Below are positions 1 to 64,000 of a stretch of DNA of 64,000 nt, in pieces. How positions within the stretch are numbered: position 1 is the stretch's first letter; the number at the start of each line of letters is the position of its first letter. Origin of the DNA: Desulfobacteraceae bacterium (GTDB lineage: Bacteria; Desulfobacterota; DSM-4660; Desulfatiglandales; Desulfatiglandaceae); NCBI GenBank assembly GCA_016844935.1, contig JAERTK010000092.1:1-64000 (forward strand), read 5' to 3'. The position numbers and the translations under genes were made by a program. Below the pieces are notes generated by a model. The model ran no database searches, was not told the origin of the DNA, and saw only the letters and a program-made list of their open reading frames with translations.

Positions 1-74
1 GCTTTTACTGACAACTGCCAACTGATAACTGACAACTTTCTTGTTTTCTGTGACAGAAGACAAGGTACTAAGGA

Positions 75-217
75 GTGTCTTTCCACAAATGAGAAAATTT
101 GTTCGAGTTCAAGGAAGGCGAAAATTATAACCGCAGGAATACATTGAAGTATTTCGAGGATTATAATTTGAGCCTGACGCAGAAATCGGGCAAATTAGCC
201 ATTTGTGGGTGGACACT
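75..217 (+). mobile_element. 143-bp MITE-like element, copy 1
   Basis: Bases 75-217 match 53587-53729 over the same 143 bp with about 14 differences (about 90% identity, counted by eye). The ends form an imperfect inverted repeat: the left end AGTGTCTTTCCACAAATG (first A at 74) and the reverse complement of the right end, AGTGTCCACCCACAAATG, agree at 15 of 18 positions. The copy is flanked by the direct repeat AAGGA (70-74 and 218-222), as expected of a target-site duplication. It has no convincing gene: a TTG-started frame runs through it into the slipin gene, but its peptide is conserved in copy 2 only because the DNA is. I infer a non-autonomous transposable element whose mobilising transposase is not in this window. 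The exact boundary is ambiguous by 1-2 bp because the flanks and termini share bases. Confidence 0.82.
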
Positions 218-230
218 AAGGAGGAAAGTC

Positions 231-971
231 ATGTTCTATATTCTGGCGGTGGTATTCATCGGACTCTTTCTGGCAAGCGCCATCCGGGTTCTTAAAGAAT
301 ACGAACGCGGTGTCATCTTCCGGCTTGGCCGTTTGATCAAAACCAAGGGGCCCGGCCTGATCATTTTGATTCCCGTCATTGACAAGATGGTCAAAGTGAG
401 CCTTCGGCTGGTGGCCATGGACGTGCCCAGCCAGGATGTGATCACAAGGGATAATGTCTCCGTCAAGGTCAACGCCGTGGTCTACTTCCGGGTCATGGAC
501 CCCAATAACGCCACAGTTGAGGTGGAAAACTACCTGTTTGCCACCTCGCAGCTGGCGCAGACCACCCTTCGAAGCGTATGCGGACAGGTGGAACTGGACG
601 AACTCCTGGCCGAACGGGACAAAATCAACACCCAACTCCAGAACATACTGGACAAACACACGGATCCCTGGGGCATCAAGGTGTCCACGGTTGAAGTCAA
701 ACACATCGACCTTCCCCAGGAAATGCAGCGGGCCATGGCCAGGCAGGCGGAGGCCGAGCGGGAACGACGGGCCAAGGTTATCAACGCGGAAGGGGAATAC
801 CAGGCCGCCACCCGACTGGCAGATGCTGCGGAGATTATTCAGAAATACCCCGAGGCCCTTCAGTTAAGGTATCTGCAGACCGTGAAAGAAATATCTGCGG
901 AAAGCAATTCCACCACGCTTTTTCCCATCCCCATTGATCTTTTGACGCCCTTTATGAAGAAAGGGTCGTGA
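231..971 (+). CDS. Slipin / stomatin-like SPFH (band 7) membrane protein
   Basis: The 246-residue protein starts with a single hydrophobic segment (about residues 2-22) followed by the SPFH opening '[13 protein letters not shown]', a band-7 domain and a charged, Ala/Glu-rich helix ([19 protein letters not shown]) typical of slipins. Such proteins are membrane-anchored scaffolds that oligomerise and organise membrane microdomains, often with an NfeD-type protease, but no nfeD is adjacent here. I chose the ATG at 231 because AAGGAGG lies 6 bases before it and the residues encoded upstream are entirely the repeat element. That Shine-Dalgarno is the right-hand copy of the element's target duplication, so the promoter of the original gene probably now lies on the far side of the insertion. 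The family call is firm; the cellular role is not. Confidence 0.88.
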
Positions 972-1067
972 AAAAGATGACGGTGTCTTGCATTTTTCAG
1001 GCCGGATGTGCTAGAAGGATTTTTTATTCAGCGCACCAGATTATTTAAATTTTAGGAGAACAAGAAA

Positions 1068-1448
1068 ATGGCAGAAGAGATTGAAGAGATTAAAGAAGAA
1101 ACCAAACCCGCGGTGCCGGAGTTCAAGAAGCCTTTGGTCAAAATGACGGCGGTGGAATTAAAAGAGGTGGCCAAAGAGATTCCCGGTGCCGTCGGGGTAA
1201 CCGCCATGCTAAAAGCTGATTTGCTTTCCCTCATCAGAGAATATTACGGCCTTGAAGACGAGACGGCCCAAAAAAAGAAAAAAGTCAAGAAGGTCAAGGC
1301 AACCGTCAAAGAGCTGAAAGCCAAGGTCGCGGAATTGAGGGACAAAAAAGCAGAAGTCCGTGAAACAGGCGACCCCAAACAGATCAACACCCTTCGAAGA
1401 CGAATCAACCGCCTGAAAAAGCAGACCCGAAAAGCTGCTCAAGCGTAA
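1068..1448 (+). CDS. Rho N-terminal/SAP-like domain protein, basic coiled-coil tail
   Basis: A 126-residue protein preceded by TTTAGGAGA. Residues about 22-60 resemble the small helical Rho_N/SAP fold (pattern L-x-K-M-T-x-x-E-L-K-E-x-A followed by 'MLKADLLSLI'). The rest is a Lys/Arg-rich helix with a heptad-like pattern ending in two RR/KK clusters. This combination suggests binding to nucleic acid or ribosomes, but the partner cannot be named from sequence. A strong terminator follows it, so it appears to form its own unit upstream of ispD. It is not the transcription terminator Rho itself: the ATPase domain is absent. Small stand-alone Rho_N proteins are common in this bacterial group, and their function is not established to my knowledge. 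Confidence 0.72.
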   Translation: MAEEIEEIKEETKPAVPEFKKPLVKMTAVELKEVAKEIPGAVGVTAMLKADLLSLIREYYGLEDETAQKKKKVKKVKATVKELKAKVAELRDKKAEVRETGDPKQINTLRRRINRLKKQTRKAAQA

Positions 1449-1463
1449 TCTCCGCTTTTTATG

Positions 1464-1505
1464 AGCAGGCATGGGGAGCCTTCCGGACCCCGGCCTGCTT
1501 TTCTT
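1464..1505 (+). terminator. Intrinsic terminator after the Rho_N-like gene
   Basis: GCAGGC followed by GGGG pairs with CCCC followed by GCCTGC across a loop of about 11 bases, and the stem runs into TTTTCTTT. It begins 15 bases after the stop of the Rho_N-like gene. An ATG at 1471 that would extend ispD upstream lies inside this stem, which argues for the later ispD start. Confidence 0.75.
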
Positions 1506-1518
1506 TCGAGGGAAGAAC

Positions 1519-2211
1519 TTGTCAAAGACCGTGGCAATCGTACCCGCTGCCGGTGCCGGGGTTCGGATGGGTGGGGATCGCGCCAAACAATACCTTCATC
1601 TGAAAGACCGACCCATCCTGGCAGTCACCCTGGAAGCACTGCAGAAGTGTGTCATACTGGATGACATTGTGCTGGTGGTGCCGTCGGAAGACGTGAATTA
1701 CTGCCAAAAGGAAATCGTTCAGAAATTCGGTATTTTCAAGGTCGCAAACGTTGTGCCGGGGGGTGAACTGAGGCAGGATTCGGTCCGTATGGGCCTTGAA
1801 ACCTTAAATGGGCAGCATGACCTCGTTTTGATCCACGACGGGGTTCGCCCCATGGTGGAACCGGGCCTGGTGGAAGCGGTCATCGAAGCCGCCAGGAAGC
1901 ACCGAGCCGCCATTTCAGCCCTCCCCGCCAAGGAAACCGTTAAAGCGGTAGATAACCACCGTCAGGTGACCGCCACCTATGATCGAACCAAGGTCTGGAT
2001 GGTTCAAACACCGCAGGCTTTTCATTATAAAGATATTCTGAAAGCCCACCGGGAAGCCCTCAAAAATGGATTGACCGAAGCGACCGATGACGCCTTTCTG
2101 GTTGAAAAACTGGGTATACCGATCCGGGTGGTACTGGGATCGGAGAGAAACATCAAGGTGACCACGCCCCACGATCTGGCGCTGGCCCAATATCTGTTCA
2201 ATATAAAATAA
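1519..2211 (+). CDS. ispD: 2-C-methyl-D-erythritol 4-phosphate cytidylyltransferase IspD
   Basis: IspD couples CTP with methylerythritol 4-phosphate in the MEP isoprenoid pathway (cytosol). The N-terminus has the nucleotide-binding signature 'VAIVPAAGAGVRMG', with a Lys in 'DRAKQY'. The middle carries the family motif 'VLIHDGVRPMV', and further on come 'PAKETVK' and 'QTPQAFHY'. At 230 residues it has the usual length. I place the start at TTG 1519, which has GAGGGAAG 4-11 bases upstream and begins directly before the glycine-rich loop. The in-frame ATG at 1471 lies within a terminator stem and would add 16 residues the family does not need. hemC follows after 10 bases, so the genes are probably co-transcribed although they serve different pathways. 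Confidence 0.95.
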   Translation: MSKTVAIVPAAGAGVRMGGDRAKQYLHLKDRPILAVTLEALQKCVILDDIVLVVPSEDVNYCQKEIVQKFGIFKVANVVPGGELRQDSVRMGLETLNGQHDLVLIHDGVRPMVEPGLVEAVIEAARKHRAAISALPAKETVKAVDNHRQVTATYDRTKVWMVQTPQAFHYKDILKAHREALKNGLTEATDDAFLVEKLGIPIRVVLGSERNIKVTTPHDLALAQYLFNIK

Positions 2212-2221
2212 TTCTTGGAAA

Positions 2222-3154
2222 ATGACCATGGACGTCAGAATCGGTACCCGGGGCAGCAAACTGGCTCTCACACAGAGTGAATGGATCAAAGAACAATTGG
2301 AGAAGCGGCATTCCGGCATCCGCGTCCAACTGGTAAAGATCAAAACCACGGGCGATAAAATCCTTGACGTGCCTTTGAGCAAAGTTGGCGGCAAGGGCCT
2401 TTTCGTGAAAGAGATTGAAGAGGCCCTCCTTGAGTCCCGGGTCGATGTGGCGGTCCACAGCATGAAAGACGTGCCGGCAGAACTGCCGGAGCGCCTGACG
2501 CTTTCCACCTTCCCTCGCCGGGAAGATCCGTTGGACGCGCTTATTTCCACAGAGCAGCAAAGCCTGGATCAACTGCCGGAAGGGGCCAGGGTGGGAACCA
2601 GCAGCCTGAGGCGAGGCGCCCAACTGCTTCATTTGCGCCCGGACCTGACGATTGTGTCCCTCCGGGGGAACGTGGACACGCGGCTTAAGAAACTCAAATC
2701 AGGAGATCTCCAGGCCATTATACTGGCGGCGGCCGGTCTCAACCGTCTGGGGCTCTCCCATCTGATCACCCAGACCATCCCCTTCCACCAGTTGCTACCG
2801 GCCGTGGGCCAGGGGGCGCTGGGCCTTGAAGTGAGACGGGGAGATCACAAAACCATTGGTCTGCTCGATTTTTTGAACCATGAGAATACCAGAACCGAGG
2901 TAGCCGCTGAAAGGGCTTTTCTTACAACCCTTGAAGGGGGTTGCCAGGTGCCCATGGCCGGTTTTGCCCGGGTCAAAGGCGACACCCTTTCATTTGAAGG
3001 GCGGGTGGCGGAACTGGACGGATCGAAGGTTTTCAAGGAAACCGAAACCGGCACGCGGGATCAGGCGGAAGAAATGGGCATCCGGGTCGCTAAAAAGCTT
3101 CTGGCCTCGGGCGGAGGCGATGTTCTGAAACGGTTGTACGAAGGATCGGTTTAA
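2222..3154 (+). CDS. hemC: Porphobilinogen deaminase (hydroxymethylbilane synthase)
   Basis: HemC polymerises four porphobilinogens into hydroxymethylbilane, the linear tetrapyrrole precursor of siroheme, haem and cobalamin. Family signatures are the start 'VRIGTRGSKLALTQ', 'KGLFVKEIEEAL', 'AVHSMKDVP', 'GTSSLRR', 'LRGNVDTRL' and the cofactor-attachment cysteine in 'TLEGGCQVPMAG', to which the dipyrromethane cofactor is linked. The length of 310 residues is normal. Two ATGs are possible (2222 and 2228) and neither has a strong Shine-Dalgarno; translation may be coupled to ispD. The fused cobA-hemD gene starts 2 bases after its stop, so the next two steps of the pathway are encoded in order. 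Confidence 0.96.
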   Translation: MTMDVRIGTRGSKLALTQSEWIKEQLEKRHSGIRVQLVKIKTTGDKILDVPLSKVGGKGLFVKEIEEALLESRVDVAVHSMKDVPAELPERLTLSTFPRREDPLDALISTEQQSLDQLPEGARVGTSSLRRGAQLLHLRPDLTIVSLRGNVDTRLKKLKSGDLQAIILAAAGLNRLGLSHLITQTIPFHQLLPAVGQGALGLEVRRGDHKTIGLLDFLNHENTRTEVAAERAFLTTLEGGCQVPMAGFARVKGDTLSFEGRVAELDGSKVFKETETGTRDQAEEMGIRVAKKLLASGGGDVLKRLYEGSV

Positions 3155-3156
3155 TA

Positions 3157-4710
3157 ATGGGGAATCCGATGGATGGGCAGAAAGTAAAAACAGGGAAAGT
3201 GTATCTGATCGGGGCCGGCCCCGGAGATCCGGGGTTAATGACCCTCAAGGGAAAAGACATCCTCTCAAAAGCTGATGTCATTATTTATGACTATCTGGCC
3301 AACAAAGTCTTCCTTGAATACGCAAAACCCCAGGCTGAATTGATCTATGTGGGGAAAAAGGGCGGCGATCACACCATGGGTCAGGCCGACATCAACCGTC
3401 TGATCGTTCAAAAATCCCAAACAGGAAAAAGTGTTGCACGTCTTAAGGGCGGTGATCCCTTTATTTTCGGGCGGGGGGGCGAAGAGGCCCAGGAACTGGT
3501 GGCGGACGGGGTACCTTTCGAGGTGTTACCGGGCATCACATCGGCCATTTCGGTTCCAGCGTACGCCGGCATTCCCCTGACGCATCGGGATCACACCGCT
3601 ACGGTGGCCTTTGTCACCGGCCATGAAGACCCCTTCAAGGAAAAATCGAACATTCATTGGGACAAACTGGCCACGGGCGTGGGAACCCTTGTCTTTCTCA
3701 TGGGGGTGGGCAACTTGAAGAAAATCGCCCTTAACCTCATGCGGCACGGCAGAAACGCGGATACCCCCGTGGCGGTTATTCGCAGGGGCACGGTGGCAGA
3801 GCAAGAGACCATTTCCGGCAACCTTCTAAACATCGCTGAGCGGGTGGAAAACGCAGGGTTGCGCCCCCCGGCCATCATCGTCGTAGGGGATGTGGTGGGG
3901 TTGCGGGATGAACTGAACTGGTTTGAAACCAAACCCCTCTTCGGCAAACGCATTGTGGTCACCCGGGCCAGAGAACAGGCCAGCGGGTTCCTTCAAGAAC
4001 TCGCTTCTCTCGGTGCGGATTGCATTCAGTTCCCCACCATTGAAATCATTCCTCCCGACAGCTGGGAGCCCCTGGACACTGCCATTTCCCACATGGAATC
4101 TTACCAGTGGTTGTTGTTCACCTCGGTCAATGGCGTAAGATATTTCCTTAAAAGGCTCCATTCTTCGGGAAAGGATGTTCGAGACCTCAAAGGCATCAAG
4201 ATCGGCGCCATCGGACCCAAAACCGCCGACCAATGGCATCAACTGGGGATAGAGCCGGATCTAGTGCCCCATGAATACCGGGCCGAAGCGGTGGTGGAAG
4301 CCTTTAAACAATGGGACACTCAAGGGGTTCGCATCCTTGTCCCAAGAGCCGCCAAGGCCAGAGAAATTCTGCCCGATCAATTGCGAAAGATGGGCGCTCA
4401 GGTGGACGTGGTGGATGCCTACAAAACCGTCAGCCCCACGGGTGATACGGCCGGGGTTCGAGATATGCTGGAGGAAGGAACCATTGACATGGTGACGTTT
4501 ACCAGTTCCTCCACGGTCACCAATTTTGTCAACATGTTCGGTTCCCAGAAACAACTGTTGAATGAATGGATGAAAGGGGTCAAAGTGGCCTGCATCGGCC
4601 CCATCACGGCGGACACCGCGAAGGCAAACGGGTTTTCCGTGGACCTGATGCCATCCGATTACACCATTGAAGCACTGACCCAAGCCATCACCGATTTCTT
4701 TGGCGCGTAA
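3157..4710 (+). CDS. cobA-hemD: Fused uroporphyrinogen-III C-methyltransferase / uroporphyrinogen-III synthase
   Basis: A two-domain 517-residue enzyme. Residues about 12-255 are the SAM-dependent methyltransferase (CobA/SUMT): '[18 protein letters not shown]', '[17 protein letters not shown]', '[22 protein letters not shown]' and 'VFLMGV'. From about residue 260 ('[13 protein letters not shown]') to the end it is HemD, which cyclises hydroxymethylbilane to uroporphyrinogen III. The fusion therefore closes the ring and makes precorrin-2, the branch point to siroheme (needed by dissimilatory sulfite reductase) and cobalamin. This fusion is known in several anaerobic groups. It starts 2 bases after hemC. 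The gene ends the block, and 190-240 bases of AT-rich DNA separate it from lon. Confidence 0.95.
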
Positions 4711-4852
4711 TACCTAATCGCAACAAATCAGCCTGAGACAAGGAATTATTTTCACGTTTTCTTGCCCATAAAAACCGGCGCCATCCTGCTCAATTATTTT
4801 TTACCGAGACTCATATTCCTTTACATCTGCAAAGACGGCATTACTTTATTTG

Positions 4853-4869
4853 TTACAAATAATTTGTAA
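4853..4869. promoter_or_regulatory. Perfect 17-bp palindrome upstream of lon (possible operator)
   Basis: TTACAAAT-A-ATTTGTAA is a perfect inverted repeat with a single central base, about 80 bases before the lon start in an AT-rich stretch. It has the size and symmetry of a dimeric repressor site. I cannot assign the regulator, and it could instead be a chance palindrome in AT-rich DNA. Confidence 0.4.
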
Positions 4870-4948
4870 TTTATTAATAATGCCATGACATGTTTTTCTC
4901 ATGTATCATTGCTGCCATGAAGGATGGGGAAAAGGAGAGGATATCAAT

Positions 4949-7384
4949 ATGACAAACCATCAAGATGAAAAGATAAAGCAGAAAGGTTCGATGCTGCCCC
5001 GCGATATTTCCATCCTGCCGTTACGGAATACCGTGGTCCACCCCTATTCCGTATTCCCCCTGATTGTGGGGGTCCGGCGATCCGTCAAGTTGATCAAAAC
5101 GGCTGCCGAAGGCGATGGGATTATCGGTCTTGTGGCTTCGAAAGACGGGGCCATCGAGGAATCCAACCCCGGACAGACCTACGAGGTGGGAACACTTGCA
5201 AAAATCGAACAGGTTGTTCAGGAATCGGGAGATACCCTGCAGGTGCTGGTTCGAGGATTGGAACGCTTTCGCATTGATCATTGGTGCGACACAACTCCCT
5301 TCCTTAGCGCGCATGCGATCCAGGCTCCCGAGTCTGCAGAAGAGGATGTGGAAACGGATGCCTTGAAGCGGAGTCTTCAGGAATTAACCGAAGAAATCAT
5401 TGAGCTTTCCCCCAATCTTTCAAAGGAATTGGGAAAGTTCCTCCGCCACATCAAGGATCCCGCTCAGTTGATTTACACCGTGGCCGCCACCGTGAATCTG
5501 GACGTCAAAGAGGGCCAGGCCCTGCTTGAGATGGACGGCATAAAGGAAAAGTTGCGGATGCTGGTGGGGCATCTTTCCAGAGAAAAGGAAGTGCTGACCC
5601 TGAACCGGAAGATACGTTCCGAAGCCCATGAAAAGATGGATAAGGCCCAGCGGGATTACTACCTGCGCCAACAACTCAAAGCGATCAAGAAAGAGTTGGG
5701 AGAAAGCTGCGAGGCACCGCCTGCATCCGACGAGTATGCCGAAAAACTGAAAGAGGCGGGCCTGCCATCGGAGGCCATGAAGGAGGCGGAGCGGGAATTG
5801 GGACGTCTCGCCAACATGTCTCCCCAGGCAGCCGAATATGCGACCATTAAGACCTATCTGGACTGGCTTTTGGAACTTCCCTGGAATAAGGCAAGCGAGG
5901 ATCAGCTGGATACCCGCTGTGCGCGCACGGTCATGGATGAAGACCACTATGATCTTGAAGATGTGAAAGAGCGTATCATCGAATACCTGGCGGTCCGCAA
6001 ACTGCTGGCGGAGCGTTCCAGCGAAAACCTCGGGGAGAAAGACCAGGGAGAGAAGATAGAAGGTATGGGCGCCATTCTCTGTTTTGCGGGTCCTCCGGGG
6101 GTGGGCAAGACCAGCTTGGGCCAGAGCATCGCCCGGGCACTGGGCCGCCGTTTTACGCGGATGAGTCTTGGCGGCATGCGGGACGAATCGGAAATCCGCG
6201 GTCACCGGAGAACCTATGTGGGGGCCATGCCGGGTCGCATCATTCAGGCCCTCAAGCGTGCGGGAACCCGGAATCCGGTTTTCATGCTGGATGAAATAGA
6301 CAAGGTCGGCAACGACTGGCGGGGCGACCCCAGCAGCGCGCTTCTGGAGGTGCTGGATCCAGCCCAGAACCATGCCTTTCGGGATCATTATCTGGATGTG
6401 GATTTCGATCTCAGCGACGTCATGTTTATCACAACGGCCAATCAGTTGGAAACGATTCCCGCCCCTTTACGGGATCGCATGGAAATCATTCAACTGGAGG
6501 GATATACGGAATACGAAAAGCTCCACATTGCACAAAAATACCTGGTTCCCCGTCAGGTGCGGGCCAACGGCTTAAGAGAGGAGGAGGTGCGTTTTTCGGA
6601 TGAGGCCATCCGGAAAATCGTACAGGATTATACCCGGGAGGCCGGTGTCAGGAATCTGGAACGGAATATCGGGGCCGTATGCCGAAAAGGGGCGGTCAGA
6701 ATTACCGAAGACGGGATTGATCACATTGATGTAACGGCCGATCTGGTGCGAACCTACCTGAAAAAAGAACGGTTTGAATCGGAATTGTCGGAGGCCATTG
6801 AAATCCCCGGCATTGCCACGGGTCTGGCCGTTACGGCGGTGGGAGGGGATATTCTTTTCGTGGAGGCGACCCTTATGAATGGAAAGGGTCATCTGACCCT
6901 GACCGGACAGCTGGGGGACGTGATGAAGGAGAGCGCTCAGATCGCCCACAGTTACGTTCGATCCAAAATCAAGTCGTTGTCGTTGGACCTTTCCCTTTTC
7001 ACGAGCGCCGATATTCATGTCCATGTGCCCGCGGGCGCCACACCCAAAGACGGCCCCTCTGCGGGGCTTGCCATGGTAATGGCGGTCATCAGCCTTTGCA
7101 GCGGCCGACCCGTTCAGAGTGACGTGGGGCTGACCGGGGAGGTGACTCTCCGGGGTCGGGTGCTGCCGGTGGGGGGCATCAAGATGAAACTGCTCGCCGC
7201 CCATCGTGCCGGACTCAAAACCGTCATTCTGCCGAAGCGCAATGAAAAGGATTTGGAAGAACTTCCCGAAGAGGTGCGTGATGACCTGAATATTGTGCTG
7301 GTGGAAACCATCGAGGAGGCCCTGAAAAAGGGTCTGAGTTTCGAGAAGCAAGAGATGGATCTTCCCTTGGCAGTCAACTACTGA
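4949..7384 (+). CDS. lon: ATP-dependent protease Lon
   Basis: Lon is a cytosolic, homo-hexameric AAA+ serine protease that degrades misfolded and regulatory proteins. The 811-residue product has the N-terminal substrate domain ('ILPLRNTVVHPYSVFPLIVG'), Walker A 'GPPGVGKTSLGQ', Walker B 'VFMLDEIDKV', and the protease domain with the catalytic Ser at about 704 in 'PKDGPSAGLAM' and the partner Lys in 'GGIKMKLLAAHRAG' (about 745). I start it at ATG 4949, which has GGAGAGGA upstream; the further in-frame ATG at 4901 adds a Cys/His-rich leader not expected for Lon. A perfect palindrome at 4853-4869 may regulate it, and a strong terminator follows. Nothing in the family signatures is missing. Confidence 0.96.
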   Translation: MTNHQDEKIKQKGSMLPRDISILPLRNTVVHPYSVFPLIVGVRRSVKLIKTAAEGDGIIGLVASKDGAIEESNPGQTYEVGTLAKIEQVVQESGDTLQVLVRGLERFRIDHWCDTTPFLSAHAIQAPESAEEDVETDALKRSLQELTEEIIELSPNLSKELGKFLRHIKDPAQLIYTVAATVNLDVKEGQALLEMDGIKEKLRMLVGHLSREKEVLTLNRKIRSEAHEKMDKAQRDYYLRQQLKAIKKELGESCEAPPASDEYAEKLKEAGLPSEAMKEAERELGRLANMSPQAAEYATIKTYLDWLLELPWNKASEDQLDTRCARTVMDEDHYDLEDVKERIIEYLAVRKLLAERSSENLGEKDQGEKIEGMGAILCFAGPPGVGKTSLGQSIARALGRRFTRMSLGGMRDESEIRGHRRTYVGAMPGRIIQALKRAGTRNPVFMLDEIDKVGNDWRGDPSSALLEVLDPAQNHAFRDHYLDVDFDLSDVMFITTANQLETIPAPLRDRMEIIQLEGYTEYEKLHIAQKYLVPRQVRANGLREEEVRFSDEAIRKIVQDYTREAGVRNLERNIGAVCRKGAVRITEDGIDHIDVTADLVRTYLKKERFESELSEAIEIPGIATGLAVTAVGGDILFVEATLMNGKGHLTLTGQLGDVMKESAQIAHSYVRSKIKSLSLDLSLFTSADIHVHVPAGATPKDGPSAGLAMVMAVISLCSGRPVQSDVGLTGEVTLRGRVLPVGGIKMKLLAAHRAGLKTVILPKRNEKDLEELPEEVRDDLNIVLVETIEEALKKGLSFEKQEMDLPLAVNY

Positions 7385-7409
7385 TCGGGTTTTAGCCGTT
7401 TGCCGATAA

Positions 7410-7446
7410 AAGGGTCCGAAAGGTTCTCTTTCGGACCCTTTTTTTC
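7410..7446 (+). terminator. Intrinsic terminator of lon
   Basis: AAGGGTCCGAAAG pairs with CTTTCGGACCCTT around the loop GTTCT and is followed by a run of T. The stem is perfect over 13 bp and lies 26 bases after the lon stop. Confidence 0.9.
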
Positions 7447-7539
7447 GGATCATTTGAATCAACTTCAGCAAACAGCACGTACGAACATTTCCGGCGAAAA
7501 GCGCGACGTCCATGAAATTATTCCTTTCGCTAAGAAACA

Positions 7540-7609
7540 GGGGACATTCTCAACTTTTTAGCTTCATTGCTTCATAACGGTTAAATGTTTAAGTGGTAAG
7601 AACGTCCCC
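7540..7609. repeat. Inverted-repeat remnant, ends GGGGACRTTCTYA
   Basis: GGGGACATTCTCAAC at 7540 faces the inverted copy at 7593-7609 (reverse complement GGGGACGTTCTTACCAC) with about 40 bases between. Paired ends of the type 'GGGGACGTTCTTA' are, from memory, common at remnants of transposable elements in deltaproteobacteria. The surrounding gene-free stretch 7447-7891 otherwise shows only the possible recombinase tail at 7604-7696 and no further gene that I can support. Confidence 0.4.
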
Positions 7610-7696
7610 CGGTACCCCCACATCACCTTGAAGCACAGTACCGACGCTCAGGCCATATCGAAAATCGATGCACTGCTTGCCTCAGCGGGGGTCTAG
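7604..7696 (+). pseudogene. Possible 3' remnant of a tyrosine recombinase
   Basis: A reading frame of about 30 codons ends in TAG at 7694 and reads 'YPHITLKHSTDAQAISKI' followed by 'DALLASAGV'. The opening Tyr-x-His followed by a short Ala/Leu helix resembles the C-terminal end of phage-type integrases after the catalytic Tyr. There is no start codon, and the upstream sequence does not continue as a recombinase. This is a resemblance by eye only. If right, it marks an old insertion boundary next to the GC-rich gene that follows. Confidence 0.25.
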
Positions 7697-7891
7697 CCAC
7701 GGGGCGCTGCGCCTCTCCCCACCGCTCATGCGATGACGATAAGGGGCCATTCGCTTTTCCTATTTACAGACGATCGTAAAAATGCTACCGATTTGATTAT
7801 ATATCACGGACAGCGGACAGGTATCGTTCAGAGGACTTCGAGCTGCTTAACGAATTAACATTCACGGGGAACAGGGAGGCGCGAAACGATT

Positions 7892-9676
7892 ATGACTCTA
7901 AGTAAAGGATGGCTCAAACAAAGGCAGTCGACGTTGGCCGGCAGAACACTTGTGTCGTTACCGCTGCTCATGGCCATGGTCCTGATATGGACTTTGGTCG
8001 CCCTGACGGGGTGCAGTGACAGCGACTCCGTTGCCCGAGCACCGGAAATCTTTGCTTGCAGTCTTACCTATAAGCTGCCCGGAGACGTCGACAAGACGCC
8101 CGGCGATGCCAGTCAGAACGACTTCGACGAGTTCTCGTGGCAGTCATTCCTGGCGCTCAGTGCACCGTCGGTCGGTGGTCGGATCAACGTGGATGGCGAC
8201 AACACACCCCAGTGGCGGGAATGGTCGTCCACCGCCGACCTGCTCAACCAGGCCGATCCGGGTCCATCCGGGTCGCGTTTCTACCCCGAAGAATGCAAGG
8301 CGATTCCAGATTACGCGTATTACCGGGTGATCGACCAGGTGGGGAAGGTAGATGATTCTTTCCAGGAAGCCACCGAAGATGCCCTCAGCACCTCACCGGT
8401 CATCGACAAGAACGGCAACTTCATTCGCTACGAAATTCTGATAAGCCCTTCCCTGTACACCCAGGTGGTGAGCAACGGGTGGAACGTGCCGGGCACGATC
8501 CCCACCGATCCGCAAACCGACCCCGCCATGAGCGACATTACCGGGACCTGCGGCCTGGCGAGCTACACCGGCGGTGATCCCGCGAACAAGGACAGCGGTT
8601 TCATCCAGATCAAGAACGCCTGGATGGACCTCACCCACGCCTCAACCGCTGAGCGTGCGAAGTATCACATCGAGGAACTACTGGTCTACACGCCGGAGTA
8701 CCGGACCTCGAGTACCCCGCAGACGGCCACCTGCGAGCTTCGAACCATGGGGCTGGTGGGCCAGCACATCATGCACAAAACCCTCACCCAGCCGGCGTGG
8801 GTATATTCCACCTTCGAACACGTGGACAATGCCCCCGACTGCGAAGGACCCTCCACCACCGGCGGATCCGGAGCCGGCACGCCGAGTGACTCGTGCCCGC
8901 CGACCGTCCTAAAGGGTTGGAACTTCAATCCCATGCTCTGCAACGACGACACCGATTCGTCTCGGATCGACGGTTGTCCCCCCGACCCGGACACGCCCGT
9001 CACCAACCGATGCGCCCACTGCAACGATACGCCCACCAGCAATGACATGACGGCCATGTGCATGTCGGACGGAGCCGAATGGATCGGAACCTGCTGCAAC
9101 AGGCCGGACGGCTCAACGACCCCGCCGCCAAGCGCGTGCAACTCGGGAACGGAGCCGTGGTGCCTTGATATGGGCCAGGCCGAGGTCAAGGGATTCTCGA
9201 GGCTGTGCCGCCAGATCACGGTGAGCGAGGACGAGACAAAGGGAGGTTACATTTCCTCTGCGCGATGGAATAGAGAGTGCCACGACGCCATCGCGGTAGC
9301 GGGAAGCGGAAACTCGGTCTGGAACAACTACGAACTCATCTCCACCCAGTGGATGACAATGGACTTCGCGGATAATCCGGCGGCGCGCGAGTGCCGGAAT
9401 GTATCCAGGGATGTCATCCAATACCAAAGCGGTTCGGCCTACGTGGCACTGAAGCTTGAAATCGAGCCCAGGCCGGAGAGCGAAGGCGGCAAACAGCCTG
9501 TTCTGGGCAATACGTCCATGGAAAGTTACCAGCGCGCCAACTGCCTGGGCTGTCACGCGAAGTCGACGACCGGTTCCGGCGATGTGGACAACATATTCAA
9601 AAATCATGCAAGCACTGATTTCATGTACTGGCTCAAACTTGAGGTTCCGCAGTCGGCCGCCATGGAGAATCTCTGA
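7892..9676 (+). CDS. Large secreted lipoprotein with one c-type haem motif
   Basis: A 594-residue protein with an N-terminal hydrophobic segment ending in the lipobox 'LTGC' (Cys about 42), so it should be a lipid-anchored periplasmic or outer-membrane protein. It contains 'FSWQSFLALS', many Cys pairs in a Pro/Thr/Asp-rich middle region (about residues 310-430), and a single haem-binding CxxCH, 'CLGCH', near residue 552. I recognise the 'WQSFLAL...' plus C-terminal CxxCH layout from uncharacterised cytochrome-c-like proteins, but no function is known to me. Codon use is distinctly GC-rich (many GAC, ACC, CGC codons) compared with its neighbours, and it follows a decayed mobile-element stretch, which suggests horizontal acquisition. 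Clear Shine-Dalgarno GGGAGG 13 bases before the start. Confidence 0.65.
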   Translation: MTLSKGWLKQRQSTLAGRTLVSLPLLMAMVLIWTLVALTGCSDSDSVARAPEIFACSLTYKLPGDVDKTPGDASQNDFDEFSWQSFLALSAPSVGGRINVDGDNTPQWREWSSTADLLNQADPGPSGSRFYPEECKAIPDYAYYRVIDQVGKVDDSFQEATEDALSTSPVIDKNGNFIRYEILISPSLYTQVVSNGWNVPGTIPTDPQTDPAMSDITGTCGLASYTGGDPANKDSGFIQIKNAWMDLTHASTAERAKYHIEELLVYTPEYRTSSTPQTATCELRTMGLVGQHIMHKTLTQPAWVYSTFEHVDNAPDCEGPSTTGGSGAGTPSDSCPPTVLKGWNFNPMLCNDDTDSSRIDGCPPDPDTPVTNRCAHCNDTPTSNDMTAMCMSDGAEWIGTCCNRPDGSTTPPPSACNSGTEPWCLDMGQAEVKGFSRLCRQITVSEDETKGGYISSARWNRECHDAIAVAGSGNSVWNNYELISTQWMTMDFADNPAARECRNVSRDVIQYQSGSAYVALKLEIEPRPESEGGKQPVLGNTSMESYQRANCLGCHAKSTTGSGDVDNIFKNHASTDFMYWLKLEVPQSAAMENL

Positions 9677-9777
9677 TAGGGGGCCAGCCCATCTCCCCCG
9701 GGGACTTCCCAAGCAGTGGTACGTGAGCTCATGAAGATAAGTCCAATCACTTCTACCGTGAGAAATAGGAGTCGCTG

Positions 9778-10869
9778 ATGGTTTTTTCCAAAATCATATC
9801 TCGTTCTTACGTGAATGCGGCACTTTTTTTTCTTCTCATGGTGTTTCAGACGTCTGTCTCAGTTGAAGCAGGGGCCGCTGAAACGCCATCTTCCCAGTGG
9901 GATAACTCCCGACAAATAGGCGAGCAATTCCTGAAAAAACTCTCTGCGAGGTCCTTTGAAGAAGCCAAGATTATAAAGCTTTCATATGATGTCCATATGG
10001 AATTACAGGCCTTTGTAAAGGCTAGGATGGTCGCTACCCTGGAGATGAGAAAGGAGACCGGGAAATACCTTTCAATTGTCAGTCTGGAAGAACCGGTTGG
10101 AAAAGATCTGTGGAGCAAGTTTGCGCTATTTATCTATGGCAAACGCACGGCCGAGTACAAAGAGATGATGAAGTCCGTTGAGATGCGGATACATGAGCGG
10201 TTTCGATTCCAAAACGAGAAGTTTGTGACTGAAGAATTTCGAGAGATCCTTCCGGATGTAAAAGACTATGAAAACCAAACAGGGATTCGGGTCTATTTTG
10301 ATTATGAAGAGCATCTGGTAAAATTTTGGGAAGACCAGTCAAAGAAGGCATTCACCAAATCCATCCCCTATTCGGACCAGTCCGGTCCATTAACCGCTTT
10401 TTTTAATTACCTGCTTTTCGATCCGGTCAAAGTTGAATTCTCCGTCATTAATGCCATGAAACAGGTTGAGGATGTCGACCCCGAAGGAGAGCCGCTTCCG
10501 GATAAAAAGATCGTCAAATTCCTGTTTGAAACGGAACTTGTGCAAATGAAACATAACGATACCGGAAGATATCCGGAATACAATTCAGTCATTTACCTTG
10601 AAACCGAGAATTTTCTGAACATTATTTATGGGAAAAATATTTTTTATGAGCTCTCCCTCGCCACAATAGGGAGGGTAAAAATCCCTTATGAAGTTCATTT
10701 GGACGGTATTATTAGTAATTCAAGAAAAAGGAAACTTGACTTAAAGCTGAAACAGCTCATGGACAATCCCGAGGCCGCCCAAGAGCTTGAAAGGGAAATG
10801 AAAGACGAAGTACTTGCAGCAAAGAACGTAAAAGTCTCTTTGACGGCCGCTGATGTGAAATTTCACTGA
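9778..10869 (+). CDS. Exported protein of unknown function
   Basis: The 363-residue protein has a Sec-type signal peptide (hydrophobic 'AALFFLLMVF', probable cleavage after 'VEAGAA', about residue 34). The mature part is rich in Lys, Glu, Phe and Tyr with alternating hydrophobic residues, suggesting a mostly beta periplasmic domain; 'SGPLTAFFNYLLFDP' recalls outer-membrane lipid- or polysaccharide-associated DUF3108-like proteins, but only weakly. The C-terminus (about 318-350) is a charged helix. TAGGAGT precedes the ATG. It lies 101 bases after the haem lipoprotein and may share its transcript, but base composition differs: this gene is AT-rich like the rest of the genome. The following gene converges on it. 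No function is assigned. Confidence 0.6.
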   Translation: MVFSKIISRSYVNAALFFLLMVFQTSVSVEAGAAETPSSQWDNSRQIGEQFLKKLSARSFEEAKIIKLSYDVHMELQAFVKARMVATLEMRKETGKYLSIVSLEEPVGKDLWSKFALFIYGKRTAEYKEMMKSVEMRIHERFRFQNEKFVTEEFREILPDVKDYENQTGIRVYFDYEEHLVKFWEDQSKKAFTKSIPYSDQSGPLTAFFNYLLFDPVKVEFSVINAMKQVEDVDPEGEPLPDKKIVKFLFETELVQMKHNDTGRYPEYNSVIYLETENFLNIIYGKNIFYELSLATIGRVKIPYEVHLDGIISNSRKRKLDLKLKQLMDNPEAAQELEREMKDEVLAAKNVKVSLTAADVKFH

Positions 10870-10911
10870 AGAGCCCCTATGAGCCAGTGCCTGGGCTAAC
10901 CCATAGCAATT

Positions 10912-13047
10912 CTAATCTTTATTGCTGACGCCCGCCTCTTCAAAGGAAGCCATTTCCCGCATGATCCTACAGGCCGTATCCGCCACATTCATGGTGATGG
11001 CCGCACCGGTACCTTCACCCAGCCGCATTCCGAAGTCAATGACCGGTTCAAGGCCCATGTGGGAAAGGGCCGCCTGTTGAGCCACCTCCACGGATTTGTG
11101 CCCGGATATGAGGTAACCCCCGATCTCAGGCTTTAACGTATAAGCGATCAACCCTGCTGCGGTTGATATAACGCCGTCGAGGACCACAACGGTGCCCTTT
11201 GAAACCGCCGCCAGTACCGCGCCCACGATTCCCGCGATCTCATACCCCCCGATTTTACACAGGATATCAAAGCCGTCTCTTGAATCCGGTTTATGGAATT
11301 TCAGAACCCGCTCGATAATCTCGGCCTTCCGCTCCATCCCCTTGTCGTCCAGGCCCGTCCCTCTCCCGGTTGCCTGGATGGGCGTAATCCCCGTAATGGC
11401 GCAGATGATGGCCGATGCGGAAGTGGTATTTCCGATACCCATCTCCCCGAGACCGATCATGTCAATTTTATTCGATGCGTATTTTTCAAGAAAAATCGCC
11501 ATCCCTTTTGAGACGGCGTCTTCCGCTTCCCCGGGTGTCATGGCTTCTTCAAGGGCAAAGTTTCGGGTCCCTTTTCGCACCTTTTTGTCAAACAGCATCG
11601 GGTGGGGCGGAAAATCGGCATTGACGCCCATATCCACAATACTCATATCGATCTGGAACTGACGGCACAAGATGTTGATGGCCGCGCCACCGTTAAGGAA
11701 GTTCTTCACCATCTCACCGGTTACGGAGGCGGGGTAAGCCGACACCCCTTCTTCAACGATGCCGTGATCTCCCGCAAACACCAGAATGGACTTGTGGCCC
11801 ACACGGGGATTGAGGGTGTTCTGAACAAGACATATCCTTAACGCCAGATCCTCCAGGCTCCCCAAAGACCCTAAGGGTTTTGTCTTGTTATCCATTTTGC
11901 TGACGGCTTCAGCCCTGATGCCATCCGGTACCAGACGAATGGCATCCAGGACATCCCCATAATCACTAAAGGCAGCGTCGGCCATACTGACATTATCCGC
12001 GCCGGTTTCCGGCAAAGCAGCTGATTTTTTTTCAGAATTTGCCTGATCCGGTTTCCCCTGAAAAAGGTTCAATTGATTCCCGTTGCCGCTAAAATCAATG
12101 ACATATTTGAGGGTTTTCCCGGAAAGGATATCCAGCATTAATGCCGGAGTCTTTTCGGGGGGGATGATCTCCTCAATCAATTTTTCAAAGGAACCGGGCT
12201 TCTTCCCGATCAGAATCAGACCGTCCTGCATGTTTTTCCGGGTTAAGCCGTAGGCCCCTGAAACCGCCATTTCTTTATAATGCATGAGGTTAAGGAGGTT
12301 CGTTTCGATGGTCTTGTTTTTAGTGAGGCCTCCGAAAAAAGAAAGCCTGCCGCCTTTCTTCAGTTTCGATACGCACATGCTGAACGCCACGGGATCAGCG
12401 CAGGCGTTCAGGGCCATGTCAAACTCGCTCCCGGTGGTCTCTTTTTGAACGCCGATGTTCTCCGCCCTCTGAAATTCGGCCGACCGGAAGATCTTTTTTT
12501 CATCCTTTTCAATGACCATCGGGATCACCCCCATCTCCCGGCATGCCAGGGCCGCCATCAAGCCCACACTCCCCCCGCCGTATATGATAATCCGCTCACC
12601 CTTTTGGGGATTAAGGGGCTCCAGGGCGTTCTGTACACACCCGGCCGGTTCCGCCAAAGACGCCACGGGGAGAGGGATATGATCGTCAACCGGAATCAGG
12701 CTGTTTTCAGGGGTCATGACATGACTGGAAAAACCCCCGTCATGGTGAAAACCCATAATCTTCATATGTTCACAAAGGTTTTCTCGCCCGCTCAGACAGA
12801 AGCTGCAATGGCCACAGGTTCTTCCGGGCCATACGGCGAATCTTTTGCCATCCTCACTTTCAGCGATGACTTCATGACCCAGGACCCTCGGCAGAACCAG
12901 GTCCCGGTGACCCTCGTTCCACATCTTGGCATCCGTCCGGCAGATGGCGCAGTATTGTACCCTCAGAAGCCGAAACCCCTCCTCAGGATCATGGGGTTCC
13001 GACTCCCGCATTTCCAGCTTCTTCAATCCGGTAAGCAGCAGTTTCAT
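10912..13047 (-). CDS. cobT: Zinc alcohol-dehydrogenase-like domain fused to CobT
   Basis: A 711-residue natural fusion. Residues 1 to about 330 are a medium-chain dehydrogenase: catalytic zinc ligands in 'YCAICRTD' and 'LGHEV', four structural-zinc cysteines in 'CGHCSFCLSGRENLC', and the NAD(P) loop 'YGGGSVGLM'. After a linker, about 365-711 is nicotinate-nucleotide:dimethylbenzimidazole phosphoribosyltransferase: 'KPLGSLGSLEDLA', 'FAGDHGIVEEGVSAYP', 'GEMGIGNTTSA' and the catalytic Glu (about 678) in 'RLGEGTGAAI'. CobT activates the lower ligand of cobamides. All key residues of both halves are present, so both should be active. It follows the TrpD-like gene by 4 bases and shares its upstream cobalamin riboswitch. 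The substrate of the dehydrogenase half is unknown; a step in making or modifying a lower ligand is a reasonable guess. Confidence 0.88.
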   Translation of the reverse strand: MKLLLTGLKKLEMRESEPHDPEEGFRLLRVQYCAICRTDAKMWNEGHRDLVLPRVLGHEVIAESEDGKRFAVWPGRTCGHCSFCLSGRENLCEHMKIMGFHHDGGFSSHVMTPENSLIPVDDHIPLPVASLAEPAGCVQNALEPLNPQKGERIIIYGGGSVGLMAALACREMGVIPMVIEKDEKKIFRSAEFQRAENIGVQKETTGSEFDMALNACADPVAFSMCVSKLKKGGRLSFFGGLTKNKTIETNLLNLMHYKEMAVSGAYGLTRKNMQDGLILIGKKPGSFEKLIEEIIPPEKTPALMLDILSGKTLKYVIDFSGNGNQLNLFQGKPDQANSEKKSAALPETGADNVSMADAAFSDYGDVLDAIRLVPDGIRAEAVSKMDNKTKPLGSLGSLEDLALRICLVQNTLNPRVGHKSILVFAGDHGIVEEGVSAYPASVTGEMVKNFLNGGAAINILCRQFQIDMSIVDMGVNADFPPHPMLFDKKVRKGTRNFALEEAMTPGEAEDAVSKGMAIFLEKYASNKIDMIGLGEMGIGNTTSASAIICAITGITPIQATGRGTGLDDKGMERKAEIIERVLKFHKPDSRDGFDILCKIGGYEIAGIVGAVLAAVSKGTVVVLDGVISTAAGLIAYTLKPEIGGYLISGHKSVEVAQQAALSHMGLEPVIDFGMRLGEGTGAAITMNVADTACRIMREMASFEEAGVSNKD

Positions 13048-13051
13048 ATTC

Positions 13052-14167
13052 TTAACAGGTCCCGGCCTCAGTGAGTGCCCGCAGCCTCCTGACGCCCTCT
13101 TTGGGATCTCTGTTCTGGATTTTCACCCAATTCTCAAGTTTGTTAAAGGCCGATCCCTGTTTCAGGGCTGAACATGCCTTCATGACGCCTTCGTTGATGG
13201 TCGCGACACTTCCCGCCACATAGAATATGAGTCCGGCATTGAGGGCTGTCGCCTCAAAACGGGCGCCATTTTTTTCACCCCGCAAAAGCGCCACAAAATC
13301 CCTGGCTTCACGATCCATATCCGGAACAGGGATAAGGTCCGACGGGTCGCAGGTGTGCAGGCCGTAGTCCTCCGGGCGAAAATCATACACCACAATCTCA
13401 CCGTCCGCCGTGAGCTCCGCGCAGTAGGTCCTGCCGCAGACGGATGCTTCATCCATCCCTTTATGGGAGTTATCAATGCTGCCGTAAAGGACCAGTGCCC
13501 GTTCATATCCAATGGCCTTCATGACCCCGGAAACCGGCATGATCATCTCCTTTGAATAGACCCCCCTGACCCCGATTTTGGGCATGGCGGGGTTTGCCAG
13601 AGAAGCGGCAATGTTCAGGGTTGAGCCGAAATGGATATTGGAAAGGATCCGCCCCAGGGCCTGGGGATGGATTTCGGCGCTCATACCGTTAAACAGTCCG
13701 ATGCCGGCCTCGTTGATACTCTCAGCCACCACATCCGCGCTGCACTCCACATCAACCCCCAGGGTCTCCGCCATGTCAACGGTCCCGCATACGGAAGTGA
13801 TGGCCCGAGCCCCGTGCCGGGCCATCCGGATGCCGCCTGAAGCCGCAACAATGGATGCTGCCGTACTGATGTTGAAGGTCTTGAATGAATCCATACCGGT
13901 GCCGCAGTTGTCGACAATGGGCCTGTGATCATCTGACAGAACTTTTACCGTATCAAGCTCGTAAATGGCCTCCCAGCTCCCCGCCACCTCCTCTTTCGTT
14001 TCCCCTTTGGCGGTCATGGCCGCCAGAAACGCCCCTTGCTGCATATCGGTTGTTTCGTTCTTCAGGATCGTATAAAAAGCACCCTTCGCTTCCTCCCTTG
14101 AAAGATCCTCCTTTTGCACCAGACGTGTGATTAAACCCCCAAATTCCTTGTTAGCTGCTGTTTGCAT
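13052..14167 (-). CDS. Divergent TrpD-family phosphoribosyltransferase, cobalamin-linked
   Basis: A 371-residue member of the anthranilate phosphoribosyltransferase fold. The PRPP loop 'DNCGTGMD' (residues 86-93) and 'FNISTAASIVAA' are intact. The region that holds anthranilate in TrpD is altered: 'KHGNR' reads 'RHGAR' (118-121), the Ser/Lys-rich loop reads 'ITSVCGTVD', and the usual 'RRELGxRT' Arg segment reads 'LSNIHFGST'. I infer a different aromatic acceptor. No other trp gene is nearby. It lies downstream of a cobalamin riboswitch and 4 bases ahead of the dehydrogenase-CobT fusion, so the likely setting is lower-ligand supply for cobamides rather than tryptophan synthesis. GAGGAGGCGGC precedes the ATG. 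Family assignment is strong; the reaction is inference. Confidence 0.8.
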   Translation of the reverse strand: MQTAANKEFGGLITRLVQKEDLSREEAKGAFYTILKNETTDMQQGAFLAAMTAKGETKEEVAGSWEAIYELDTVKVLSDDHRPIVDNCGTGMDSFKTFNISTAASIVAASGGIRMARHGARAITSVCGTVDMAETLGVDVECSADVVAESINEAGIGLFNGMSAEIHPQALGRILSNIHFGSTLNIAASLANPAMPKIGVRGVYSKEMIMPVSGVMKAIGYERALVLYGSIDNSHKGMDEASVCGRTYCAELTADGEIVVYDFRPEDYGLHTCDPSDLIPVPDMDREARDFVALLRGEKNGARFEATALNAGLIFYVAGSVATINEGVMKACSALKQGSAFNKLENWVKIQNRDPKEGVRRLRALTEAGTC

Positions 14168-14195
14168 ACCGCCGCCTCCTCTTTAAATTCAGACT

Positions 14196-14235
14196 ATTCT
14201 GAAAAAAGGGTCATCAAAACCGTATGGGAAAAATG
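14196..14235 (-). terminator. Weak terminator-like hairpin before the TrpD-like gene
   Basis: Read on the minus strand, GGGTTCCAT pairs imperfectly with ATGACCC and is followed by TTTTTT, about 30 bases before the TrpD-like start. It could be the expression platform of the cobalamin riboswitch (termination when ligand is bound). Pairing is bulged, so support is modest. Confidence 0.3.
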
Positions 14236-14399
14236 GAACCCACAAAGGAAATAAAGATATGCAATAATTTTCAGGGAAGAGACAGGTGTCGGGAAATATC
14301 CCTGGATGCATATACCTCATATCCTTTCAGTCATTAAAATACGGGTTTCATGACCGCAAAAGATATGGATAGCATCCAGCTGGGTTATCCGGAATGTTG

Positions 14400-14600
14400 T
14401 TAACAACAGGCAGGCTTTCTGGCTCAAGGATCGACCTACCGACCGCACCTTCCCGGTTTCCCAGTGGCATACGCGGCTTTCGTCCCCTTACACAGCAATG
14501 GCTGGTTTGCGATGGATTCTCACCATCTTTCCTTTTGACATCACGTGATCAACCTTGCCCCGACCACGCAATGCACCCGTGTTGGTGGGACAAATATATG
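14400..14600 (-). ncRNA. Cobalamin (AdoCbl-class) riboswitch
   Basis: On the minus strand the sequence carries the ordered conserved blocks of the cobalamin aptamer: 'GGTGAGAATCC', 'CCAGCCATTGCTGTG', 'GCCACTG', 'GGGAAGG', 'AGCCAGAA' and the closing 'CCTGCCTGTTG'. It lies about 230 bases upstream of the TrpD-like and CobT-fusion genes on the same strand and within an otherwise gene-free stretch (14168-14607). It should repress that pair when cobalamin is plentiful. The block matches are very strong; exact ends are approximate. Confidence 0.93.
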
Positions 14601-14658
14601 CTGGCGGAAAAAAAGTCAATTAATTTTATTGTATCCCCTGGAATTATCCTCGGAATTT

Positions 14659-16608
14659 CTAATGTTCCAATTCTTGCTTAACTGCGAGTCCGACCTTTGG
14701 CAGGGTGTATGGCTTCTTTATGTATTTTCCCGCCCCCAATTCCTGGGTCAAGTTCACTTCCTTTGTTTTGGCATACCCGCTGGCTATGATCGCCTTCTGT
14801 CCGGGACGTATCTTGATAATCTCCTCATAGGTCTTACGGCCATTGATCCCCTTGGGCATGACCATGTCGAGAAGGATTAGATCGACGGGGTTCTCCTTCA
14901 CATACAAAATGGCCTCTTTCCCGCTTGAAACCGCTTGAGCCTTATAACCCAGCCGGGTCAATATCCCCACTGCGATCTCCCTTTGTCTCTCCTCATCATC
15001 AACCACCAGGATCGTCTCTCCATGGCCGAGATAACCTTCTAAGGGAACTTCATCTTTTTCAGCTGCCAGTTCTTCTCTTGTTACCGGGAAATAGAGTTCA
15101 AATACTGTGCCCTTGTCGCTGCTTTTTACGTTGATGTACCCGTTATGGTCCTGGACCGTGTTCCAAACAACCGCCAATCCCAGACCCGTACCGCTTCTGC
15201 CCATTATCTTTTTGGTATAGAAGGGTTCGAAAATTCTTCCAATATCTTTCGGCGATATGCCTGAACCATCATCTGAAACCTTCAACACGGTGTATTCTCC
15301 AATCCGCACGTCCTCATACCCTTTCAGGGGTTCATCCAAATACTCATTTGTTGTGGATATGGCAACCGTACCACTGTTTCCAATGGCTTCTGTGGCATTG
15401 GCGATCAGATTCATCAGGATCTTTTTGATGTGAGTGGTGGAACCGCTCATGTTCAGGAGATCGGGGCTCAGTTCAGTCCTGTAACCCACAAACGAGTGCG
15501 TTTTCTGCAATTCCTGATATTCAGCAGATCCCAAATATTCTGTGATCAGAATGTTGAGGTTCAGGGCGTCCTTACCGGTTGCCGCGCCCCTGGCGATGGT
15601 CAACAGGTCTTCCACAACATCGGCAGCCCGCATTCCGGATTCCTGTATTGTCTTTATGGGATTTCTGAGGGGGCTGTCTTCAGGTAGATCAAGCAGGAGA
15701 AGTTCAGGATAGCTTACAATCCCTGAGAGGATATTGTTCAGATCGTGGGCCACACCGCCTGCCATAAGGCCCATGGCCTCCATCTTTCTTGACCTGGCGA
15801 GTTTTTCCTCACTTTCCCGCAGCGCCCTCTCGGCTTCTCTCCTTTCCGTGATGTCCCGAAAAACAAGAACGACTCCGGCAATCTCCCCATTTTCGTCTCT
15901 GATCGGGGCCCCGCTGTCGTCGATAGGAACCTCTGCCCCCGCCCTGGATATCAAGACGGTGTGATTCGCAAGACCGACAATCATACCGTCCCGGAGAACC
16001 TTGATAACGGGGTTGTCCACAACTTCCCTTGTCTCCTCATTAATGATATTGAAAACATCCTGCAGGGGTTTTCCCTTTGCCTCTTCCTGCTGCCATCCGG
16101 TCAAAGACTCCGCAACGGGGTTCATGAAGGTTACGCGGCCCGTTTTATCGGTGGCGATCACGGCATCCCCGATACTCTTGAGCGTCGTGGAGAGCCATTC
16201 TTCGCTCTCCATCAGTTTCCTTTCCATCTTGTGTTTGTAAAGGGCCATCTCGATGGCCGTGTTCAACTCCCTCTCCTCAAAGGGCTTGATAATATATCCG
16301 AACGGCTCGGTAACCTTGGCCTTCTCCAGGATTTTGTCATCAGCATAGGCAGTAAGGTATACAACCGGAATATGGAAACGGGAGTGGATCTGAGCTGCGG
16401 CCTCGGTACCGTCCATCTCGCCTTTGAGCATGATATCCATGAGGACCAGGTCCGGTTTCTGCTCCTGGACTTCTTCAAGTGCCGCCTCTCCGGAAGGCAC
16501 TGACGCGCAAACATCAAAACCCAGGTTCTCCAGACTGTTCTGAATGTCTTTTGCGACAATCCTGTTATCTTCCACCACCAAAATCTGTGCTTTTCCCATG
16601 GCTTTCAT
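14659..16608 (-). CDS. Hybrid sensor kinase: receiver-PAS-HisKA-HATPase-receiver
   Basis: A cytosolic hybrid histidine kinase without membrane segments. Order of domains: an N-terminal receiver ('AQILVVEDN', Asp in 'DLVLMDIML'), a PAS sensor, a dimerisation/phosphoacceptor helix with His in 'GGVAHDLNNILSG', an ATPase domain ('GSGTGLGLAVV'), and a C-terminal receiver ('ETILVVDDEERQRE', Asp in 'DLILLDMVMP'). I start it at ATG 16608 (GAAAGG just upstream); the frame stays open further upstream, but that part overlaps the preceding kinase gene. It follows the membrane kinase by 13 bases and the binding-protein gene, so the three probably form one sensory operon. The kinase core and last receiver are close paralogues of the 43.2-kb hybrid kinase. 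The signal is unknown. Confidence 0.88.
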   Translation of the reverse strand: MKAMGKAQILVVEDNRIVAKDIQNSLENLGFDVCASVPSGEAALEEVQEQKPDLVLMDIMLKGEMDGTEAAAQIHSRFHIPVVYLTAYADDKILEKAKVTEPFGYIIKPFEERELNTAIEMALYKHKMERKLMESEEWLSTTLKSIGDAVIATDKTGRVTFMNPVAESLTGWQQEEAKGKPLQDVFNIINEETREVVDNPVIKVLRDGMIVGLANHTVLISRAGAEVPIDDSGAPIRDENGEIAGVVLVFRDITERREAERALRESEEKLARSRKMEAMGLMAGGVAHDLNNILSGIVSYPELLLLDLPEDSPLRNPIKTIQESGMRAADVVEDLLTIARGAATGKDALNLNILITEYLGSAEYQELQKTHSFVGYRTELSPDLLNMSGSTTHIKKILMNLIANATEAIGNSGTVAISTTNEYLDEPLKGYEDVRIGEYTVLKVSDDGSGISPKDIGRIFEPFYTKKIMGRSGTGLGLAVVWNTVQDHNGYINVKSSDKGTVFELYFPVTREELAAEKDEVPLEGYLGHGETILVVDDEERQREIAVGILTRLGYKAQAVSSGKEAILYVKENPVDLILLDMVMPKGINGRKTYEEIIKIRPGQKAIIASGYAKTKEVNLTQELGAGKYIKKPYTLPKVGLAVKQELEH

Positions 16609-16621
16609 TAAACCTTTCTGT

Positions 16622-18379
16622 CTATATTTGCTTCTTGAACAGGATACGGAAGGTGGTTCCCCCTGTCCCGTAGAGGTCGATTTTGCCTTCGAGTTGATCT
16701 TCCGCCAATATGGTGACCAAATCCAGGCCCAGTGAATCGGTGCTTCCAATATCCATGTTCTCCGGTATTCCCACCCCGTCATCGCTTACCGTTAACTCGA
16801 TCTCATCTTCACGGATTGATCGAAGCGTTATGCTGATTTCCCCTTTTCTATCCTCGGGGAAGGCATATTTGAGTGAATTGGAGACCAGTTCATTGATCAA
16901 CAGTCCGCACGGAATCGCTTGATCGAGCCCAAGTGAAACGTCTTCAACCTTCACCTTCATTGCAATCCGATCGGTATCTATTCCATGAGATCTGAACAGT
17001 CCATTCATAAGGCTCTTGATATATTCGTTGAAATCAACCCTGGCCAGGTCCCTGGACCGATAAAGTTTCTCATGAATGAGGGCCATGGCCCTTATCCTCT
17101 CCTGGCTCTCCCGGAACATATCAGAATGCTGTTGATCCCTGATTTTATCGGATTGAAGCCTGAGCAGGCTGGAGATCACCTGCATGTTGTTCTTGACCCG
17201 GTGGTGGATTTCCCGCAGCAGCACCTCTTTTTCCTCTAGGGATGCGATTATCCTATTCTCAACGGCCTTTCGTTCGGTGATGTCGCGGACGATGGCCAGC
17301 AAACGGTCTTCATTTCCGATGGTGATCCGTTTCAGGTTGATCTCAACCCAGAAGAGCTCTCCTGCCTTTCGTTTGCCCTTCCATTCGAAGATCTGCGGGA
17401 TTCCTTCCGCGGCTTTTTGCATCCATTCCATTGCCTCGTTTTGGGAATAGGGGGGGATTCCCTCACTGATGTCCCCAACCTCAATATGGCGTGTCTCCTC
17501 ATGGGTATATCCATACATTTCGCACATTTTTCGGTTGACATCAATGATCTCTCCCGTGTGCAGGTCGTGAATAAAAAAGGCATCGTTGGCGGTGTCAAAA
17601 ATGGTTCGATAGTTCTCCTCACTTTCTCGCAACGCTTCCTCTGCCTGCTTGCGCTCCTTGACCTCATTATCCAGTTTATCACGAGATGTTGTAATTTTTT
17701 TCAAATTCTTTATCATTTGGTCAAAAGATCTGGCCAAATTACCAATTTCGTCATTGGCGCTTGTGTCGATGGAAGCATCCAGGTCTCCTCCGGAAATCAG
17801 CCCCGCGGACCCTTCCAATCTTGATAACGGCCTAAATATGTATCGTCTTGTGATGAAAAAAATCGTAATGGAAATGGCAGCGGCGATTGCGGCCAATAAA
17901 ACGATGGAAATGACACTATTTGTAATGATGGCCTTCTTTATACGTTGGCGGGTTACGGCAATCCCAATTTTCCCAACCGGGTGCCCCGCATATATAATGT
18001 CGATGCTTTTAACAATAAAATCAGGGGATTCTCTGAACCAGGGAAAATCTTTTTGAGGAAAACCGGGACGATATTTCTCATAAACGACCTCACCTCCAGC
18101 CATCATCCTTACAAAAACAATATTCTCATCAAGAAAGATAGATTCAACAAAATCCTTTACATATTCATAATTATACTGCCAAAGAGCGGTGGGTAGACTC
18201 AAAACGGCCAGTTCGGAAGCATCTTCCAAACGCTTTTCCAGTTCTTCTTCTATTGTATCGACATTGTACAATATGATGGCAATAGAAAAAATCAGCAAAA
18301 TACCGGTTACGACGCCAACAAGCGTATACGTAAAACGGTTCCTGATGCTCCTGCCAGAGACAATCCTATTGGAACTCAT
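16622..18379 (-). CDS. Membrane sensor histidine kinase (HAMP-PAS-HisKA_2 type)
   Basis: 585 residues: transmembrane helix about 18-38, an extracytoplasmic loop of roughly 120 residues, a second helix about 160-182, HAMP ('RPLSRLEGSAGLISGGDLD'), PAS about 250-375 and a kinase of the HisKA_2/HWE-like class, with phosphoacceptor His in 'LREIHHRVKNNMQVISSLL' and ATPase motifs 'NELVSNSLKYAF' and 'DDGVGIP'. The start ATG 18379 has AGGAGCG upstream. It lies 9 bases downstream of a periplasmic binding-protein gene and 13 bases before the hybrid kinase. This suggests that the binding protein presents a ligand to this kinase, which then signals to a receiver of its neighbour. That partnership is inference from gene order. 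Confidence 0.88.
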   Translation of the reverse strand: MSSNRIVSGRSIRNRFTYTLVGVVTGILLIFSIAIILYNVDTIEEELEKRLEDASELAVLSLPTALWQYNYEYVKDFVESIFLDENIVFVRMMAGGEVVYEKYRPGFPQKDFPWFRESPDFIVKSIDIIYAGHPVGKIGIAVTRQRIKKAIITNSVISIVLLAAIAAAISITIFFITRRYIFRPLSRLEGSAGLISGGDLDASIDTSANDEIGNLARSFDQMIKNLKKITTSRDKLDNEVKERKQAEEALRESEENYRTIFDTANDAFFIHDLHTGEIIDVNRKMCEMYGYTHEETRHIEVGDISEGIPPYSQNEAMEWMQKAAEGIPQIFEWKGKRKAGELFWVEINLKRITIGNEDRLLAIVRDITERKAVENRIIASLEEKEVLLREIHHRVKNNMQVISSLLRLQSDKIRDQQHSDMFRESQERIRAMALIHEKLYRSRDLARVDFNEYIKSLMNGLFRSHGIDTDRIAMKVKVEDVSLGLDQAIPCGLLINELVSNSLKYAFPEDRKGEISITLRSIREDEIELTVSDDGVGIPENMDIGSTDSLGLDLVTILAEDQLEGKIDLYGTGGTTFRILFKKQI

Positions 18380-18388
18380 GGCGCGCTC

Positions 18389-19285
18389 CTACGGGGTAAT
18401 TGTCAAGATCTGGTCCTTATAGGCTTTTCGTATTTGTGGCTCCATGTCTCTTGGAAACCACTTCAGCTGGTGATACATGTGTTTTTCAGTGGGTCTGACG
18501 TCTAACAAAATCCTGTTGATCTTTTCTATCATCTGACGCCCCCATTCATTTTTGGGGCATCCCATATAGTTTTTGATCCAGTAATCCTTTTTTCCTTCCT
18601 CTATGGCCAAGGCACTGATGTCATCTCGTTTATTGATTTGCTGGGCCACATAGGGAACTTCCCAGGGAAACCCTATCGTATAATCTATTCGTTCAGCAGA
18701 TAACATGCGCAGAAGGCCTTTAAGCGAATCCTGGCCTGCCCGGTAGACAATGTTCTTGTTCTTGTCCTTGTATTTCTTTAAGAGTTCATCAACAGCCCCC
18801 CCGTATGACCGGTCTCTTGTAACGCCCAACCGCAAATCCGGATTCTTAAGAAGCGCCTCCAAAGAAACACTTTCCTTGTTTCCGAAAAGTGATTTCAGGC
18901 GGCTTTTCTTCACCACAATGATGTTAGAGTAGTTGATAAGGTTGGGAATGGAAAAATAGATATATTTCTCTCTTTCAGGGGTTTTAAAAAATCCCGCATA
19001 ACAGACCTTCTCGCCGTTCTTCATCATCTGAAGGATCCTGGCCATGTTTCCAACAATGTGATCATGGTCATATTCCGGCAAATGCGCCTTATAGATTTCT
19101 ACAACCCCATCAACGATGCCATTTCCCTTTTCCGGTCCATCAACGATAAAGGCCGGTGGCATATTGTCATTGGCCCACGTGATGGTATCCCTGGCCAGTA
19201 AATTGGAGGGAATAGCCAGTGCCACAAGCAAGACAAGACCACCCATCCGCCAGGATTTAAGCGTTATGGCAATACATTTAAACAT
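18389..19285 (-). CDS. Periplasmic solute-binding protein (SBP_bac_3-like)
   Basis: A 298-residue protein with signal peptide (hydrophobic 'GGLVLLVALAIPSNLLA', cleavage about residue 31). The mature part opens with 'ITWANDNMPPAFI' and contains 'GFFKTPEREKYIYFS', matching the two-lobed amino-acid/organic-acid binding fold seen in uncharacterised family-3 binding proteins. No permease or ATPase gene is nearby. Instead it heads a row with two sensor kinases, so I infer a sensory rather than transport role. No ligand can be predicted. A well-spaced GGGGGGA lies before the ATG. Confidence 0.78.
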   Translation of the reverse strand: MFKCIAITLKSWRMGGLVLLVALAIPSNLLARDTITWANDNMPPAFIVDGPEKGNGIVDGVVEIYKAHLPEYDHDHIVGNMARILQMMKNGEKVCYAGFFKTPEREKYIYFSIPNLINYSNIIVVKKSRLKSLFGNKESVSLEALLKNPDLRLGVTRDRSYGGAVDELLKKYKDKNKNIVYRAGQDSLKGLLRMLSAERIDYTIGFPWEVPYVAQQINKRDDISALAIEEGKKDYWIKNYMGCPKNEWGRQMIEKINRILLDVRPTEKHMYHQLKWFPRDMEPQIRKAYKDQILTITP

Positions 19286-19508
19286 AATCCCCCCTTTCCA
19301 TGTCAGGGCATGTTTGCAGGAATGGTAACGGCTCTGGTTTCTGGTTCCCTAAATAAACACCCATTCAATCCGTATATCAAAAAAGTTGATGGTATAATTC
19401 TTTGAGTTTTTGTTGGTCCTCTTCGCCATACCATCTCAGAAGGGGCGCAATATATTCCTCTTTCCTGCGATCACGCATCAGCATAGTAACCGAAATTATG
19501 GGAAAAAG

Positions 19509-20027
19509 TTATTTTTCCAATTCCTTCCTGACGGCGATCCCGATCTTTTTCTGCAGGAACGGTTTTCTCACATAGGCACCGGCCCCCAATCTTTGAGCCT
19601 CTTTTACACGGTCTGACTCTGAAAACCCGCTTGCGATGATCACTTTCTGCCCCGCCTTTATCTGGAGAATCTGTTTATAGGTTTCAAGACCGTCCATTCC
19701 CGGGTCCATGATCATATCCAGCACAATGAGATCCGTTCGGTGGGTTTTCACATATTCAACCGCCATCTCACCACTGGAAACCGACGTGACGGCGTAACCC
19801 AGTTTCTCGAGCATTCCGCAGGCGATTTTCCGCTGTCCTTCCACATCATCCACCACCAGGATTGACTCACCATTCCCCATGTAGTCGTCAACGGAATCGA
19901 TCCGTTCCTCACCCGCCAGTGCTTCCCTGGTAGCAGGAAAAACAGTACGATGAAACACGGTGTGAACATACCTCGGATTTTGTGCACCATGATAACCTCC
20001 TCTGGTTGGATAATTGTGAACGTGCAT
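19509..20027 (-). pseudogene. Truncated hybrid-kinase tail (orphan receiver)
   Basis: The 172-residue frame holds a complete receiver domain ('GESILVVDDVEGQRKIA', phospho-Asp in 'DLIVLDMIMDPGMDG', Lys in 'YVRKPF') preceded by 'VFPATREALAGEE', which corresponds to the linker between ATPase and receiver in the 43.2-kb hybrid kinase ('YFPVTREKLPEDK'). The kinase core is missing. The best Shine-Dalgarno here (AGAGGAGG, about 20000) serves an ATG at 19990 in another frame that encodes a signal-like 'MFTPCFIVLFFLLPG' and then frameshifts relative to the receiver. It looks like a deletion junction: the start of one gene joined out of frame to the end of a kinase gene. The receiver might still be made from the longer frame, but no good ribosome site supports it. 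Confidence 0.6.
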
Positions 20028-20121
20028 TTGAAGTTCGATTAAAAAAATTTATTGCCCCCCCGGAATTTTTAGACGCACCGTTAAAGTTTTGGCAGTGATC
20101 GTTAAGGATACCGACTGATGG

Positions 20122-20712
20122 CTACCCACCTCCCATTGACTTTCCCAAACCCGGCAAAAGGTTCTCTACATGTTCTATGAGCGTGGCCCCAGACACGGGC
20201 TTTGTCAGAAAATCGTCAGCCCCGGCCCCCATGGCCTGTCCCCTGTTCTCCTCGCTGTCATAACCCGTGATAATCAATATTTTTATGTGGGCGGTGGTCG
20301 GATTCTCCTTTACTTTCTTGCACACTTCAAAGCCATCCATCCCCGGCATGTGCAGATCCAGCAAAATAACGCCCGGCTTAAACGCCATGATCTTTATCCC
20401 GGCATCAAAACCATCAGAAGCCGCGTCTGTTTCATAGCCATGAGCTGAAAGCATTCTGGTAAAGACTTCCTGTATCTGAACGTCATCATCGACGATAAGG
20501 ATCTTCTCTTTTGAGGAAATATTTGAAGGGAGCGGGTACACCTGGTTTTCAGCGATGAACGATTCCAGATTGGCCTTTGAAATTCTATGTTGACCCCCAA
20601 GGGTAACAGCTGTCTTTACGTTGCCGGACTTGACCCACCGCCACATGGTCGTCCTGCCGACACCGCACACCTTGGCGGCTTTGGGAATGGTATAATACTC
20701 CATTTCTTCCAT
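20122..20712 (-). CDS. Excisionase-type HTH fused to a receiver domain
   Basis: 196 residues. The first about 55 residues are a MerR/excisionase-like winged helix ('YTIPKAAKVCGVGRTTMWRWV' region, then 'LGGQHRISKANLESFI'), and residues about 68-190 are a canonical receiver ('KILIVDDDVQIQ', phospho-Asp in 'VILLDLHMPGMDG', Lys in 'FLTKPV'). Putting the DNA-binding part in front of the receiver is the reverse of common response regulators. It probably acts as a phosphorylation-tuned DNA-binding protein for one of the nearby kinases. Start ATG 20712 or 20703 (no strong Shine-Dalgarno; AAAGGGG lies 6-12 bases upstream). Repeated TTTRAAAGTTGAWTGTG boxes immediately upstream may be its own binding sites. 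Confidence 0.8.
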   Translation of the reverse strand: MEEMEYYTIPKAAKVCGVGRTTMWRWVKSGNVKTAVTLGGQHRISKANLESFIAENQVYPLPSNISSKEKILIVDDDVQIQEVFTRMLSAHGYETDAASDGFDAGIKIMAFKPGVILLDLHMPGMDGFEVCKKVKENPTTAHIKILIITGYDSEENRGQAMGAGADDFLTKPVSGATLIEHVENLLPGLGKSMGGG

Positions 20713-20723
20713 GAATTGCCCCT

Positions 20724-20770
20724 TTTAAACGCACATTCAACTTTTAAATCACAATCAACTTTCAAAACAT
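20724..20770 (-). promoter_or_regulatory. Tandem boxes upstream of the HTH-receiver gene
   Basis: Read on the minus strand, TTTGAAAGTTGATTGTGA is followed at once by TTTAAAAGTTGAATGTGCG and then by the partial TTTAAAAGGGGCAA just before the ATG. The period is 18-19 bp. The arrangement suggests adjacent protein-binding sites, perhaps for autoregulation by the HTH-receiver protein. Confidence 0.35.
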
Positions 20771-20999
20771 GCAGATCGTATGGAACAAATGAAACATAAA
20801 ATAGTATGGCTGTCAATAAAAATACGCCTGTGGGAAAATATATTTTCTGGTCAAAATCCAGAGAGGCATCAGAGATTCATGAAATTGACAAATAATCCAT
20901 ATACCCTTACGAAATAGATGGCAGAAATCATCCACTTGATGTAGCCTTTCAGAGGGACCCGACTATTAAGGGCTTCGCGAGAAACAGGGGGTGAAGAAA

Positions 21000-21674
21000 A
21001 TGAACAATCCCACCGATGGTGAAATTTCCCTGGAGATTCTTTCTCCCCAATCGCGGGCCACGGCCGTGGTGATTCAGGCGGTCCCGCAGGAACGATCCGA
21101 TGAGTTCCTGGAATGGCAGCGGGGAATCACCCGGGATGCCAGCCTTTTTCCGGGTTACAAATATACAGAAGTCTACCAGCCGGCGCCGGGCGCTAAGGAC
21201 GAGTGGGTGACGGTAGTCCACTTCGAAAGCAACCCTTTGCTTGAAGCCTGGATTAAATCCCCTGTTCGCAAGAAATGGGTGGATGATCTTAAGAAGAGGT
21301 TTGGAGACTTCACGCTTAAGCGCGTGGGCGGATTTGACGCTTGGTTTCAGGGCGTGGAGGGGGGAGACGAAAAGGTTCCCGACTGGAAAATGATCATTAC
21401 CGTGGTGGCGGCGCTCTATCCCACCGTCATGGTCCTGACTTACTGGCTCCTGACCCCATTTCTCAAGCCCCTTCCATTTCCGGCGCAGATGCTCATCGGG
21501 AATGTCGCCAGCGTTGCTTTTCTGCAATGGGTTGCCATGCCGTTGCTGACGCGGCGACTTTCGTTCTGGCTTCGGCCCACAAAAACCACCGGTTTGGGAA
21601 TCACCCTAGCGGGACTCGCCGGGATACTGGCAAGTCTGGCCTTGATGCTCTGGCTTTTTATCTCAGTGAGCTAG
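21000..21674 (+). CDS. Antibiotic-biosynthesis-monooxygenase-fold membrane protein
   Basis: About residues 15-110 resemble the ABM dimeric alpha/beta-barrel fold ('ATAVVIQAVPQERSDEFLEWQ', 'FPGYKYTEVYQP', 'WVTVVHFES'). The C-terminal half has three probable transmembrane helices (about 125-145, 155-175 and 195-220). ABM-fold proteins with such a membrane tail are widespread and uncharacterised; a true monooxygenase activity in an anaerobe is doubtful. The ATG at 21000 is preferred over GTG 20991 because AGGGGGTGA sits at the right distance. It stands alone on the + strand before the purine-salvage pair, 87 bases ahead. Confidence 0.7.
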   Translation: MNNPTDGEISLEILSPQSRATAVVIQAVPQERSDEFLEWQRGITRDASLFPGYKYTEVYQPAPGAKDEWVTVVHFESNPLLEAWIKSPVRKKWVDDLKKRFGDFTLKRVGGFDAWFQGVEGGDEKVPDWKMIITVVAALYPTVMVLTYWLLTPFLKPLPFPAQMLIGNVASVAFLQWVAMPLLTRRLSFWLRPTKTTGLGITLAGLAGILASLALMLWLFISVS

Positions 21675-21761
21675 GATTTTCCGGCTCAAGGAACGCCAGG
21701 GAAAAAAGCCCCGTAACTTAAAAAATCAACCAAAAACCAGGGATGGGAAAGGAGCAGAATC

Positions 21762-22328
21762 ATGACCCACGATGAATTGATTGCTGAAGCATGCCGACTG
21801 GCCAGGGAGTCGGTGGAAAACAGTTGGGGAGGCCCCTTTGGGGCGGTTATTACCAGGGACGGGGAGATTGTCGCCCGGGGCCAAAACCGGGTGCTGCTCA
21901 CGGGAGACATCACGGCCCATGCGGAGGTGGAGGCTATCCGAAAAGCGTCTCGCGTCATCAATCCCTATTCCCCCTCCATCAGCCCCCCGAACCAGAATAA
22001 ATCGACCCTCGCATTTGTATCGCGCCCCGAGGGTTCACCCGATCCCGTCCCTGAACGTGCCAGGATGCTCATGGGGTATGAAATCTTCATCAGCGGTGCC
22101 CCCTGTCCCATGTGTATGAGCGCCATCTACTGGGCCAGGATCGATGCAGTCTACTTCGCCTGCGACCTGGAAGATACCCGGAAAATCGGTTTTGACGACG
22201 CCTTTCAGTACGAGGATTTTGCTTTGCCCCTGAACCAGCGTCGCATCAAAATAATGCAGTTCCGCCAAGATCTGGGTCTCAAAGCCTACCAGGCATGGAC
22301 CGACAAAAAGGACCGGCATTTTTATTAA
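21762..22328 (+). CDS. Guanine deaminase-like nucleobase/nucleoside deaminase
   Basis: 188-residue member of the cytidine-deaminase fold. The zinc-binding motifs are 'TAHAEVEAIRKA' (His plus catalytic Glu) and 'APCPMCMSAIYWARID' (two Cys), and 'GGPFGAVI' provides the substrate loop. It contains an insertion of about 35 residues between the two zinc motifs ('SPSISPPNQNK' onward) compared with GuaD. The next gene is xanthine phosphoribosyltransferase, 30 bases downstream. The pair makes metabolic sense as guanine to xanthine to XMP, which supports a guanine deaminase reading over tRNA adenosine deaminase. GAAAGGAG precedes the ATG. Confidence 0.8.
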   Translation: MTHDELIAEACRLARESVENSWGGPFGAVITRDGEIVARGQNRVLLTGDITAHAEVEAIRKASRVINPYSPSISPPNQNKSTLAFVSRPEGSPDPVPERARMLMGYEIFISGAPCPMCMSAIYWARIDAVYFACDLEDTRKIGFDDAFQYEDFALPLNQRRIKIMQFRQDLGLKAYQAWTDKKDRHFY

Positions 22329-22358
22329 CCGAGAAAACGGGAGCCCTGTCGAGACCAC

Positions 22359-22928
22359 ATGGATGAATTGAAAAAGAGGATATTACAGGATGGCCGCGTC
22401 CTCAACGACCAGGTGTTAAAAGTTGACCGTTTTCTGAATCACCAGATCGATGTTGACCTGATGGACCGGATGGGTCACGCTTTTTTCGATCATTACAGAG
22501 ACAGCGGTATCACAAGGGTTCTGACCGTGGAATCATCAGGAATCGCCGTGGCCTGTTCGGTGGCCAGGCGCTTCCAGGTGCCGGTGGTTTTCGCCCGAAA
22601 AACCCGATCCCTAACCATGGTGGATGATCAATACACAGCGGAGGTTTTTTCCTTCACTAGGCAGAAGAAATTCACCATCATGTTGAACAAACGCTTTCTC
22701 GAATCCGACGACAGGGTTCTGCTGGTGGACGACTTTCTGGCAAAGGGACAGGCTTTGCTGGGCCTTATAAACATTGTTCATCAGTCCGGCGCAACCCTGT
22801 CTGGCGCTGCTATTGTAATCGAAAAGGCCTTTCAGGAAGGCGGACGGCTGGTGAGGGCCGTAGGGGTAGAAGTGTATTCCCTTGCACGGATCGCGTCCCT
22901 CAAAAACGGGAAAGTCCTGTTTTCATGA
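22359..22928 (+). CDS. xpt: Xanthine phosphoribosyltransferase
   Basis: Xpt converts xanthine and PRPP to XMP in purine salvage. The 189-residue protein matches the Bacillus-type Xpt/PurR-like family: opening 'LKKRILQDGRVLNDQVLKVD' (split here), 'FLNHQIDVDLM', 'VLTVESSGIA', and the PRPP-binding loop 'RVLLVDDFLAKGQAL'. Length is right for the family (about 190). It follows the deaminase gene by 30 bases, so the two are probably co-transcribed. I see no purine riboswitch upstream. Confidence 0.92.
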   Translation: MDELKKRILQDGRVLNDQVLKVDRFLNHQIDVDLMDRMGHAFFDHYRDSGITRVLTVESSGIAVACSVARRFQVPVVFARKTRSLTMVDDQYTAEVFSFTRQKKFTIMLNKRFLESDDRVLLVDDFLAKGQALLGLINIVHQSGATLSGAAIVIEKAFQEGGRLVRAVGVEVYSLARIASLKNGKVLFS

Positions 22929-22979
22929 CCCTTGAAGCCGGTTGGAGCCTCTGCTTCAAGGTGTCACGAAAAGAATGAA

Positions 22980-23723
22980 TTACTGACGTCCCCCTTGTCC
23001 GCCTTTCATATTGCCGCCTGAGACAGGTTCGCCATCTTCATCAACCATGCCCCGTTCCATATCTGAGGTGATAATATCCTCGATCTCATCGTCGCTCAGA
23101 TATTGGGCCTCATAGTCGTCAAAACCATTAATGGACAATTGATAAACAAAGGCCCGCAGGTGATTTCTGGATCCTTTGGCCAGGTTTTGATAGACGGTTT
23201 TAATGTCCGAGTTATCGGTTTCAGCGAGAAAATAGTAGAGATCCCGAAGATCCAGGTCTTCTATGGTGGCACCCACATGAAGTGCGGCAGCCAGTGATAC
23301 ATTGCCATCATTAACCAATGAATCGTATAAGTCCTGTATCTCGGTATTCGTAAATACACCCACCGTAGAATCGGTAACGGGATCGTCCAAATCGTATTTA
23401 TCCAGCAATAATTTAATCGCTGTCATGTGAGCCTGCTCAGACGCGGCAATATTACTGAAGATGGCCAACCCCCATCTTTCGTAAAGGGTCGTGTAAACGT
23501 CCCGGGCCAGTTTTTCTTCCTCGCGCATATGGATGAGTCCGTCTTCTTCCTCGGTACTCAAATCCTCCTTGGGCAGCTGAGCAACAATACTGGACAGCCC
23601 CGCCTGATTTCCTTTATTTCCCTTTCCCGCACCCTGACGAGCGTCTGCGGCCGTGGGCGCAAGCAGCAATCCCAGGGCGATCAGAATTCCCGTGTTTCTA
23701 ATGAGTTGTTTTTTAATTTGCAT
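22980..23723 (-). CDS. Exported DUF2202 (ferritin-like) protein
   Basis: A 247-residue protein with a signal peptide ('LIRNTGILIALGLLLAPTAADA', cleavage about residue 29), a low-complexity Gly/Lys/Asn start, and a helical domain with 'LIHMREEEKLARDVYTTLYERW', 'FSNIAASEQAHM' and 'FDDYEAQYLSDDEI'. Its Glu and ExxH-like residues recall ferritin-like di-iron helices of the DUF2202 family. Metal binding in the periplasm is plausible, but no activity is known to me. The ATG at 23723 has TCAGGAGAT upstream and begins the signal peptide; the frame is open further upstream without a usable start. The C-terminal tail is Gly-rich. Convergent with xpt. Confidence 0.8.
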   Translation of the reverse strand: MQIKKQLIRNTGILIALGLLLAPTAADARQGAGKGNKGNQAGLSSIVAQLPKEDLSTEEEDGLIHMREEEKLARDVYTTLYERWGLAIFSNIAASEQAHMTAIKLLLDKYDLDDPVTDSTVGVFTNTEIQDLYDSLVNDGNVSLAAALHVGATIEDLDLRDLYYFLAETDNSDIKTVYQNLAKGSRNHLRAFVYQLSINGFDDYEAQYLSDDEIEDIITSDMERGMVDEDGEPVSGGNMKGGQGGRQ

Positions 23724-23955
23724 AGCACCTATCTCCTGAAATTCAGCCAAATGGTTTGAAAAGAAATTCCGGTAAATCCATTGATATTCAACTTTCCGGA
23801 ACAATCCCCGTATGGGAATCATACGGTTTGCTGTTTTATGCAATCAAGAAACATGCCAAAAATACATAAGATAAACAATCCTCATGTTATCAATAGGTTA
23901 TCCGTTCAATATGCTCCGTGAAATGGTTTTATATTTCGACAAAATCTGCCAACGG

Positions 23956-23971
23956 TCGACAAAAATGTCGA
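23956..23971. promoter_or_regulatory. Palindrome TCGACA-N4-TGTCGA upstream of the DUF2202 gene
   Basis: A 16-bp inverted repeat with perfect 6-bp arms, plus a second half-site (TTTCGACAAAA) about 22 bases to the left, lies in the 23724-24047 stretch between two minus-strand genes. It could be an operator for the DUF2202 gene or simply chance. No regulator is assigned. The rest of this stretch is AT-rich, with no gene that I can support. Confidence 0.35.
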
Positions 23972-24047
23972 AAGAAACCGAGATAACCGCCAAATTGGCA
24001 TATTGCCGATTTACTGTGAAATGGGATGGACAGGAAAAAAACGGATC

Positions 24048-25856
24048 TCAAGGCGACAGGATCGTGATCCGCCCCTCACCCCCTTCAGGGTACAGGGAAG
24101 CCGTTATCACGCCGCCCAGATACTGTTCCACATAATTTGAAAGGGCCTGCTGATAGGGAACACCCAACCGGGTGTAGGGCGCGTCACCGAAAGGGTACTG
24201 GTCTCCACCGCCCGCCAAGAAATCGAGGGTCGCCACATTAAGGCCGGGGCCTGGAAGGACCTCACCGTCCATAACAATGACCGTACCGTTGTTGAGCACC
24301 GCATCCCGCACGCGACGTCCCGGCTGCCCTTCGGGGTTGTCCGGATCACGGGCCTCTTGAGCCAGATCCACCACCACCTCAAAACCGGATATCTGGGAAA
24401 AACGCCCCGAGGAAGACGCAACAGCAGAGTAAGCGTTTTCCAGGATATCCTTGAACTGATGGCGGGGGATGTGGGGAACCAGGGTCACAAAACTTGAAAA
24501 GGGGGCAATATCAAAGGTGTCCTTTTTGGAGATTTCACCCGGTCCGCGCATATCGTTGTTTCGAATCCCGCCCCCATTTTGAAGCGCCACATCGGGCGAC
24601 GGTACGCCAAACTTTTTCGCCACCTGCCCGGCCTGCCACATAATGGCATCGGACATCAGATTCCCCAGGTTGGTCTCCTCTTTGCGGATTCTTGAACGGA
24701 CCCCGTCCAGTTCCACCTGGGAAAAACCGACAATCTGCGATGCCAATCCATCCACCGCTTCCTGAACAGGTTCAGTCACCAACTCCATCACCAGAGGGTC
24801 CCCTGAAACCGCATCGGGGGGAACACCCGAAACGCGCCGCGGTCCACTCTGGGAATCCAGGACTTTTACGAGATTCCCCAGGATATCGAAGACGGCCACA
24901 AAACGACCGATGTAACGGTATCCACCGGGGCATGTCACCAGCGGAATCCGCCGGCCGGTTACGTCCATGGCGTATTGGGGGTACGAACCCATGACAACGT
25001 CTTCATCCCCAGGGATCAGCAGATCACCTTTATTGGCAAGCAACTCGCTCCCCCCCCCGGAAACCACCACATCAATGCCGTGGAGCAACGCAATCAATTT
25101 CAGATCCTCCTGAAGCCCACTGAGATGGCTCACCAGGACGATGATGTTCACATTGAGGCTCAATAATCTGTTCACCTGGGCCTGAACGGCCCCGGTCACC
25201 AGCTCCACCTTCACATTGCGGGGGCTGGAAAGAAACGGGAGATCCTCTGTGGTTGCACCGATAATACCGATGCTGCGTCCGCCGGTCACCACGACCGTGC
25301 TTTTGGCAATCACACCGACATCAACCAGTTCCTGAAGCCCGGGCTCCAACCTAAAATCGAGATTGGCGCTCAAAAACAGAGGGTTTGCAAAACTGAGGAT
25401 AAAATCCCTCAGGATATCCGGCCCGAAATCAAAATCGTGATTCCCCAAAGTGATGGCATCGTAGCCGATCAACTCCATGGCCAAGGCGTCATAGAAGGGG
25501 ATACCCTTTTCCAGACTGGCGTTCCATTCGGCACCGGAAAGGAAATTATCCCCCGTTGACACCATCAACACCCCCTGGTGCCACAAAGGGCTGCCGTGCC
25601 GGCTCCGTAGCGCCTCATCCTTGAGGTCATGGGCAAGGGTACTGAAACGGGCCACCCCACCGAAAGACCCGTCGGCCAGGAGGTGGGACTGGCCTTCATT
25701 GTGGTGGAGAAGCGTCAGTGTGAATGCCAGCCCGGGCAAATTTCTCTCCGCCGCATTGGCCGCTAAAGACCCGGTTGAAAACAACAGCGCCAACAGAACC
25801 AGACCCAACATTCTCGCCCCAGGTCGCCACCTGTACACCATGCTCACATGACCCAT
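24048..25856 (-). CDS. Periplasmic 5'-nucleotidase / UshA-like metallophosphoesterase
   Basis: 602 residues with a signal peptide ('MLGLVLLALLFSTGSLAANA'). The N-terminal metallophosphatase domain shows 'VSTGDNF', 'AITLGNHDFDFG' and 'VLVSHLSG'; the C-terminal domain shows 'NLGNLMSDAIMW', 'ALQNGGGIRNN' and 'FLAGGGDQYPF', both typical of secreted 5'-nucleotidases that release phosphate and nucleoside from nucleotides. The first metal-binding motif, usually D-x-H, reads 'HHNEGQSHLL'; similar 'NNDGES' versions exist in some families, so metal affinity or specificity may differ. AAGGAGCG precedes the ATG, 36 bases after the cheA stop; it may be the last gene of the chemosensory operon. Confidence 0.85.
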   Translation of the reverse strand: MGHVSMVYRWRPGARMLGLVLLALLFSTGSLAANAAERNLPGLAFTLTLLHHNEGQSHLLADGSFGGVARFSTLAHDLKDEALRSRHGSPLWHQGVLMVSTGDNFLSGAEWNASLEKGIPFYDALAMELIGYDAITLGNHDFDFGPDILRDFILSFANPLFLSANLDFRLEPGLQELVDVGVIAKSTVVVTGGRSIGIIGATTEDLPFLSSPRNVKVELVTGAVQAQVNRLLSLNVNIIVLVSHLSGLQEDLKLIALLHGIDVVVSGGGSELLANKGDLLIPGDEDVVMGSYPQYAMDVTGRRIPLVTCPGGYRYIGRFVAVFDILGNLVKVLDSQSGPRRVSGVPPDAVSGDPLVMELVTEPVQEAVDGLASQIVGFSQVELDGVRSRIRKEETNLGNLMSDAIMWQAGQVAKKFGVPSPDVALQNGGGIRNNDMRGPGEISKKDTFDIAPFSSFVTLVPHIPRHQFKDILENAYSAVASSSGRFSQISGFEVVVDLAQEARDPDNPEGQPGRRVRDAVLNNGTVIVMDGEVLPGPGLNVATLDFLAGGGDQYPFGDAPYTRLGVPYQQALSNYVEQYLGGVITASLYPEGGEGRITILSP

Positions 25857-25892
25857 GCGTCGCTCCTTCTTTAAGGGGGATATAGGATAAAT

Positions 25893-27467
25893 CTACGCAG
25901 CAGCCGCCTGCATTTTTTCAACGTCCAGGATAAGGGAAATATCCCCGTTTTCCATGATGCCTACGCCGGCAAAAAGTCCTGTCTTGGCCAGCAACTCTCC
26001 AAGGGGAATGGCCATGAGCGGCATATTACCGATAATTGCATCCGCCGAAATGCCCAACCCATCATCTTCTGACTGTGGCATGCCGGAAGTGGCAGACTGC
26101 CGCAGCCTTATGATATGGCCATTTCCCCCGGTTTCATCATCCACTCGCAAGAGGCTCCTGAGATCGCAGAACCGCGAGATTTCGCGGGAGGGCTCAGAAC
26201 CCATATTTTCGATGGTATGCACATGGGATGTTGGAATGGCCAGGACATATTTGCCCAGCCTGAACAAAACCGCATAGATAATGGAAAGAGAAAGGGGGAG
26301 GCTTATGACAAATCGGGTTCCCTTGGAAGGCTCCGAACGGATTTTCATGGTGCCGCCCAGATATTCAATGGCCTGGGAAATGACATTCATACCGATGCCT
26401 CTACCCGCCAGCTGGGTGGTCTCTTTGGCGGATGAAAAGTCCGGTCGACAGATAATGTTCAGGAGCTTCTCGTTTGAAAGGGAGTTCATCTCCTCACGGG
26501 ACATGCCCATCTTTTCTTCGAGGTACGCGCTGATGGCCTCGCGGTCAAGCCCCCGGCCGTCGTCTCTGACCGTCAGTAACAGCTGGTCCCCGTGCCTCTC
26601 GGCGTTCAGAACAATTTTTCCCTCCCGGTCTTTACCGGCTTTTTCCCGTTCATCCGGTGGCTCGATACCATGGGCGACAGCATTTCGCAGCAGGTGCATG
26701 AACGGCTCTCTCAATCGATCCATCAAGCCGATATCCACTTCAATTTCGCCCCCCACGACTTCAAGCTTCACATCCCGGTTGTAGGATTTCGCCAGATCGC
26801 GTATGGTCTTTACAAACAGATCCCCAAAATCCTGAACGGGCATCAACCTGAGCTGGGCCAACTGGAAATAGAGGCCTTTGAGCATGGAAATGTAATGGTT
26901 GATCCAGCTTCCAATACCCGCTGATATCTGGTCCTGCGTCAGCGGGGGAAGCGTTTTTTCCAACAGCATGATTTCCTGAGAACGGGCCAGAAGCGATTCA
27001 ATCAAGGCGTAATCAACCCGTATACGATCAATTTTCCCCGGCGCAGCGGACGGACGTATCTCCGGCTCCGCCCGGCCCGCCATTGCCTCCGGGTCTTTTG
27101 CCAGATCTTCAGAAATGGACCGCAGACTTTCCAGATCCCGGGGCTCGCTGATCTCGCCCTTCCCAGCCACAAAGGCCTTGAGCAGATCAGTACCGTCAAA
27201 AAAGAGTTGCACGACCCGCTCATCAGGCGTCTTGTCACCATCCTGGAAAAGTTTACACCACGTCTCCATGGCATGACAGAAGTTGCCCAGATCCATCATG
27301 CTGAGGGCCCTGGCCATACCCTTCACAGAATGGATTTTCCCGTGAATCTCACCCCATAACTGCTGGTCGTGGAGATCATTTTCCACCTTGAGCAAAACAG
27401 CGTCCAATTCCTCAAGATACCGGCTCGATTCCTGGATGAAAATTTTCTGGTATTTTTCAAGCTCCAT
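25893..27467 (-). CDS. cheA: CheA-type chemosensory histidine kinase
   Basis: 524 residues with HPt domain (phospho-His 46 in 'IHSVKGMARAL'), a linker, a dimerisation helix pair, the ATPase core ('HLLRNAVAHGIEPP', 'VRDDGRGLD', 'GRGIGMNVI', 'SEPSKGTRFVISLPL') and a C-terminal CheW-like regulatory domain. The CheY/CheB-binding P2 domain is short or absent, so a dedicated response regulator is not obvious. Its start overlaps the cheW stop by 11 bases, showing tight coupling. The system lacks cheR, cheB, cheY and flagellar genes nearby. With a GspE/PilB ATPase upstream, it looks like a pilus-linked or other non-flagellar chemosensory array. Confidence 0.93.
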   Translation of the reverse strand: MELEKYQKIFIQESSRYLEELDAVLLKVENDLHDQQLWGEIHGKIHSVKGMARALSMMDLGNFCHAMETWCKLFQDGDKTPDERVVQLFFDGTDLLKAFVAGKGEISEPRDLESLRSISEDLAKDPEAMAGRAEPEIRPSAAPGKIDRIRVDYALIESLLARSQEIMLLEKTLPPLTQDQISAGIGSWINHYISMLKGLYFQLAQLRLMPVQDFGDLFVKTIRDLAKSYNRDVKLEVVGGEIEVDIGLMDRLREPFMHLLRNAVAHGIEPPDEREKAGKDREGKIVLNAERHGDQLLLTVRDDGRGLDREAISAYLEEKMGMSREEMNSLSNEKLLNIICRPDFSSAKETTQLAGRGIGMNVISQAIEYLGGTMKIRSEPSKGTRFVISLPLSLSIIYAVLFRLGKYVLAIPTSHVHTIENMGSEPSREISRFCDLRSLLRVDDETGGNGHIIRLRQSATSGMPQSEDDGLGISADAIIGNMPLMAIPLGELLAKTGLFAGVGIMENGDISLILDVEKMQAAAA

Positions 27468-27852
27468 AGGCCAATCCCGTCAGCTTACGCCAAATCCCGT
27501 CGGGCGTCATCAACTTCACCCTATCCCCCTGTTCATTAAAGACGGTCCCGGCTCCGCCGTTGTCCTCAATCCACTTCATGCCCACGACCCTGTCCGGGAT
27601 CAAACCCAACTTTCCCGCATTCCACTTCAACAAAATAATATAGGGATCATCATGCAGCGTTGAGACCTCGTTTTCCATGAGGCGGCCCATATCAACCACA
27701 TCAAACAAATCACCCCTGTAATATATCAGGCCTTCATAGCAACTGGGCATGAGCGGTACGGGCACGATGATAACACTATCCGCGATGCGATATATGTATC
27801 TGGCCTCAATGCCAAAATAATGGCCGGCCGCTTCGAAAATGAAGACATCCAT
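27457..27852 (-). CDS. cheW: CheW-like coupling protein
   Basis: A 131-residue single-domain CheW ('VFIFEAAGHYFGIEARYIYRI' region, then 'GLIYYRGDLFDVVDMGRLM'). It links CheA to the chemoreceptor. It lies 3 bases after the MCP gene and overlaps the start of cheA by 11 bases, the compact order expected for a receptor-coupler-kinase unit. The protein is short for the family but covers the fold. The start at 27852 lies next to the MCP stop, so translation is probably coupled. Confidence 0.88.
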   Translation of the reverse strand: MDVFIFEAAGHYFGIEARYIYRIADSVIIVPVPLMPSCYEGLIYYRGDLFDVVDMGRLMENEVSTLHDDPYIILLKWNAGKLGLIPDRVVGMKWIEDNGGAGTVFNEQGDRVKLMTPDGIWRKLTGLAYGA

Positions 27853-27855
27853 TCC

Positions 27856-29115
27856 CTAATCCCCACGAAGCCTGAAACGTCGCTGAGACGCCATCATCTT
27901 CTCCGAAAGCGCGTTTAAGGACTGCATCAGCTCAACAATCTTCTGCACCCCTTCTTTCTGGTTTTTGGTCCCCACGGTGGTCTTCTGGGTAGACACGAAA
28001 TTTGCCTGGGCCAATCGCGAAAGCGCCTCAAAATGGCTGAGAAGCCCCCGTATTTCTTTCACCTGCTTCAAGGTCACTTTTTCCACCGCTTTCACCTCGG
28101 TGGAAATTTCCTTAACCCCTGATACCATATCCTTGAAAGTGTCCACCATACCCGTAATAATGCCACGGCCTTTTCCCACATCATCTTCGCTCTTCCGAAG
28201 CACCTCAATGACCGCCTTGTTGTCCTGGAAGATATCATCCACTATCCGCCCGATCTCCTGTGAGGACTGTTTGGAATTTTCAGCCATGCTCCGTATCTCG
28301 TTGGCAACCAGTGCGAATCCTTTTCCCATTTCGCCGGCCCGCGTGGCCTCAATGGAGGCGTTCAGGGAGAGCAGTTCCGTTTTCTGGGCCACTTCATCCA
28401 TGACATGCATCACCATCCGGATCTTGTCCACCTTGTTGCTCAACCGATAAATGGGTTTGGTGTTTTCCGCGATCTGTGTGAGAACTTTGTCAAGATACCT
28501 GAGGGTTTCCCGGGCTTTGGTCTCTCCGCTTGCCGTTTTAACCAGTGCATTATTAATTTTCGAAACCGTCTGAGCCGACTGCCGGCCCGCCGCATCCATC
28601 TGATCGAGGCTGTGATTAATGATCAGAGATGTCTTCTGGACGATCATGGTCTGCTGTTCCGACCCTTTGGCGATGGCCATGGCCGACTCGTCAATTTCCT
28701 CACTGCTGGCCAGAACCTTTTCCGAAAGGCTGCTGAGGGCTCTATTGGTATCCTCCATTCGACCGGAAACGTTCTTGATATCCGAAATCATTGCCCTGAG
28801 GTCCTTCACCATGGAAGCGAATACTTCTTCTAGATCACGAATTTCATCCTGGCTCAACAACGGGATGTCCTTTGAAAGATCCCCGTGGCTGATCTCCTTT
28901 GCCACGGCGCTCAGGCTGTTCAACCGACGAACGATGGACTTTGAAAAATAGCCACCGAAAACAGCACCAGCCGCCAAGGCCAGTGCAACGGAAATGGCCT
29001 GTGCCGTATAGTAATCATCGGTCAACCGGTTAATGACGGCGATCACCATCATCAGCAGCAGGAGCAAAAGGAGAAAACTGAGGATAAGCTTATTTCTGAT
29101 GCTTGTTCGACTCAT
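27856..29115 (-). CDS. Methyl-accepting chemotaxis protein, minimal extracellular part
   Basis: 419 residues. Two hydrophobic segments (about 9-32 and 38-58) lie so close together that the loop between them is only a few residues; there is no real periplasmic ligand domain. HAMP follows ('RRLNSLSAVAKEISHGDLS'), then a long coiled-coil signalling region with the conserved hairpin 'LSLNASIEATRAGEMGKGFALVA'. It should form the receptor array with the CheW and CheA encoded next. The sensed signal must be cytoplasmic, membrane-based or supplied by the receiver-PAS protein encoded just upstream. ATG 29115 overlaps the stop of that gene (ATGA). Confidence 0.9.
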   Translation of the reverse strand: MSRTSIRNKLILSFLLLLLLLMMVIAVINRLTDDYYTAQAISVALALAAGAVFGGYFSKSIVRRLNSLSAVAKEISHGDLSKDIPLLSQDEIRDLEEVFASMVKDLRAMISDIKNVSGRMEDTNRALSSLSEKVLASSEEIDESAMAIAKGSEQQTMIVQKTSLIINHSLDQMDAAGRQSAQTVSKINNALVKTASGETKARETLRYLDKVLTQIAENTKPIYRLSNKVDKIRMVMHVMDEVAQKTELLSLNASIEATRAGEMGKGFALVANEIRSMAENSKQSSQEIGRIVDDIFQDNKAVIEVLRKSEDDVGKGRGIITGMVDTFKDMVSGVKEISTEVKAVEKVTLKQVKEIRGLLSHFEALSRLAQANFVSTQKTTVGTKNQKEGVQKIVELMQSLNALSEKMMASQRRFRLRGD

Positions 29116-29903
29116 AAGTTTATATCCTCCATGGTCAGGACCCATCCATCCAGGTCGTTGCCCATTCTGAGAATTGATGCCACCAATCTTAACTCCACAG
29201 AACCAAACTTCAGGCGAAAGCTGCGTCGCCTTAAATCAAGGTTTTTGGCCACCTCCTTTAAAACGTTCACCAGCCGACCCCGCCCTTCCTGTGGAAAAGC
29301 GGCGGTAATCCTGAGGTTCAGCACATCTTCAAGGGGCTTTTTGAGGATTTCCAGGGCCATGGCATTGGCGCTCATCACCCTTGCATCCCGATCCACCACC
29401 AAAATACCGATGCCGACACTGTCAAAGATCGCTTTCTGGAATTTCATTTCTTCAACCAGTTCGGTAGTGGCCTGACGGGGATACAGTTTTCCGGTTTCAA
29501 CCATTCGATCATGATTTAGCTCCGATGCACCGTGAGCCTCAAAATCGTCCAGAAGGCCGTTGATTAAATTTTTCATCTCCTCCAAAGGCCCCTTTACAAC
29601 ACAGTAATCGGCACCAATGGACTTAGTATCCTCCATCTGTTCAATAAGGGTGCCCGAAACCGCAATAATGGCCAGTTGACCCTCAGCAGACTTCCGGCGC
29701 GCAAACTTGATCAGCTGCAACCCATCTATTTTGGGCATAATGAGATCGGCAAAAAGGATATCAAAATCAGCTTCTTCCAGCTTTGAAATCCCTTCCTTTC
29801 CATCATAGGCCTTTATTACCTCATATCCCCTCTTTTCGAGAAGTTCGGTGAGAAATTCAACAAAGAAAAAGTCGTTATCCACAACCAGGGCCTTTTTTGC
29901 CAT
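29112..29903 (-). CDS. Receiver-PAS protein
   Basis: 263 residues: an N-terminal receiver ('KALVVDNDFFFVEFL', phospho-Asp in 'DILFADLIMPKIDG', Lys replaced in 'YCVVKGPL' but conserved in place) and a C-terminal PAS domain ('FDSVGIGILVVDRDARVMSANA'). There is no output domain. Position directly before the MCP, with overlapping stop and start codons, suggests it feeds or tunes the chemosensory array. I chose ATG 29903 because CAGGAGGTG precedes it; an upstream in-frame start at 29927 is poorly placed. A role as a phosphate sink or as adaptor to the GspE/PilB ATPase are both possible. Confidence 0.85.
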   Translation of the reverse strand: MAKKALVVDNDFFFVEFLTELLEKRGYEVIKAYDGKEGISKLEEADFDILFADLIMPKIDGLQLIKFARRKSAEGQLAIIAVSGTLIEQMEDTKSIGADYCVVKGPLEEMKNLINGLLDDFEAHGASELNHDRMVETGKLYPRQATTELVEEMKFQKAIFDSVGIGILVVDRDARVMSANAMALEILKKPLEDVLNLRITAAFPQEGRGRLVNVLKEVAKNLDLRRRSFRLKFGSVELRLVASILRMGNDLDGWVLTMEDINL

Positions 29904-29939
29904 GGCCAACACCTCCTGATGCGCCAAGTCATCAATTAA

Positions 29940-32123
29940 TCAATTAATACAAACTCTTCTTACCTCGCCCATATCCGTCAAGCCCGAAAAGGCTTTCACG
30001 ATGCCGTCCTGCTTGAGCGTTGTCATTTCCTGCAGGGCGCTGGTCGTCAAAATTTCTTCCGAGGTGGCTTTCTTTTTGATAAGGGCCTTTATCTCCTTCG
30101 TGCCTTCCAGGAGTTCGTGTATGCCCATACGCCCTTTATACCCGGTTCCCGAGCAAGCATCGCACTTCCAGGGGCGGTACAGGATCAAATCGGGTGTAAA
30201 TTCAATGTGGGTTTTCTCAAACGCGTCACGGCCGTATTCTGCAACAATCTCTTCAAATTCCTCCCGGGTCGGATGGTATTTTTTCTTGCATTTCGGACAC
30301 AGTCTCCGGAGGAGGCGCTGGGCCAGGACGCCCAGCATGGAGTCGGAAAAATTGAGGGGGTTCAGCCCCATATCCAGCAACCGGGTGACGGTCTCGGGGG
30401 CGCTGTTGGTATGGAGTGTGGAGAACACCAAATGACCGGTGAGGGATGCTTCGACCCCGATGGATGCTGTTTCAAAATCGCGCATCTCCCCGATCATGAT
30501 CACATCCGGGTCGGCCCTCAGGAAAGATCTCATGATTCTCGCGAAATCGAGACCAATCTTGGGTTTTGCCTCCACCTGCCTGAGCCCCGCCTGAGTGATT
30601 TCCACAGGATCTTCAGCGGTCCAGATCTTAATGCCGGGTTTGTTGATGCGGCCCAGGGCGGAATGGAGAGTTGTGGTCTTACCGGAACCCGTGGGCCCCA
30701 CCACCAGGATCATGCCGTAGGGCTGGTCGAGAATCCGTTCCATAACTTTCATGTTCCGGTCGCTCAATCCCATTTGGGAAAAAGCCATGGCGCCGGCACT
30801 GGCCAGCACCCGCAGGACCGCATCCTCACGCCCGCCTGCCGTGGGGATGGTGGCCAGGCGAAGCTCAAAAGGCTTCACGCCTTTTCGCCTGAACTTGATC
30901 TTCCCATCCTGGGGCAGCCGCCTTTCCGCGATATCGAGGCCCGCCATGATTTTCAGCCGGGAAAGGATCCCCCTGGCCATATACTCGGGCACCTGGACAT
31001 ATTCCTGGCAAACACCGTCCATGCGAAAACGAACGCCGGTTTTCCGGGTCTCGGGCGATGGCTCCACATGAATATCCGACGCATTGTTTCGGTAGGCATT
31101 GATAAGGATCTGATCCACCAGCCGAACGACCTGGCTCGATTCTTCGTTTAAAAGATCCTCTTCCTCCTCCAGAAAATCGTCTTCCTCCTCTTCGAAATCG
31201 ATGTCAGGGATCATATCCAGTTCGGAAATCATGTCTGCTGCTGAGGATTCGGCTTTTGTGTCAAAGAAATGGCGTACGTATTTTTCAATGTCCTCCCGGA
31301 TCCCCACGGAAAAAGTAATCCGGGTGGTTTTGGTCAACCCCCTGATTTGACCGGTTTTTCTGAGATCTCCCGGGTCATCAATCAGGATCTCCACCCCGCT
31401 TTTCCCCCAACTCATGGGAACCCACGAATCGTGGAGCAAAAACGCCTTCTTCAAATTTCCGATGAGCTCCACGGGAACTTCAGTGTGGGCATCAAAAGAC
31501 CGAAAAGGGCATCTATAATACAGGGAAAGGGATTTCCCAACCTCCGTTTTAGGAATCTTGAATTGTTCAATCAACAAGTGCTCAACACTCTGGTGGCCCT
31601 TCTTAGAAAGCGCCAGTGCCTTTCGAAGCTGTTCGGAAGTGACCAGTTTTTTTCGAAGCAGGTAATCGTACCTGGAACCCGAATACAACTTCGCAACAAT
31701 CTGGGTTATCTTCTGTTTGATTTTTTTGTTTTCCGGGTCCGCTTCCGAAGCAGCTTTGTACATGTCAAGCGCAAGATCATCAAACCCCCGGCTTTCATTC
31801 TCAAGACCCAGAACAAACTTGATCTGGGCAATCCGCAAATCACTCAACTGTAATCCATGGGATATCCCATCAATTTTTTGGATGATTTTTGACGGCGAGT
31901 GGCTCTTCAAAAGACAGGCCATCATACCGGGAATAATTTTTGAGGGGGGACAATCTGTCCTAAAAAGGCTTTCATACTCGGCCACCGCCTTGTCCAGCAA
32001 ACCCAATTCCTGTAGTGAGACGGCCCGCTGCAGAATTTCTTCCAACCCGTTGTTCGATTTTGCATTGTTTACATCTGCAATTTTAACTTTTCCCCCTTTT
32101 AAGTTGTCCATAACATTCATCAT
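29940..32123 (-). CDS. gspE: GspE/PilB-family assembly ATPase
   Basis: A 727-residue ATPase that powers type II secretion or type IV pilus extension. Order: a helical repeat-like N-terminus (about 20-150), the T2SSE_N-type domain (about 160-215), a strongly acidic loop (about 285-325, runs of Glu and Asp), and the ATPase core with 'NNASDIHVEP', Walker A 'GPTGSGKTTTLHSAL', the Asp box 'IGEMRDFETA', the His box 'GHLVFSTLHTNSAPETV', and a four-cysteine zinc site ('CPKCKKKY' and 'CDACSGTG'). The acidic insert and extended N-terminus are unusual. No pilin or secretin genes are in view, but the chemosensory genes follow directly. Its start overlaps the stop of the phosphatase gene. Confidence 0.9.
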   Translation of the reverse strand: MMNVMDNLKGGKVKIADVNNAKSNNGLEEILQRAVSLQELGLLDKAVAEYESLFRTDCPPSKIIPGMMACLLKSHSPSKIIQKIDGISHGLQLSDLRIAQIKFVLGLENESRGFDDLALDMYKAASEADPENKKIKQKITQIVAKLYSGSRYDYLLRKKLVTSEQLRKALALSKKGHQSVEHLLIEQFKIPKTEVGKSLSLYYRCPFRSFDAHTEVPVELIGNLKKAFLLHDSWVPMSWGKSGVEILIDDPGDLRKTGQIRGLTKTTRITFSVGIREDIEKYVRHFFDTKAESSAADMISELDMIPDIDFEEEEDDFLEEEEDLLNEESSQVVRLVDQILINAYRNNASDIHVEPSPETRKTGVRFRMDGVCQEYVQVPEYMARGILSRLKIMAGLDIAERRLPQDGKIKFRRKGVKPFELRLATIPTAGGREDAVLRVLASAGAMAFSQMGLSDRNMKVMERILDQPYGMILVVGPTGSGKTTTLHSALGRINKPGIKIWTAEDPVEITQAGLRQVEAKPKIGLDFARIMRSFLRADPDVIMIGEMRDFETASIGVEASLTGHLVFSTLHTNSAPETVTRLLDMGLNPLNFSDSMLGVLAQRLLRRLCPKCKKKYHPTREEFEEIVAEYGRDAFEKTHIEFTPDLILYRPWKCDACSGTGYKGRMGIHELLEGTKEIKALIKKKATSEEILTTSALQEMTTLKQDGIVKAFSGLTDMGEVRRVCIN

Positions 32124-32722
32124 CCATTAATCAATTTAACCATGACCGAATCGGGAAAATAATCAACGATATTCAAACACCCATAATCCTGCTGAAAATT
32201 TAACATCCGGGACAAATCGAGCCCCAATGCATGTGACAGGATAACCCGATTAACCCCCGCATGGACCACTATAACGACGTCTTTTCCGGCTTCTTCAATA
32301 CGTATCCTCTCAAAAACCGGCATGATTCTATCTGAAAATCGGGAAATGGACTCGCCGCCTCCGGGAGGGGCATAATGGGACAGGTCTTTTTTTCGTTTTT
32401 CAAGTTCCTCCGGGTAGTTACTGATGATTTCCCCCAGGCTGCGCCCTTCCCAGTCGCCGAAATACATCTCTCGAAGCTCCGGCAGAAAATGAACCGGCAC
32501 ATTATGATGACGGGCGATCTGACGGGCTCCAGTCACAGCCCTTTTCAAATCGCTCGCGTAAATAGCGCCGGGTTCCACCAGACGAAGACGTTCAGCCACT
32601 CCGTCCAGTTGCAGCACACCCGTCTCCGTCAAGTCCACATCTGTATGGCCGCATATGGGGATCGTCTCATACCCTTTCACCTGACCGTGCCTGACCAGGT
32701 AGATTCTATTTATTCTCTCCAT
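32120..32722 (-). CDS. Histidine phosphatase family protein (CobC/GpmB-like)
   Basis: About 200 residues. The catalytic 'IYLVRHGQ' is at the N-terminus; 'CGHTDVDLTETG', 'ASDLKRAVTGA', 'ELREMYFGDWEG', 'GGESISRFSDR' and 'VVIVVHAGVNR' complete the two-His, Arg and Glu active site of the phosphoglycerate-mutase-like phosphatases. The 'FGDWEG' and 'PGGGES' motifs are shared with alpha-ribazole phosphatase CobC, which would fit the cobamide genes at 11-14 kb, but specificity cannot be told from these motifs. The start is uncertain (ATG 32746, 32734 or 32722); 32722 puts the RHG box at the usual distance. It heads the minus-strand run with the secretion ATPase. Confidence 0.82.
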   Translation of the reverse strand: MERINRIYLVRHGQVKGYETIPICGHTDVDLTETGVLQLDGVAERLRLVEPGAIYASDLKRAVTGARQIARHHNVPVHFLPELREMYFGDWEGRSLGEIISNYPEELEKRKKDLSHYAPPGGGESISRFSDRIMPVFERIRIEEAGKDVVIVVHAGVNRVILSHALGLDLSRMLNFQQDYGCLNIVDYFPDSVMVKLING

Positions 32723-32919
32723 CTTTTGGATCATAGAATTTCGCATTTCCCATGTCAATGAATTACCTGTAACCTTACAAGAGGGGGCAAGGGCAGTTAT
32801 CAGGGGGCAGAAGGGAATTCAGGGTTTATTCATACCAATGAATAGTGTATCCTATATAAATTCCCTAAGGGCGAGCGTTTGGAAAGACCCGATAAATATT
32901 CGAGTAAGGTGTGAACAGT

Positions 32920-33186
32920 ATGGTTGAAACCCGTAAAGACTGCTTCGGAATCCTGGATAAGGTCTTTCCCATGGGGGATGAAGGCCTCAGGGAAATCGTA
33001 CCCGAATGCTTCAAATGTTCCGATCGAAAAGAATGCCTTCAGCAGGCACTTAAAACGGAACAGGGATTTCAGCTGAGAAGTGAAGTACTGGATCGGTCCT
33101 CCTCAGGGGGGCTCATGGGGCGCCTGAAACGATGGTCCCATAAAAAATCGCTTTCAAAACAACAAAAGCAGCAAGAGGGAGGGTGA
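32920..33186 (+). CDS. Small Cys-rich protein of unknown function
   Basis: An 88-residue protein with 'DCFGILDKVFPMGDEGLREI' and a 'CFKCSDRKECLQQAL' knuckle, giving four cysteines suited to a metal or Fe-S site, then a basic, Gln/Lys-rich tail. The start ATG has AAGGTG upstream. The next gene begins at a GTG overlapping its stop (GTGA), so the two are translationally coupled; the partner is a zinc-ribbon Yip1-like membrane protein. I do not know a function for it. Confidence 0.6.
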   Translation: MVETRKDCFGILDKVFPMGDEGLREIVPECFKCSDRKECLQQALKTEQGFQLRSEVLDRSSSGGLMGRLKRWSHKKSLSKQQKQQEGG

Positions 33187-34010
33187 AAGTGGGTGTGCTT
33201 CTGATCTGTCCTCATTGCAGCTTTTCAAAAAGAATTTCCCGGGAAAAAATTCCCGCCGCCGCGAAGATGGCCATCTGCCCCCGCTGCCATGAGAAATTCT
33301 CCATTTCGCGGCAGGAAAAACCACACCATGCGCCACAGGAAAAACCCCAAGGAGTTCTCGAATCAGGCACCTTAAACCCAACCCATGATTCTGATGCCGA
33401 AACGGGGGACAGCCCCTGGGAGAAACGAAACGAGTTGGGGCTCTTAAACGGCATTTTTCTGACTTTGAAGGCAGTGCTTTTCGAGCCCCGTGTTCTGTTC
33501 AAAACCCGAAGCCATCAAAGAGGATTCAAAGAACCCCTCGCCTTCGGCCTGTTGACCGGTGGTTTAGGGGATATGCTGGCATTTTTCTGGCCTGTTCTTT
33601 TACTTTCACTGGGGATTGTGCCATTCGGGGATTCTGTCTTGGGTCACCTAAACGGCAACTGGATATTTCTCACCCTCATGGTGGGAATCCCGCTGGCGGT
33701 CCTCCTGAATATGATTGTCTACAGCGGCATCCTCCATTTGATGCTGCTGATTGTAAGGGGAGGAAAAGAGGGTTATTCATCCACCTTCAGAGTGGTCGCC
33801 TACTCCCAGGCGGCGCTTGCATGGAATATCATACCCTTTGTGGGCGCCTGGATCGCCACCTTATGGAAGCTGGTCGTTCAGATTATCGGGCTTCGCGAAA
33901 TCCATCACATCTCCTATGCCAGGGTCATTGTGGCGTTTTTGCTGCCGGTTTTCTTATTTTTCGTATTGATCATTATGGCCCTAGGCCCTCTGCTGGTGCT
34001 TCTGTTTTGA
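33183..34010 (+). CDS. Zinc-ribbon plus Yip1-domain membrane protein
   Basis: 275 residues: a zinc ribbon at the N-terminus ('CPHCSFSKRIS' and 'CPRCHEKF', the MJ0042-like motif), a polar linker rich in Pro and Glu (about 45-85), then a Yip1-like bundle of five transmembrane helices between about 115 and 275. Bacterial proteins of this layout are common in deltaproteobacteria and have no established role. GTG start overlaps the previous stop. Downstream lies an unrelated helicase gene after 78 bases. Confidence 0.72.
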   Translation: MKVGVLLICPHCSFSKRISREKIPAAAKMAICPRCHEKFSISRQEKPHHAPQEKPQGVLESGTLNPTHDSDAETGDSPWEKRNELGLLNGIFLTLKAVLFEPRVLFKTRSHQRGFKEPLAFGLLTGGLGDMLAFFWPVLLLSLGIVPFGDSVLGHLNGNWIFLTLMVGIPLAVLLNMIVYSGILHLMLLIVRGGKEGYSSTFRVVAYSQAALAWNIIPFVGAWIATLWKLVVQIIGLREIHHISYARVIVAFLLPVFLFFVLIIMALGPLLVLLF

Positions 34011-34088
34011 AATCTCCGCCGTGGATACGCCAATGCCCTCATGAGCGTCATAACCCCTCCATGACAACCCACATAAAGGAAATGCGTT

Positions 34089-36239
34089 TTGACCCGAAAA
34101 ATTGATTACGAAAATGTTTTGAACCCTGCACAACTGGAAGCGGTAATGAACCTGGCGGGGCCGGTACTCGTCATTGCAGGGGCGGGGAGCGGAAAAACCA
34201 GAACCTTGATCTACCGGGTGGCCCGTCTCGTGGAAACCGGCGTTCCCCCGGAAGCCATACTGCTGCTGACATTTACCCGAAAGAGCGCCCAGGAAATGCT
34301 GGATCGGGCATCGGAACTATCCGACACAAGATGCCGGTTCGTTTCCGGCGGCACATTTCATGCCCTGGCTTTCAAGGTCCTCAGAAACCACGCCAAAGAA
34401 TTGGGATACAATAACAGCTTCACCATCCTGGACCGCTCCGACATGGAGGAAGTTCTCCGTACCCTGGTGCCCGACCTCAAAATGGATGGAAAGCCGCCCA
34501 GGTTTCCCAAGCGGGGCACACTGGCCAACATCATCAGTAAAGCCGCCAACCTGGAGCAACCGGTTGAAGAACTCATGCTGAACGAATTCGGGCAGTTCAT
34601 GGAAGTGGCACCCCACATTCAAACCCTGGGGGTGTTGTATGCCGATTACAAGAAGACCCATCAACTCATGGACTATGACGATCTCATCATCTGTTTCAGG
34701 CAGCTTCTCATGGAACATCCCACCGTTCGAAAGGAGCTGGGGGAACGGTATGCCTATGTGATGGTTGATGAATACCAGGATACCAACTGCATTCAGGCGG
34801 ATATTGTGAAATGGCTGGCCCATGACCACAAGAATGTCATGGTGGTGGGCGACGATTCCCAGTCCATATACTCCTTTCGGGGCGCCAACTTCAGAAACAT
34901 GCTGGACTTTCCAAAGATTTTTCCCAGCACAAAAGTCATTAAACTGGAAGAGAATTACCGTTCCACCCAACCCATCCTGGCCCTCACCAACGCCCTGATG
35001 GACCACGCCATGGAAAAATACACCAAGTGCCTTTTCACAAAACGGGAAGGGGGTAAGAAACCAAAAGTCATCGACACGCATACGGAGCAGGAACAGGCCA
35101 CGTATATCTCCAGATACCTGTCCAAGGCCGTGGCGGAAGGCGCCAGTCTTCAGGACTTTGCCGTACTTTTTCGCGCCGCCTATCATTCCTTCGAACTGGA
35201 GGCCGAGCTAACCCGACAGGGGATCCCCTATGTGAAATACGGCGGTTTCAAATTCCTGGAATCCGCCCACATCAAGGATTTCCTGGCCCACATGCGGGTG
35301 GTGGTGAACAAGGATGAAACCGTGAGCTGGCTCCGAATTCTGAGGCTCATCAAAAACGTCGGGCAAGGTAAAAGCCGGAAAATCATCAAATGGATGAAAG
35401 ATGACCGCATTGCCCCCCATAATCTTGCCAAGTGGCCCAAGCTGGGGAAAAAGGACACGGGGCTTAAACCGCTGGGCGCCCTCCTTGAACGGCTTTCACA
35501 CCAGCACCTGACGCCGGCAGAAGCTGTTTCACACGTCATGGCCTATTACATCCCCATTCTCAAGGAACGTTACGACGACCACCCCAGACGTCAAAAGGAA
35601 CTGGAACAGCTCGCACCCATGGCTGAACGCTACGGAAAGCTCAGGACTTTCCTGGACGATCTGGTCCTGGACCCGCCCGGAAGCGCTGCGGATATGGCCA
35701 AAGGGACCGAAAACGAGAAATTGACCCTGTCCACAGTCCACTCCGCAAAGGGGCTTGAATGGCCCATGGTCTTTGTCATCTGGGCCATGGAAGGAAAATT
35801 TCCATCCGCCCGGGCCTACAACAACCCCCTGGACCTGGAAGAAGAACGGCGTCTCATGTATGTGGCAACCACCCGGGCCAAGGACCGGTTGACCATCTCT
35901 TACCCCGGAATGGAAGTTTCCGGCTGGTCGGGGTACAGCCCCGGCGGAGAAGGGCTTTCCGCTTTCATCACCTCCCTTCCCCCGGACGTCTATCTCCATG
36001 AATCGGGAAAAACGCGACGGTTCAACGCCCCTCGAAAGCCGGCCTGGCACCAACAGAAAACCACACCGGCCCAGGAAAGTTCATCGCAACCTTTTTCCCG
36101 GGGCGACCAGGTCAGACATCCGGCCTTCGGTCCCGGGGTCGTTTCCAAATTCCTCTCCGGCAACAAGGTTGAGGTGTTGTTCAAGACCGCCGGAAAAAAA
36201 CTGCTGCACATGTCCTATACCACGCTGGAAAAGATCTGA
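34089..36239 (+). CDS. uvrD: UvrD/PcrA-type superfamily 1 DNA helicase
   Basis: A 716-residue 3'-5' helicase. 'LNPAQLEAV' Q-motif, Walker A 'AGAGSGKTRTLIYR', 'TFTRKSAQEM', motif II 'VDEYQDTN', 'VGDDSQSIYSFRGA', 'LEENYRST', 'TVHSAKGLEW' and 'ERRLMYVATTRAK' are all present. The last about 50 residues form the Tudor-like RNA-polymerase-interacting tail of PcrA ('HPAFGPGVVSKF'). This suggests roles in repair and in removing stalled transcription complexes. The start is TTG 34089 with AAAGGA upstream; the nearby ATG at 34082 is out of frame. No subunit partner (RecB/AddB) is nearby. Confidence 0.93.
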   Translation: MTRKIDYENVLNPAQLEAVMNLAGPVLVIAGAGSGKTRTLIYRVARLVETGVPPEAILLLTFTRKSAQEMLDRASELSDTRCRFVSGGTFHALAFKVLRNHAKELGYNNSFTILDRSDMEEVLRTLVPDLKMDGKPPRFPKRGTLANIISKAANLEQPVEELMLNEFGQFMEVAPHIQTLGVLYADYKKTHQLMDYDDLIICFRQLLMEHPTVRKELGERYAYVMVDEYQDTNCIQADIVKWLAHDHKNVMVVGDDSQSIYSFRGANFRNMLDFPKIFPSTKVIKLEENYRSTQPILALTNALMDHAMEKYTKCLFTKREGGKKPKVIDTHTEQEQATYISRYLSKAVAEGASLQDFAVLFRAAYHSFELEAELTRQGIPYVKYGGFKFLESAHIKDFLAHMRVVVNKDETVSWLRILRLIKNVGQGKSRKIIKWMKDDRIAPHNLAKWPKLGKKDTGLKPLGALLERLSHQHLTPAEAVSHVMAYYIPILKERYDDHPRRQKELEQLAPMAERYGKLRTFLDDLVLDPPGSAADMAKGTENEKLTLSTVHSAKGLEWPMVFVIWAMEGKFPSARAYNNPLDLEEERRLMYVATTRAKDRLTISYPGMEVSGWSGYSPGGEGLSAFITSLPPDVYLHESGKTRRFNAPRKPAWHQQKTTPAQESSSQPFSRGDQVRHPAFGPGVVSKFLSGNKVEVLFKTAGKKLLHMSYTTLEKI

Positions 36240-36328
36240 GGTTTTGAATTGACAAATGAACAAGAATCCAGCAAATATGCAGAAAAAATGATCACTGGCA
36301 TCTTGTCTCCATCATAACAAGGCGGCAC

Positions 36329-37651
36329 ATGAAAGCATCCATCAAATCCCATAACAAAGATAATATGCCCTATGAAAGGGCCATTGAATATCTCTTCAAC
36401 CTTCAAAAATTCGGCATAAAATTCGGGCTGTCAAAAACTGAAAACCTGCTTGAAGCCTTTGGAAATCCACACTCAGGCCAGAACTACATCCACATCGCCG
36501 GAACCAACGGCAAAGGGTCGGTGGCCACTTTCATGGGATCAATCCTTGAACAGGCAGGCTACAGGGTCGGCATGTATGTCTCACCTCACCTGGTTCGATT
36601 CACGGAACGCTTCAGGATCAACGGTGAAGAGATCAGCCGGGAAAAAACCACTGAATTGCTTAACGAATTGCGGGGTGCCTTTAACCCTGACGAACCGCCC
36701 ACCTTTTTTGAAGCTGTCACCGCAATGGCGATCCTTCATTTTGCAAGGGAAAAAACCGATATTGCCATCATGGAAGTGGGTATGGGGGGACGGCTGGATG
36801 CCACCAATGTGATTACCCCACTGGTAACCGGCATTACCAATATCACCATGGAACACCAGGAATACCTGGGGAACCGGCTTTCCCATATTGCCCGGGAAAA
36901 GGCGGGCGTCATCAAAACAGGTGTTGACGTGGTGACCGCCGTTACCCAAGCCAAGGTCATCGAACAATTCAAAGCCATTGCCAAACAAAGAGGCGCCCCC
37001 TTGTGGCGGGTGGGCAAAGACATAAAATACCGCAGCACCTCGTCCGGCTTTCATTTTTTCGGACAAACCCGCAACATGAAAAGCCTGGAGCTGGGTCTCA
37101 GGGGAATTCACCAGGCGCGCAACGCGGCCCTGGCCCTGGGCATGATGGAACGGTTGGAAACAAAAGGATTTCCCCATACAACGGGCCAAATCCGGGAAGG
37201 CCTCAAGAAAGCGGATTGGCCCGGACGGATGCAGGTTATCCGGAAAAATCCCACCATCCTCCTGGATGGCGCCCACAACGCCGCCGCAGTCAGGGCTTTG
37301 GCCCGGACCGTTCAGTCGGATTTTTCATACCACAAGATGATCCTGGTCATGGGCGTCATGGCGGACAAGGATATCGCGGCCTTGCTTCGCGCCATCGTGC
37401 CCATCAGTGATCAGGTGTTCTATACGCGACCGGTTTATTCAAGAGCAGCGGACCCTCGTGTTTTGATGGAAAGGGCCCGTCCATTAAACACCCCCGGCGA
37501 AGCGATCCTTTCTCTCGGGGATGCAATTGAGAAAGCGGAGAGGATGGCATCCTCCAAGGATTTAATCGTTATCTGTGGCTCCCTTTTTACGGTTGGAGAA
37601 GCCTTAACCATTTTTGATCCGGTCCGCTATAAACCGGATAACCCATATTAA
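36329..37651 (+). CDS. folC: Bifunctional folylpolyglutamate / dihydrofolate synthase
   Basis: A 440-residue ATP-dependent ligase that adds glutamate to folates. 'HIAGTNGKGSVATFM' is the ATP loop, followed by 'YVSPHLVRFTERFRING', 'MEVGMGGRLDATNV', 'EHQEYLG', and the C-terminal 'WPGRMQVI' and 'LDGAHNAAAVRAL'. Length and motif order are usual. ATG 36329 has AAGGCGG upstream; the second ATG at 36365 would also keep the whole family domain. It lies between a helicase and lptD, all on the + strand, without obvious functional relation. Confidence 0.94.
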   Translation: MKASIKSHNKDNMPYERAIEYLFNLQKFGIKFGLSKTENLLEAFGNPHSGQNYIHIAGTNGKGSVATFMGSILEQAGYRVGMYVSPHLVRFTERFRINGEEISREKTTELLNELRGAFNPDEPPTFFEAVTAMAILHFAREKTDIAIMEVGMGGRLDATNVITPLVTGITNITMEHQEYLGNRLSHIAREKAGVIKTGVDVVTAVTQAKVIEQFKAIAKQRGAPLWRVGKDIKYRSTSSGFHFFGQTRNMKSLELGLRGIHQARNAALALGMMERLETKGFPHTTGQIREGLKKADWPGRMQVIRKNPTILLDGAHNAAAVRALARTVQSDFSYHKMILVMGVMADKDIAALLRAIVPISDQVFYTRPVYSRAADPRVLMERARPLNTPGEAILSLGDAIEKAERMASSKDLIVICGSLFTVGEALTIFDPVRYKPDNPY

Positions 37652-37701
37652 TAGGGAGTCAACGTGTCTCACGCAAAGCCGCACAGCCGCAAAGGGTTTT
37701 A

Positions 37702-40011
37702 ATGAGAATCAACCCAATCATAATGAAAAAAACGAACGTCTTTCCTGCGACCATTTCGATCTGGGTTCTGGCCATCGGACTGTCGTTATGCCTGAACCTC
37801 TTTTTCATTGCACCCGTTTTTATCCAGGACACCTTCGCAGTCGACATCTCATCCAAGAAAAAAGCCCTTGAAAACGACGATACCCCATGGGAAATCACAG
37901 CCGACAGCCTCAGCTATAATGAAAAAGAAGGCACTTACCATGCCAAAGATAATGTCGTTATCAAGAAAGCAGCTCAGGCCCTGTATACCCAATCGGCTGT
38001 TTTCAACACGAAAACCGGCGTCGCCACCGCATCAGGCGGCGTCAGGATTGAAACAGACGGTGACATCATCACCGGAAGAGAAGGCACCTTCAACCTCGAC
38101 ACACAGACCGGGGAAATCATTGACGGAAGCCTGTTCATGAAGGCGAACCATTACTACTTAAGCGGCAGCCAGATGCGGAAGACGGGAGAAAATTCCTATC
38201 TCATCAACGATTGCACCATCACCACCTGCGACGGCAAAAACCCCGACTGGACCATCACGGGCTCTGAAGTCAGGGTCACCATTGAAGGGTACGGTACGGT
38301 AAAACATTCCGCCTTTCGAATTCGGGATCTCCCCGTTATCTACATCCCCTACATGGTCTTCCCGGCAAAAACCAAGCGTCAGACCGGCCTGCTTCCCCCC
38401 AGACTGGGTTATTCCACCCTCAATGGGGCAGAGGTGCAGATCCCCTTTTACTGGGCCATTTCCGACCAGACCGATGCCACCTTTTACCAGCGGTACCTGA
38501 CCAAGCGGGGGTATATGCAGGGGGTGGAATTTCGGTACGTTGAAAGCAAGAACTCAATGGGCATTCTGGAATTTGACATCCTTTCAGACAAGGAAAGCCC
38601 CAAAAACATGACCGATGGTGATGCACTGGACATCAGCCCATACGCCCGTACCAACCAAACCCGTTACTGGTTGAGAGGACGGGCAGACCAGGATCTTCCT
38701 CAGGGGGTTGTGGCCCGTCTTGACGGGGATTTCGTCAGCGATCAGGACTATCTCAGGGAATTCGAAGAAAAACTTTACGGGTTTGAGGTTCGATCGAACC
38801 TGCAGGAAGAATCAAAACGGCCGGTTCAGGAAAAACGGTCTCCCACCCGAAGGTCGGCCCTGAGGCTCAGCCGGGACGGGGAGTCCTATACCCTCCAGGG
38901 CATTGCCAGCTATTATCAGCAGGTAGAAGATCCGGAGACCAAGGATCTCATGGAGCAGCCCGTCGGGGGACTGAACTTTGACCTTCTTCAAACACAGTTC
39001 AAGGATTGGCCGGTGTTTTTCAATTTTGAAACGGATTACGATTATATCTGGAGCGATGAGGCCAACAGGGGGCATGGACTCACCCTTTCTCCCCAGGTGA
39101 ACTTCCCTTTCTGGCTGGGTCCCTACGTGGAATTTGAACCCTCTTTTCGTTACACTTACAATGCCCAATATATTGACAATAACCAGGGCGACAATAGCCA
39201 TCAGTATCAGTCCCTTTATGAAGCCAACGCCAGGCTGGGCACCAATGCTGAAAAATTCTTTGACGTGTCCATGGGGAACGCCAATAAGCTCAGGCACAAG
39301 ATTTCTCCCACCGTTTATTACACCTACCAGGGTTATAATAATGACGGAGAAGAAGCCCCCTGGTTCAGTCCCATTGAGCAGGACGACTATGGGACACCCT
39401 GGTACCTCACCTTTAACCAGGATGAGGGGAACCAGGACCGGAACCGGGTGACGTTTTCCCTTGAAAACTTCCTGGACGCCCGAATGGAGGACCAAAAAGG
39501 TAATATCGCCTACAACCAGTGGGCCATTTTTCGGCTGAATCAAGGGTACGATATCAAAGAGGCAAATGAGGACGGTGAAAATGAGCCGCTGACACCCCTG
39601 ACGGCGGAGTTGATTGTAACGCCTTTTCCAACACTGGATTTAAGGGGCAGCACCGGCTGGAACCACTACGAGAGCACCTTTACCCAAACAACCCTTTCCG
39701 GAGAATTCACCGTTAATAGATACGGCGGCAGACAGGATTACTATGAAATCAATTATCAGTACTACAAATATGAGGAAAACGACCAGGCCAACATCAATTT
39801 CCGGACCAATATAAACCTGGCTTACGGGTTTTCAGTGGGCGGATCACTTCAAAGGGATCTGGAAGTTGAAAAGAATATCACCAGCACCGGATGGCTGGGC
39901 TACCAGGGGCAATGCTGGGGTGTGAAACTGGGTGCCGGAGCGGAAAGCGGCGATACCACCTTTATCGTGGCCGTTCGTCTGGTGGGATTGGGCTCCGCTG
40001 GAAGCTGGTAA
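37702..40011 (+). CDS. lptD: LPS-assembly protein LptD
   Basis: LptD is the outer-membrane barrel that inserts lipopolysaccharide into the outer leaflet. The 769-residue precursor has a signal segment ('VLAIGLSLCLNLFFIAPVF'), an N-terminal OstA/LptA-like beta-jellyroll (about 55-180, 'WEITADSLSYNEKEGTYHAK'), and a large barrel domain ('FRIRDLPVIYIPYMVFP', 'RQTGLLPPRLGYS') rich in aromatic strands. The Cys pair in 'CTITTC' and the Cys near the C-terminus ('GQCWG') could form the inter-domain disulfide. Its presence shows a Gram-negative outer membrane. AAAGGG precedes the ATG. It ends at an inverted-repeat region shared with the convergent DUF368 gene. Confidence 0.93.
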   Translation: MRINPIIMKKTNVFPATISIWVLAIGLSLCLNLFFIAPVFIQDTFAVDISSKKKALENDDTPWEITADSLSYNEKEGTYHAKDNVVIKKAAQALYTQSAVFNTKTGVATASGGVRIETDGDIITGREGTFNLDTQTGEIIDGSLFMKANHYYLSGSQMRKTGENSYLINDCTITTCDGKNPDWTITGSEVRVTIEGYGTVKHSAFRIRDLPVIYIPYMVFPAKTKRQTGLLPPRLGYSTLNGAEVQIPFYWAISDQTDATFYQRYLTKRGYMQGVEFRYVESKNSMGILEFDILSDKESPKNMTDGDALDISPYARTNQTRYWLRGRADQDLPQGVVARLDGDFVSDQDYLREFEEKLYGFEVRSNLQEESKRPVQEKRSPTRRSALRLSRDGESYTLQGIASYYQQVEDPETKDLMEQPVGGLNFDLLQTQFKDWPVFFNFETDYDYIWSDEANRGHGLTLSPQVNFPFWLGPYVEFEPSFRYTYNAQYIDNNQGDNSHQYQSLYEANARLGTNAEKFFDVSMGNANKLRHKISPTVYYTYQGYNNDGEEAPWFSPIEQDDYGTPWYLTFNQDEGNQDRNRVTFSLENFLDARMEDQKGNIAYNQWAIFRLNQGYDIKEANEDGENEPLTPLTAELIVTPFPTLDLRGSTGWNHYESTFTQTTLSGEFTVNRYGGRQDYYEINYQYYKYEENDQANINFRTNINLAYGFSVGGSLQRDLEVEKNITSTGWLGYQGQCWGVKLGAGAESGDTTFIVAVRLVGLGSAGSW

Positions 40012-40013
40012 GT

Positions 40014-40097
40014 TAGGTTTTAGGTATAAGGTTTAAGGTGTTAGATCTACCTTGTCACAACCTTAAACCTTACGCCCTATACCTTATACCTACCTAA
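40014..40097. terminator. Imperfect inverted repeat between convergent lptD and DUF368 genes
   Basis: Variants of 'AGGTATAAGGTTTAAGGT' on the left face 'ACCTTAAACCTTACGCCC' and 'ACCTTATACCTACC' on the right, around 'GTTAGATCTACCTTG'. The arms also contain internal AAGGT repeats. Lying between two converging genes, it may act as a bidirectional terminator, though no clean T-run is present; alternatively it is a decayed repeat. Confidence 0.45.
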
Positions 40098-41014
40098 TGA
40101 CTCGCCATTCGATCCAGTACCAGAACCACCAGAAATCCCACCACGGCAAGACCCAAAGCAAAGGTCACTTCCCCGGTCCATTGGGGGGGAAAAATGTTCT
40201 CCTGAACAATGGGGACTACCTTTCCCCCGCTGCCCACAATACTCTCCAGAGTTTCTTTAAACGGCCACACTTTTCTTAAAGAACCCAACATGAGGCCTGT
40301 CAAAAACGCCACCATATAATCGTGGTATCTTGTCAACAACCACCCCAGCAGGCGCGAAAAAGCTGCCAACCCCACACATGCCCCCGCCGCCACAATAAAA
40401 AGTACGAGAAGGTTTCTTTCGTTGACCGCTTCAAGAATGTACTGGTATTTTCCCAGAAGCACCAGGATGAAGGAACCCGATATACCGGGAAGAATCATGG
40501 CGCAGATGGCCAGTGCGCCCGAAACAAAAAGGAACCAGGGAGCATTGGGAGTGGCCCCGGGGACCATTCCCACAAGGAGATAAATTCCGGCGAAACCCGC
40601 CAGCAGGCTGCACCAGGTGGGAAGCCGCCAGCTTTGGACGCGCTTTACCACCGTCACCACCGATGCCAGGATTAACCCGAGAAAAAAAGACCATATGAGC
40701 ACGGGCTCGTTTTGAAGCAGCCAGGAAAGGGCTTTTGAGAGGCTGAAAATAGCCAGAAGGATGCCGCACCCCAGGAACAGAAGAAAACGCCAGTGCGTGT
40801 GGCCCAGAAAATCCCGGATCTTACCGGAAAAAAGCAGCCTCACGCTTTCCAGATCAAACGACCGTATGGCGTCGATGAGTTCCTCATAGATACCCAGGAT
40901 AAAAGCCATGGTTCCACCGGAAACACCCGGCACCACATCCGCCGCACCCATGCAGAACCCTTTGGCGGTCAGGAGCAGGTATGCCCCAAAAGATCTGCCA
41001 TTATTGAATTTCAT
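40094..41014 (-). CDS. DUF368 polytopic membrane protein
   Basis: 306 residues with eight or nine transmembrane helices. The family start 'GFCMGAADVVPGVSGGTMAFILGIYEEL' (shown in parts) is clear, and a second related segment 'AICAMILPGISGSFILVLLGKY' suggests an internal duplication. DUF368 proteins have been linked to undecaprenyl-phosphate recycling (flippases of the PopT type, from memory), which fits the uppP gene 67 bases upstream on the same strand: UppP makes undecaprenyl phosphate on the outer face and DUF368 could return it. Start ATG has only a weak Shine-Dalgarno. Confidence 0.88.
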   Translation of the reverse strand: MKFNNGRSFGAYLLLTAKGFCMGAADVVPGVSGGTMAFILGIYEELIDAIRSFDLESVRLLFSGKIRDFLGHTHWRFLLFLGCGILLAIFSLSKALSWLLQNEPVLIWSFFLGLILASVVTVVKRVQSWRLPTWCSLLAGFAGIYLLVGMVPGATPNAPWFLFVSGALAICAMILPGISGSFILVLLGKYQYILEAVNERNLLVLFIVAAGACVGLAAFSRLLGWLLTRYHDYMVAFLTGLMLGSLRKVWPFKETLESIVGSGGKVVPIVQENIFPPQWTGEVTFALGLAVVGFLVVLVLDRMASH

Positions 41015-41081
41015 TGCATTTCCAATAGCGTTTTAGAATTTTAGAGGACTGAGGGAAAAGGGTTGTTCATGATTTTCCCCA

Positions 41082-41885
41082 TCATAAGAAAATAATGGTC
41101 AACGCTCCCACGATCCAGCAATAGGGGGCGAAATAATAAAAATGCCCCTTTTTGACGATCCCCATCAGCAGTTTAAGGGCAAAGAATCCCACCAGTGCCG
41201 AAGTAATAAAACCCATCGCCAGGGGCGTCACCCCGACCCGTGCGATGGCATCGGATTCCAAATGGAGCCCCACAGCCCCAATAATTGCCGGAATGGAGAG
41301 CAAAAAAGAAAATCGCCCGGCGGTTTCACGCTTCAATCCCAACAAAAGCGCACACACGATGGTGGAACCCGAGCGGGAAATCCCGGGGACAATCGCCAAC
41401 CCCTGGGCAGTTCCAATGGCAAGGGCCATCCAGACCCCCACCTGATCCCATTTGCCATGGCTTCGCGAAATGAATTTTGTAAGTCCCACAATGATGCCGG
41501 TCACCATCAGCATAACACCCACGGTGGTGACAACCCCGAACAGCTTTTCCAGGGGATCCTTAAAAATCAAACCGATAATCGCCGTGGGGATGGAACCCAC
41601 CACCACCATCAGGGCGAGCAAAGCATGGGACCCAATCCCGACCCCGCTCTCTCCGCCGGGCGTCACCCAGGCCCACAGTTCCTGGATCATCTTCCTGAGA
41701 TCCGACCGGAAATAAATGCACACAGCCAACAGGGTCCCCAGATGCAGAGAAGTGTCCAATAAAATTTCAGGCTCTTTGAACCCCAAAAGATTCTCAAAGA
41801 TGACCAGATGGCCGGAACTGCTGACCGGCAGAAACTCCGCCAATCCCTGAACGATCCCGAGCAATACGGTTTCAAAGTTGGTCAT
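41082..41885 (-). CDS. uppP: Undecaprenyl-diphosphatase UppP (BacA)
   Basis: A 267-residue, multi-pass inner-membrane phosphatase that recycles the cell-wall carrier lipid. Signatures: 'GIVQGLAEFLPVSSSGHLVI' and 'QGLAIVPGISRSGSTI', with the catalytic Glu, Ser and Arg. It is of normal length with about eight helices. It precedes the DUF368 gene on the same strand, a pairing that supports a common role in carrier-lipid turnover. GAGTGACG lies before the ATG. From family knowledge this activity also confers bacitracin tolerance. Confidence 0.95.
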   Translation of the reverse strand: MTNFETVLLGIVQGLAEFLPVSSSGHLVIFENLLGFKEPEILLDTSLHLGTLLAVCIYFRSDLRKMIQELWAWVTPGGESGVGIGSHALLALMVVVGSIPTAIIGLIFKDPLEKLFGVVTTVGVMLMVTGIIVGLTKFISRSHGKWDQVGVWMALAIGTAQGLAIVPGISRSGSTIVCALLLGLKRETAGRFSFLLSIPAIIGAVGLHLESDAIARVGVTPLAMGFITSALVGFFALKLLMGIVKKGHFYYFAPYCWIVGALTIIFL

Positions 41886-41929
41886 TGGACGTCACTCCTT
41901 GAATTAACTTGAATTAAAAGGATCGGTTT

Positions 41930-42883
41930 TCAGCGTTTATCATTCGGATCATCCTTCCACAAAGCGATCATGCCATCAATGGGCGCCTTGAAGTATTCCG
42001 CCACAACGTGGCATTTCGCCCTAAAAAGAAAAAAGACCGGGGTTGCCAACTCCCGAAAGTAGACGGTTTCAAAATTGGCCATGCCCTTGGCAAGAATCAG
42101 ATCCGCCTCCTCCACCAGTGACGAAAACTCTTGAGATACATGACGCCAGTCAACACCGGCGCCATCCGTACCGGTATCCATGGTTTCACCGAACAGTCCG
42201 CTGATGGAGACCGATTCAAGCTCCACACCGGTCAAATCGTTCAATCCCGGCCCTCCCTTGACCACCAACACGGTCCGGGAAGCGCAATTCTGGATATATT
42301 GAAAAAGTGGAAAATCAAAGAAAACCTCGCCGGCATTGTCCGTCAGGTACAGGACCAGGCCCGGCTTTTTCGCCAGGAAATCCTGCAATCGGTCCAGATC
42401 GTCATGAAAATAGGCCAGCTCATTCCCGGCATGTTCAGAAACGCTGGCCAGGGCATCATCCGGAGAGCGAAAGAAATCGAGGCTGTTTCCCAAAAGCGCC
42501 AGGTTGGCAGAAGACCTTAAATCACCGGGCACCCGGCCTTTCACTTCTGAAAAAACCGATTCCGCCCGGGCCATTTCCGTTGCTTTAAAAATTTTATAAG
42601 GGTCTGCGACCCCCGACACCCCTCGAATTACCCTCAAGATCTCATTGGCGGTCTCAGGCGAAGACCAACCATTTTTTTCCGCATCCGCCAGGATCGTTTT
42701 CGTTTCCGACCGTATGTGCGCCTGAAAAGTAAGCGCTTTGCCCCCCACCATGCGGGCCACGTCCTCTGACAACTTCTTAAGGCAATGGGTGCATCGCGGA
42801 TCGGGCTGAAGTGGCTTTATTTCCGGATCTAATTTTAAATCATTGAAAGAATTTGAATCATTGCCCAAAATGGCATCCCCCAC
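41930..42883 (-). CDS. DUF89/ARMT1-like damage-control phosphatase
   Basis: 317 residues. The N-terminal part has 'CTHCL' and a helical region; the C-terminal part has the metal-binding and catalytic signatures of DUF89: 'YLTDNAGEVFFD', 'VVKGGPGLNDLT', 'ADLILAKGMANFET' and 'FRAKCHVVAEYF'. DUF89 enzymes remove phosphate from damaged or unwanted sugar phosphates and cofactor precursors, using a divalent metal. The N-terminal Cys motif is common in the subgroup from anaerobes and archaea. It is 44 bases upstream of uppP on the same strand. Confidence 0.85.
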   Translation of the reverse strand: MGDAILGNDSNSFNDLKLDPEIKPLQPDPRCTHCLKKLSEDVARMVGGKALTFQAHIRSETKTILADAEKNGWSSPETANEILRVIRGVSGVADPYKIFKATEMARAESVFSEVKGRVPGDLRSSANLALLGNSLDFFRSPDDALASVSEHAGNELAYFHDDLDRLQDFLAKKPGLVLYLTDNAGEVFFDFPLFQYIQNCASRTVLVVKGGPGLNDLTGVELESVSISGLFGETMDTGTDGAGVDWRHVSQEFSSLVEEADLILAKGMANFETVYFRELATPVFFLFRAKCHVVAEYFKAPIDGMIALWKDDPNDKR

Positions 42884-43001
42884 TTATTTCGTGCACACTC
42901 AAAAAAAACGATGGCGCCTGGTGATGCTTTTCTAGTATAAGGCCATAGGGGTATTGTCAACTGGTTTATGAACCCCCAAATTTATTGGGATTCCTTTTGG
43001 C

Positions 43002-43030
43002 TTGACACACCATTTGAATTTCCGTATTCC
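43002..43030 (+). promoter_or_regulatory. Sigma-70-like promoter ahead of the large hybrid kinase
   Basis: TTGACA (43002-43007) and TATTCC (43025-43030) are separated by 17 bases, about 135 bases before the kinase start. The -35 box is consensus and the -10 box is weak. The remainder of the stretch 42884-43164 shows no gene that I can support. Confidence 0.4.
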
Positions 43031-43164
43031 TTTTCTTCAGAACAGTGATTTTTTATCAGCTATCAGCTACGCATATCCTCAAAGGGAAAAACAGCCCAAA
43101 ATAAGGGATCATATACATGGCCGCAAGGGTTGGTTCAAGCGGTCCGTACAGATGAGGAATTGAT

Positions 43165-45972
43165 ATGCCCAAAATTCTGATTGTCGATGATGAATGGCTC
43201 ACAAGGCTTGAAATCGAAGAGATGCTCACTGATCTGGGTTATGACGTGGCCGGGCAGGCGGAAACAGGTGCAGAAGCCGTTGTCATGGCCCGGGAGCTGA
43301 ACCCCGACCTTGTGCTCATGGACGTGGAAATGCCTGGAGAGATGAATGGCATAGATGCGGCCAGGGAGATCAAGGCGGAGTTGGGAACCCCCATCGTTTT
43401 TGTATCGGGATACGGAGATCCGGAGTACATTGAAGCCGCAAAGGAAATAGCCCCCTTTGGCTATGTGATGAAACCCTTTGATGAAAGAGAGATTCATGCC
43501 TTTGTGGAAATCGCCCTTTCCAAGAGGGAATTGGAACTGAATCTGGAAGAAGCCAATGATACGTTGGAACGGCGTGTGGAAAGCCGCACCGCGGAATTAG
43601 CTGAAGCGAATAAGCAGTTGAAAGAAGAAAACGAAGCGCGCAAACGGACTGAGGAGGCGCTGCGGGAAAGCGAGGGGCACCTGAGATCCTTAATGGAAAG
43701 TGCCTCTAATTTTTCCGTTTATCGGTTGATTGCCGATAGCGATGATCCCAGTTTTCTCAGAGTGATATTTGTGAGTCCTTCAATTATGGACATCATGGGT
43801 GTTTCCGATCCGATGCGCTTTGAGACATGGTTTGAACGCATCCACCCGGATGATGTGGAGAGGATCGTTAGAGCCAATATGGAGGCATTCAAGACAAATC
43901 GATTTGACGAAATCATGAGGATATACCATCCTCAGAAAGAGAAATGGATATGGATACATGCTATATCCGCGGGCTTTAAAGACCAAAAACACCAACGCAC
44001 ATATGTGAATGGAATATTGATTGACGTTACCAGGGAAAAGGAGGCGGAAAAGGCCCTACAGGAAAGTGAAGAGAAATTTAGATTAATTGCAGAAAATTCA
44101 ATTGATGCTATATGGCAGACGGATTTAAACAACAAAGTAACATATATTTCTCCTTCGTCAATTAATATTGGCGGATATACGCCTGAAGAGGTGATGAGAT
44201 TCGAAAATGCCCTGGAACTCTATGATGATGAACTCAGAACCTTGATAATGACTGAAATGGGTAAACTCTTGCAGCGACCCATTGAAGAACTGAAGCATTA
44301 TGTTATCCCGAGGATTGAAGGTAGAGGCTTACACAAAGATGGACACAAAGTCTGGCTTGAAATTCAGGCCAAATTCATTTTTGAAGGGAACATGGTTGTA
44401 GGTGTTCAAGGCATTTCTCGGGATATTTCTGAAAGAAAGAAATCTGAGGAAGCACTGCGGGAATCCGAGGAAAGATATAAGAAGCTGTTTGATACCAGTC
44501 CGGAAGCCGTAGCTCTGGTCGATGAAGAGGGCAGATTCTTGACGGCTAATCCTTCCATGAAGAAGAGGTTTGAACAAGATATTGAGGGGAAAACCTGGCA
44601 CGAACTAATGCCAAAAGATCTTGCAGAAAGTCGTTTAGCGCAAGCGCGGCAGGCGCTCAGGAACAACGAGACGGTATTTTTTCAGGACGTCAGAGCAGGC
44701 AGATACATGGAAAATTTTTATGTTCCAGTCCCCGCTTCTGGTAAGAAAAGAACATTCCAGGTCATTGTCAGAGATATTACCTCACAAAAAAAGGCTGAGA
44801 AAGAGCGAGAAAACTTGGAAGCCCAGCTCCAACATGCGCAGAAAATGGAAGCGATAGGAACCCTCGCAGGAGGGGTGGCCCACGATCTCAACAATATCCT
44901 GGGGGGTCTTGTAAGCTATCCCGAACTGTTATTGCTGCAACTCCCCGAAGACAGCCCTTTAAGGAAATCAATTCTAACCATACAAAAGTCGGGAGAAAAA
45001 GCGGCAACGGTTGTTCAGGATTTATTAACGTTGGCAAGGAGAGGCGTTGTTGTCACTGAAGTGGTCAATCTGAACGATGTTATCGCTGAACAATTGAAAA
45101 GCCCCGAGCATGAAAAGCTTCAGTCATACCACCCCGGAGTTCATATGGATACCCATCTTGAAAAAGACACTCTCAACATACTGGGATCATCCACTCACCT
45201 CTCCAAGACCGTCATGAACCTGGTTTCCAATGCTGCCGAAGCCATGCCCGAAGGGGGGGAAATTTCCATATCCACGGAGAACCGATACATTGATAAACCC
45301 ATAGGCGGGTATGACAATGTAAAAGAGGGCGATTATGTGGTTCTTATCATCTCCGATACCGGAACCGGGATTTCTCCGGATGATATGGAGAAGATATTTG
45401 AACCGTTCTATACCAAAAAGAAGATGGGAAAAAGCGGAACAGGCTTAGGCATGGCTGTAGTATGGGGAACGGTCAAGGATCATAACGGATATATCGATGT
45501 CCAAAGCACTGAAGGCAAGGGAACGACATTTACCCTTTATTTTCCGGTAACCCGTGAAAAATTACCTGAAGATAAATCCCATCTCGCCATTGGGTCTTAT
45601 AGCGGTGATGGGGAATCCATTCTGGTCATAGATGATGTGGAAGAACAAAGGAACATCGCCTCGGGAATGCTCGAAGAGTTGGGTTATTCGGTGGAAATGG
45701 TTTCAAGCGGGGAAGAGGCTGTTGAATATCTGAGGACCAACAAAGTTGATTTATTGGTATTGGATATGATTATGGACCCGGGGATGGATGGGCTCGACAC
45801 CTACAGGAAAATCCTTGAACTGCATCCAGGGCAGAAAGCGCTCATAGCCAGTGGATTTTCTGAAACAGAGCGTCTCAAAGGGCTTCAAAAATTAGGTGCG
45901 GGAGCATATATCAAAAAGCCCTTCTTGCTGGAAAAGATAGGGATTGCCGTCAAAGAAGAATTGGAAAAATAG
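43165..45972 (+). CDS. Large hybrid sensor kinase: receiver, three PAS, kinase, receiver
   Basis: 935 residues without membrane segments. N-terminal receiver (1 to about 122; 'KILIVDDEWLT', phospho-Asp in 'DLVLMDVEMPG'), a coiled coil (about 125-170, 'LEEANDTLERRVESRTAEL'), three PAS domains (about 175-300, 305-425 and 430-545), HisKA helix ('MEAIGTLAGGVAHDLNNIL'), ATPase ('GKSGTGLGMAVVWG') and a final receiver ('SILVIDDVEEQRNIA', Asp in 'LLVLDMIMDPGMDG'). Its kinase and last receiver are close paralogues of the 14.7-kb hybrid kinase and of the orphan receiver at 19.5 kb. GAGGAATT precedes the ATG. Its partner and signal are unknown. Confidence 0.92.
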   Translation: MPKILIVDDEWLTRLEIEEMLTDLGYDVAGQAETGAEAVVMARELNPDLVLMDVEMPGEMNGIDAAREIKAELGTPIVFVSGYGDPEYIEAAKEIAPFGYVMKPFDEREIHAFVEIALSKRELELNLEEANDTLERRVESRTAELAEANKQLKEENEARKRTEEALRESEGHLRSLMESASNFSVYRLIADSDDPSFLRVIFVSPSIMDIMGVSDPMRFETWFERIHPDDVERIVRANMEAFKTNRFDEIMRIYHPQKEKWIWIHAISAGFKDQKHQRTYVNGILIDVTREKEAEKALQESEEKFRLIAENSIDAIWQTDLNNKVTYISPSSINIGGYTPEEVMRFENALELYDDELRTLIMTEMGKLLQRPIEELKHYVIPRIEGRGLHKDGHKVWLEIQAKFIFEGNMVVGVQGISRDISERKKSEEALRESEERYKKLFDTSPEAVALVDEEGRFLTANPSMKKRFEQDIEGKTWHELMPKDLAESRLAQARQALRNNETVFFQDVRAGRYMENFYVPVPASGKKRTFQVIVRDITSQKKAEKERENLEAQLQHAQKMEAIGTLAGGVAHDLNNILGGLVSYPELLLLQLPEDSPLRKSILTIQKSGEKAATVVQDLLTLARRGVVVTEVVNLNDVIAEQLKSPEHEKLQSYHPGVHMDTHLEKDTLNILGSSTHLSKTVMNLVSNAAEAMPEGGEISISTENRYIDKPIGGYDNVKEGDYVVLIISDTGTGISPDDMEKIFEPFYTKKKMGKSGTGLGMAVVWGTVKDHNGYIDVQSTEGKGTTFTLYFPVTREKLPEDKSHLAIGSYSGDGESILVIDDVEEQRNIASGMLEELGYSVEMVSSGEEAVEYLRTNKVDLLVLDMIMDPGMDGLDTYRKILELHPGQKALIASGFSETERLKGLQKLGAGAYIKKPFLLEKIGIAVKEELEK

Positions 45973-46023
45973 AGGGGTTTTTGGTCTGCCATATCTCACA
46001 TTCACAGGGAGAATAAAGAAACA

Positions 46024-46533
46024 ATGGTCATTGCAAACGTAATTGTGGGTCTTGCACTCCTGATTCTTGGGAAGAGGCTTTTCTGGCTTTTTGTGGGCGC
46101 CATCGGCTTTATAGGCGCCAGTGATGCGGCTGCCGTTTATTTCAGCAGCCTGCCCCATTGGCAGATTCTCATTATATCACTTGCAGCCGGTATTCTGGGC
46201 GTATTGCTGGCGCTCTTTTTTCAAAAGCTGGCCATCCTTCTTGTGGGATTTTATGCCGGGGGGTATCTGGCGGTTTCCCTGTTCAACACACTGAATATGG
46301 CCTCACCCCCTGCCCTGCCCTGGGCACCGTTTGTCGTGGGTGGTCTTTTAGGGGCCGTTCTGCTATATCTCCTTTTCGACTGGACGCTTATCGTCCTTTC
46401 GTCTCTTGCAGGTGCCACCTTTATTTCCCAAACGATTCAACCATTGAGCATCCCTTCCCCAATCGTTGTGGCGGCATTGTTTCTGGCAGGTATCATCATA
46501 CAGGGCAGTATGATGAAAAAAGGGAAAAGGTAA
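46024..46533 (+). CDS. Polytopic membrane protein (DUF4203-like)
   Basis: A 169-residue protein with six or seven closely packed hydrophobic segments and many Gly and Ala residues ('ALLILGKRLFWLFVGAIGFIGA' in the first part, 'GVLLALFFQKLAILLVGFYAGGYLA' in the middle). It resembles the DUF4203/TMEM198-like fold of small integral membrane proteins. No function is known. The Shine-Dalgarno is weak (AAAGAAACA). It stands between the hybrid kinase and the nitroreductase gene, separated from both by 50-65 bases. Confidence 0.65.
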   Translation: MVIANVIVGLALLILGKRLFWLFVGAIGFIGASDAAAVYFSSLPHWQILIISLAAGILGVLLALFFQKLAILLVGFYAGGYLAVSLFNTLNMASPPALPWAPFVVGGLLGAVLLYLLFDWTLIVLSSLAGATFISQTIQPLSIPSPIVVAALFLAGIIIQGSMMKKGKR

Positions 46534-46598
46534 GGTGGGGCCAATGGGCGGATTTGCCGAAATGCATAACGAACGATTCTGATATGGGAAAGGAAATT

Positions 46599-47114
46599 AT
46601 GTTTATAGAACTACTTAAGAAACGGCGGAGTATCCGGCAATTTCAAGACAAACCTGTGGAACAGGAAAAGATTGACACGCTCGTAGAAGCCATGTTGCGA
46701 TCACCTTCGTCGAGGAGTTTCAATCCATGGGAATTTGTCGTTGTGACAGACCCTCAGACAATAGGAGAACTGTCACAGTCAAAACCTCATGGTGCTTCAT
46801 TTATGAAGCATGCACCTCTGGTGATTGTGGTGTGTGCAGATTCAACAAAAAGTGATGTATGGGTTGAGGATTGTTCCATCGCCGCACTTATTCTTCATTT
46901 TGAAGCCACTGATTTAGGCCTTGGGAGTTGCTGGGTTCAGATCCGCATGCGTGAACACAGGACAGGAATTTCGTCGGAAAAATATGTGAAAAACCTGCTC
47001 GGTTTAAGGGATGAAATAGTGGTTGAAGCGATGGTAGCCATTGGCTACGGCAAGGAAGAGAAGGAAGGCCATCCCGCGTCTTCCCTGCTGTATGAAAAGG
47101 TGAGCTACAAATGA
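46599..47114 (+). CDS. Nitroreductase-family FMN oxidoreductase
   Basis: A 171-residue FMN protein ('LLKKRRSIRQFQDKPVEQEKI', 'MLRSPSSRSFNPWEFVVV', 'GLGSCWVQIR', 'VVEAMVAIGYG'), short but complete for the small nitroreductase subgroup. I set the start at ATG 46599 (GGGAAAGGAAATT upstream). The open frame extends to 46158, but that stretch is the out-of-frame shadow of the preceding membrane protein. Its stop overlaps the start of the MmgE/PrpD gene (ATGA), so the two are coupled. The substrate is unknown; a reductive role on an organic intermediate is possible. Confidence 0.88.
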   Translation: MFIELLKKRRSIRQFQDKPVEQEKIDTLVEAMLRSPSSRSFNPWEFVVVTDPQTIGELSQSKPHGASFMKHAPLVIVVCADSTKSDVWVEDCSIAALILHFEATDLGLGSCWVQIRMREHRTGISSEKYVKNLLGLRDEIVVEAMVAIGYGKEEKEGHPASSLLYEKVSYK

Positions 47115-48490
47115 TGGAAACAAAAGAATTGACGAAAAGGTGTCATGACCTGAGTTTTGATGCGTGGCCCGAAGAGGTCATTGACCGGGTGAAATACCTT
47201 ACCCTGGACTATCTGGGCGTTGCCGCACGGGGGTCCTTGAGTGAGTCCAGCGCCCCTATCCTGAACTTTGTTTCCAATAGAGGTATGGTCCAGGAAGGGG
47301 CAGTGGTCACAGGGACGGACTTGAAGGCCGATCCCACCTATGCCGCTCTCGCAAACGGGACATTTGCGCACTCCATAGAGCTTGACGATGTGGTCAACGA
47401 GGCATCTCTTCACCCGGCTGTGGTCATCATGTCCTCTGCCCTGGCAGCCTCTCACATTGCCGGAAGTGGTGGCAGGGCGTTTATTGAGGGGATCGTTGTG
47501 GGTTACGAAGCCATGATCCGGTTGGGCTTTGCCCTTGATCCAAAAGCCCATTATGCACAGGGTTTTCACCCCACCGGCACCTGCGGAACCTTTGGGTCAG
47601 CGTTAACGGCTGCGAAGATTCTGGGATTGGATCAGGAGGCTATGACCAACGCCCTGGGAATCGCGGGCAGTCAAGCCGCCGGATCCATGGAATTCTTGTC
47701 GGATGGCTCGTTTACCAAGCGTTTTCACGCGGGTTGGGCCGCCCACAACGGTCTTATTGCGGCCCTTCTTGCCCGTGAAGGTTTCACCGGGCCGGGGACG
47801 ATTATTGAAGGAAAATATGGGTTTTTGAGTTCTTATTCACCCAATTCCGATCCCTCGTCTCTTCTTAAGAACTGGGGTGATCCTTTCAAGGTGATGAAAT
47901 CGAGCATTAAGCCCCATGCCTGCTGCCGCTACAAACAGGGGCCCATAGATGGTATTTTGGAGATAATGCATGAAAACAGCTTGAACCCTTCGGATGTTGA
48001 AGAAGTCAAATTGGGGATTTTGAAAGCGGGATTTCCCATCGTTGCTCATCCGGAAGAATCCAAATACAACCCCAAGTCGATTGTGGACGCGCAGTTCAGT
48101 ATGCCCTTCGGGGCTGCAGTTGCAATCCTACGTGGGAAGGCAACATTGGAAGAGTACACACAAGAAAACATGATGTCCGCTGAAATCAAAAAAATGATGG
48201 AAAAGATACATTGCGTGGAGGACCCGGAACTTGAACGCCATTACCCCAAAAAATGGCCGGCCTCTGTGCGCCTGACAACGAAGGGCGGGCAACAATATCA
48301 TATGAAAATTGAATTCCCTAAAGGTGATCCCGAAAACCCCCTCACGTGGGATGAGCTGATCCACAAATTCAAAAGTCTCATTCCCCCAGTCTTTTCTCAT
48401 GAAAGAGGCGATGAAATTATTCGTTATGTTAGGAAGATAGAATCAGCGAAAGATTTAAAAAGTCTTTCAAGGCTCCTGTCAAAATCTTAA
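47111..48490 (+). CDS. MmgE/PrpD family protein
   Basis: 459 residues, the usual size. Family signatures: 'KYLTLDYLGVAARGS', 'HSIELDDV' with active-site Asp and His, 'HPTGTCGTFGSALTAAKILGL' and 'SIKPHACCRYKQGPIDG'. The family includes 2-methylcitrate dehydratase, cis-aconitate decarboxylase and iminodisuccinate epimerase, all acting on di- or tricarboxylic acids without a metal cluster. No methylcitrate synthase or lyase is nearby, so a methylcitrate-cycle role is not supported. It is coupled to the nitroreductase and lies 59 bases ahead of the first SDH-like complex, suggesting a shared organic-acid pathway. Confidence 0.88.
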   Translation: MMETKELTKRCHDLSFDAWPEEVIDRVKYLTLDYLGVAARGSLSESSAPILNFVSNRGMVQEGAVVTGTDLKADPTYAALANGTFAHSIELDDVVNEASLHPAVVIMSSALAASHIAGSGGRAFIEGIVVGYEAMIRLGFALDPKAHYAQGFHPTGTCGTFGSALTAAKILGLDQEAMTNALGIAGSQAAGSMEFLSDGSFTKRFHAGWAAHNGLIAALLAREGFTGPGTIIEGKYGFLSSYSPNSDPSSLLKNWGDPFKVMKSSIKPHACCRYKQGPIDGILEIMHENSLNPSDVEEVKLGILKAGFPIVAHPEESKYNPKSIVDAQFSMPFGAAVAILRGKATLEEYTQENMMSAEIKKMMEKIHCVEDPELERHYPKKWPASVRLTTKGGQQYHMKIEFPKGDPENPLTWDELIHKFKSLIPPVFSHERGDEIIRYVRKIESAKDLKSLSRLLSKS

Positions 48491-48549
48491 AAAGCTGTAC
48501 TGCATACTCTCCTCAAATGGTGATATGCCGAAACCCTGGGTAAAATTCT

Positions 48550-49344
48550 ATGAATACAGACGTCATAAAATCAAACATTGAGGCAACCCTCATTACATGG
48601 TTGAAGAAGATTCCCGTTATCTCATTTATCGCCGGAACGAGGGGATGGTTTTATCTAATCAGCTGGTCACATCGAATCACCGGTATTCTTCTGGTGATTT
48701 CCCTGTGGGCCTATCTTTATTGTTTTGAAGCAATACAGGCTTCCCAGAAGGGGTTCATTCTGACTTTACTCCTGTGGATACTGGCCATCCCCATGGCCTT
48801 TCACGGGTTCAACGGGGCCAGGCTGATTCTCTATGAGTGTTTCGGGAGCCGGAATGATGATGACATGATCCGATGGGTTTTTGCCCTCTCTTTTTTCTAC
48901 GTGTTCGTATTGGGGATGCTCATGGTGATGGGAAACCAGATGGTATCTCCATTCTTGTACTGGGTGATTATGTTGGCTCAGGCCCTGGCTGTTGCCCATG
49001 GCGTTAAAGCGAGGATATTAAAGAACAGACATTCTGTTTTATGGAAGATGCAGAGAATCAGCGGGTCCTTTCTTCTGATCATGGTACCTGCCTACTTTCT
49101 GTTCATCCCGCTTAACGCAAACCCGGAGATCGAAGCGAATGCCTTAGCCACAGGTATTCAAGGGTTTTTCTTAGTGGTCGTTTATATCCTGCTCCTTATG
49201 AGCGCACTTTTTCATGCCGGGTATGGGGTTTGGTCCGTGTTGAGTGATTATCTCCCTTCCGGAGGTCTAAGGAAAGGACTGGCTGCTCTCGTTACATTAA
49301 TCACATTGATTCTGGCTTGGATCGGCCTGCTTGCAACTTTATAG
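48550..49344 (+). CDS. sdhC: Fused SdhC-SdhD-type cytochrome b anchor (complex 1)
   Basis: 264 residues with about seven transmembrane helices in two halves. The first half repeats the SdhC pattern 'SHRITG...FHGFNGARLILYE' (His 41, His 85) and the second half the SdhD pattern 'MQRISG...LFHAGYGVWSVLSDY' (His 222). Separate genes at 55.5-56.3 kb encode the same two patterns as 132- and 112-residue proteins, so this gene looks like their fusion. The two candidate haem ligands of the E. coli type (His 85, His 222) are kept, but the extra His found in the separate subunits is replaced by Tyr 55 and Tyr 182. It should anchor the flavoprotein and Fe-S subunits encoded next and pass electrons to quinone, probably with one haem. 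Confidence 0.82.
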   Translation: MNTDVIKSNIEATLITWLKKIPVISFIAGTRGWFYLISWSHRITGILLVISLWAYLYCFEAIQASQKGFILTLLLWILAIPMAFHGFNGARLILYECFGSRNDDDMIRWVFALSFFYVFVLGMLMVMGNQMVSPFLYWVIMLAQALAVAHGVKARILKNRHSVLWKMQRISGSFLLIMVPAYFLFIPLNANPEIEANALATGIQGFFLVVVYILLLMSALFHAGYGVWSVLSDYLPSGGLRKGLAALVTLITLILAWIGLLATL

Positions 49345-49376
49345 TATTTGAGAACTGAAAGGAGTTTCCCCGAACA

Positions 49377-51173
49377 ATGGCTCAAAGATTAAAAATTTCT
49401 TCCACACTGCGTTGTGATGTCCTGATTATTGGGGCGGGGGGGGCCGGCCTTCGATGTGCATCTGCCGTATTGGAGAAAAAACCAGACACCCATATCATTG
49501 CCGTTACCAAAGTGGCGAGCCCCCAGAAATCCCACACCCAGACCGCCCAGGGTGGGATGGCCGCCGTGGATCCCCGTGATCCCATGGATAAACCCATCTA
49601 TCATATGTTCGACACCTGGAAAGGTTCTGACTGTATTGCGGATCAGAACATCATTAAAAAGATCGTTGAAGCGGGGTGGGAACAGGCGGTCTGGATGGAA
49701 AACCGCGGCATGCATTTTACGCGCAGGGAGGACGGAAAACTCAATAAAAGGACCTTTGGCGGGCATACGGTGAACTTTGGCGAATCATCCGCTTTCAGGT
49801 GCGTATTCGAGGCCGACCGGACAGGTAAAGGCATCATGGATAATGTGTGGGGTGAGAGCATCAAAGGGGGGACAAAATTCATCAATCAGGCAGTTGTCAC
49901 TGAGCTTCTGATGAAAGGCGACAGGTGTGTGGGAGCGGTCATATTTAAGCAGAAGGAGGGGGAGTTTGTCAGTATCCTGGCCAAGGCAACTGTTTTTGCC
50001 ACAGGCGGCAACGGGCAGGTCTTCAAAGTCACCACAAATTGCCGCCAGAATACAGGGGATGGAAACGCCGTTATTCTTCAGGCCGACCTGCCGTTGATGG
50101 ACCCGGAGGCGATCCAGTTCCACCCCACGGGAATCGTGGGCCCCGGTATTCTTGCCAGTGAGACACTGCGATCCGTCGGGGGTATCCTCCGCAACAGGGA
50201 ATTGGAGCCCTTTATGGAGCATTACGCCCCCAAGATGAAAGAACTGGCGCCCCGGGACCTGGTGGCCCGTGCCATAGAAACGGAGATCCGAGAAGGAAGG
50301 GGTATCCTGAATCCCGATCACAATATTGAACATGTGTGGATCGACCTGAGGCACCTGCCCGATTACGTCCACGATGTGGAGCTACCCGAGGTTTCGGGTT
50401 TCTTTAAGAAGTTTATCAATCTGGATCCCAAAAAGGATCTCTGTCCGGTTCGACCGAGCAACCATTACCAGATGGGTGGGATTCCCACCAACGAAAACGG
50501 GGAAGTTCAGAAAAATCAGCGGGAAACCGTTCCCGGCCTGTTTGCGGTGGGTGAATGTGCGGCAGCCAGTTTTCACGGGTTTAACCGCCTGGGAACAAAC
50601 TCCCTTCTGGAATTGATTACCATGGGAAAATTTGCCGGGGAAAAGATCATAGAAACCCTTGGGGAGGACGTGCCCCATGCCCCTCAGGAAGCGGGAGAAC
50701 GCTCCTTTTCTCTTTTTTCATCGTTTATGGCGGCCGGCGGCAAGGACAACCTCGGGAAAATTCGTGAAGCGATGAGGAATCTCATGACAGAGAAGGTGGG
50801 CGTCTTCCGAACGGAACAAGGCATGACTGATGCCATGGAGGGCTTAAGGGAACTCAAGGAGCGGGCGGATAAGACCGCATTGGCCAGCCGGAGTCTGATC
50901 ATGAACCAGGACCTTATTCAGAGATGGGAGTTGAATAATCTATTGGACAATACCATGGTCATCACAAAAGGGGCCCTGAATAGAAAGGAATCGAGAGGGG
51001 GACACTTCCGGGATGATTTTCCGGTAAGAGATGATACGCTTCACTATCATACCCTGGCCTATAGGACGGCGTTTGGGAATGTTCAATTGGAAAAGCGGCC
51101 TGTTGACATGAGCCTGTATGAGGCAAAAGGCGAGCATTACGAAAAATTCGGGGTCATTGAGCGAAAATACTGA
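49377..51173 (+). CDS. sdhA: Succinate dehydrogenase/fumarate reductase flavoprotein (complex 1)
   Basis: 598 residues. FAD loop 'VLIIGAGGAGLRCASA', His 53 in 'KSHTQTAQGGMAA' for the covalent FAD bond, and active-site motifs 'QFHPTG', 'RDLVARAIETEIREGRG', 'SNHYQMGGIPT' and 'GFNRLGTNSLLE'. The substrate loop normally reading 'TEGCRGEGG' is 'SETLRSVGG', so Thr is Ser and the second Glu is Val. Retained His, Arg and Glu residues support oxidation or reduction of a C4-type dicarboxylate, but the changed loop may mean a substituted substrate. It follows the fused anchor by 32 bases; AAAGGAG precedes the ATG. Confidence 0.9.
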   Translation: MAQRLKISSTLRCDVLIIGAGGAGLRCASAVLEKKPDTHIIAVTKVASPQKSHTQTAQGGMAAVDPRDPMDKPIYHMFDTWKGSDCIADQNIIKKIVEAGWEQAVWMENRGMHFTRREDGKLNKRTFGGHTVNFGESSAFRCVFEADRTGKGIMDNVWGESIKGGTKFINQAVVTELLMKGDRCVGAVIFKQKEGEFVSILAKATVFATGGNGQVFKVTTNCRQNTGDGNAVILQADLPLMDPEAIQFHPTGIVGPGILASETLRSVGGILRNRELEPFMEHYAPKMKELAPRDLVARAIETEIREGRGILNPDHNIEHVWIDLRHLPDYVHDVELPEVSGFFKKFINLDPKKDLCPVRPSNHYQMGGIPTNENGEVQKNQRETVPGLFAVGECAAASFHGFNRLGTNSLLELITMGKFAGEKIIETLGEDVPHAPQEAGERSFSLFSSFMAAGGKDNLGKIREAMRNLMTEKVGVFRTEQGMTDAMEGLRELKERADKTALASRSLIMNQDLIQRWELNNLLDNTMVITKGALNRKESRGGHFRDDFPVRDDTLHYHTLAYRTAFGNVQLEKRPVDMSLYEAKGEHYEKFGVIERKY

Positions 51174-51215
51174 CAGAGGACCCGGGAAATGGTCAACGAA
51201 ATAAAAGGATAATTT

Positions 51216-51938
51216 ATGCAGGAGATATACCATATCACGCTAAATATTACGCGGTATGATCCGGAAAAAAAGAAGACCTGGGTGCAGGAATACCATTTGA
51301 AGGCAGGCAGGATTCTTCGCTTCACGGATCTCTTTCGGAGAATCAACAACGAGCTTGACCCGACCCTGGCCTGGAATTCGTCATGCGAGCATGCCCAGTG
51401 CGGAACCTGCGCGGTTCAGGTCAACGGGAAACCCCTGCTTGCCTGTGAACTTCTGGTTGAAAATGCCGTGGCTCAGTTTGGCACCTCTGTCTTCAAAATC
51501 GAACCCATCACCGCAGCTCCCGTGGTGCGAGACCTGATTGTGGATCTGGAGCAGGCATACGACAGAGTCCACAAAGCAAAGCCCTACATTATCGAAGGGG
51601 CAAAAAAATCGACGGCACAAGATGAGATCCAGATCTTGCCCCGGGATCTGGAACGATACGTGGAGGCGACCCGTTGTATCAACTGTTTTTGCTGTGCCAC
51701 CGCCTGTATCAGCAGTCAGAAAGGGTTTATGGGGCCCAATGCCGTGATGGCCAGCATCATCCGGCTTATGGATCCACGCGAGCAGGCCAAAGAGGAACGA
51801 TTGGATTTACTGTACAGTGAGGAGGGGATTTACCGCTGCCATACATCCAAGGCCTGCTCATTTGTCTGCCCCAAAGAGATTGACGTGGCGCACTTCATTG
51901 CATTGGCAAAAGAAGGCAGGTTCAAGGAGACAGATTAG
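51216..51938 (+). CDS. sdhB: Succinate dehydrogenase/fumarate reductase Fe-S subunit (complex 1)
   Basis: 240 residues carrying three clusters: [2Fe-2S] in 'CEHAQCGTCAVQVNG' with the fourth Cys in 'LLAC', and the [4Fe-4S] and [3Fe-4S] sites in 'CINCFCCATAC' and 'CHTSKACSFVCPK'. It links the flavoprotein to the fused membrane anchor. Gene order anchor-A-B differs from the C-D-B-A order of the second complex. The MBL-fold gene starts 12 bases after its stop. Confidence 0.9.
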   Translation: MQEIYHITLNITRYDPEKKKTWVQEYHLKAGRILRFTDLFRRINNELDPTLAWNSSCEHAQCGTCAVQVNGKPLLACELLVENAVAQFGTSVFKIEPITAAPVVRDLIVDLEQAYDRVHKAKPYIIEGAKKSTAQDEIQILPRDLERYVEATRCINCFCCATACISSQKGFMGPNAVMASIIRLMDPREQAKEERLDLLYSEEGIYRCHTSKACSFVCPKEIDVAHFIALAKEGRFKETD

Positions 51939-51950
51939 GGAAGTACACCG

Positions 51951-52697
51951 ATGAATATAAAGATATTGGGTAATGGCGGTGCCATCAACGACGGGCTTCC
52001 ATATAATGCTTTTGTGATAAACGGCACGCTACTATGCGAAACACCTCCAGATATAATGTTGTCAATCCACAATAATTCAATAGACCTTCATTCAATTAAT
52101 ACGATTTATATTTCTCATTTGCATGGTGATCATATCTTTGGGCTCCCTTTTTTAATTTTGTCCGCCTTCTACCTCAATGTTAGAACCGAAAAAACATTGT
52201 CCTTCAAAATCCTCGGACCCGAAGGCCTGGAAAGGATGTCGGAAAATTTACTTGATGCTGCTTTCACCTCGAATCATCCCTGCTTGAAGTGGATGAAAGA
52301 GTTTTGTACTTTTCTTGAAATAACCGAAATGTCAAGACCGGATTTGGTTGATGGATTTCAAACATCTATCTTCAAATTGGACCATTTAATAGAGACATAC
52401 GGTTTCTCCCTTGCGCATGAAGTTGAAAGTGTAGATTTTGCCTATGTGGCTGACACCCGCTGGTGTGAATCTCTCCGTGCTGTGTTAAATAACAAGCCAC
52501 GCGTTGTATTGATCGATCTTAACGGTGAGGATAATGATCATAAACGCGTTCATCTATCCATTGGAGATTTGATGCGAAAGGCGATTCCGCTTACGGGAAG
52601 ACAAACAAAGTATTTCGGGACCCATCTAAGGAAAGAGTTCCACACGACAGTTTCCTGTGTGAATTGTGCCAGGCCCGGGATGGATATCAATCTGTGA
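51951..52697 (+). CDS. Metallo-beta-lactamase-fold hydrolase
   Basis: A 248-residue protein of the MBL fold: 'ILGNGGAIND' at the start, 'IYISHLHGDHIFGLPF' with the H-x-H-x-D-H zinc motif, 'AYVADTRW' and 'YFGTHLRKEF'. It resembles RNase Z/ElaC-like and related small hydrolases, but it lacks the long arm that would mark tRNase Z. The gene is AT-rich compared with its neighbours. It is 12 bases downstream of sdhB and may be a member of that operon, though its role there is unclear. Confidence 0.82.
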   Translation: MNIKILGNGGAINDGLPYNAFVINGTLLCETPPDIMLSIHNNSIDLHSINTIYISHLHGDHIFGLPFLILSAFYLNVRTEKTLSFKILGPEGLERMSENLLDAAFTSNHPCLKWMKEFCTFLEITEMSRPDLVDGFQTSIFKLDHLIETYGFSLAHEVESVDFAYVADTRWCESLRAVLNNKPRVVLIDLNGEDNDHKRVHLSIGDLMRKAIPLTGRQTKYFGTHLRKEFHTTVSCVNCARPGMDINL

Positions 52698-52722
52698 GAG
52701 TACCCCAACCTGGCGCTCTTGC

Positions 52723-52812
52723 TCAGACCCTTGTTAACAGGTTAATTCCGATGATCAGAATGGCTGCAAAGACAACGACCCTGAAAGCTAACAACGAAAA
52801 GACCCTTTTCAA
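52723..52812 (-). CDS. Possible 29-residue single-helix membrane peptide
   Basis: A TTG-started frame reading 'LKRVFSLLAFRVVVFAAILI' then 'IGINLLTRV' would give one membrane helix with positive ends. It lies downstream of the fumarase beta gene on the same strand. The only Shine-Dalgarno (AGGTGA) is too close to the start, so support is weak. Apart from this frame I see nothing in 52698-52879. Confidence 0.2.
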   Translation of the reverse strand: MKRVFSLLAFRVVVFAAILIIGINLLTRV

Positions 52813-52879
52813 ATCACCTGCGCAAAGACCGTGAGAACCTCATCGGGCGTTTCACCTTGGCCTGACAGTCATTCCCCTT

Positions 52880-53563
52880 TCACAAAACCTCTTCTTCAGG
52901 AGATGTCACCTCTCCCACTCTTTTTAGTATGGGGTCCGGCAGCCCTTCATAGAGTTTGAGAAATTTTTTGTTGATCTCCTTGTTCGCATTTTCAAAGAGG
53001 CTCTCTCCACGCGCATTGCATTCCACCATGAAGGGGCCAAAATTTTTCACTTCCAATATCCACATGGCCTGTGCCAGACCGAGTTCTTCCTTCCAGGCGA
53101 CGTCTTTGACCCCTATAATGCCCCTTCCGTAGATGGCGCCAAGGCCATATCCCACTGTGGTTAGGTAAATCGTGTTGTTCTTGGTAAACGTATCTTTATA
53201 TACCTTGCGGGACATTCCGCCTTTTCCGATGACGAATCGGATGTCATAGCGGCTGAGGAATTCAGGCATGTATTTGGCAAAACGAAAACTCGCCGTTGCC
53301 GTCACAGACGGAACATTATAGACGCCGGGCGCGGTTTCGCTTATGGCCGGCGAGCAGTGAAAGGTCGCCCCTCCGAGTGTTCGAGGGTCAATAGGGGGTT
53401 CCATGTTTTTGTCAAAAATCATACTATAGAGGCCTTCCCGTCCAGTAAAGACCAAGCCATTTAAAAATACCGCGTCCCCCAGTTCAAGGGATTCAATATC
53501 ATCACGCGTGGCAGGAAGTGTTATGCTGACTTCACGAATCTCACTTTGGTTTTGTTTTGTCAT
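52880..53563 (-). CDS. Class I fumarase/tartrate-dehydratase beta subunit
   Basis: 227 residues. 'LELGDAVFLNGLVFTGREG', 'FHCSPAI', 'SVTATASFRFAKYMPEFL' and 'RFVIGKGGMSRKVYKDTF' mark the C-terminal swivel domain of oxygen-sensitive hydro-lyases. It works with the alpha subunit, which carries the [4Fe-4S] cluster. Several normally conserved spots are changed (e.g. 'TTSxRMDxYT' reads 'ATASFRFAKYM'), so the substrate might be fumarate or a related unsaturated diacid such as mesaconate. AGGAGT precedes the ATG. The alpha gene is upstream, but a 143-bp element now separates them (164 bases between stop and start; the reconstructed original gap is 15). Confidence 0.87.
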   Translation of the reverse strand: MTKQNQSEIREVSITLPATRDDIESLELGDAVFLNGLVFTGREGLYSMIFDKNMEPPIDPRTLGGATFHCSPAISETAPGVYNVPSVTATASFRFAKYMPEFLSRYDIRFVIGKGGMSRKVYKDTFTKNNTIYLTTVGYGLGAIYGRGIIGVKDVAWKEELGLAQAMWILEVKNFGPFMVECNARGESLFENANKEINKKFLKLYEGLPDPILKRVGEVTSPEEEVL

Positions 53564-53586
53564 CTCTGTACTCCTGTCTTAATCTA

Positions 53587-53729
53587 GTGTCCGTCTACGA
53601 ATGAGAAAATTTGTTCGAGTTCAAGGAAGGCGATGATTGTAACCGCAAGAATACATTTAAGTATTTTGAGGATTACAATTTGAGCCTGACGCAGAAATCG
53701 GGCAAATTGGCCATTTGTGGATGGGCACT
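53587..53729 (+). mobile_element. 143-bp MITE-like element, copy 2
   Basis: Same length and orientation as copy 1 at 75-217, about 90% identical, with inverted ends AGTGTCCGTCTACGAATG and AGTGCCCATCCACAAATG (reverse complement of the right end). It is flanked by the direct repeat AATCTA (53581-53586 and 53730-53735). Removing it together with one repeat restores a sequence in which the fumarase alpha gene ends in GAT-TAA, with its beta gene 15 bases downstream. The present alpha stop (TAG at 53728-53730) is supplied by the element's end. This is direct evidence of insertion into an operon. Confidence 0.85.
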
Positions 53730-54657
53730 AATCTATGGTGTCCCTTCGGTAGTATGGGGTAAACCACCGTGGGTCTTCCCGGTACTCAACGCTATTATCA
53801 GCAAAAAGACGGACCGTTTTTCTTCTATGGGCATAGCAGAACTGCTGGATTCCCACGGGCATGCCGCCGGTGTGGGCATACGCCGCTTCAATATGGATAT
53901 CCAATACCGCGGAGTTCCCGGGAAATCCCATGGGACCAAAGCCCGCGTCATTCCCAAGCGCGATGAGTTCTTCTTCCAGTGCTGCAATTTCCGGATCAGG
54001 ATTCCTATCGCCCAAAAGGCGTAGACAAGCCGCCTCCTTTGAGAGCCGAACGCATACATCTTTTGTGCCGCCTACACCGATTCCGATGACGGCAGGCTGA
54101 CACGACATACCCCTGCGAAGAAATTCGGCCAACGTATCAAGAAAGAACCGTTTCAGCCCTGGAATTCCATCTGAAGGAAACAGCATCCGGTAATCACCCC
54201 CAAAGAGCCCTCCCTTATGGACCACCGTGATATCCATCCAATCCGCATCCGGCTCAAAGCTATAATCGACAGTAGGTGCGTGAAGGCCCACATTGTTGTT
54301 ATGGTCCTTTCTTGAAAAGGGGTGTACGCGATTGGGCCGCAGGGGAATACTGGCTGTGGTGTCCGCCGTTGCCTGTCGAAGCGACTTTTCGAGTTGGACC
54401 ATGCCGCCCTCTATCAGGGCATTATTGCCGATCTTCGCGTAATATCTCGGAAGACCGGTGTCCGCACACATGGGGCTTCGATCTTTGATGGCGGCATCAT
54501 AGTTTTGAAGGATATTTTCCAAAACATATCGGGAGTAATGGTTTTTCTCCTCTGACGCTAACTGCTCAACTTTCTGTTGCACATCTTTCGGGATCTCAAT
54601 GGCTGCCGTTACATTCAGTTCCCGTGCAGCCTCCAATACCGTACCTGCGTTTATCAT
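53728..54657 (-). CDS. Class I fumarase/tartrate-dehydratase alpha subunit
   Basis: 309 residues, an [4Fe-4S] hydro-lyase catalytic subunit. Cluster cysteines are Cys 64 ('CADTGLPRYY'), Cys 186 ('MSCQPAVIGIGVGGTKD') and Cys 274 ('GIQQFCYAHRR'). The usual 'NxxxxHPF'-like region reads 'LRPNRVHPFSRKDHNNNVG'. The family interconverts fumarate and malate or dehydrates tartrate; members also act on mesaconate. It diverges from the GntR regulator gene, so the two promoters share the 178-base gap at 54658-54835. The last codons are intact despite the element insertion at the stop. AAAGGAG precedes the ATG. Confidence 0.9.
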   Translation of the reverse strand: MINAGTVLEAARELNVTAAIEIPKDVQQKVEQLASEEKNHYSRYVLENILQNYDAAIKDRSPMCADTGLPRYYAKIGNNALIEGGMVQLEKSLRQATADTTASIPLRPNRVHPFSRKDHNNNVGLHAPTVDYSFEPDADWMDITVVHKGGLFGGDYRMLFPSDGIPGLKRFFLDTLAEFLRRGMSCQPAVIGIGVGGTKDVCVRLSKEAACLRLLGDRNPDPEIAALEEELIALGNDAGFGPMGFPGNSAVLDIHIEAAYAHTGGMPVGIQQFCYAHRRKTVRLFADNSVEYREDPRWFTPYYRRDTID

Positions 54658-54720
54658 GATGACTCCTTTCCATGTAAAGTATTACCTTAACCGAAGAATT
54701 TCTTCTTGACAAATGGTTAA

Positions 54721-54752
54721 AATACAATATACAATACACAATATGCATTGTG
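54721..54752. promoter_or_regulatory. Repeats and palindrome between fumarase and gntR (putative operator)
   Basis: Three ACAATA repeats at about 7-bp spacing run into the palindrome CACAATATGCATTGTG (54737-54752; arms CACAAT/ATTGTG). It lies in the divergent gap between the fumarase alpha gene and gntR, where an FCD-type GntR protein usually binds and autoregulates. Which of the two genes it controls, or both, is inference. Confidence 0.45.
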
Positions 54753-54835
54753 CAAGAGATTTTTAACCGGCCGCTTATATTTTTTATTTCGCTTTTTCGA
54801 GTAAAAAGAGACCGGTCCCCACTGTAGGGCATTTG

Positions 54836-55498
54836 ATGGAACGACTTCCAGAACGTACCAACCTTAGGGATCAAATCTATGACATCCTGAAAAGAAGGAT
54901 TGTCTTCCGAGAGATTGAACCAGGGGAGAAGATTAACGAAGAAGACCTGGCAAAGTCATTGGGTGTCAGCAGAACGCCTATCCGGGAAACCCTCCTGCGT
55001 CTGGAGCATGAGGGTATTGTAAAAATCATACCCAGACGCGGTGCATTTGTTGTCTCGCAATCAAAAGCGAAGGTCATGAACCTGTTTGAAGTGCGAGAGG
55101 TGTTGGAAGGGTTGGTTGCGCGGTTGGCCACGGAAAACATGAACCGCGCGCTTTTTGATCGCCTCAAGCGTTCACTGGAAAAAGTCAGCTCCGTGGATGG
55201 CGACAACAATAGACTGCTGAAATATACCCCTGCTGATGTTGAATTTCATGCCTTGCTGTTGGAGGCCTGTGACAATGAACTGCTTACGAATATGATGGAG
55301 AGCGTCAATATCCACCTTCAAATGGTCAGGTTGCGGACCGTCGCGCTTCCCGGAAGACCTGAACAAACTGTTAAAGAACATTATAAAATTTTAGCAGCAA
55401 TTGAGAAAATGGATTCCTCACTGGCGGAAAAGCTGATGAGGAAACATGTGGCAAGCGTGAGAAAAGATGCGCTCAAAAACATGCCGTTAATGAAATAA
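54836..55498 (+). CDS. GntR-family (FadR/FCD) transcriptional regulator
   Basis: 220 residues. The winged-helix part reads 'LRDQIYDILKRRIV', 'KINEEDLAKSLGVSRTPIRETLLRLEHEGIV' (in parts) and the C-terminal FCD ligand domain shows 'EFHALLLEACDNELLTNMM' and 'EHYKILAAIEKMD' with the His/Asp metal residues. FCD regulators commonly bind small organic acids. It is divergent from the fumarase pair and 14 bases ahead of the second SDH-like operon, so it probably controls this module in response to its substrate. The start is ATG 54836 (TTG 54833 also open); Shine-Dalgarno is weak. Confidence 0.9.
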   Translation: MERLPERTNLRDQIYDILKRRIVFREIEPGEKINEEDLAKSLGVSRTPIRETLLRLEHEGIVKIIPRRGAFVVSQSKAKVMNLFEVREVLEGLVARLATENMNRALFDRLKRSLEKVSSVDGDNNRLLKYTPADVEFHALLLEACDNELLTNMMESVNIHLQMVRLRTVALPGRPEQTVKEHYKILAAIEKMDSSLAEKLMRKHVASVRKDALKNMPLMK

Positions 55499-55512
55499 GG
55501 AGGCAGGGCAAT

Positions 55513-55911
55513 ATGATGCATACTGAGATGGCCCGCTTGTCGAAATTCAGCCATAGAAGTCAAATGTGGGACGTAACCGGAATGTGGGCCTTTGTTCTCC
55601 ATCGAATCACCGGCCTTGGTCTTGTGTTCTATATTCTACTGCACACCATCCTCATGGGCGGTTCTCTTTTGTCAGGAAAAGAGGATTTTGATGCGACCCT
55701 ATCGGTACTCATGGGAAATCCTGTTTTCGAAGTGCTCGATATCATGCTGCTTGGAGCGGTACTTTACCACGGTTTCAACGGTATTCGCATATTGCTGTTT
55801 GATTTGGGAATAGGCATTTCGGTCAACAGCCAAAGAAACATATTTCGGATATTCATGGGCGCAGCGGCCATTTTATGGTTTTGGTCCATTGCCCTAAAAT
55901 TCAGTCATTAA
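55513..55911 (+). CDS. sdhC: Succinate dehydrogenase cytochrome b subunit SdhC (complex 2)
   Basis: 132 residues with three transmembrane helices. 'VLHRITGLGLVFYILLHTI' (His 30, His 44) and 'YHGFNGIRILL' (His 86) are the typical SdhC features. His 44 and His 86 could ligate two haems together with His 23 and His 64 of SdhD. AAGGAGG lies before the ATG, and the gene starts 14 bases after gntR, so regulator and complex are probably co-transcribed. Confidence 0.86.
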   Translation: MMHTEMARLSKFSHRSQMWDVTGMWAFVLHRITGLGLVFYILLHTILMGGSLLSGKEDFDATLSVLMGNPVFEVLDIMLLGAVLYHGFNGIRILLFDLGIGISVNSQRNIFRIFMGAAAILWFWSIALKFSH

Positions 55912-55923
55912 GGGGATCAGCAC

Positions 55924-56262
55924 ATGCATGCCTGGACGTGGTTTTTGCAAAGAATCAGCGCCGTTATATTAGTCATTGCCTTGGGATTGCACATCGGATT
56001 TCTTCACTTTAGTAATGCCGGAGAGCCCCTCAATTACAGCGACATCATGGTCCGTCTTAAGACACCGGTTTTCATCTCGCTGGATATCCTGCTGTTGATT
56101 TTCGGCCTTTATCATGCCTTGTACGGCCTATACTCTATTTTCCTCGACTTCGATTCCGGGAAAAAAGAAAAACTTGTTGTGCTCGGACTCCTTGTCGTCA
56201 TGGGATTGGGTTTTGTGGGTTTTGGAATTTTCGGCCTCTTTTACACGATCCGTTCGCTTTAG
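55924..56262 (+). CDS. sdhD: Succinate dehydrogenase membrane anchor SdhD (complex 2)
   Basis: 112 residues, three transmembrane helices. 'FLQRISAVILVIALGLHIGFL' (His 23) and 'LYHALYGLYSIFLDF' (His 64) match the SdhD pattern. Together with SdhC it offers four His in pairs, consistent with a di-haem anchor. It follows sdhC by 12 bases and precedes the Fe-S subunit by 38. Confidence 0.84.
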   Translation: MHAWTWFLQRISAVILVIALGLHIGFLHFSNAGEPLNYSDIMVRLKTPVFISLDILLLIFGLYHALYGLYSIFLDFDSGKKEKLVVLGLLVVMGLGFVGFGIFGLFYTIRSL

Positions 56263-56300
56263 ACCGTTCCCGGGAAAAGTCTATTTCTTGGAGAGAAAAA

Positions 56301-57023
56301 ATGCCAGATCTATTACATGTCAAAGTTTTCCGTTACAACCCTGAGAGCGACATTGCCCCCAAATACGATAATTTTGAAGTGCCTGTTTTCAATAATATGG
56401 CCATACTGGATGTGGTCATGCATATTCAGAACTACATGGACCGCTCTCTCTCTTTCAGGTTTTCCTGCCGTATCGGCATGTGCGGTTCCTGTGCCATGTA
56501 CGTCAACGGAAGGGCCCGGTTGGCCTGCAGGACTCAAGTGTCTGCGCTAAAAACCCAAAACATAACCATTATGCCGCTGCCCAACTTCCCTATCATTCGC
56601 GATCTGGTGGTGGCTATGGCGCCGTTTTTTGAAAAATGGAAGAAAATCAAACCCTATTACCTGCCCAAGAAAGAGATCAGTGAGCCCGTCACTGTCAGAC
56701 CCGATTCAAAAGAACGGGAGTTCATCGATGACATGCTGGATTGTATCAGTTGCGGTTGCTGCTATTCAGCCTGCTCCATGGTGGCCACCAACAAGGAATA
56801 TTTAGGGCCGGCCGCCCTTAACCGAGCCTACACGCTGATTGCTGACAAACGGGACGCGATCCGGGTTGAAAGGTTAAAGGTCGTAGATCGATCATACGGG
56901 GTCTGGCGGTGTCACACACAGTTCAACTGTGCGGAAGCCTGCCCCAAGAACATCGTTCCTACCCGGTCTATTCAAAACTTGAAGCGGCGTTGTGTGCTGA
57001 AAAAATTCGGCATATTTAAATAA
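56301..57023 (+). CDS. sdhB: Succinate dehydrogenase/fumarate reductase Fe-S subunit (complex 2)
   Basis: 240 residues with [2Fe-2S] ligands in 'CRIGMCGSCAMYVNG' and 'LACR' and the two other clusters in 'CISCGCCYSAC' and 'CHTQFNCAEACPK'. It is closer to standard SdhB than the subunit of complex 1. Gene order C-D-B-A, with tight spacing, marks one operon. GGAGAG precedes the ATG. Confidence 0.92.
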   Translation: MPDLLHVKVFRYNPESDIAPKYDNFEVPVFNNMAILDVVMHIQNYMDRSLSFRFSCRIGMCGSCAMYVNGRARLACRTQVSALKTQNITIMPLPNFPIIRDLVVAMAPFFEKWKKIKPYYLPKKEISEPVTVRPDSKEREFIDDMLDCISCGCCYSACSMVATNKEYLGPAALNRAYTLIADKRDAIRVERLKVVDRSYGVWRCHTQFNCAEACPKNIVPTRSIQNLKRRCVLKKFGIFK

Positions 57024-57051
57024 AGGACGCTGGAGAAGGAGTGAACGCATT

Positions 57052-58788
57052 GTGGAAGTCATAAAGACCGACATACTGATCCTTGGTAGTGGTGGCGCAG
57101 GGCTCTTTGCCGCCCTGCGCGCTTACGACAGCAACCCTCGTCTCAAGATCACCATGGCGACCAAGGGATTGATCGGGAAATGTGGATGCAGCAGGATGGT
57201 ACAGGGTGGGCTCAACGTGGTCCTGAATGAAAATGACTCTCTGGAAAAGCATTTTAACGACACCCTTAAGGGCGGAGGATTCATCAATAATCAGGATTTA
57301 GCCTGGACTTTGGTGAGTGAGGCCCCCAAGACGGTTCACGAGCTGGAGGTCAAGGTTGGATGTTTCTTTGACCGGGCTGAGAACGGAAAGATTCATCAGA
57401 AACCCTTTGCAGGCCAATCCTTTGACCGGACGGTGCACGTGGCTGATCTGACAGGGATACAGATCATCAGCCGAATGACCGATCAGATATTTGCCCGGGA
57501 CATCAGGGTATTTGAAGAGACCCGTGGTCTTGATTTGCTACGCTCCAAGGATGGAACGCGAATCGTGGGGGCGGTACTCTCAAATATCAGAACCGGCGAG
57601 ATTTTTGTCGTGAACGCCAAAGTCACCATAGTTGCCACAGGGGGCTGTGCATCCATGTACAAAATCTCAGCCCCATCTTTTGACAAGACCGGTGACGGCA
57701 TGGCCATGTGTTTCAGGGCCGGGGCTGAATTTGTCGATATGGAAATGGTCCAGTTTCACCCAACAGGCCTGATTGCCGGAAAATCCCGACTTAACGGCAG
57801 CCTCCTTGAGGAAGGACTAAGGGGCGCCGGGGCCAGACTCTATAATGGCCAGGGAGAACGGTTTATGAAACAATACGATCCAGAGCGTCGGGAGAGATCG
57901 ACCCGGGATCGGGTGGCGCGGTCCAGCTATATGGAGATCATGGCGGGACGGGGGACAAAGAACAATGCCGTATATATCGATGTGACCCATCTGGGCGCCG
58001 AATTTGTTGAGAAAACATTTCCGGGCATGGTCGAGCGGGTCAAAGACATCGGCAAAGACCTGGCCAGAGAAAAGGTCGAAGTGACCCCCACAGCCCATTA
58101 TCAGATGGGTGGTGTCAGTGTAGGCACAGATTGCCAGTGCAATTTGAAAGGACTCCTGGTGTGCGGAGAAGATGCGGGTGGAACCCATGGTGCCAACCGG
58201 CTCGGGGGTAACGGGATATGTGACTCAACCGTATACGGCCGGAGGGCCGGAGACGTGGCAGCGGCCCTGGCATTGGAAGAAGATTTGCATCCCCATCAGG
58301 ATTCACAGGCTGAAAAGATAAGAATGCGCTGGCTTAAGCCTTTTTTGGGAGGCTCTGGAGGGAATGTTTACGAGATTCGGAATGAGATCGAAGACCTCAT
58401 GTGGGAAAAGGCAGGCCTGGTCCGTAACGGCAACAAACTCATGGAGGCGGCGGATCGGCTGGATGTGCTTTTGGAAGAGATGGGGAATGCCAAAGTGGCA
58501 GACAGATTTCGGGCGCAATACCATATGGAATGGAACAACATCATCGATGTGACCAACCTGATTACCGTATGCAGGATGGTCGTAAATTCGGCGCACTGCA
58601 GGGAGGAGAGCCGGGGTGCCCACTACAGAGATGATTTCCCCGAGACCGATAACGAGGATTGGTTAAAAAACATATATCAGAAAAAAGGGGACGGATTTCA
58701 ACTGGTGGTGACACAAAAACCTGTTGAGCTGAATCGTTTCAAGAGGGAAGAAATAGAAGAAAGGTTTTTTGAGAAAGTGAAGCATTGA
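57052..58788 (+). CDS. sdhA: SDH/fumarate reductase flavoprotein lacking the FAD-linking His (complex 2)
   Basis: 578 residues with GTG start (GGAGAAGGAG upstream). FAD loop 'ILILGSGGAGLFAALRA', active-site 'QFHPTG', 'TRDRVARSSYMEIMAGRG', 'TAHYQMGGVSV' and 'HGANRLGGNGICDS' are present, and the substrate loop keeps 'EEGLRGAG'. At the usual covalent-FAD position (Ser-His-Thr) it reads 'KCGCSRMVQGG', so the His is Cys 46. FAD is probably non-covalent. In known enzymes, loss of the link favours fumarate reduction over succinate oxidation. This 'CSRMVQGG' type also occurs in some actinobacterial SDHs, from memory. Function as reductase, or oxidation of an easier donor, is inference. Confidence 0.9.
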   Translation: MEVIKTDILILGSGGAGLFAALRAYDSNPRLKITMATKGLIGKCGCSRMVQGGLNVVLNENDSLEKHFNDTLKGGGFINNQDLAWTLVSEAPKTVHELEVKVGCFFDRAENGKIHQKPFAGQSFDRTVHVADLTGIQIISRMTDQIFARDIRVFEETRGLDLLRSKDGTRIVGAVLSNIRTGEIFVVNAKVTIVATGGCASMYKISAPSFDKTGDGMAMCFRAGAEFVDMEMVQFHPTGLIAGKSRLNGSLLEEGLRGAGARLYNGQGERFMKQYDPERRERSTRDRVARSSYMEIMAGRGTKNNAVYIDVTHLGAEFVEKTFPGMVERVKDIGKDLAREKVEVTPTAHYQMGGVSVGTDCQCNLKGLLVCGEDAGGTHGANRLGGNGICDSTVYGRRAGDVAAALALEEDLHPHQDSQAEKIRMRWLKPFLGGSGGNVYEIRNEIEDLMWEKAGLVRNGNKLMEAADRLDVLLEEMGNAKVADRFRAQYHMEWNNIIDVTNLITVCRMVVNSAHCREESRGAHYRDDFPETDNEDWLKNIYQKKGDGFQLVVTQKPVELNRFKREEIEERFFEKVKH

Positions 58789-58871
58789 TTAAGGGTCTCG
58801 GCAAAGAATAAATGCACGAGATGTCGGAAGTATTAAATTGACGCAAGACCATGAATGGAGAGTTCTGAATT

Positions 58872-60053
58872 ATGGATTTTCAACTGACCAAAGAGCAAAA
58901 ACAGATTGTCGCCTCCCTTGATGAAGTCGGGAGAGATGTGTTCGCTAAAAAAGCAGCGCGTTGGGATGAGAACCATGAATACCCCTGGGAAAACATCGAG
59001 CAGCTAAAGGAATTGGGCGTTTTGGGAATGACCATCCCTGAAGCTTACGGTGGGCAGGAAAGCCCCCTCATTGACGCGATTTTGGCAATCGAAACCACCG
59101 CAAAATACTGTGGCGTCACCGCCCGTGTGATTGTTGAAACCAATATGGGGGCCCTTGGCTGCGTCATGGCCTACGGCACCGACGAGCAACGCAAGCTTGT
59201 GGCCCGAAGAATTTTGGAAGATGGGGACAAGCCTGCCATCGGTATGACAGAGCCTGAAGCGGGTACCGCCCTGACCGACCTTGCTGCCACCGCAGAAAAA
59301 AAAGGTGACAACTACGTCATCAACGGCACAAAACACTGGATCACCGGCGGCGGCGTATCGGTTTCAAACCTCATCTACGTCCGATTCATCGAGGACGGCA
59401 AGGATCTGGGCATCGGCGGCATATTGGTGGACAAGGGGACCAAAGGGTTTACCTTCGGCACCGTTGAAAAAGCCATGGGTTTAAGGGGGATCCCGGAGAC
59501 CGAACTGATTTTCAACGATTGTATGGTACCTGCCGAAAACGTGGTGGTTAAAGGGGATGGCAACGAAGGCTTTAAAAAACTGATGTACGGATATAACGGA
59601 CAGCGCGTGGGCGCCAGTGCTGTGGCTTTGGGATTGGCCCAGGGGGCGCATGATCTAGCCGTTCAATATATGAAGAAAAGACACGCCTTCAGCCGCCCGA
59701 TTTCTGAATTCCAAGGGCTGCAGTGGATGATGGCGGACGCGGAAATGGAGCTCAACGCCGCCCGACTGCTGATTTACAAAGCGGCCTGCAATGCCAGGGA
59801 CCTGCCCAATAACGTCCGACTGCCCTATATGGATGAAGCCTCAATGGCAAAGGCCTATACCGGCCACGCGGCCCTGGATGTGGTGAGCGAAAGCCTCCAG
59901 ATGTTCGGTGCCGCCGGGTACTCGCAGTCTCTGCCCCTGGAGCGGATGTTCCGGGACGTTCGCATGTTTCAGATCGGTGGCGGCACCACCCAGGCACAGA
60001 AGAATATGATCGCAAGATCCATATTCAACAAGAAATTCAGCTTCCGCAAATAG
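58872..60053 (+). CDS. Acyl-CoA dehydrogenase homologue without catalytic Glu (desulfinase-like)
   Basis: 393 residues of the acyl-CoA dehydrogenase fold: 'LGMTIPEAYGG', 'IGMTEPEAGTALTDL', 'YVINGTKHWITGG' and 'ERMFRDVRMFQI'. The catalytic base is missing: the usual 'YEGT' reads 'GGGT' (Gly 370) and the alternative base position on the neighbouring helix (isovaleryl-CoA type 'LDLERL') is Gln 244 in 'GYNGQRVG'. An Arg (85, in 'GVTARVIVE') sits where dicarboxyl-CoA enzymes bind a distal anion. As I recall, 3-sulfinopropionyl-CoA desulfinase has the same combination (Arg near 84, Gln near 246, no Glu). I propose it removes sulfite from a sulfino-acyl-CoA or acts on a dicarboxyl-CoA. It follows the SDH operon; a terminator comes next. 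Confidence 0.82.
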   Translation: MDFQLTKEQKQIVASLDEVGRDVFAKKAARWDENHEYPWENIEQLKELGVLGMTIPEAYGGQESPLIDAILAIETTAKYCGVTARVIVETNMGALGCVMAYGTDEQRKLVARRILEDGDKPAIGMTEPEAGTALTDLAATAEKKGDNYVINGTKHWITGGGVSVSNLIYVRFIEDGKDLGIGGILVDKGTKGFTFGTVEKAMGLRGIPETELIFNDCMVPAENVVVKGDGNEGFKKLMYGYNGQRVGASAVALGLAQGAHDLAVQYMKKRHAFSRPISEFQGLQWMMADAEMELNAARLLIYKAACNARDLPNNVRLPYMDEASMAKAYTGHAALDVVSESLQMFGAAGYSQSLPLERMFRDVRMFQIGGGTTQAQKNMIARSIFNKKFSFRK

Positions 60054-60078
60054 GCCGGAATAGTACGATTTTTCTCCT

Positions 60079-60110
60079 GGGGATCCGCTTTTTGGGATCC
60101 CCTTTTATTC
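60079..60110 (+). terminator. Strong intrinsic terminator between dehydrogenase and CoA-transferase genes
   Basis: GGGGATCC pairs perfectly with GGATCCCC across the loop GCTTTTTG, followed by TTTTATT. It lies 26 bases after the acyl-CoA dehydrogenase stop and 32 before the CoA-transferase ATG, so the gntR-sdhCDBA-dehydrogenase transcript probably ends or is attenuated here. Confidence 0.8.
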
Positions 60111-60141
60111 ACCTTTTACCATTCACGGGATTTCTAAAAAA

Positions 60142-61359
60142 ATGGAAGGCAAATCTCTACTTAAGAAAATGCGAATTCTCGATTTCACCCGCGTGTTATC
60201 AGGCCCCTTCGCCACCATGATGCTGGGGGACCTGGGTGCGGAGGTAACAAAGATCGAGCCCCCCAACGGGGATGAAAGCCGGTCATGGCCCCCCATATTG
60301 AAGAACGGGGTGAGTGCCTATTTTTTGGCCTTGAACCGGAACAAACAATCCATTGCCCTGAACCTGAAAGAAGAGCGGGCCAGAAATATCGTTTTAAAGC
60401 TGGCGGCAGCGTCAGACGTGGTGGTGGAGAATTTCACACCGGGTGTGGTGGCCAAACTGGGGATCGACTACGAAACCCTTCAAAAGGAAAACCCCCAAAT
60501 CATCTATTGCGCTATTTCCGGGTTCGGCCAGGATGGGCCCTATCGTAACAAAAAGGCCTACGATCCCATTGTTCAGGGAATGACGGGATTGATGTCCATC
60601 ACCGGAGAGCGAAACGGCCCACCGGCCAAAATCGGCATCCCCATTACAGATCTTACGGCGGCCTCCCATGCGGTGACCGCCATTTTAGCCGCCTATATAT
60701 CCCGACTTGAAACCGGAAAAGGGCAATATATCGATATCTCGCTCTATGACGGCGTTATCAGCTGGCTGACCATCATGGCCATGGATTATTTTGCCACCGG
60801 GAAAGCGCCGGAGCGCTGGGGGCTGGACCATATTCACCGGGTCCCTGCCAGGGCTTTCATGGCTTCCGACGGACGCTGGGTTCAGGTGGCGGCCACCAGC
60901 GATCCCATGTATTCCAAGTTTTGCCAGGTTCTGGGGCTTGAAGAACTCATCGACGATCCGCGGTTTGCCACCAATAATGACCGGCTTCAGCATCGCCATG
61001 AAATCATGCCCTTTTTTGAAGGGAAGATCAAAGAGAAAACCAGCCAGGAGTGGCTACGGCTGTTAGAGGAGGCCGGCATTCCCTGCGGGCCAATCCTTGA
61101 CATGGATGAAGTTTTCGCCGCCCCCCATATAAAGGCCCGTGACATGATGTTTACCATGCCGCATCCTGTGGAAGAAGAGATTCCCCAGCTGGGGTTTCCA
61201 TACAAGTTCTCAGAAGCGTCACCATCGGCAAGGCTTCGGCCGCCACTGTTGGGAGAACACACGGATATGATTCTCAACCAGCGATTGGGTATGGACAGGG
61301 AGGAAATCAGAAAGCTGGTTGAGGAAAAGGTGGTTACCGCGCCGGCTGAAAAAAAGTAA
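60142..61359 (+). CDS. Class III CoA-transferase (CaiB/BaiF family)
   Basis: 405 residues. Signatures: 'RVLSGPFATMMLGDLGAEVTKIE', 'ALNRNKQSIALNL', 'VVVENFTPGVVAKLG', 'ISGFGQDGPY', the catalytic Asp 170 in 'GIPITDLTAAS', and 'GKGQYIDISLYDGV'. Class III enzymes move CoA between carboxylic acids, often from succinyl-CoA. In Variovorax and Advenella (from memory) one such enzyme activates 3-sulfinopropionate beside its desulfinase; others activate glutarate, benzylsuccinate or methyl-branched acids. Position after the odd dehydrogenase and before a TRAP transporter fits an uptake-activation-conversion order. The Shine-Dalgarno is weak. Confidence 0.9.
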   Translation: MEGKSLLKKMRILDFTRVLSGPFATMMLGDLGAEVTKIEPPNGDESRSWPPILKNGVSAYFLALNRNKQSIALNLKEERARNIVLKLAAASDVVVENFTPGVVAKLGIDYETLQKENPQIIYCAISGFGQDGPYRNKKAYDPIVQGMTGLMSITGERNGPPAKIGIPITDLTAASHAVTAILAAYISRLETGKGQYIDISLYDGVISWLTIMAMDYFATGKAPERWGLDHIHRVPARAFMASDGRWVQVAATSDPMYSKFCQVLGLEELIDDPRFATNNDRLQHRHEIMPFFEGKIKEKTSQEWLRLLEEAGIPCGPILDMDEVFAAPHIKARDMMFTMPHPVEEEIPQLGFPYKFSEASPSARLRPPLLGEHTDMILNQRLGMDREEIRKLVEEKVVTAPAEKK

Positions 61360-61362
61360 AAA

Positions 61363-61392
61363 TTGACTTCAGAATTTATTACATGATACAAA
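61363..61392 (+). promoter_or_regulatory. Possible promoter of the TAXI TRAP genes
   Basis: TTGACT and TACAAA at 18-bp spacing lie just after the CoA-transferase stop, about 145 bases before the binding-protein gene, in an AT-rich gap of 179 bases. The -35 is near-consensus and the -10 is poor. Confidence 0.3.
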
Positions 61393-61538
61393 ATTTTTTT
61401 ATCTTTATCTATTCTTGATCCAGGTGGAACCCGTTTACATGGGAATGGTTTAATATGGGGAGGGAGGTGGTACTTACAGATATCGATCGTTAGGGACACT
61501 AAGATTCAAATCATGCACAAAACAATAAGGAGATAAAA

Positions 61539-62633
61539 ATGAAAAAACTCAGGTTGGCATTGATTTTAGGATTGGCTGTGCTGTTGTTATCGGTATTTGT
61601 TTTGCCAGGCCCCGCGGCGGCAGGCGATAAAAAAATGTGGAGATGGGGGACGGCTAATCCAAGTGGTTACGGTTATAGAGTATCCGCTTTCATGGCGGAT
61701 TTCTTGCGAAGGGGCATGCCGGATTACGACATTACCGTTTACCCGTTCGCTAACACCACCGCTAATATCAAGAACTTCTTAGTGGGTGACCTCGAAACTG
61801 CATACGTAGCCGAGCCGGGATTTAGAAAATTATACGCGTTTATTAAGCCATTTAAGGGCTTTGAACCCAATGTAAAGCAGATGCCGGTGCAGTCCTTCTG
61901 GGCCTACACCATGGAAACCCATATTCTGACGTTACCGAAGAACAAAGATAAATTTAAGTCCTGGAAAGATTTGGACGGCAAGAAAATCTACATGACGAAG
62001 TCGGGATACATGAACAATATCAACATCCACAGAGCCATGGAAGATATCAATGGCCTGGATGTCACCCACGTGGAAGTTGATGCCACAAAGGTCGCGAGTG
62101 CTCTGAAAGCGGGAACCATAGACGCCACGGCAGCCTACACAACGTCTTTGGTGGCATTGGCCAGCTGGATTAAGGTGCTTGATGTGGCCAGCCCCCTGCT
62201 GGGAGTGAACCCGACGCCTGACCAAATCGAGAAGCTAAAGGCGGCGGGTTTTGCGCCGGAAAAGATCAACATCAAGAAGGCGTACACGAGAGATCTGGGC
62301 GTGGATGAACTCTATGGCGTGCCTTTTTACTTTGGTTACCACGCCGGGCTCAATTTTTCGACCGAAGCTGTTTATAAATCGCTCAAAGTATTTGAAGCCA
62401 ATACGGCTGCACTGCTTAAGCTGGACCCCGGTTTCGGACCACTGGCCGCAGACTTCGCCGGATTCCAGGTTAAGGGGATCAACAGCATACCCGAGGTTCC
62501 GGTACATCCCGGATTGGCGAAATTCCTGAAGGAGAAGGGCTTATGGAACTCAGCCTGGGTCATAGCTGATGAAGGGACGGTGGCCATGGCCATAGAGAAA
62601 ATGAAAGCTCAAGTTAAAGCCAAAGCTAAATAA
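61539..62633 (+). CDS. TAXI-type TRAP transporter solute-binding protein
   Basis: 364 residues with signal peptide ('ALILGLAVLLLSVFVLPGPAAA', cleavage about residue 28). The mature part begins 'RWGTANPSGYGYRVSAFMADFL' (in parts) and has 'MKKL'-type start, 'GDLETAYVAEP', 'DVTHVEVDATKVASALKAG' and 'FGYHAGLNFSTEAVY', matching TAXI receptors of TRAP transporters. These work with a fused 4TM-12TM permease and usually carry organic acids in symport with Na+. AGGAGAT precedes the ATG. Ligand cannot be predicted; the neighbourhood suggests a di- or sulfino-carboxylate. Confidence 0.85.
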   Translation: MKKLRLALILGLAVLLLSVFVLPGPAAAGDKKMWRWGTANPSGYGYRVSAFMADFLRRGMPDYDITVYPFANTTANIKNFLVGDLETAYVAEPGFRKLYAFIKPFKGFEPNVKQMPVQSFWAYTMETHILTLPKNKDKFKSWKDLDGKKIYMTKSGYMNNINIHRAMEDINGLDVTHVEVDATKVASALKAGTIDATAAYTTSLVALASWIKVLDVASPLLGVNPTPDQIEKLKAAGFAPEKINIKKAYTRDLGVDELYGVPFYFGYHAGLNFSTEAVYKSLKVFEANTAALLKLDPGFGPLAADFAGFQVKGINSIPEVPVHPGLAKFLKEKGLWNSAWVIADEGTVAMAIEKMKAQVKAKAK

Positions 62634-62685
62634 AGCACGCTGAACTTCTTTTTGGGAAACGAGAAGGTAGTTAGGGCTTTATGAT

Positions 62686-62730
62686 AGTGGGCTTACCCCT
62701 TATGAAATATCAATATGGGGTAAGTTCACT
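62686..62730 (+). promoter_or_regulatory. Stem-loop between TRAP receptor and permease genes
   Basis: CTTACCCC pairs perfectly with GGGGTAAG, extended by outer AGTG/CACT, around a loop of about 17 AT-rich bases and followed by CTTTTT. It may partly terminate transcription or protect the upstream message, giving more receptor than permease. Confidence 0.5.
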
Positions 62731-62765
62731 CTTTTTATGTCATACCGTCAGGAAGGGGTTAACAG

Positions 62766-64000
62766 ATGGGAAATGATCCGGTGCCGGGTGGAGAAAATCC
62801 TTTGACCGAAATGCGCAAATTCTTCGTCCCCTGCTATCTAATAGCAACGATCGTATATTTAGCTTTTTCGCTGCATTATTTCACGACCGGATTGGGCGGA
62901 ACAATGCTCCTTGCCGTAACCGTCGTTCCACTGGCATACGTGTTATGGGTCTTGAATTCCTTTGTAACCGGAGTGCTGCCATATCCACGTCTGGGCCTTA
63001 AACCCAATATTGTCTTAGCCTGCCTGTACATCGGGATGTGCATATATTGCTCAATATACTTGAGAGTGAACTTTGACGCCCTCATTTACGACAGAGCGGG
63101 TTTCTATAACACCGCTGACAAAATTGTAGCAGTGATGACACTCGGTCTAATTCTCGAATATACCCGACGGGAACATGGTTTACTCTTCTATCTCATCTTG
63201 TTTCTCATGTTTTATTCCGTTTACGGGTTTATTTTCCCGGGCATGCTCGGTCATCCCGGCGTCTCATGGACAAGGGTCATCACCTCTTCTTCCGTTGAGA
63301 TCACATTGGGTCTGTTTGGCACTTATTCGCAAACCGGCGTCGGTATTATCGCGGCTTTTTTTATATTTTTGGGTGTTGCCCAAGGGTTTGGTGTTCAGGA
63401 ATCTATTGTCAAAACGTTCACCGGGATATTTGCAAAACGTAGAAACCTTATTCCCCAGACGGCGGTGGTGACTTCCATGGCCATTGCCACCTGCAGTGGA
63501 TCGGGAGCGGCCAATGCGGCCATAACCGGGCAGTACACCATACCGTTGATGAAAAAAGCAGGGTTTCCCGCTCTACACGCCGGTGCTGTGGAAGCGTCTT
63601 CTTCACTGGGGGGCTTGCTCATGCCGCCCGTCATGGCAATAGCCGGTTTCCTCATGGCTGACTTTTTGGGAGTGACTTATTTCGAGGTTATCGCGCGAGG
63701 ATGGGCACCGGCGCTCATTTTCTTTGGTATCATATCCCTGTCGGTTTACCTCTTCACAACGCGCTTTATACGGGGAAAGGGAAGCAAAACAGATTTAGAA
63801 GCGGAATCCGTTATCGAAAAATTTTCCCGAATGGACGTGCTCAATACAGCGGTCTTCTTTGTCTTCATAGGGATTTTGGTCTATTTGATGGGTGTGCTTT
63901 GGTATGAAGCATCAAGAGCCGCACTCATGATTGCCATGGGTCTCTTTGTCACCTCGTCCATACTCCGCATAATTTTCCATCCTGGGACGATTTTAGATAA
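62766..64000 (+). CDS. TRAP transporter fused permease (TAXI type), partial at window end
   Basis: The frame is open from ATG 62766 (AAGGGG upstream) to the end of the window, 411 codons, so the C-terminus is missing. The N-terminal part has four hydrophobic helices (about 17-130, the DctQ-like part), and the rest matches the large DctM-like part: 'VTSMAIATCSGSGAANAAIT', 'YTIPLMKKAGFPA' and 'EASSSLGGLLMPPVMAIAGF' are hallmark TRAP loops. It forms the membrane channel for the TAXI receptor encoded 132 bases upstream. Full family members are about 600-700 residues, so roughly a third is missing. Confidence 0.9.
   Translation, partial: MGNDPVPGGENPLTEMRKFFVPCYLIATIVYLAFSLHYFTTGLGGTMLLAVTVVPLAYVLWVLNSFVTGVLPYPRLGLKPNIVLACLYIGMCIYCSIYLRVNFDALIYDRAGFYNTADKIVAVMTLGLILEYTRREHGLLFYLILFLMFYSVYGFIFPGMLGHPGVSWTRVITSSSVEITLGLFGTYSQTGVGIIAAFFIFLGVAQGFGVQESIVKTFTGIFAKRRNLIPQTAVVTSMAIATCSGSGAANAAITGQYTIPLMKKAGFPALHAGAVEASSSLGGLLMPPVMAIAGFLMADFLGVTYFEVIARGWAPALIFFGIISLSVYLFTTRFIRGKGSKTDLEAESVIEKFSRMDVLNTAVFFVFIGILVYLMGVLWYEASRAALMIAMGLFVTSSILRIIFHPGTILD

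Follow-up and report, generated by a model that had tools for sequence, protein, structure and literature searches.

Desulfinases of the acyl-CoA dehydrogenase fold were characterized from aerobic betaproteobacteria with thiodipropionates and dithiodipropionates as growth substrates, and to our knowledge 3-sulfinopropionyl-CoA (3SP-CoA) desulfinase (EC 3.13.1.4) has so far been described only from oxygen-using bacteria. For the enzyme of Advenella mimigardefordensis, AcdDPN7 (PDB accession no. 5AF7 and 5AHS), Schurmann et al. reportedly showed in 2015 that the two sites at which dehydrogenases carry their base correspond to positions 246 and 366 and that Arg84 lies at the sulfinate and is essential, an Arg84Lys exchange being said to abolish activity. 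The desulfinase of Cupriavidus necator N-1 is reportedly active in experiments. In 3SP-CoA desulfinase, the glutamate is missing (AGG motif), and the sulfino group leaves as sulfite in an overall reaction of a different kind (PMC8360864). Product-side genes lie beside the desulfinase gene, acd, in aerobes: MutAB (methylmalonyl-CoA mutase subunits) follow it directly in locus L016, propionyl-CoA carboxylase, methylmalonyl-CoA mutase, and a sulfate exporter occur at the Mesorhizobium locus, and a TauE-type sulfite exporter at that of Sulfitobacter, which supports propionyl-CoA and sulfite as the products of the family as a whole. The Paraburkholderia and Diaphorobacter loci include a cysteine dioxygenase, and TAXI-TRAP genes are found near acd in several Rhodobacterales.

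The DNA analyzed here (the window) is a stretch of 64,000 nucleotides from a Desulfobacteraceae bacterium. Every gene that the preliminary description had placed in a 9-kb run is present, at the same positions. On the forward strand, the run opens with a GntR/FCD regulator (54836..55498), followed by an SdhC-SdhD-SdhB-SdhA succinate dehydrogenase (SDH) operon (55513..58788), the acd gene for a 3SP-CoA desulfinase-like protein of 393 amino acids with the acyl-CoA dehydrogenase fold (58872..60053), a class III (CaiB/BaiF) CoA-transferase of 405 amino acids with Asp170 in the catalytic-Asp motif (60142..61359), and a TAXI-family TRAP substrate-binding protein (61539..62633; TIGR02122, 60 bits, below the cut-off of 84). 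The last gene, for a fused TRAP permease of 658 amino acids (TIGR02123; 62766..64000 in the window), continues beyond the window and ends at position 64742 of the 67751-base contig. Two genes for the beta and alpha subunits of a class I fumarase (52880..54657, reverse strand) are divergent from the regulator. The intergenic gaps measure 28 bp between sdhB and sdhA, 83 bp between sdhA and acd, and 88 bp between acd and the CoA-transferase gene, then 179 bp and 132 bp. The acd-CoA-transferase gap holds a terminator-like GC-rich hairpin with a TTTTATT tail (60079..60102, forward strand), which makes a single transcript uncertain; the gene run may be split here into two transcripts, although terminator-like sites across the region show no excess over shuffled sequence.

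The combination of acd with a CoA-transferase gene is shared with aerobic loci (Cupriavidus necator N-1, Variovorax paradoxus TBEA6, Mesorhizobium, Rhodobacterales), some of which also resemble the window in having TAXI-TRAP or SDH-fumarase genes nearby. Unlike the window, aerobic loci add cysteine dioxygenase, LysR regulators, propionyl-CoA carboxylase, or sulfite/sulfate exporters (PMC6370202). The AcdDPN7 system differs further in its TTT-type binding proteins, where the window has a TRAP transporter, and in its host, since the window organism is an anaerobe with dsrABD and without a 3MP dioxygenase.

The acd protein resembles AcdDPN7 in fold, length, three diagnostic residues (Arg/Gln/Gly), the flanking motifs YNxQRxGA and RMFxIxGGTxQ, and the neighboring class III CoA-transferase, although it is only about 42% identical to it and belongs to a separate branch. 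The residues singled out in the preliminary description, Arg85 (codon 59124..59126), Gln244 (59601..59603), and Gly370 (59979..59981), all encoded on the forward strand, match AcdDPN7 Arg84, Gln246, and Gly366 exactly in a MAFFT alignment. Gln244 occupies the position of the catalytic Glu of isovaleryl-CoA dehydrogenase and Gly370 that of Glu376 of MCAD, leaving both known dehydrogenase base positions without Glu or Asp. The same combination is common to all 31 members of the desulfinase clade described below and to five more plasmid-borne relatives, among which is the Cupriavidus necator N-1 protein; the three residues are invariant in 24 aligned members, and the combination was found in none of the aligned acyl-CoA dehydrogenase paralogues from the same genome. 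Being common to the whole clade and missing in these paralogues, the pattern is, as far as alignments tell, not a product of chance. The structural comparisons point in the same direction. Among solved structures, AcdDPN7 (5af7/5ahs) was the best match by sequence with 343 bits, followed by butyryl-CoA dehydrogenases with 261 bits. An AlphaFold2 model built with 24 homologues as input (pLDDT 92, pTM 0.92) retrieved three AcdDPN7 chains as the top Foldseek hits (E value of 1.4e-37, rmsd of 1.6 to 1.8), with all other hits at 5e-29 or worse.

We placed 59 proteins in a maximum-likelihood tree. A desulfinase clade with 31 rows, AcdDPN7 and the acd protein among them, is set apart there with support of 100/100, on a branch 1.11 changes per site long. 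Firm placement with true dehydrogenases, which the preliminary description had named as evidence against a desulfinase, is thus not what the tree displays. Within the clade, the acd protein falls into a branch of seven proteins from mostly anaerobic hosts (support of 100/99; the window branch), sister to the branch of the characterized desulfinases. It comprises six Desulfobacterota-type genomes, including that of the window, and one Chloroflexi metagenome-assembled genome (MAG); the five other delta-type proteins are 77 to 92% identical to the acd protein and the Chloroflexi one 70%, as opposed to 42 to 52% for the aerobic branch. The two branches differ by 17 fixed positions, suggesting that specificity may have shifted, and the acd protein is without the C-terminal PQTRxGY-like tail of the aerobic branch. 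With NF042439, the curated NCBIfam equivalog model for the desulfinase (cut-off, 600 bits), the acd protein scores 486.6 bits and the scored members of the window branch 480 to 491 bits, compared with 637 to 671 bits for the aerobic branch and at most 309 bits for paralogues of the same genome. As the window branch lies below this cut-off and forms a sub-branch of its own, we do not class the acd protein as a certified desulfinase but as a member of a sister subfamily that is, judging by its sequence, very probably desulfinase-like in action.

The second partner, the class III CoA-transferase, is encoded directly downstream of acd in all six delta-type genomes of the window branch, in each of which both proteins are full-length; in loci L009 to L013, it comes next after acd and is 63 to 82% identical to that of the window. 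The gene also adjoins acd in the aerobic loci L022, L023, L034, and L037 and in those of Mesorhizobium, Diaphorobacter, Paraburkholderia, and Cupriavidus. The window-branch transferases share 40 to 43% identity with their counterparts at aerobic desulfinase loci and about 45% with unlinked transferases, so by sequence they are not specially close to the former. The acceptor is therefore not predicted by sequence, and the transferase was possibly recruited independently in the window branch. The transporters vary within the branch, with a TAXI-TRAP system at the window and a Liv-type ABC system in L013, and a search for a relative of the TAXI binding protein with a solved structure found none. 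In L009 and L013, acd has PrpR-type sigma-54 activators in its neighborhood.

The match to AcdDPN7, the three residues, the fully supported clade, the CoA-transferase downstream in six genomes, and the presence of dsrABD together argue that acd probably encodes a sulfino-acyl-CoA desulfinase, whose substrate would most likely be 3SP-CoA. Apart from the NF042439 cut-off, the proposed pairing of a candidate desulfinase with a class III CoA-transferase is thereby upheld at the level of sequence. In the route that we envisage, the TAXI-TRAP transporter would import 3-sulfinopropionate or a close anion, and the CoA-transferase would move CoA to it from succinyl-CoA. The desulfinase, holding the sulfinate by Arg85 and having no known dehydrogenase base at either site, would then cleave the C-S bond, yielding propionyl-CoA and sulfite as AcdDPN7 does, with no net redox change. 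Propionyl-CoA could be converted to succinyl-CoA via methylmalonyl-CoA mutase, for which the genome has a gene, the succinate left by the CoA transfer could be oxidized by the adjoining SDH and fumarase, and the sulfite could be reduced by DsrAB.

Alternatively, the acd protein might be a base-less enzyme of this fold that acts in a desulfinase-like manner, with an anion at Arg85 and no redox change, on another acid. Candidates would be a sulfino- or sulfo-acyl-CoA other than 3SP-CoA, or a dicarboxylyl-CoA undergoing decarboxylation or hydrolysis. The distinct branch with its fixed differences, low identity to the aerobic branch, and NF042439 scores would suit such a substrate, as would the different C terminus, a CoA-transferase that is not specially Act-like, and the link to more than one transporter type across the branch. 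We nevertheless regard another acid as rather unlikely, given that the three diagnostic residues and most of the residues surrounding them are kept and that the class III CoA-transferase pairing is the same in both branches. The dsr genes that almost every genome of the branch carries also fit a sulfite product, though they belong to the usual lifestyle there as well.

An ordinary dicarboxylyl-CoA dehydrogenase of the glutaryl-, methylsuccinyl-, or benzylsuccinyl-CoA type would need a catalytic base that has escaped recognition, and we consider this very improbable: neither known base position carries Glu or Asp, and the tree splits the acd protein from the dehydrogenases with full support. 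A genuine glutaryl-CoA dehydrogenase is, moreover, encoded separately in the genome (NF045552, 767 bits; cut-off, 470). The window branch does have acidic residues of its own, at places other than these two base positions. What speaks for a dehydrogenase is the common fold, the occurrence of class III CoA-transferases and SDH with dicarboxylyl-CoA pathways too, and a genome with 25 matches to acyl-CoA dehydrogenases. It is barely credible, in our view, that acd is a horizontally acquired passenger without a working role in this organism. Its occurrence is indeed patchy, with 1 of 46 genomes of the family and, when the best four candidates per genome were scored, 1 of 395 sampled genomes of the phylum (39 of 391 genomes in Rhodobacterales). 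Still, the reading frame is intact, acd and its CoA-transferase gene have been kept together in six genomes, and a regulator, a fumarase, and a transporter are gathered around acd.

If the enzyme is a desulfinase, the sulfite that it releases can, by the gene content of the genome, feed dissimilatory sulfite reductase. The genome encodes DsrA (567 bits; cut-off, 393), DsrB, and DsrD, the last of which marks the reductive type of Dsr. A dsrA gene above the cut-off is also present in the genomes of L009, L011, L012, L013, and L014; none was found in the L010 MAG. Since most lineages of the window branch reduce sulfate in any case, the joint presence of acd and dsrA agrees with a flow of sulfite to Dsr but does not prove it. 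As to the origin of the sulfinate, we know of no documented anaerobic oxidation of 3-mercaptopropionate to 3-sulfinopropionate. The 3MP-dioxygenase route was rejected for this organism, as its whole genome gave no match to the CDO_I family, nor did any of the 25 genomes searched, which accords with anaerobic life; with no thiol dioxygenase, 3-sulfinopropionate would have to come from outside. 3-Mercaptopropionate itself has been reported to occur in sediments (Kiene and Taylor 1988, as cited in PMC11905757).

It is tempting to speculate that sulfinate respiration exists in a Chloroflexi lineage and in some of the sulfate-reducing Desulfobacterota. These would take up a sulfinate, form its CoA thioester, and cleave this by means of a desulfinase, which would yield propionyl-CoA as food and sulfite as an electron acceptor; we put this forward tentatively, as possible rather than probable. 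It would be akin to organosulfonate respiration with the isethionate sulfite-lyase IslA in Bilophila and Desulfovibrio, where an anaerobe likewise gains sulfite as an acceptor from an organic sulfur acid and TRAP importers are in use (PMC11668362, PMC6386719). IslA, however, is a glycyl-radical lyase acting on the free sulfonate, whereas the window encodes an enzyme of flavoprotein fold that would take a CoA-activated sulfinate. Sulfite obtained in this way would spare the cell the ATP cost of sulfate activation, in contrast to aerobes, in which the same enzyme family exports or oxidizes sulfite as waste. Our literature search found no paper linking 3-sulfinopropionate to sulfate-reducing bacteria, and acd with its activating enzyme and importer suggests a sulfur food source new for sulfate reducers. 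The interest of the locus thus lies in a deep-branching anaerobic desulfinase lineage with a sulfite reductase in the same cells. That this lineage is conserved among genomes with dsr would suggest that sulfinates exist as a natural pool in anoxic sediments and that sulfite can be reached from organosulfur compounds by a route besides the sulfonate lyases.

The contribution of SDH and fumarase to such a route is weaker than the preliminary description had claimed. The genes do adjoin acd, but an orthologous SdhCDBA operon with 82 to 84% identity is found in three acd-less genomes of this family (G005, G006, and G035), with neither a fumarase nor a GntR gene near it. The SDH operon is therefore an ordinary one, not specific to the desulfinase module, and in this organism the regulator, fumarase, acd, CoA-transferase, and transporter genes are gathered around it; a dedication of SDH and fumarase to the desulfinase is weakened accordingly. 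We also considered that these enzymes might act on sulfur analogues of succinate and malate but dropped the idea, as the SdhA active site keeps its standard motifs. The same orthologues led us to reject the idea of a contaminant contig. Of 293 Rhodobacterales genomes, 47 encode a related SdhA, in most cases as part of an SdhBA-FumAB cassette at a distance from acd. The match lists of acd and SdhA overlap in 18 genomes versus about 5 expected (hypergeometric probability of 2e-9 to 1e-6, with shared ancestry ignored), so their association is more than chance. In five Rhodobacterales loci (L022, L036, L161, L201, and L202), SdhB-SdhA and fumarase genes adjoin acd, and this repeated neighborhood fits a route that yields succinate.

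The 24 genomes carrying predicted 3-sulfinopropionyl-CoA desulfinase genes (loci L009 to L037), aerobes among them, gave no match to CDO_I, the cysteine/3-mercaptopropionate dioxygenase family, suggesting that most desulfinase carriers need another source of the sulfinate; the family is present at plasmid-borne desulfinase loci of other species (Paraburkholderia and Diaphorobacter). In Burkholderiales and Rhodobacterales, the desulfinase is adjoined by an acetolactate synthase-like thiamine-diphosphate enzyme (L034:9236-10873 and L036:5096-6724; also in L037, L170, L171, L173, L176, L185, and L190), which missed all equivalog cut-offs and which in L034 is accompanied by an aminotransferase. 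This enzyme could generate the sulfinate from a 2-oxo acid, e.g., that of homocysteine sulfinate.

Within the anaerobic branch, neighbors of the desulfinase-transferase pair include PrpR-type σ54 activators (L009:5367-7382 and L013:8293-10242). A Chloroflexi metagenome-assembled genome, in which dsrA is present, encodes a desulfinase-like protein 70% identical to that of the window (L014:8001-9182); its gene is adjoined by family 5 solute-binding proteins and has no adjoining CoA-transferase.

At 47111-51938, the window also encodes an MmgE/PrpD-family protein and, after it, a second complex resembling SDH or fumarate reductase, composed of cytochrome b-type, flavoprotein, and iron-sulfur subunits. 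In the Rhodobacterales loci L201, L202, L206, and L210, the fumarase subunits FumA and FumB of an SdhB-SdhA-FumA-FumB cassette are separated by a class III CoA-transferase.
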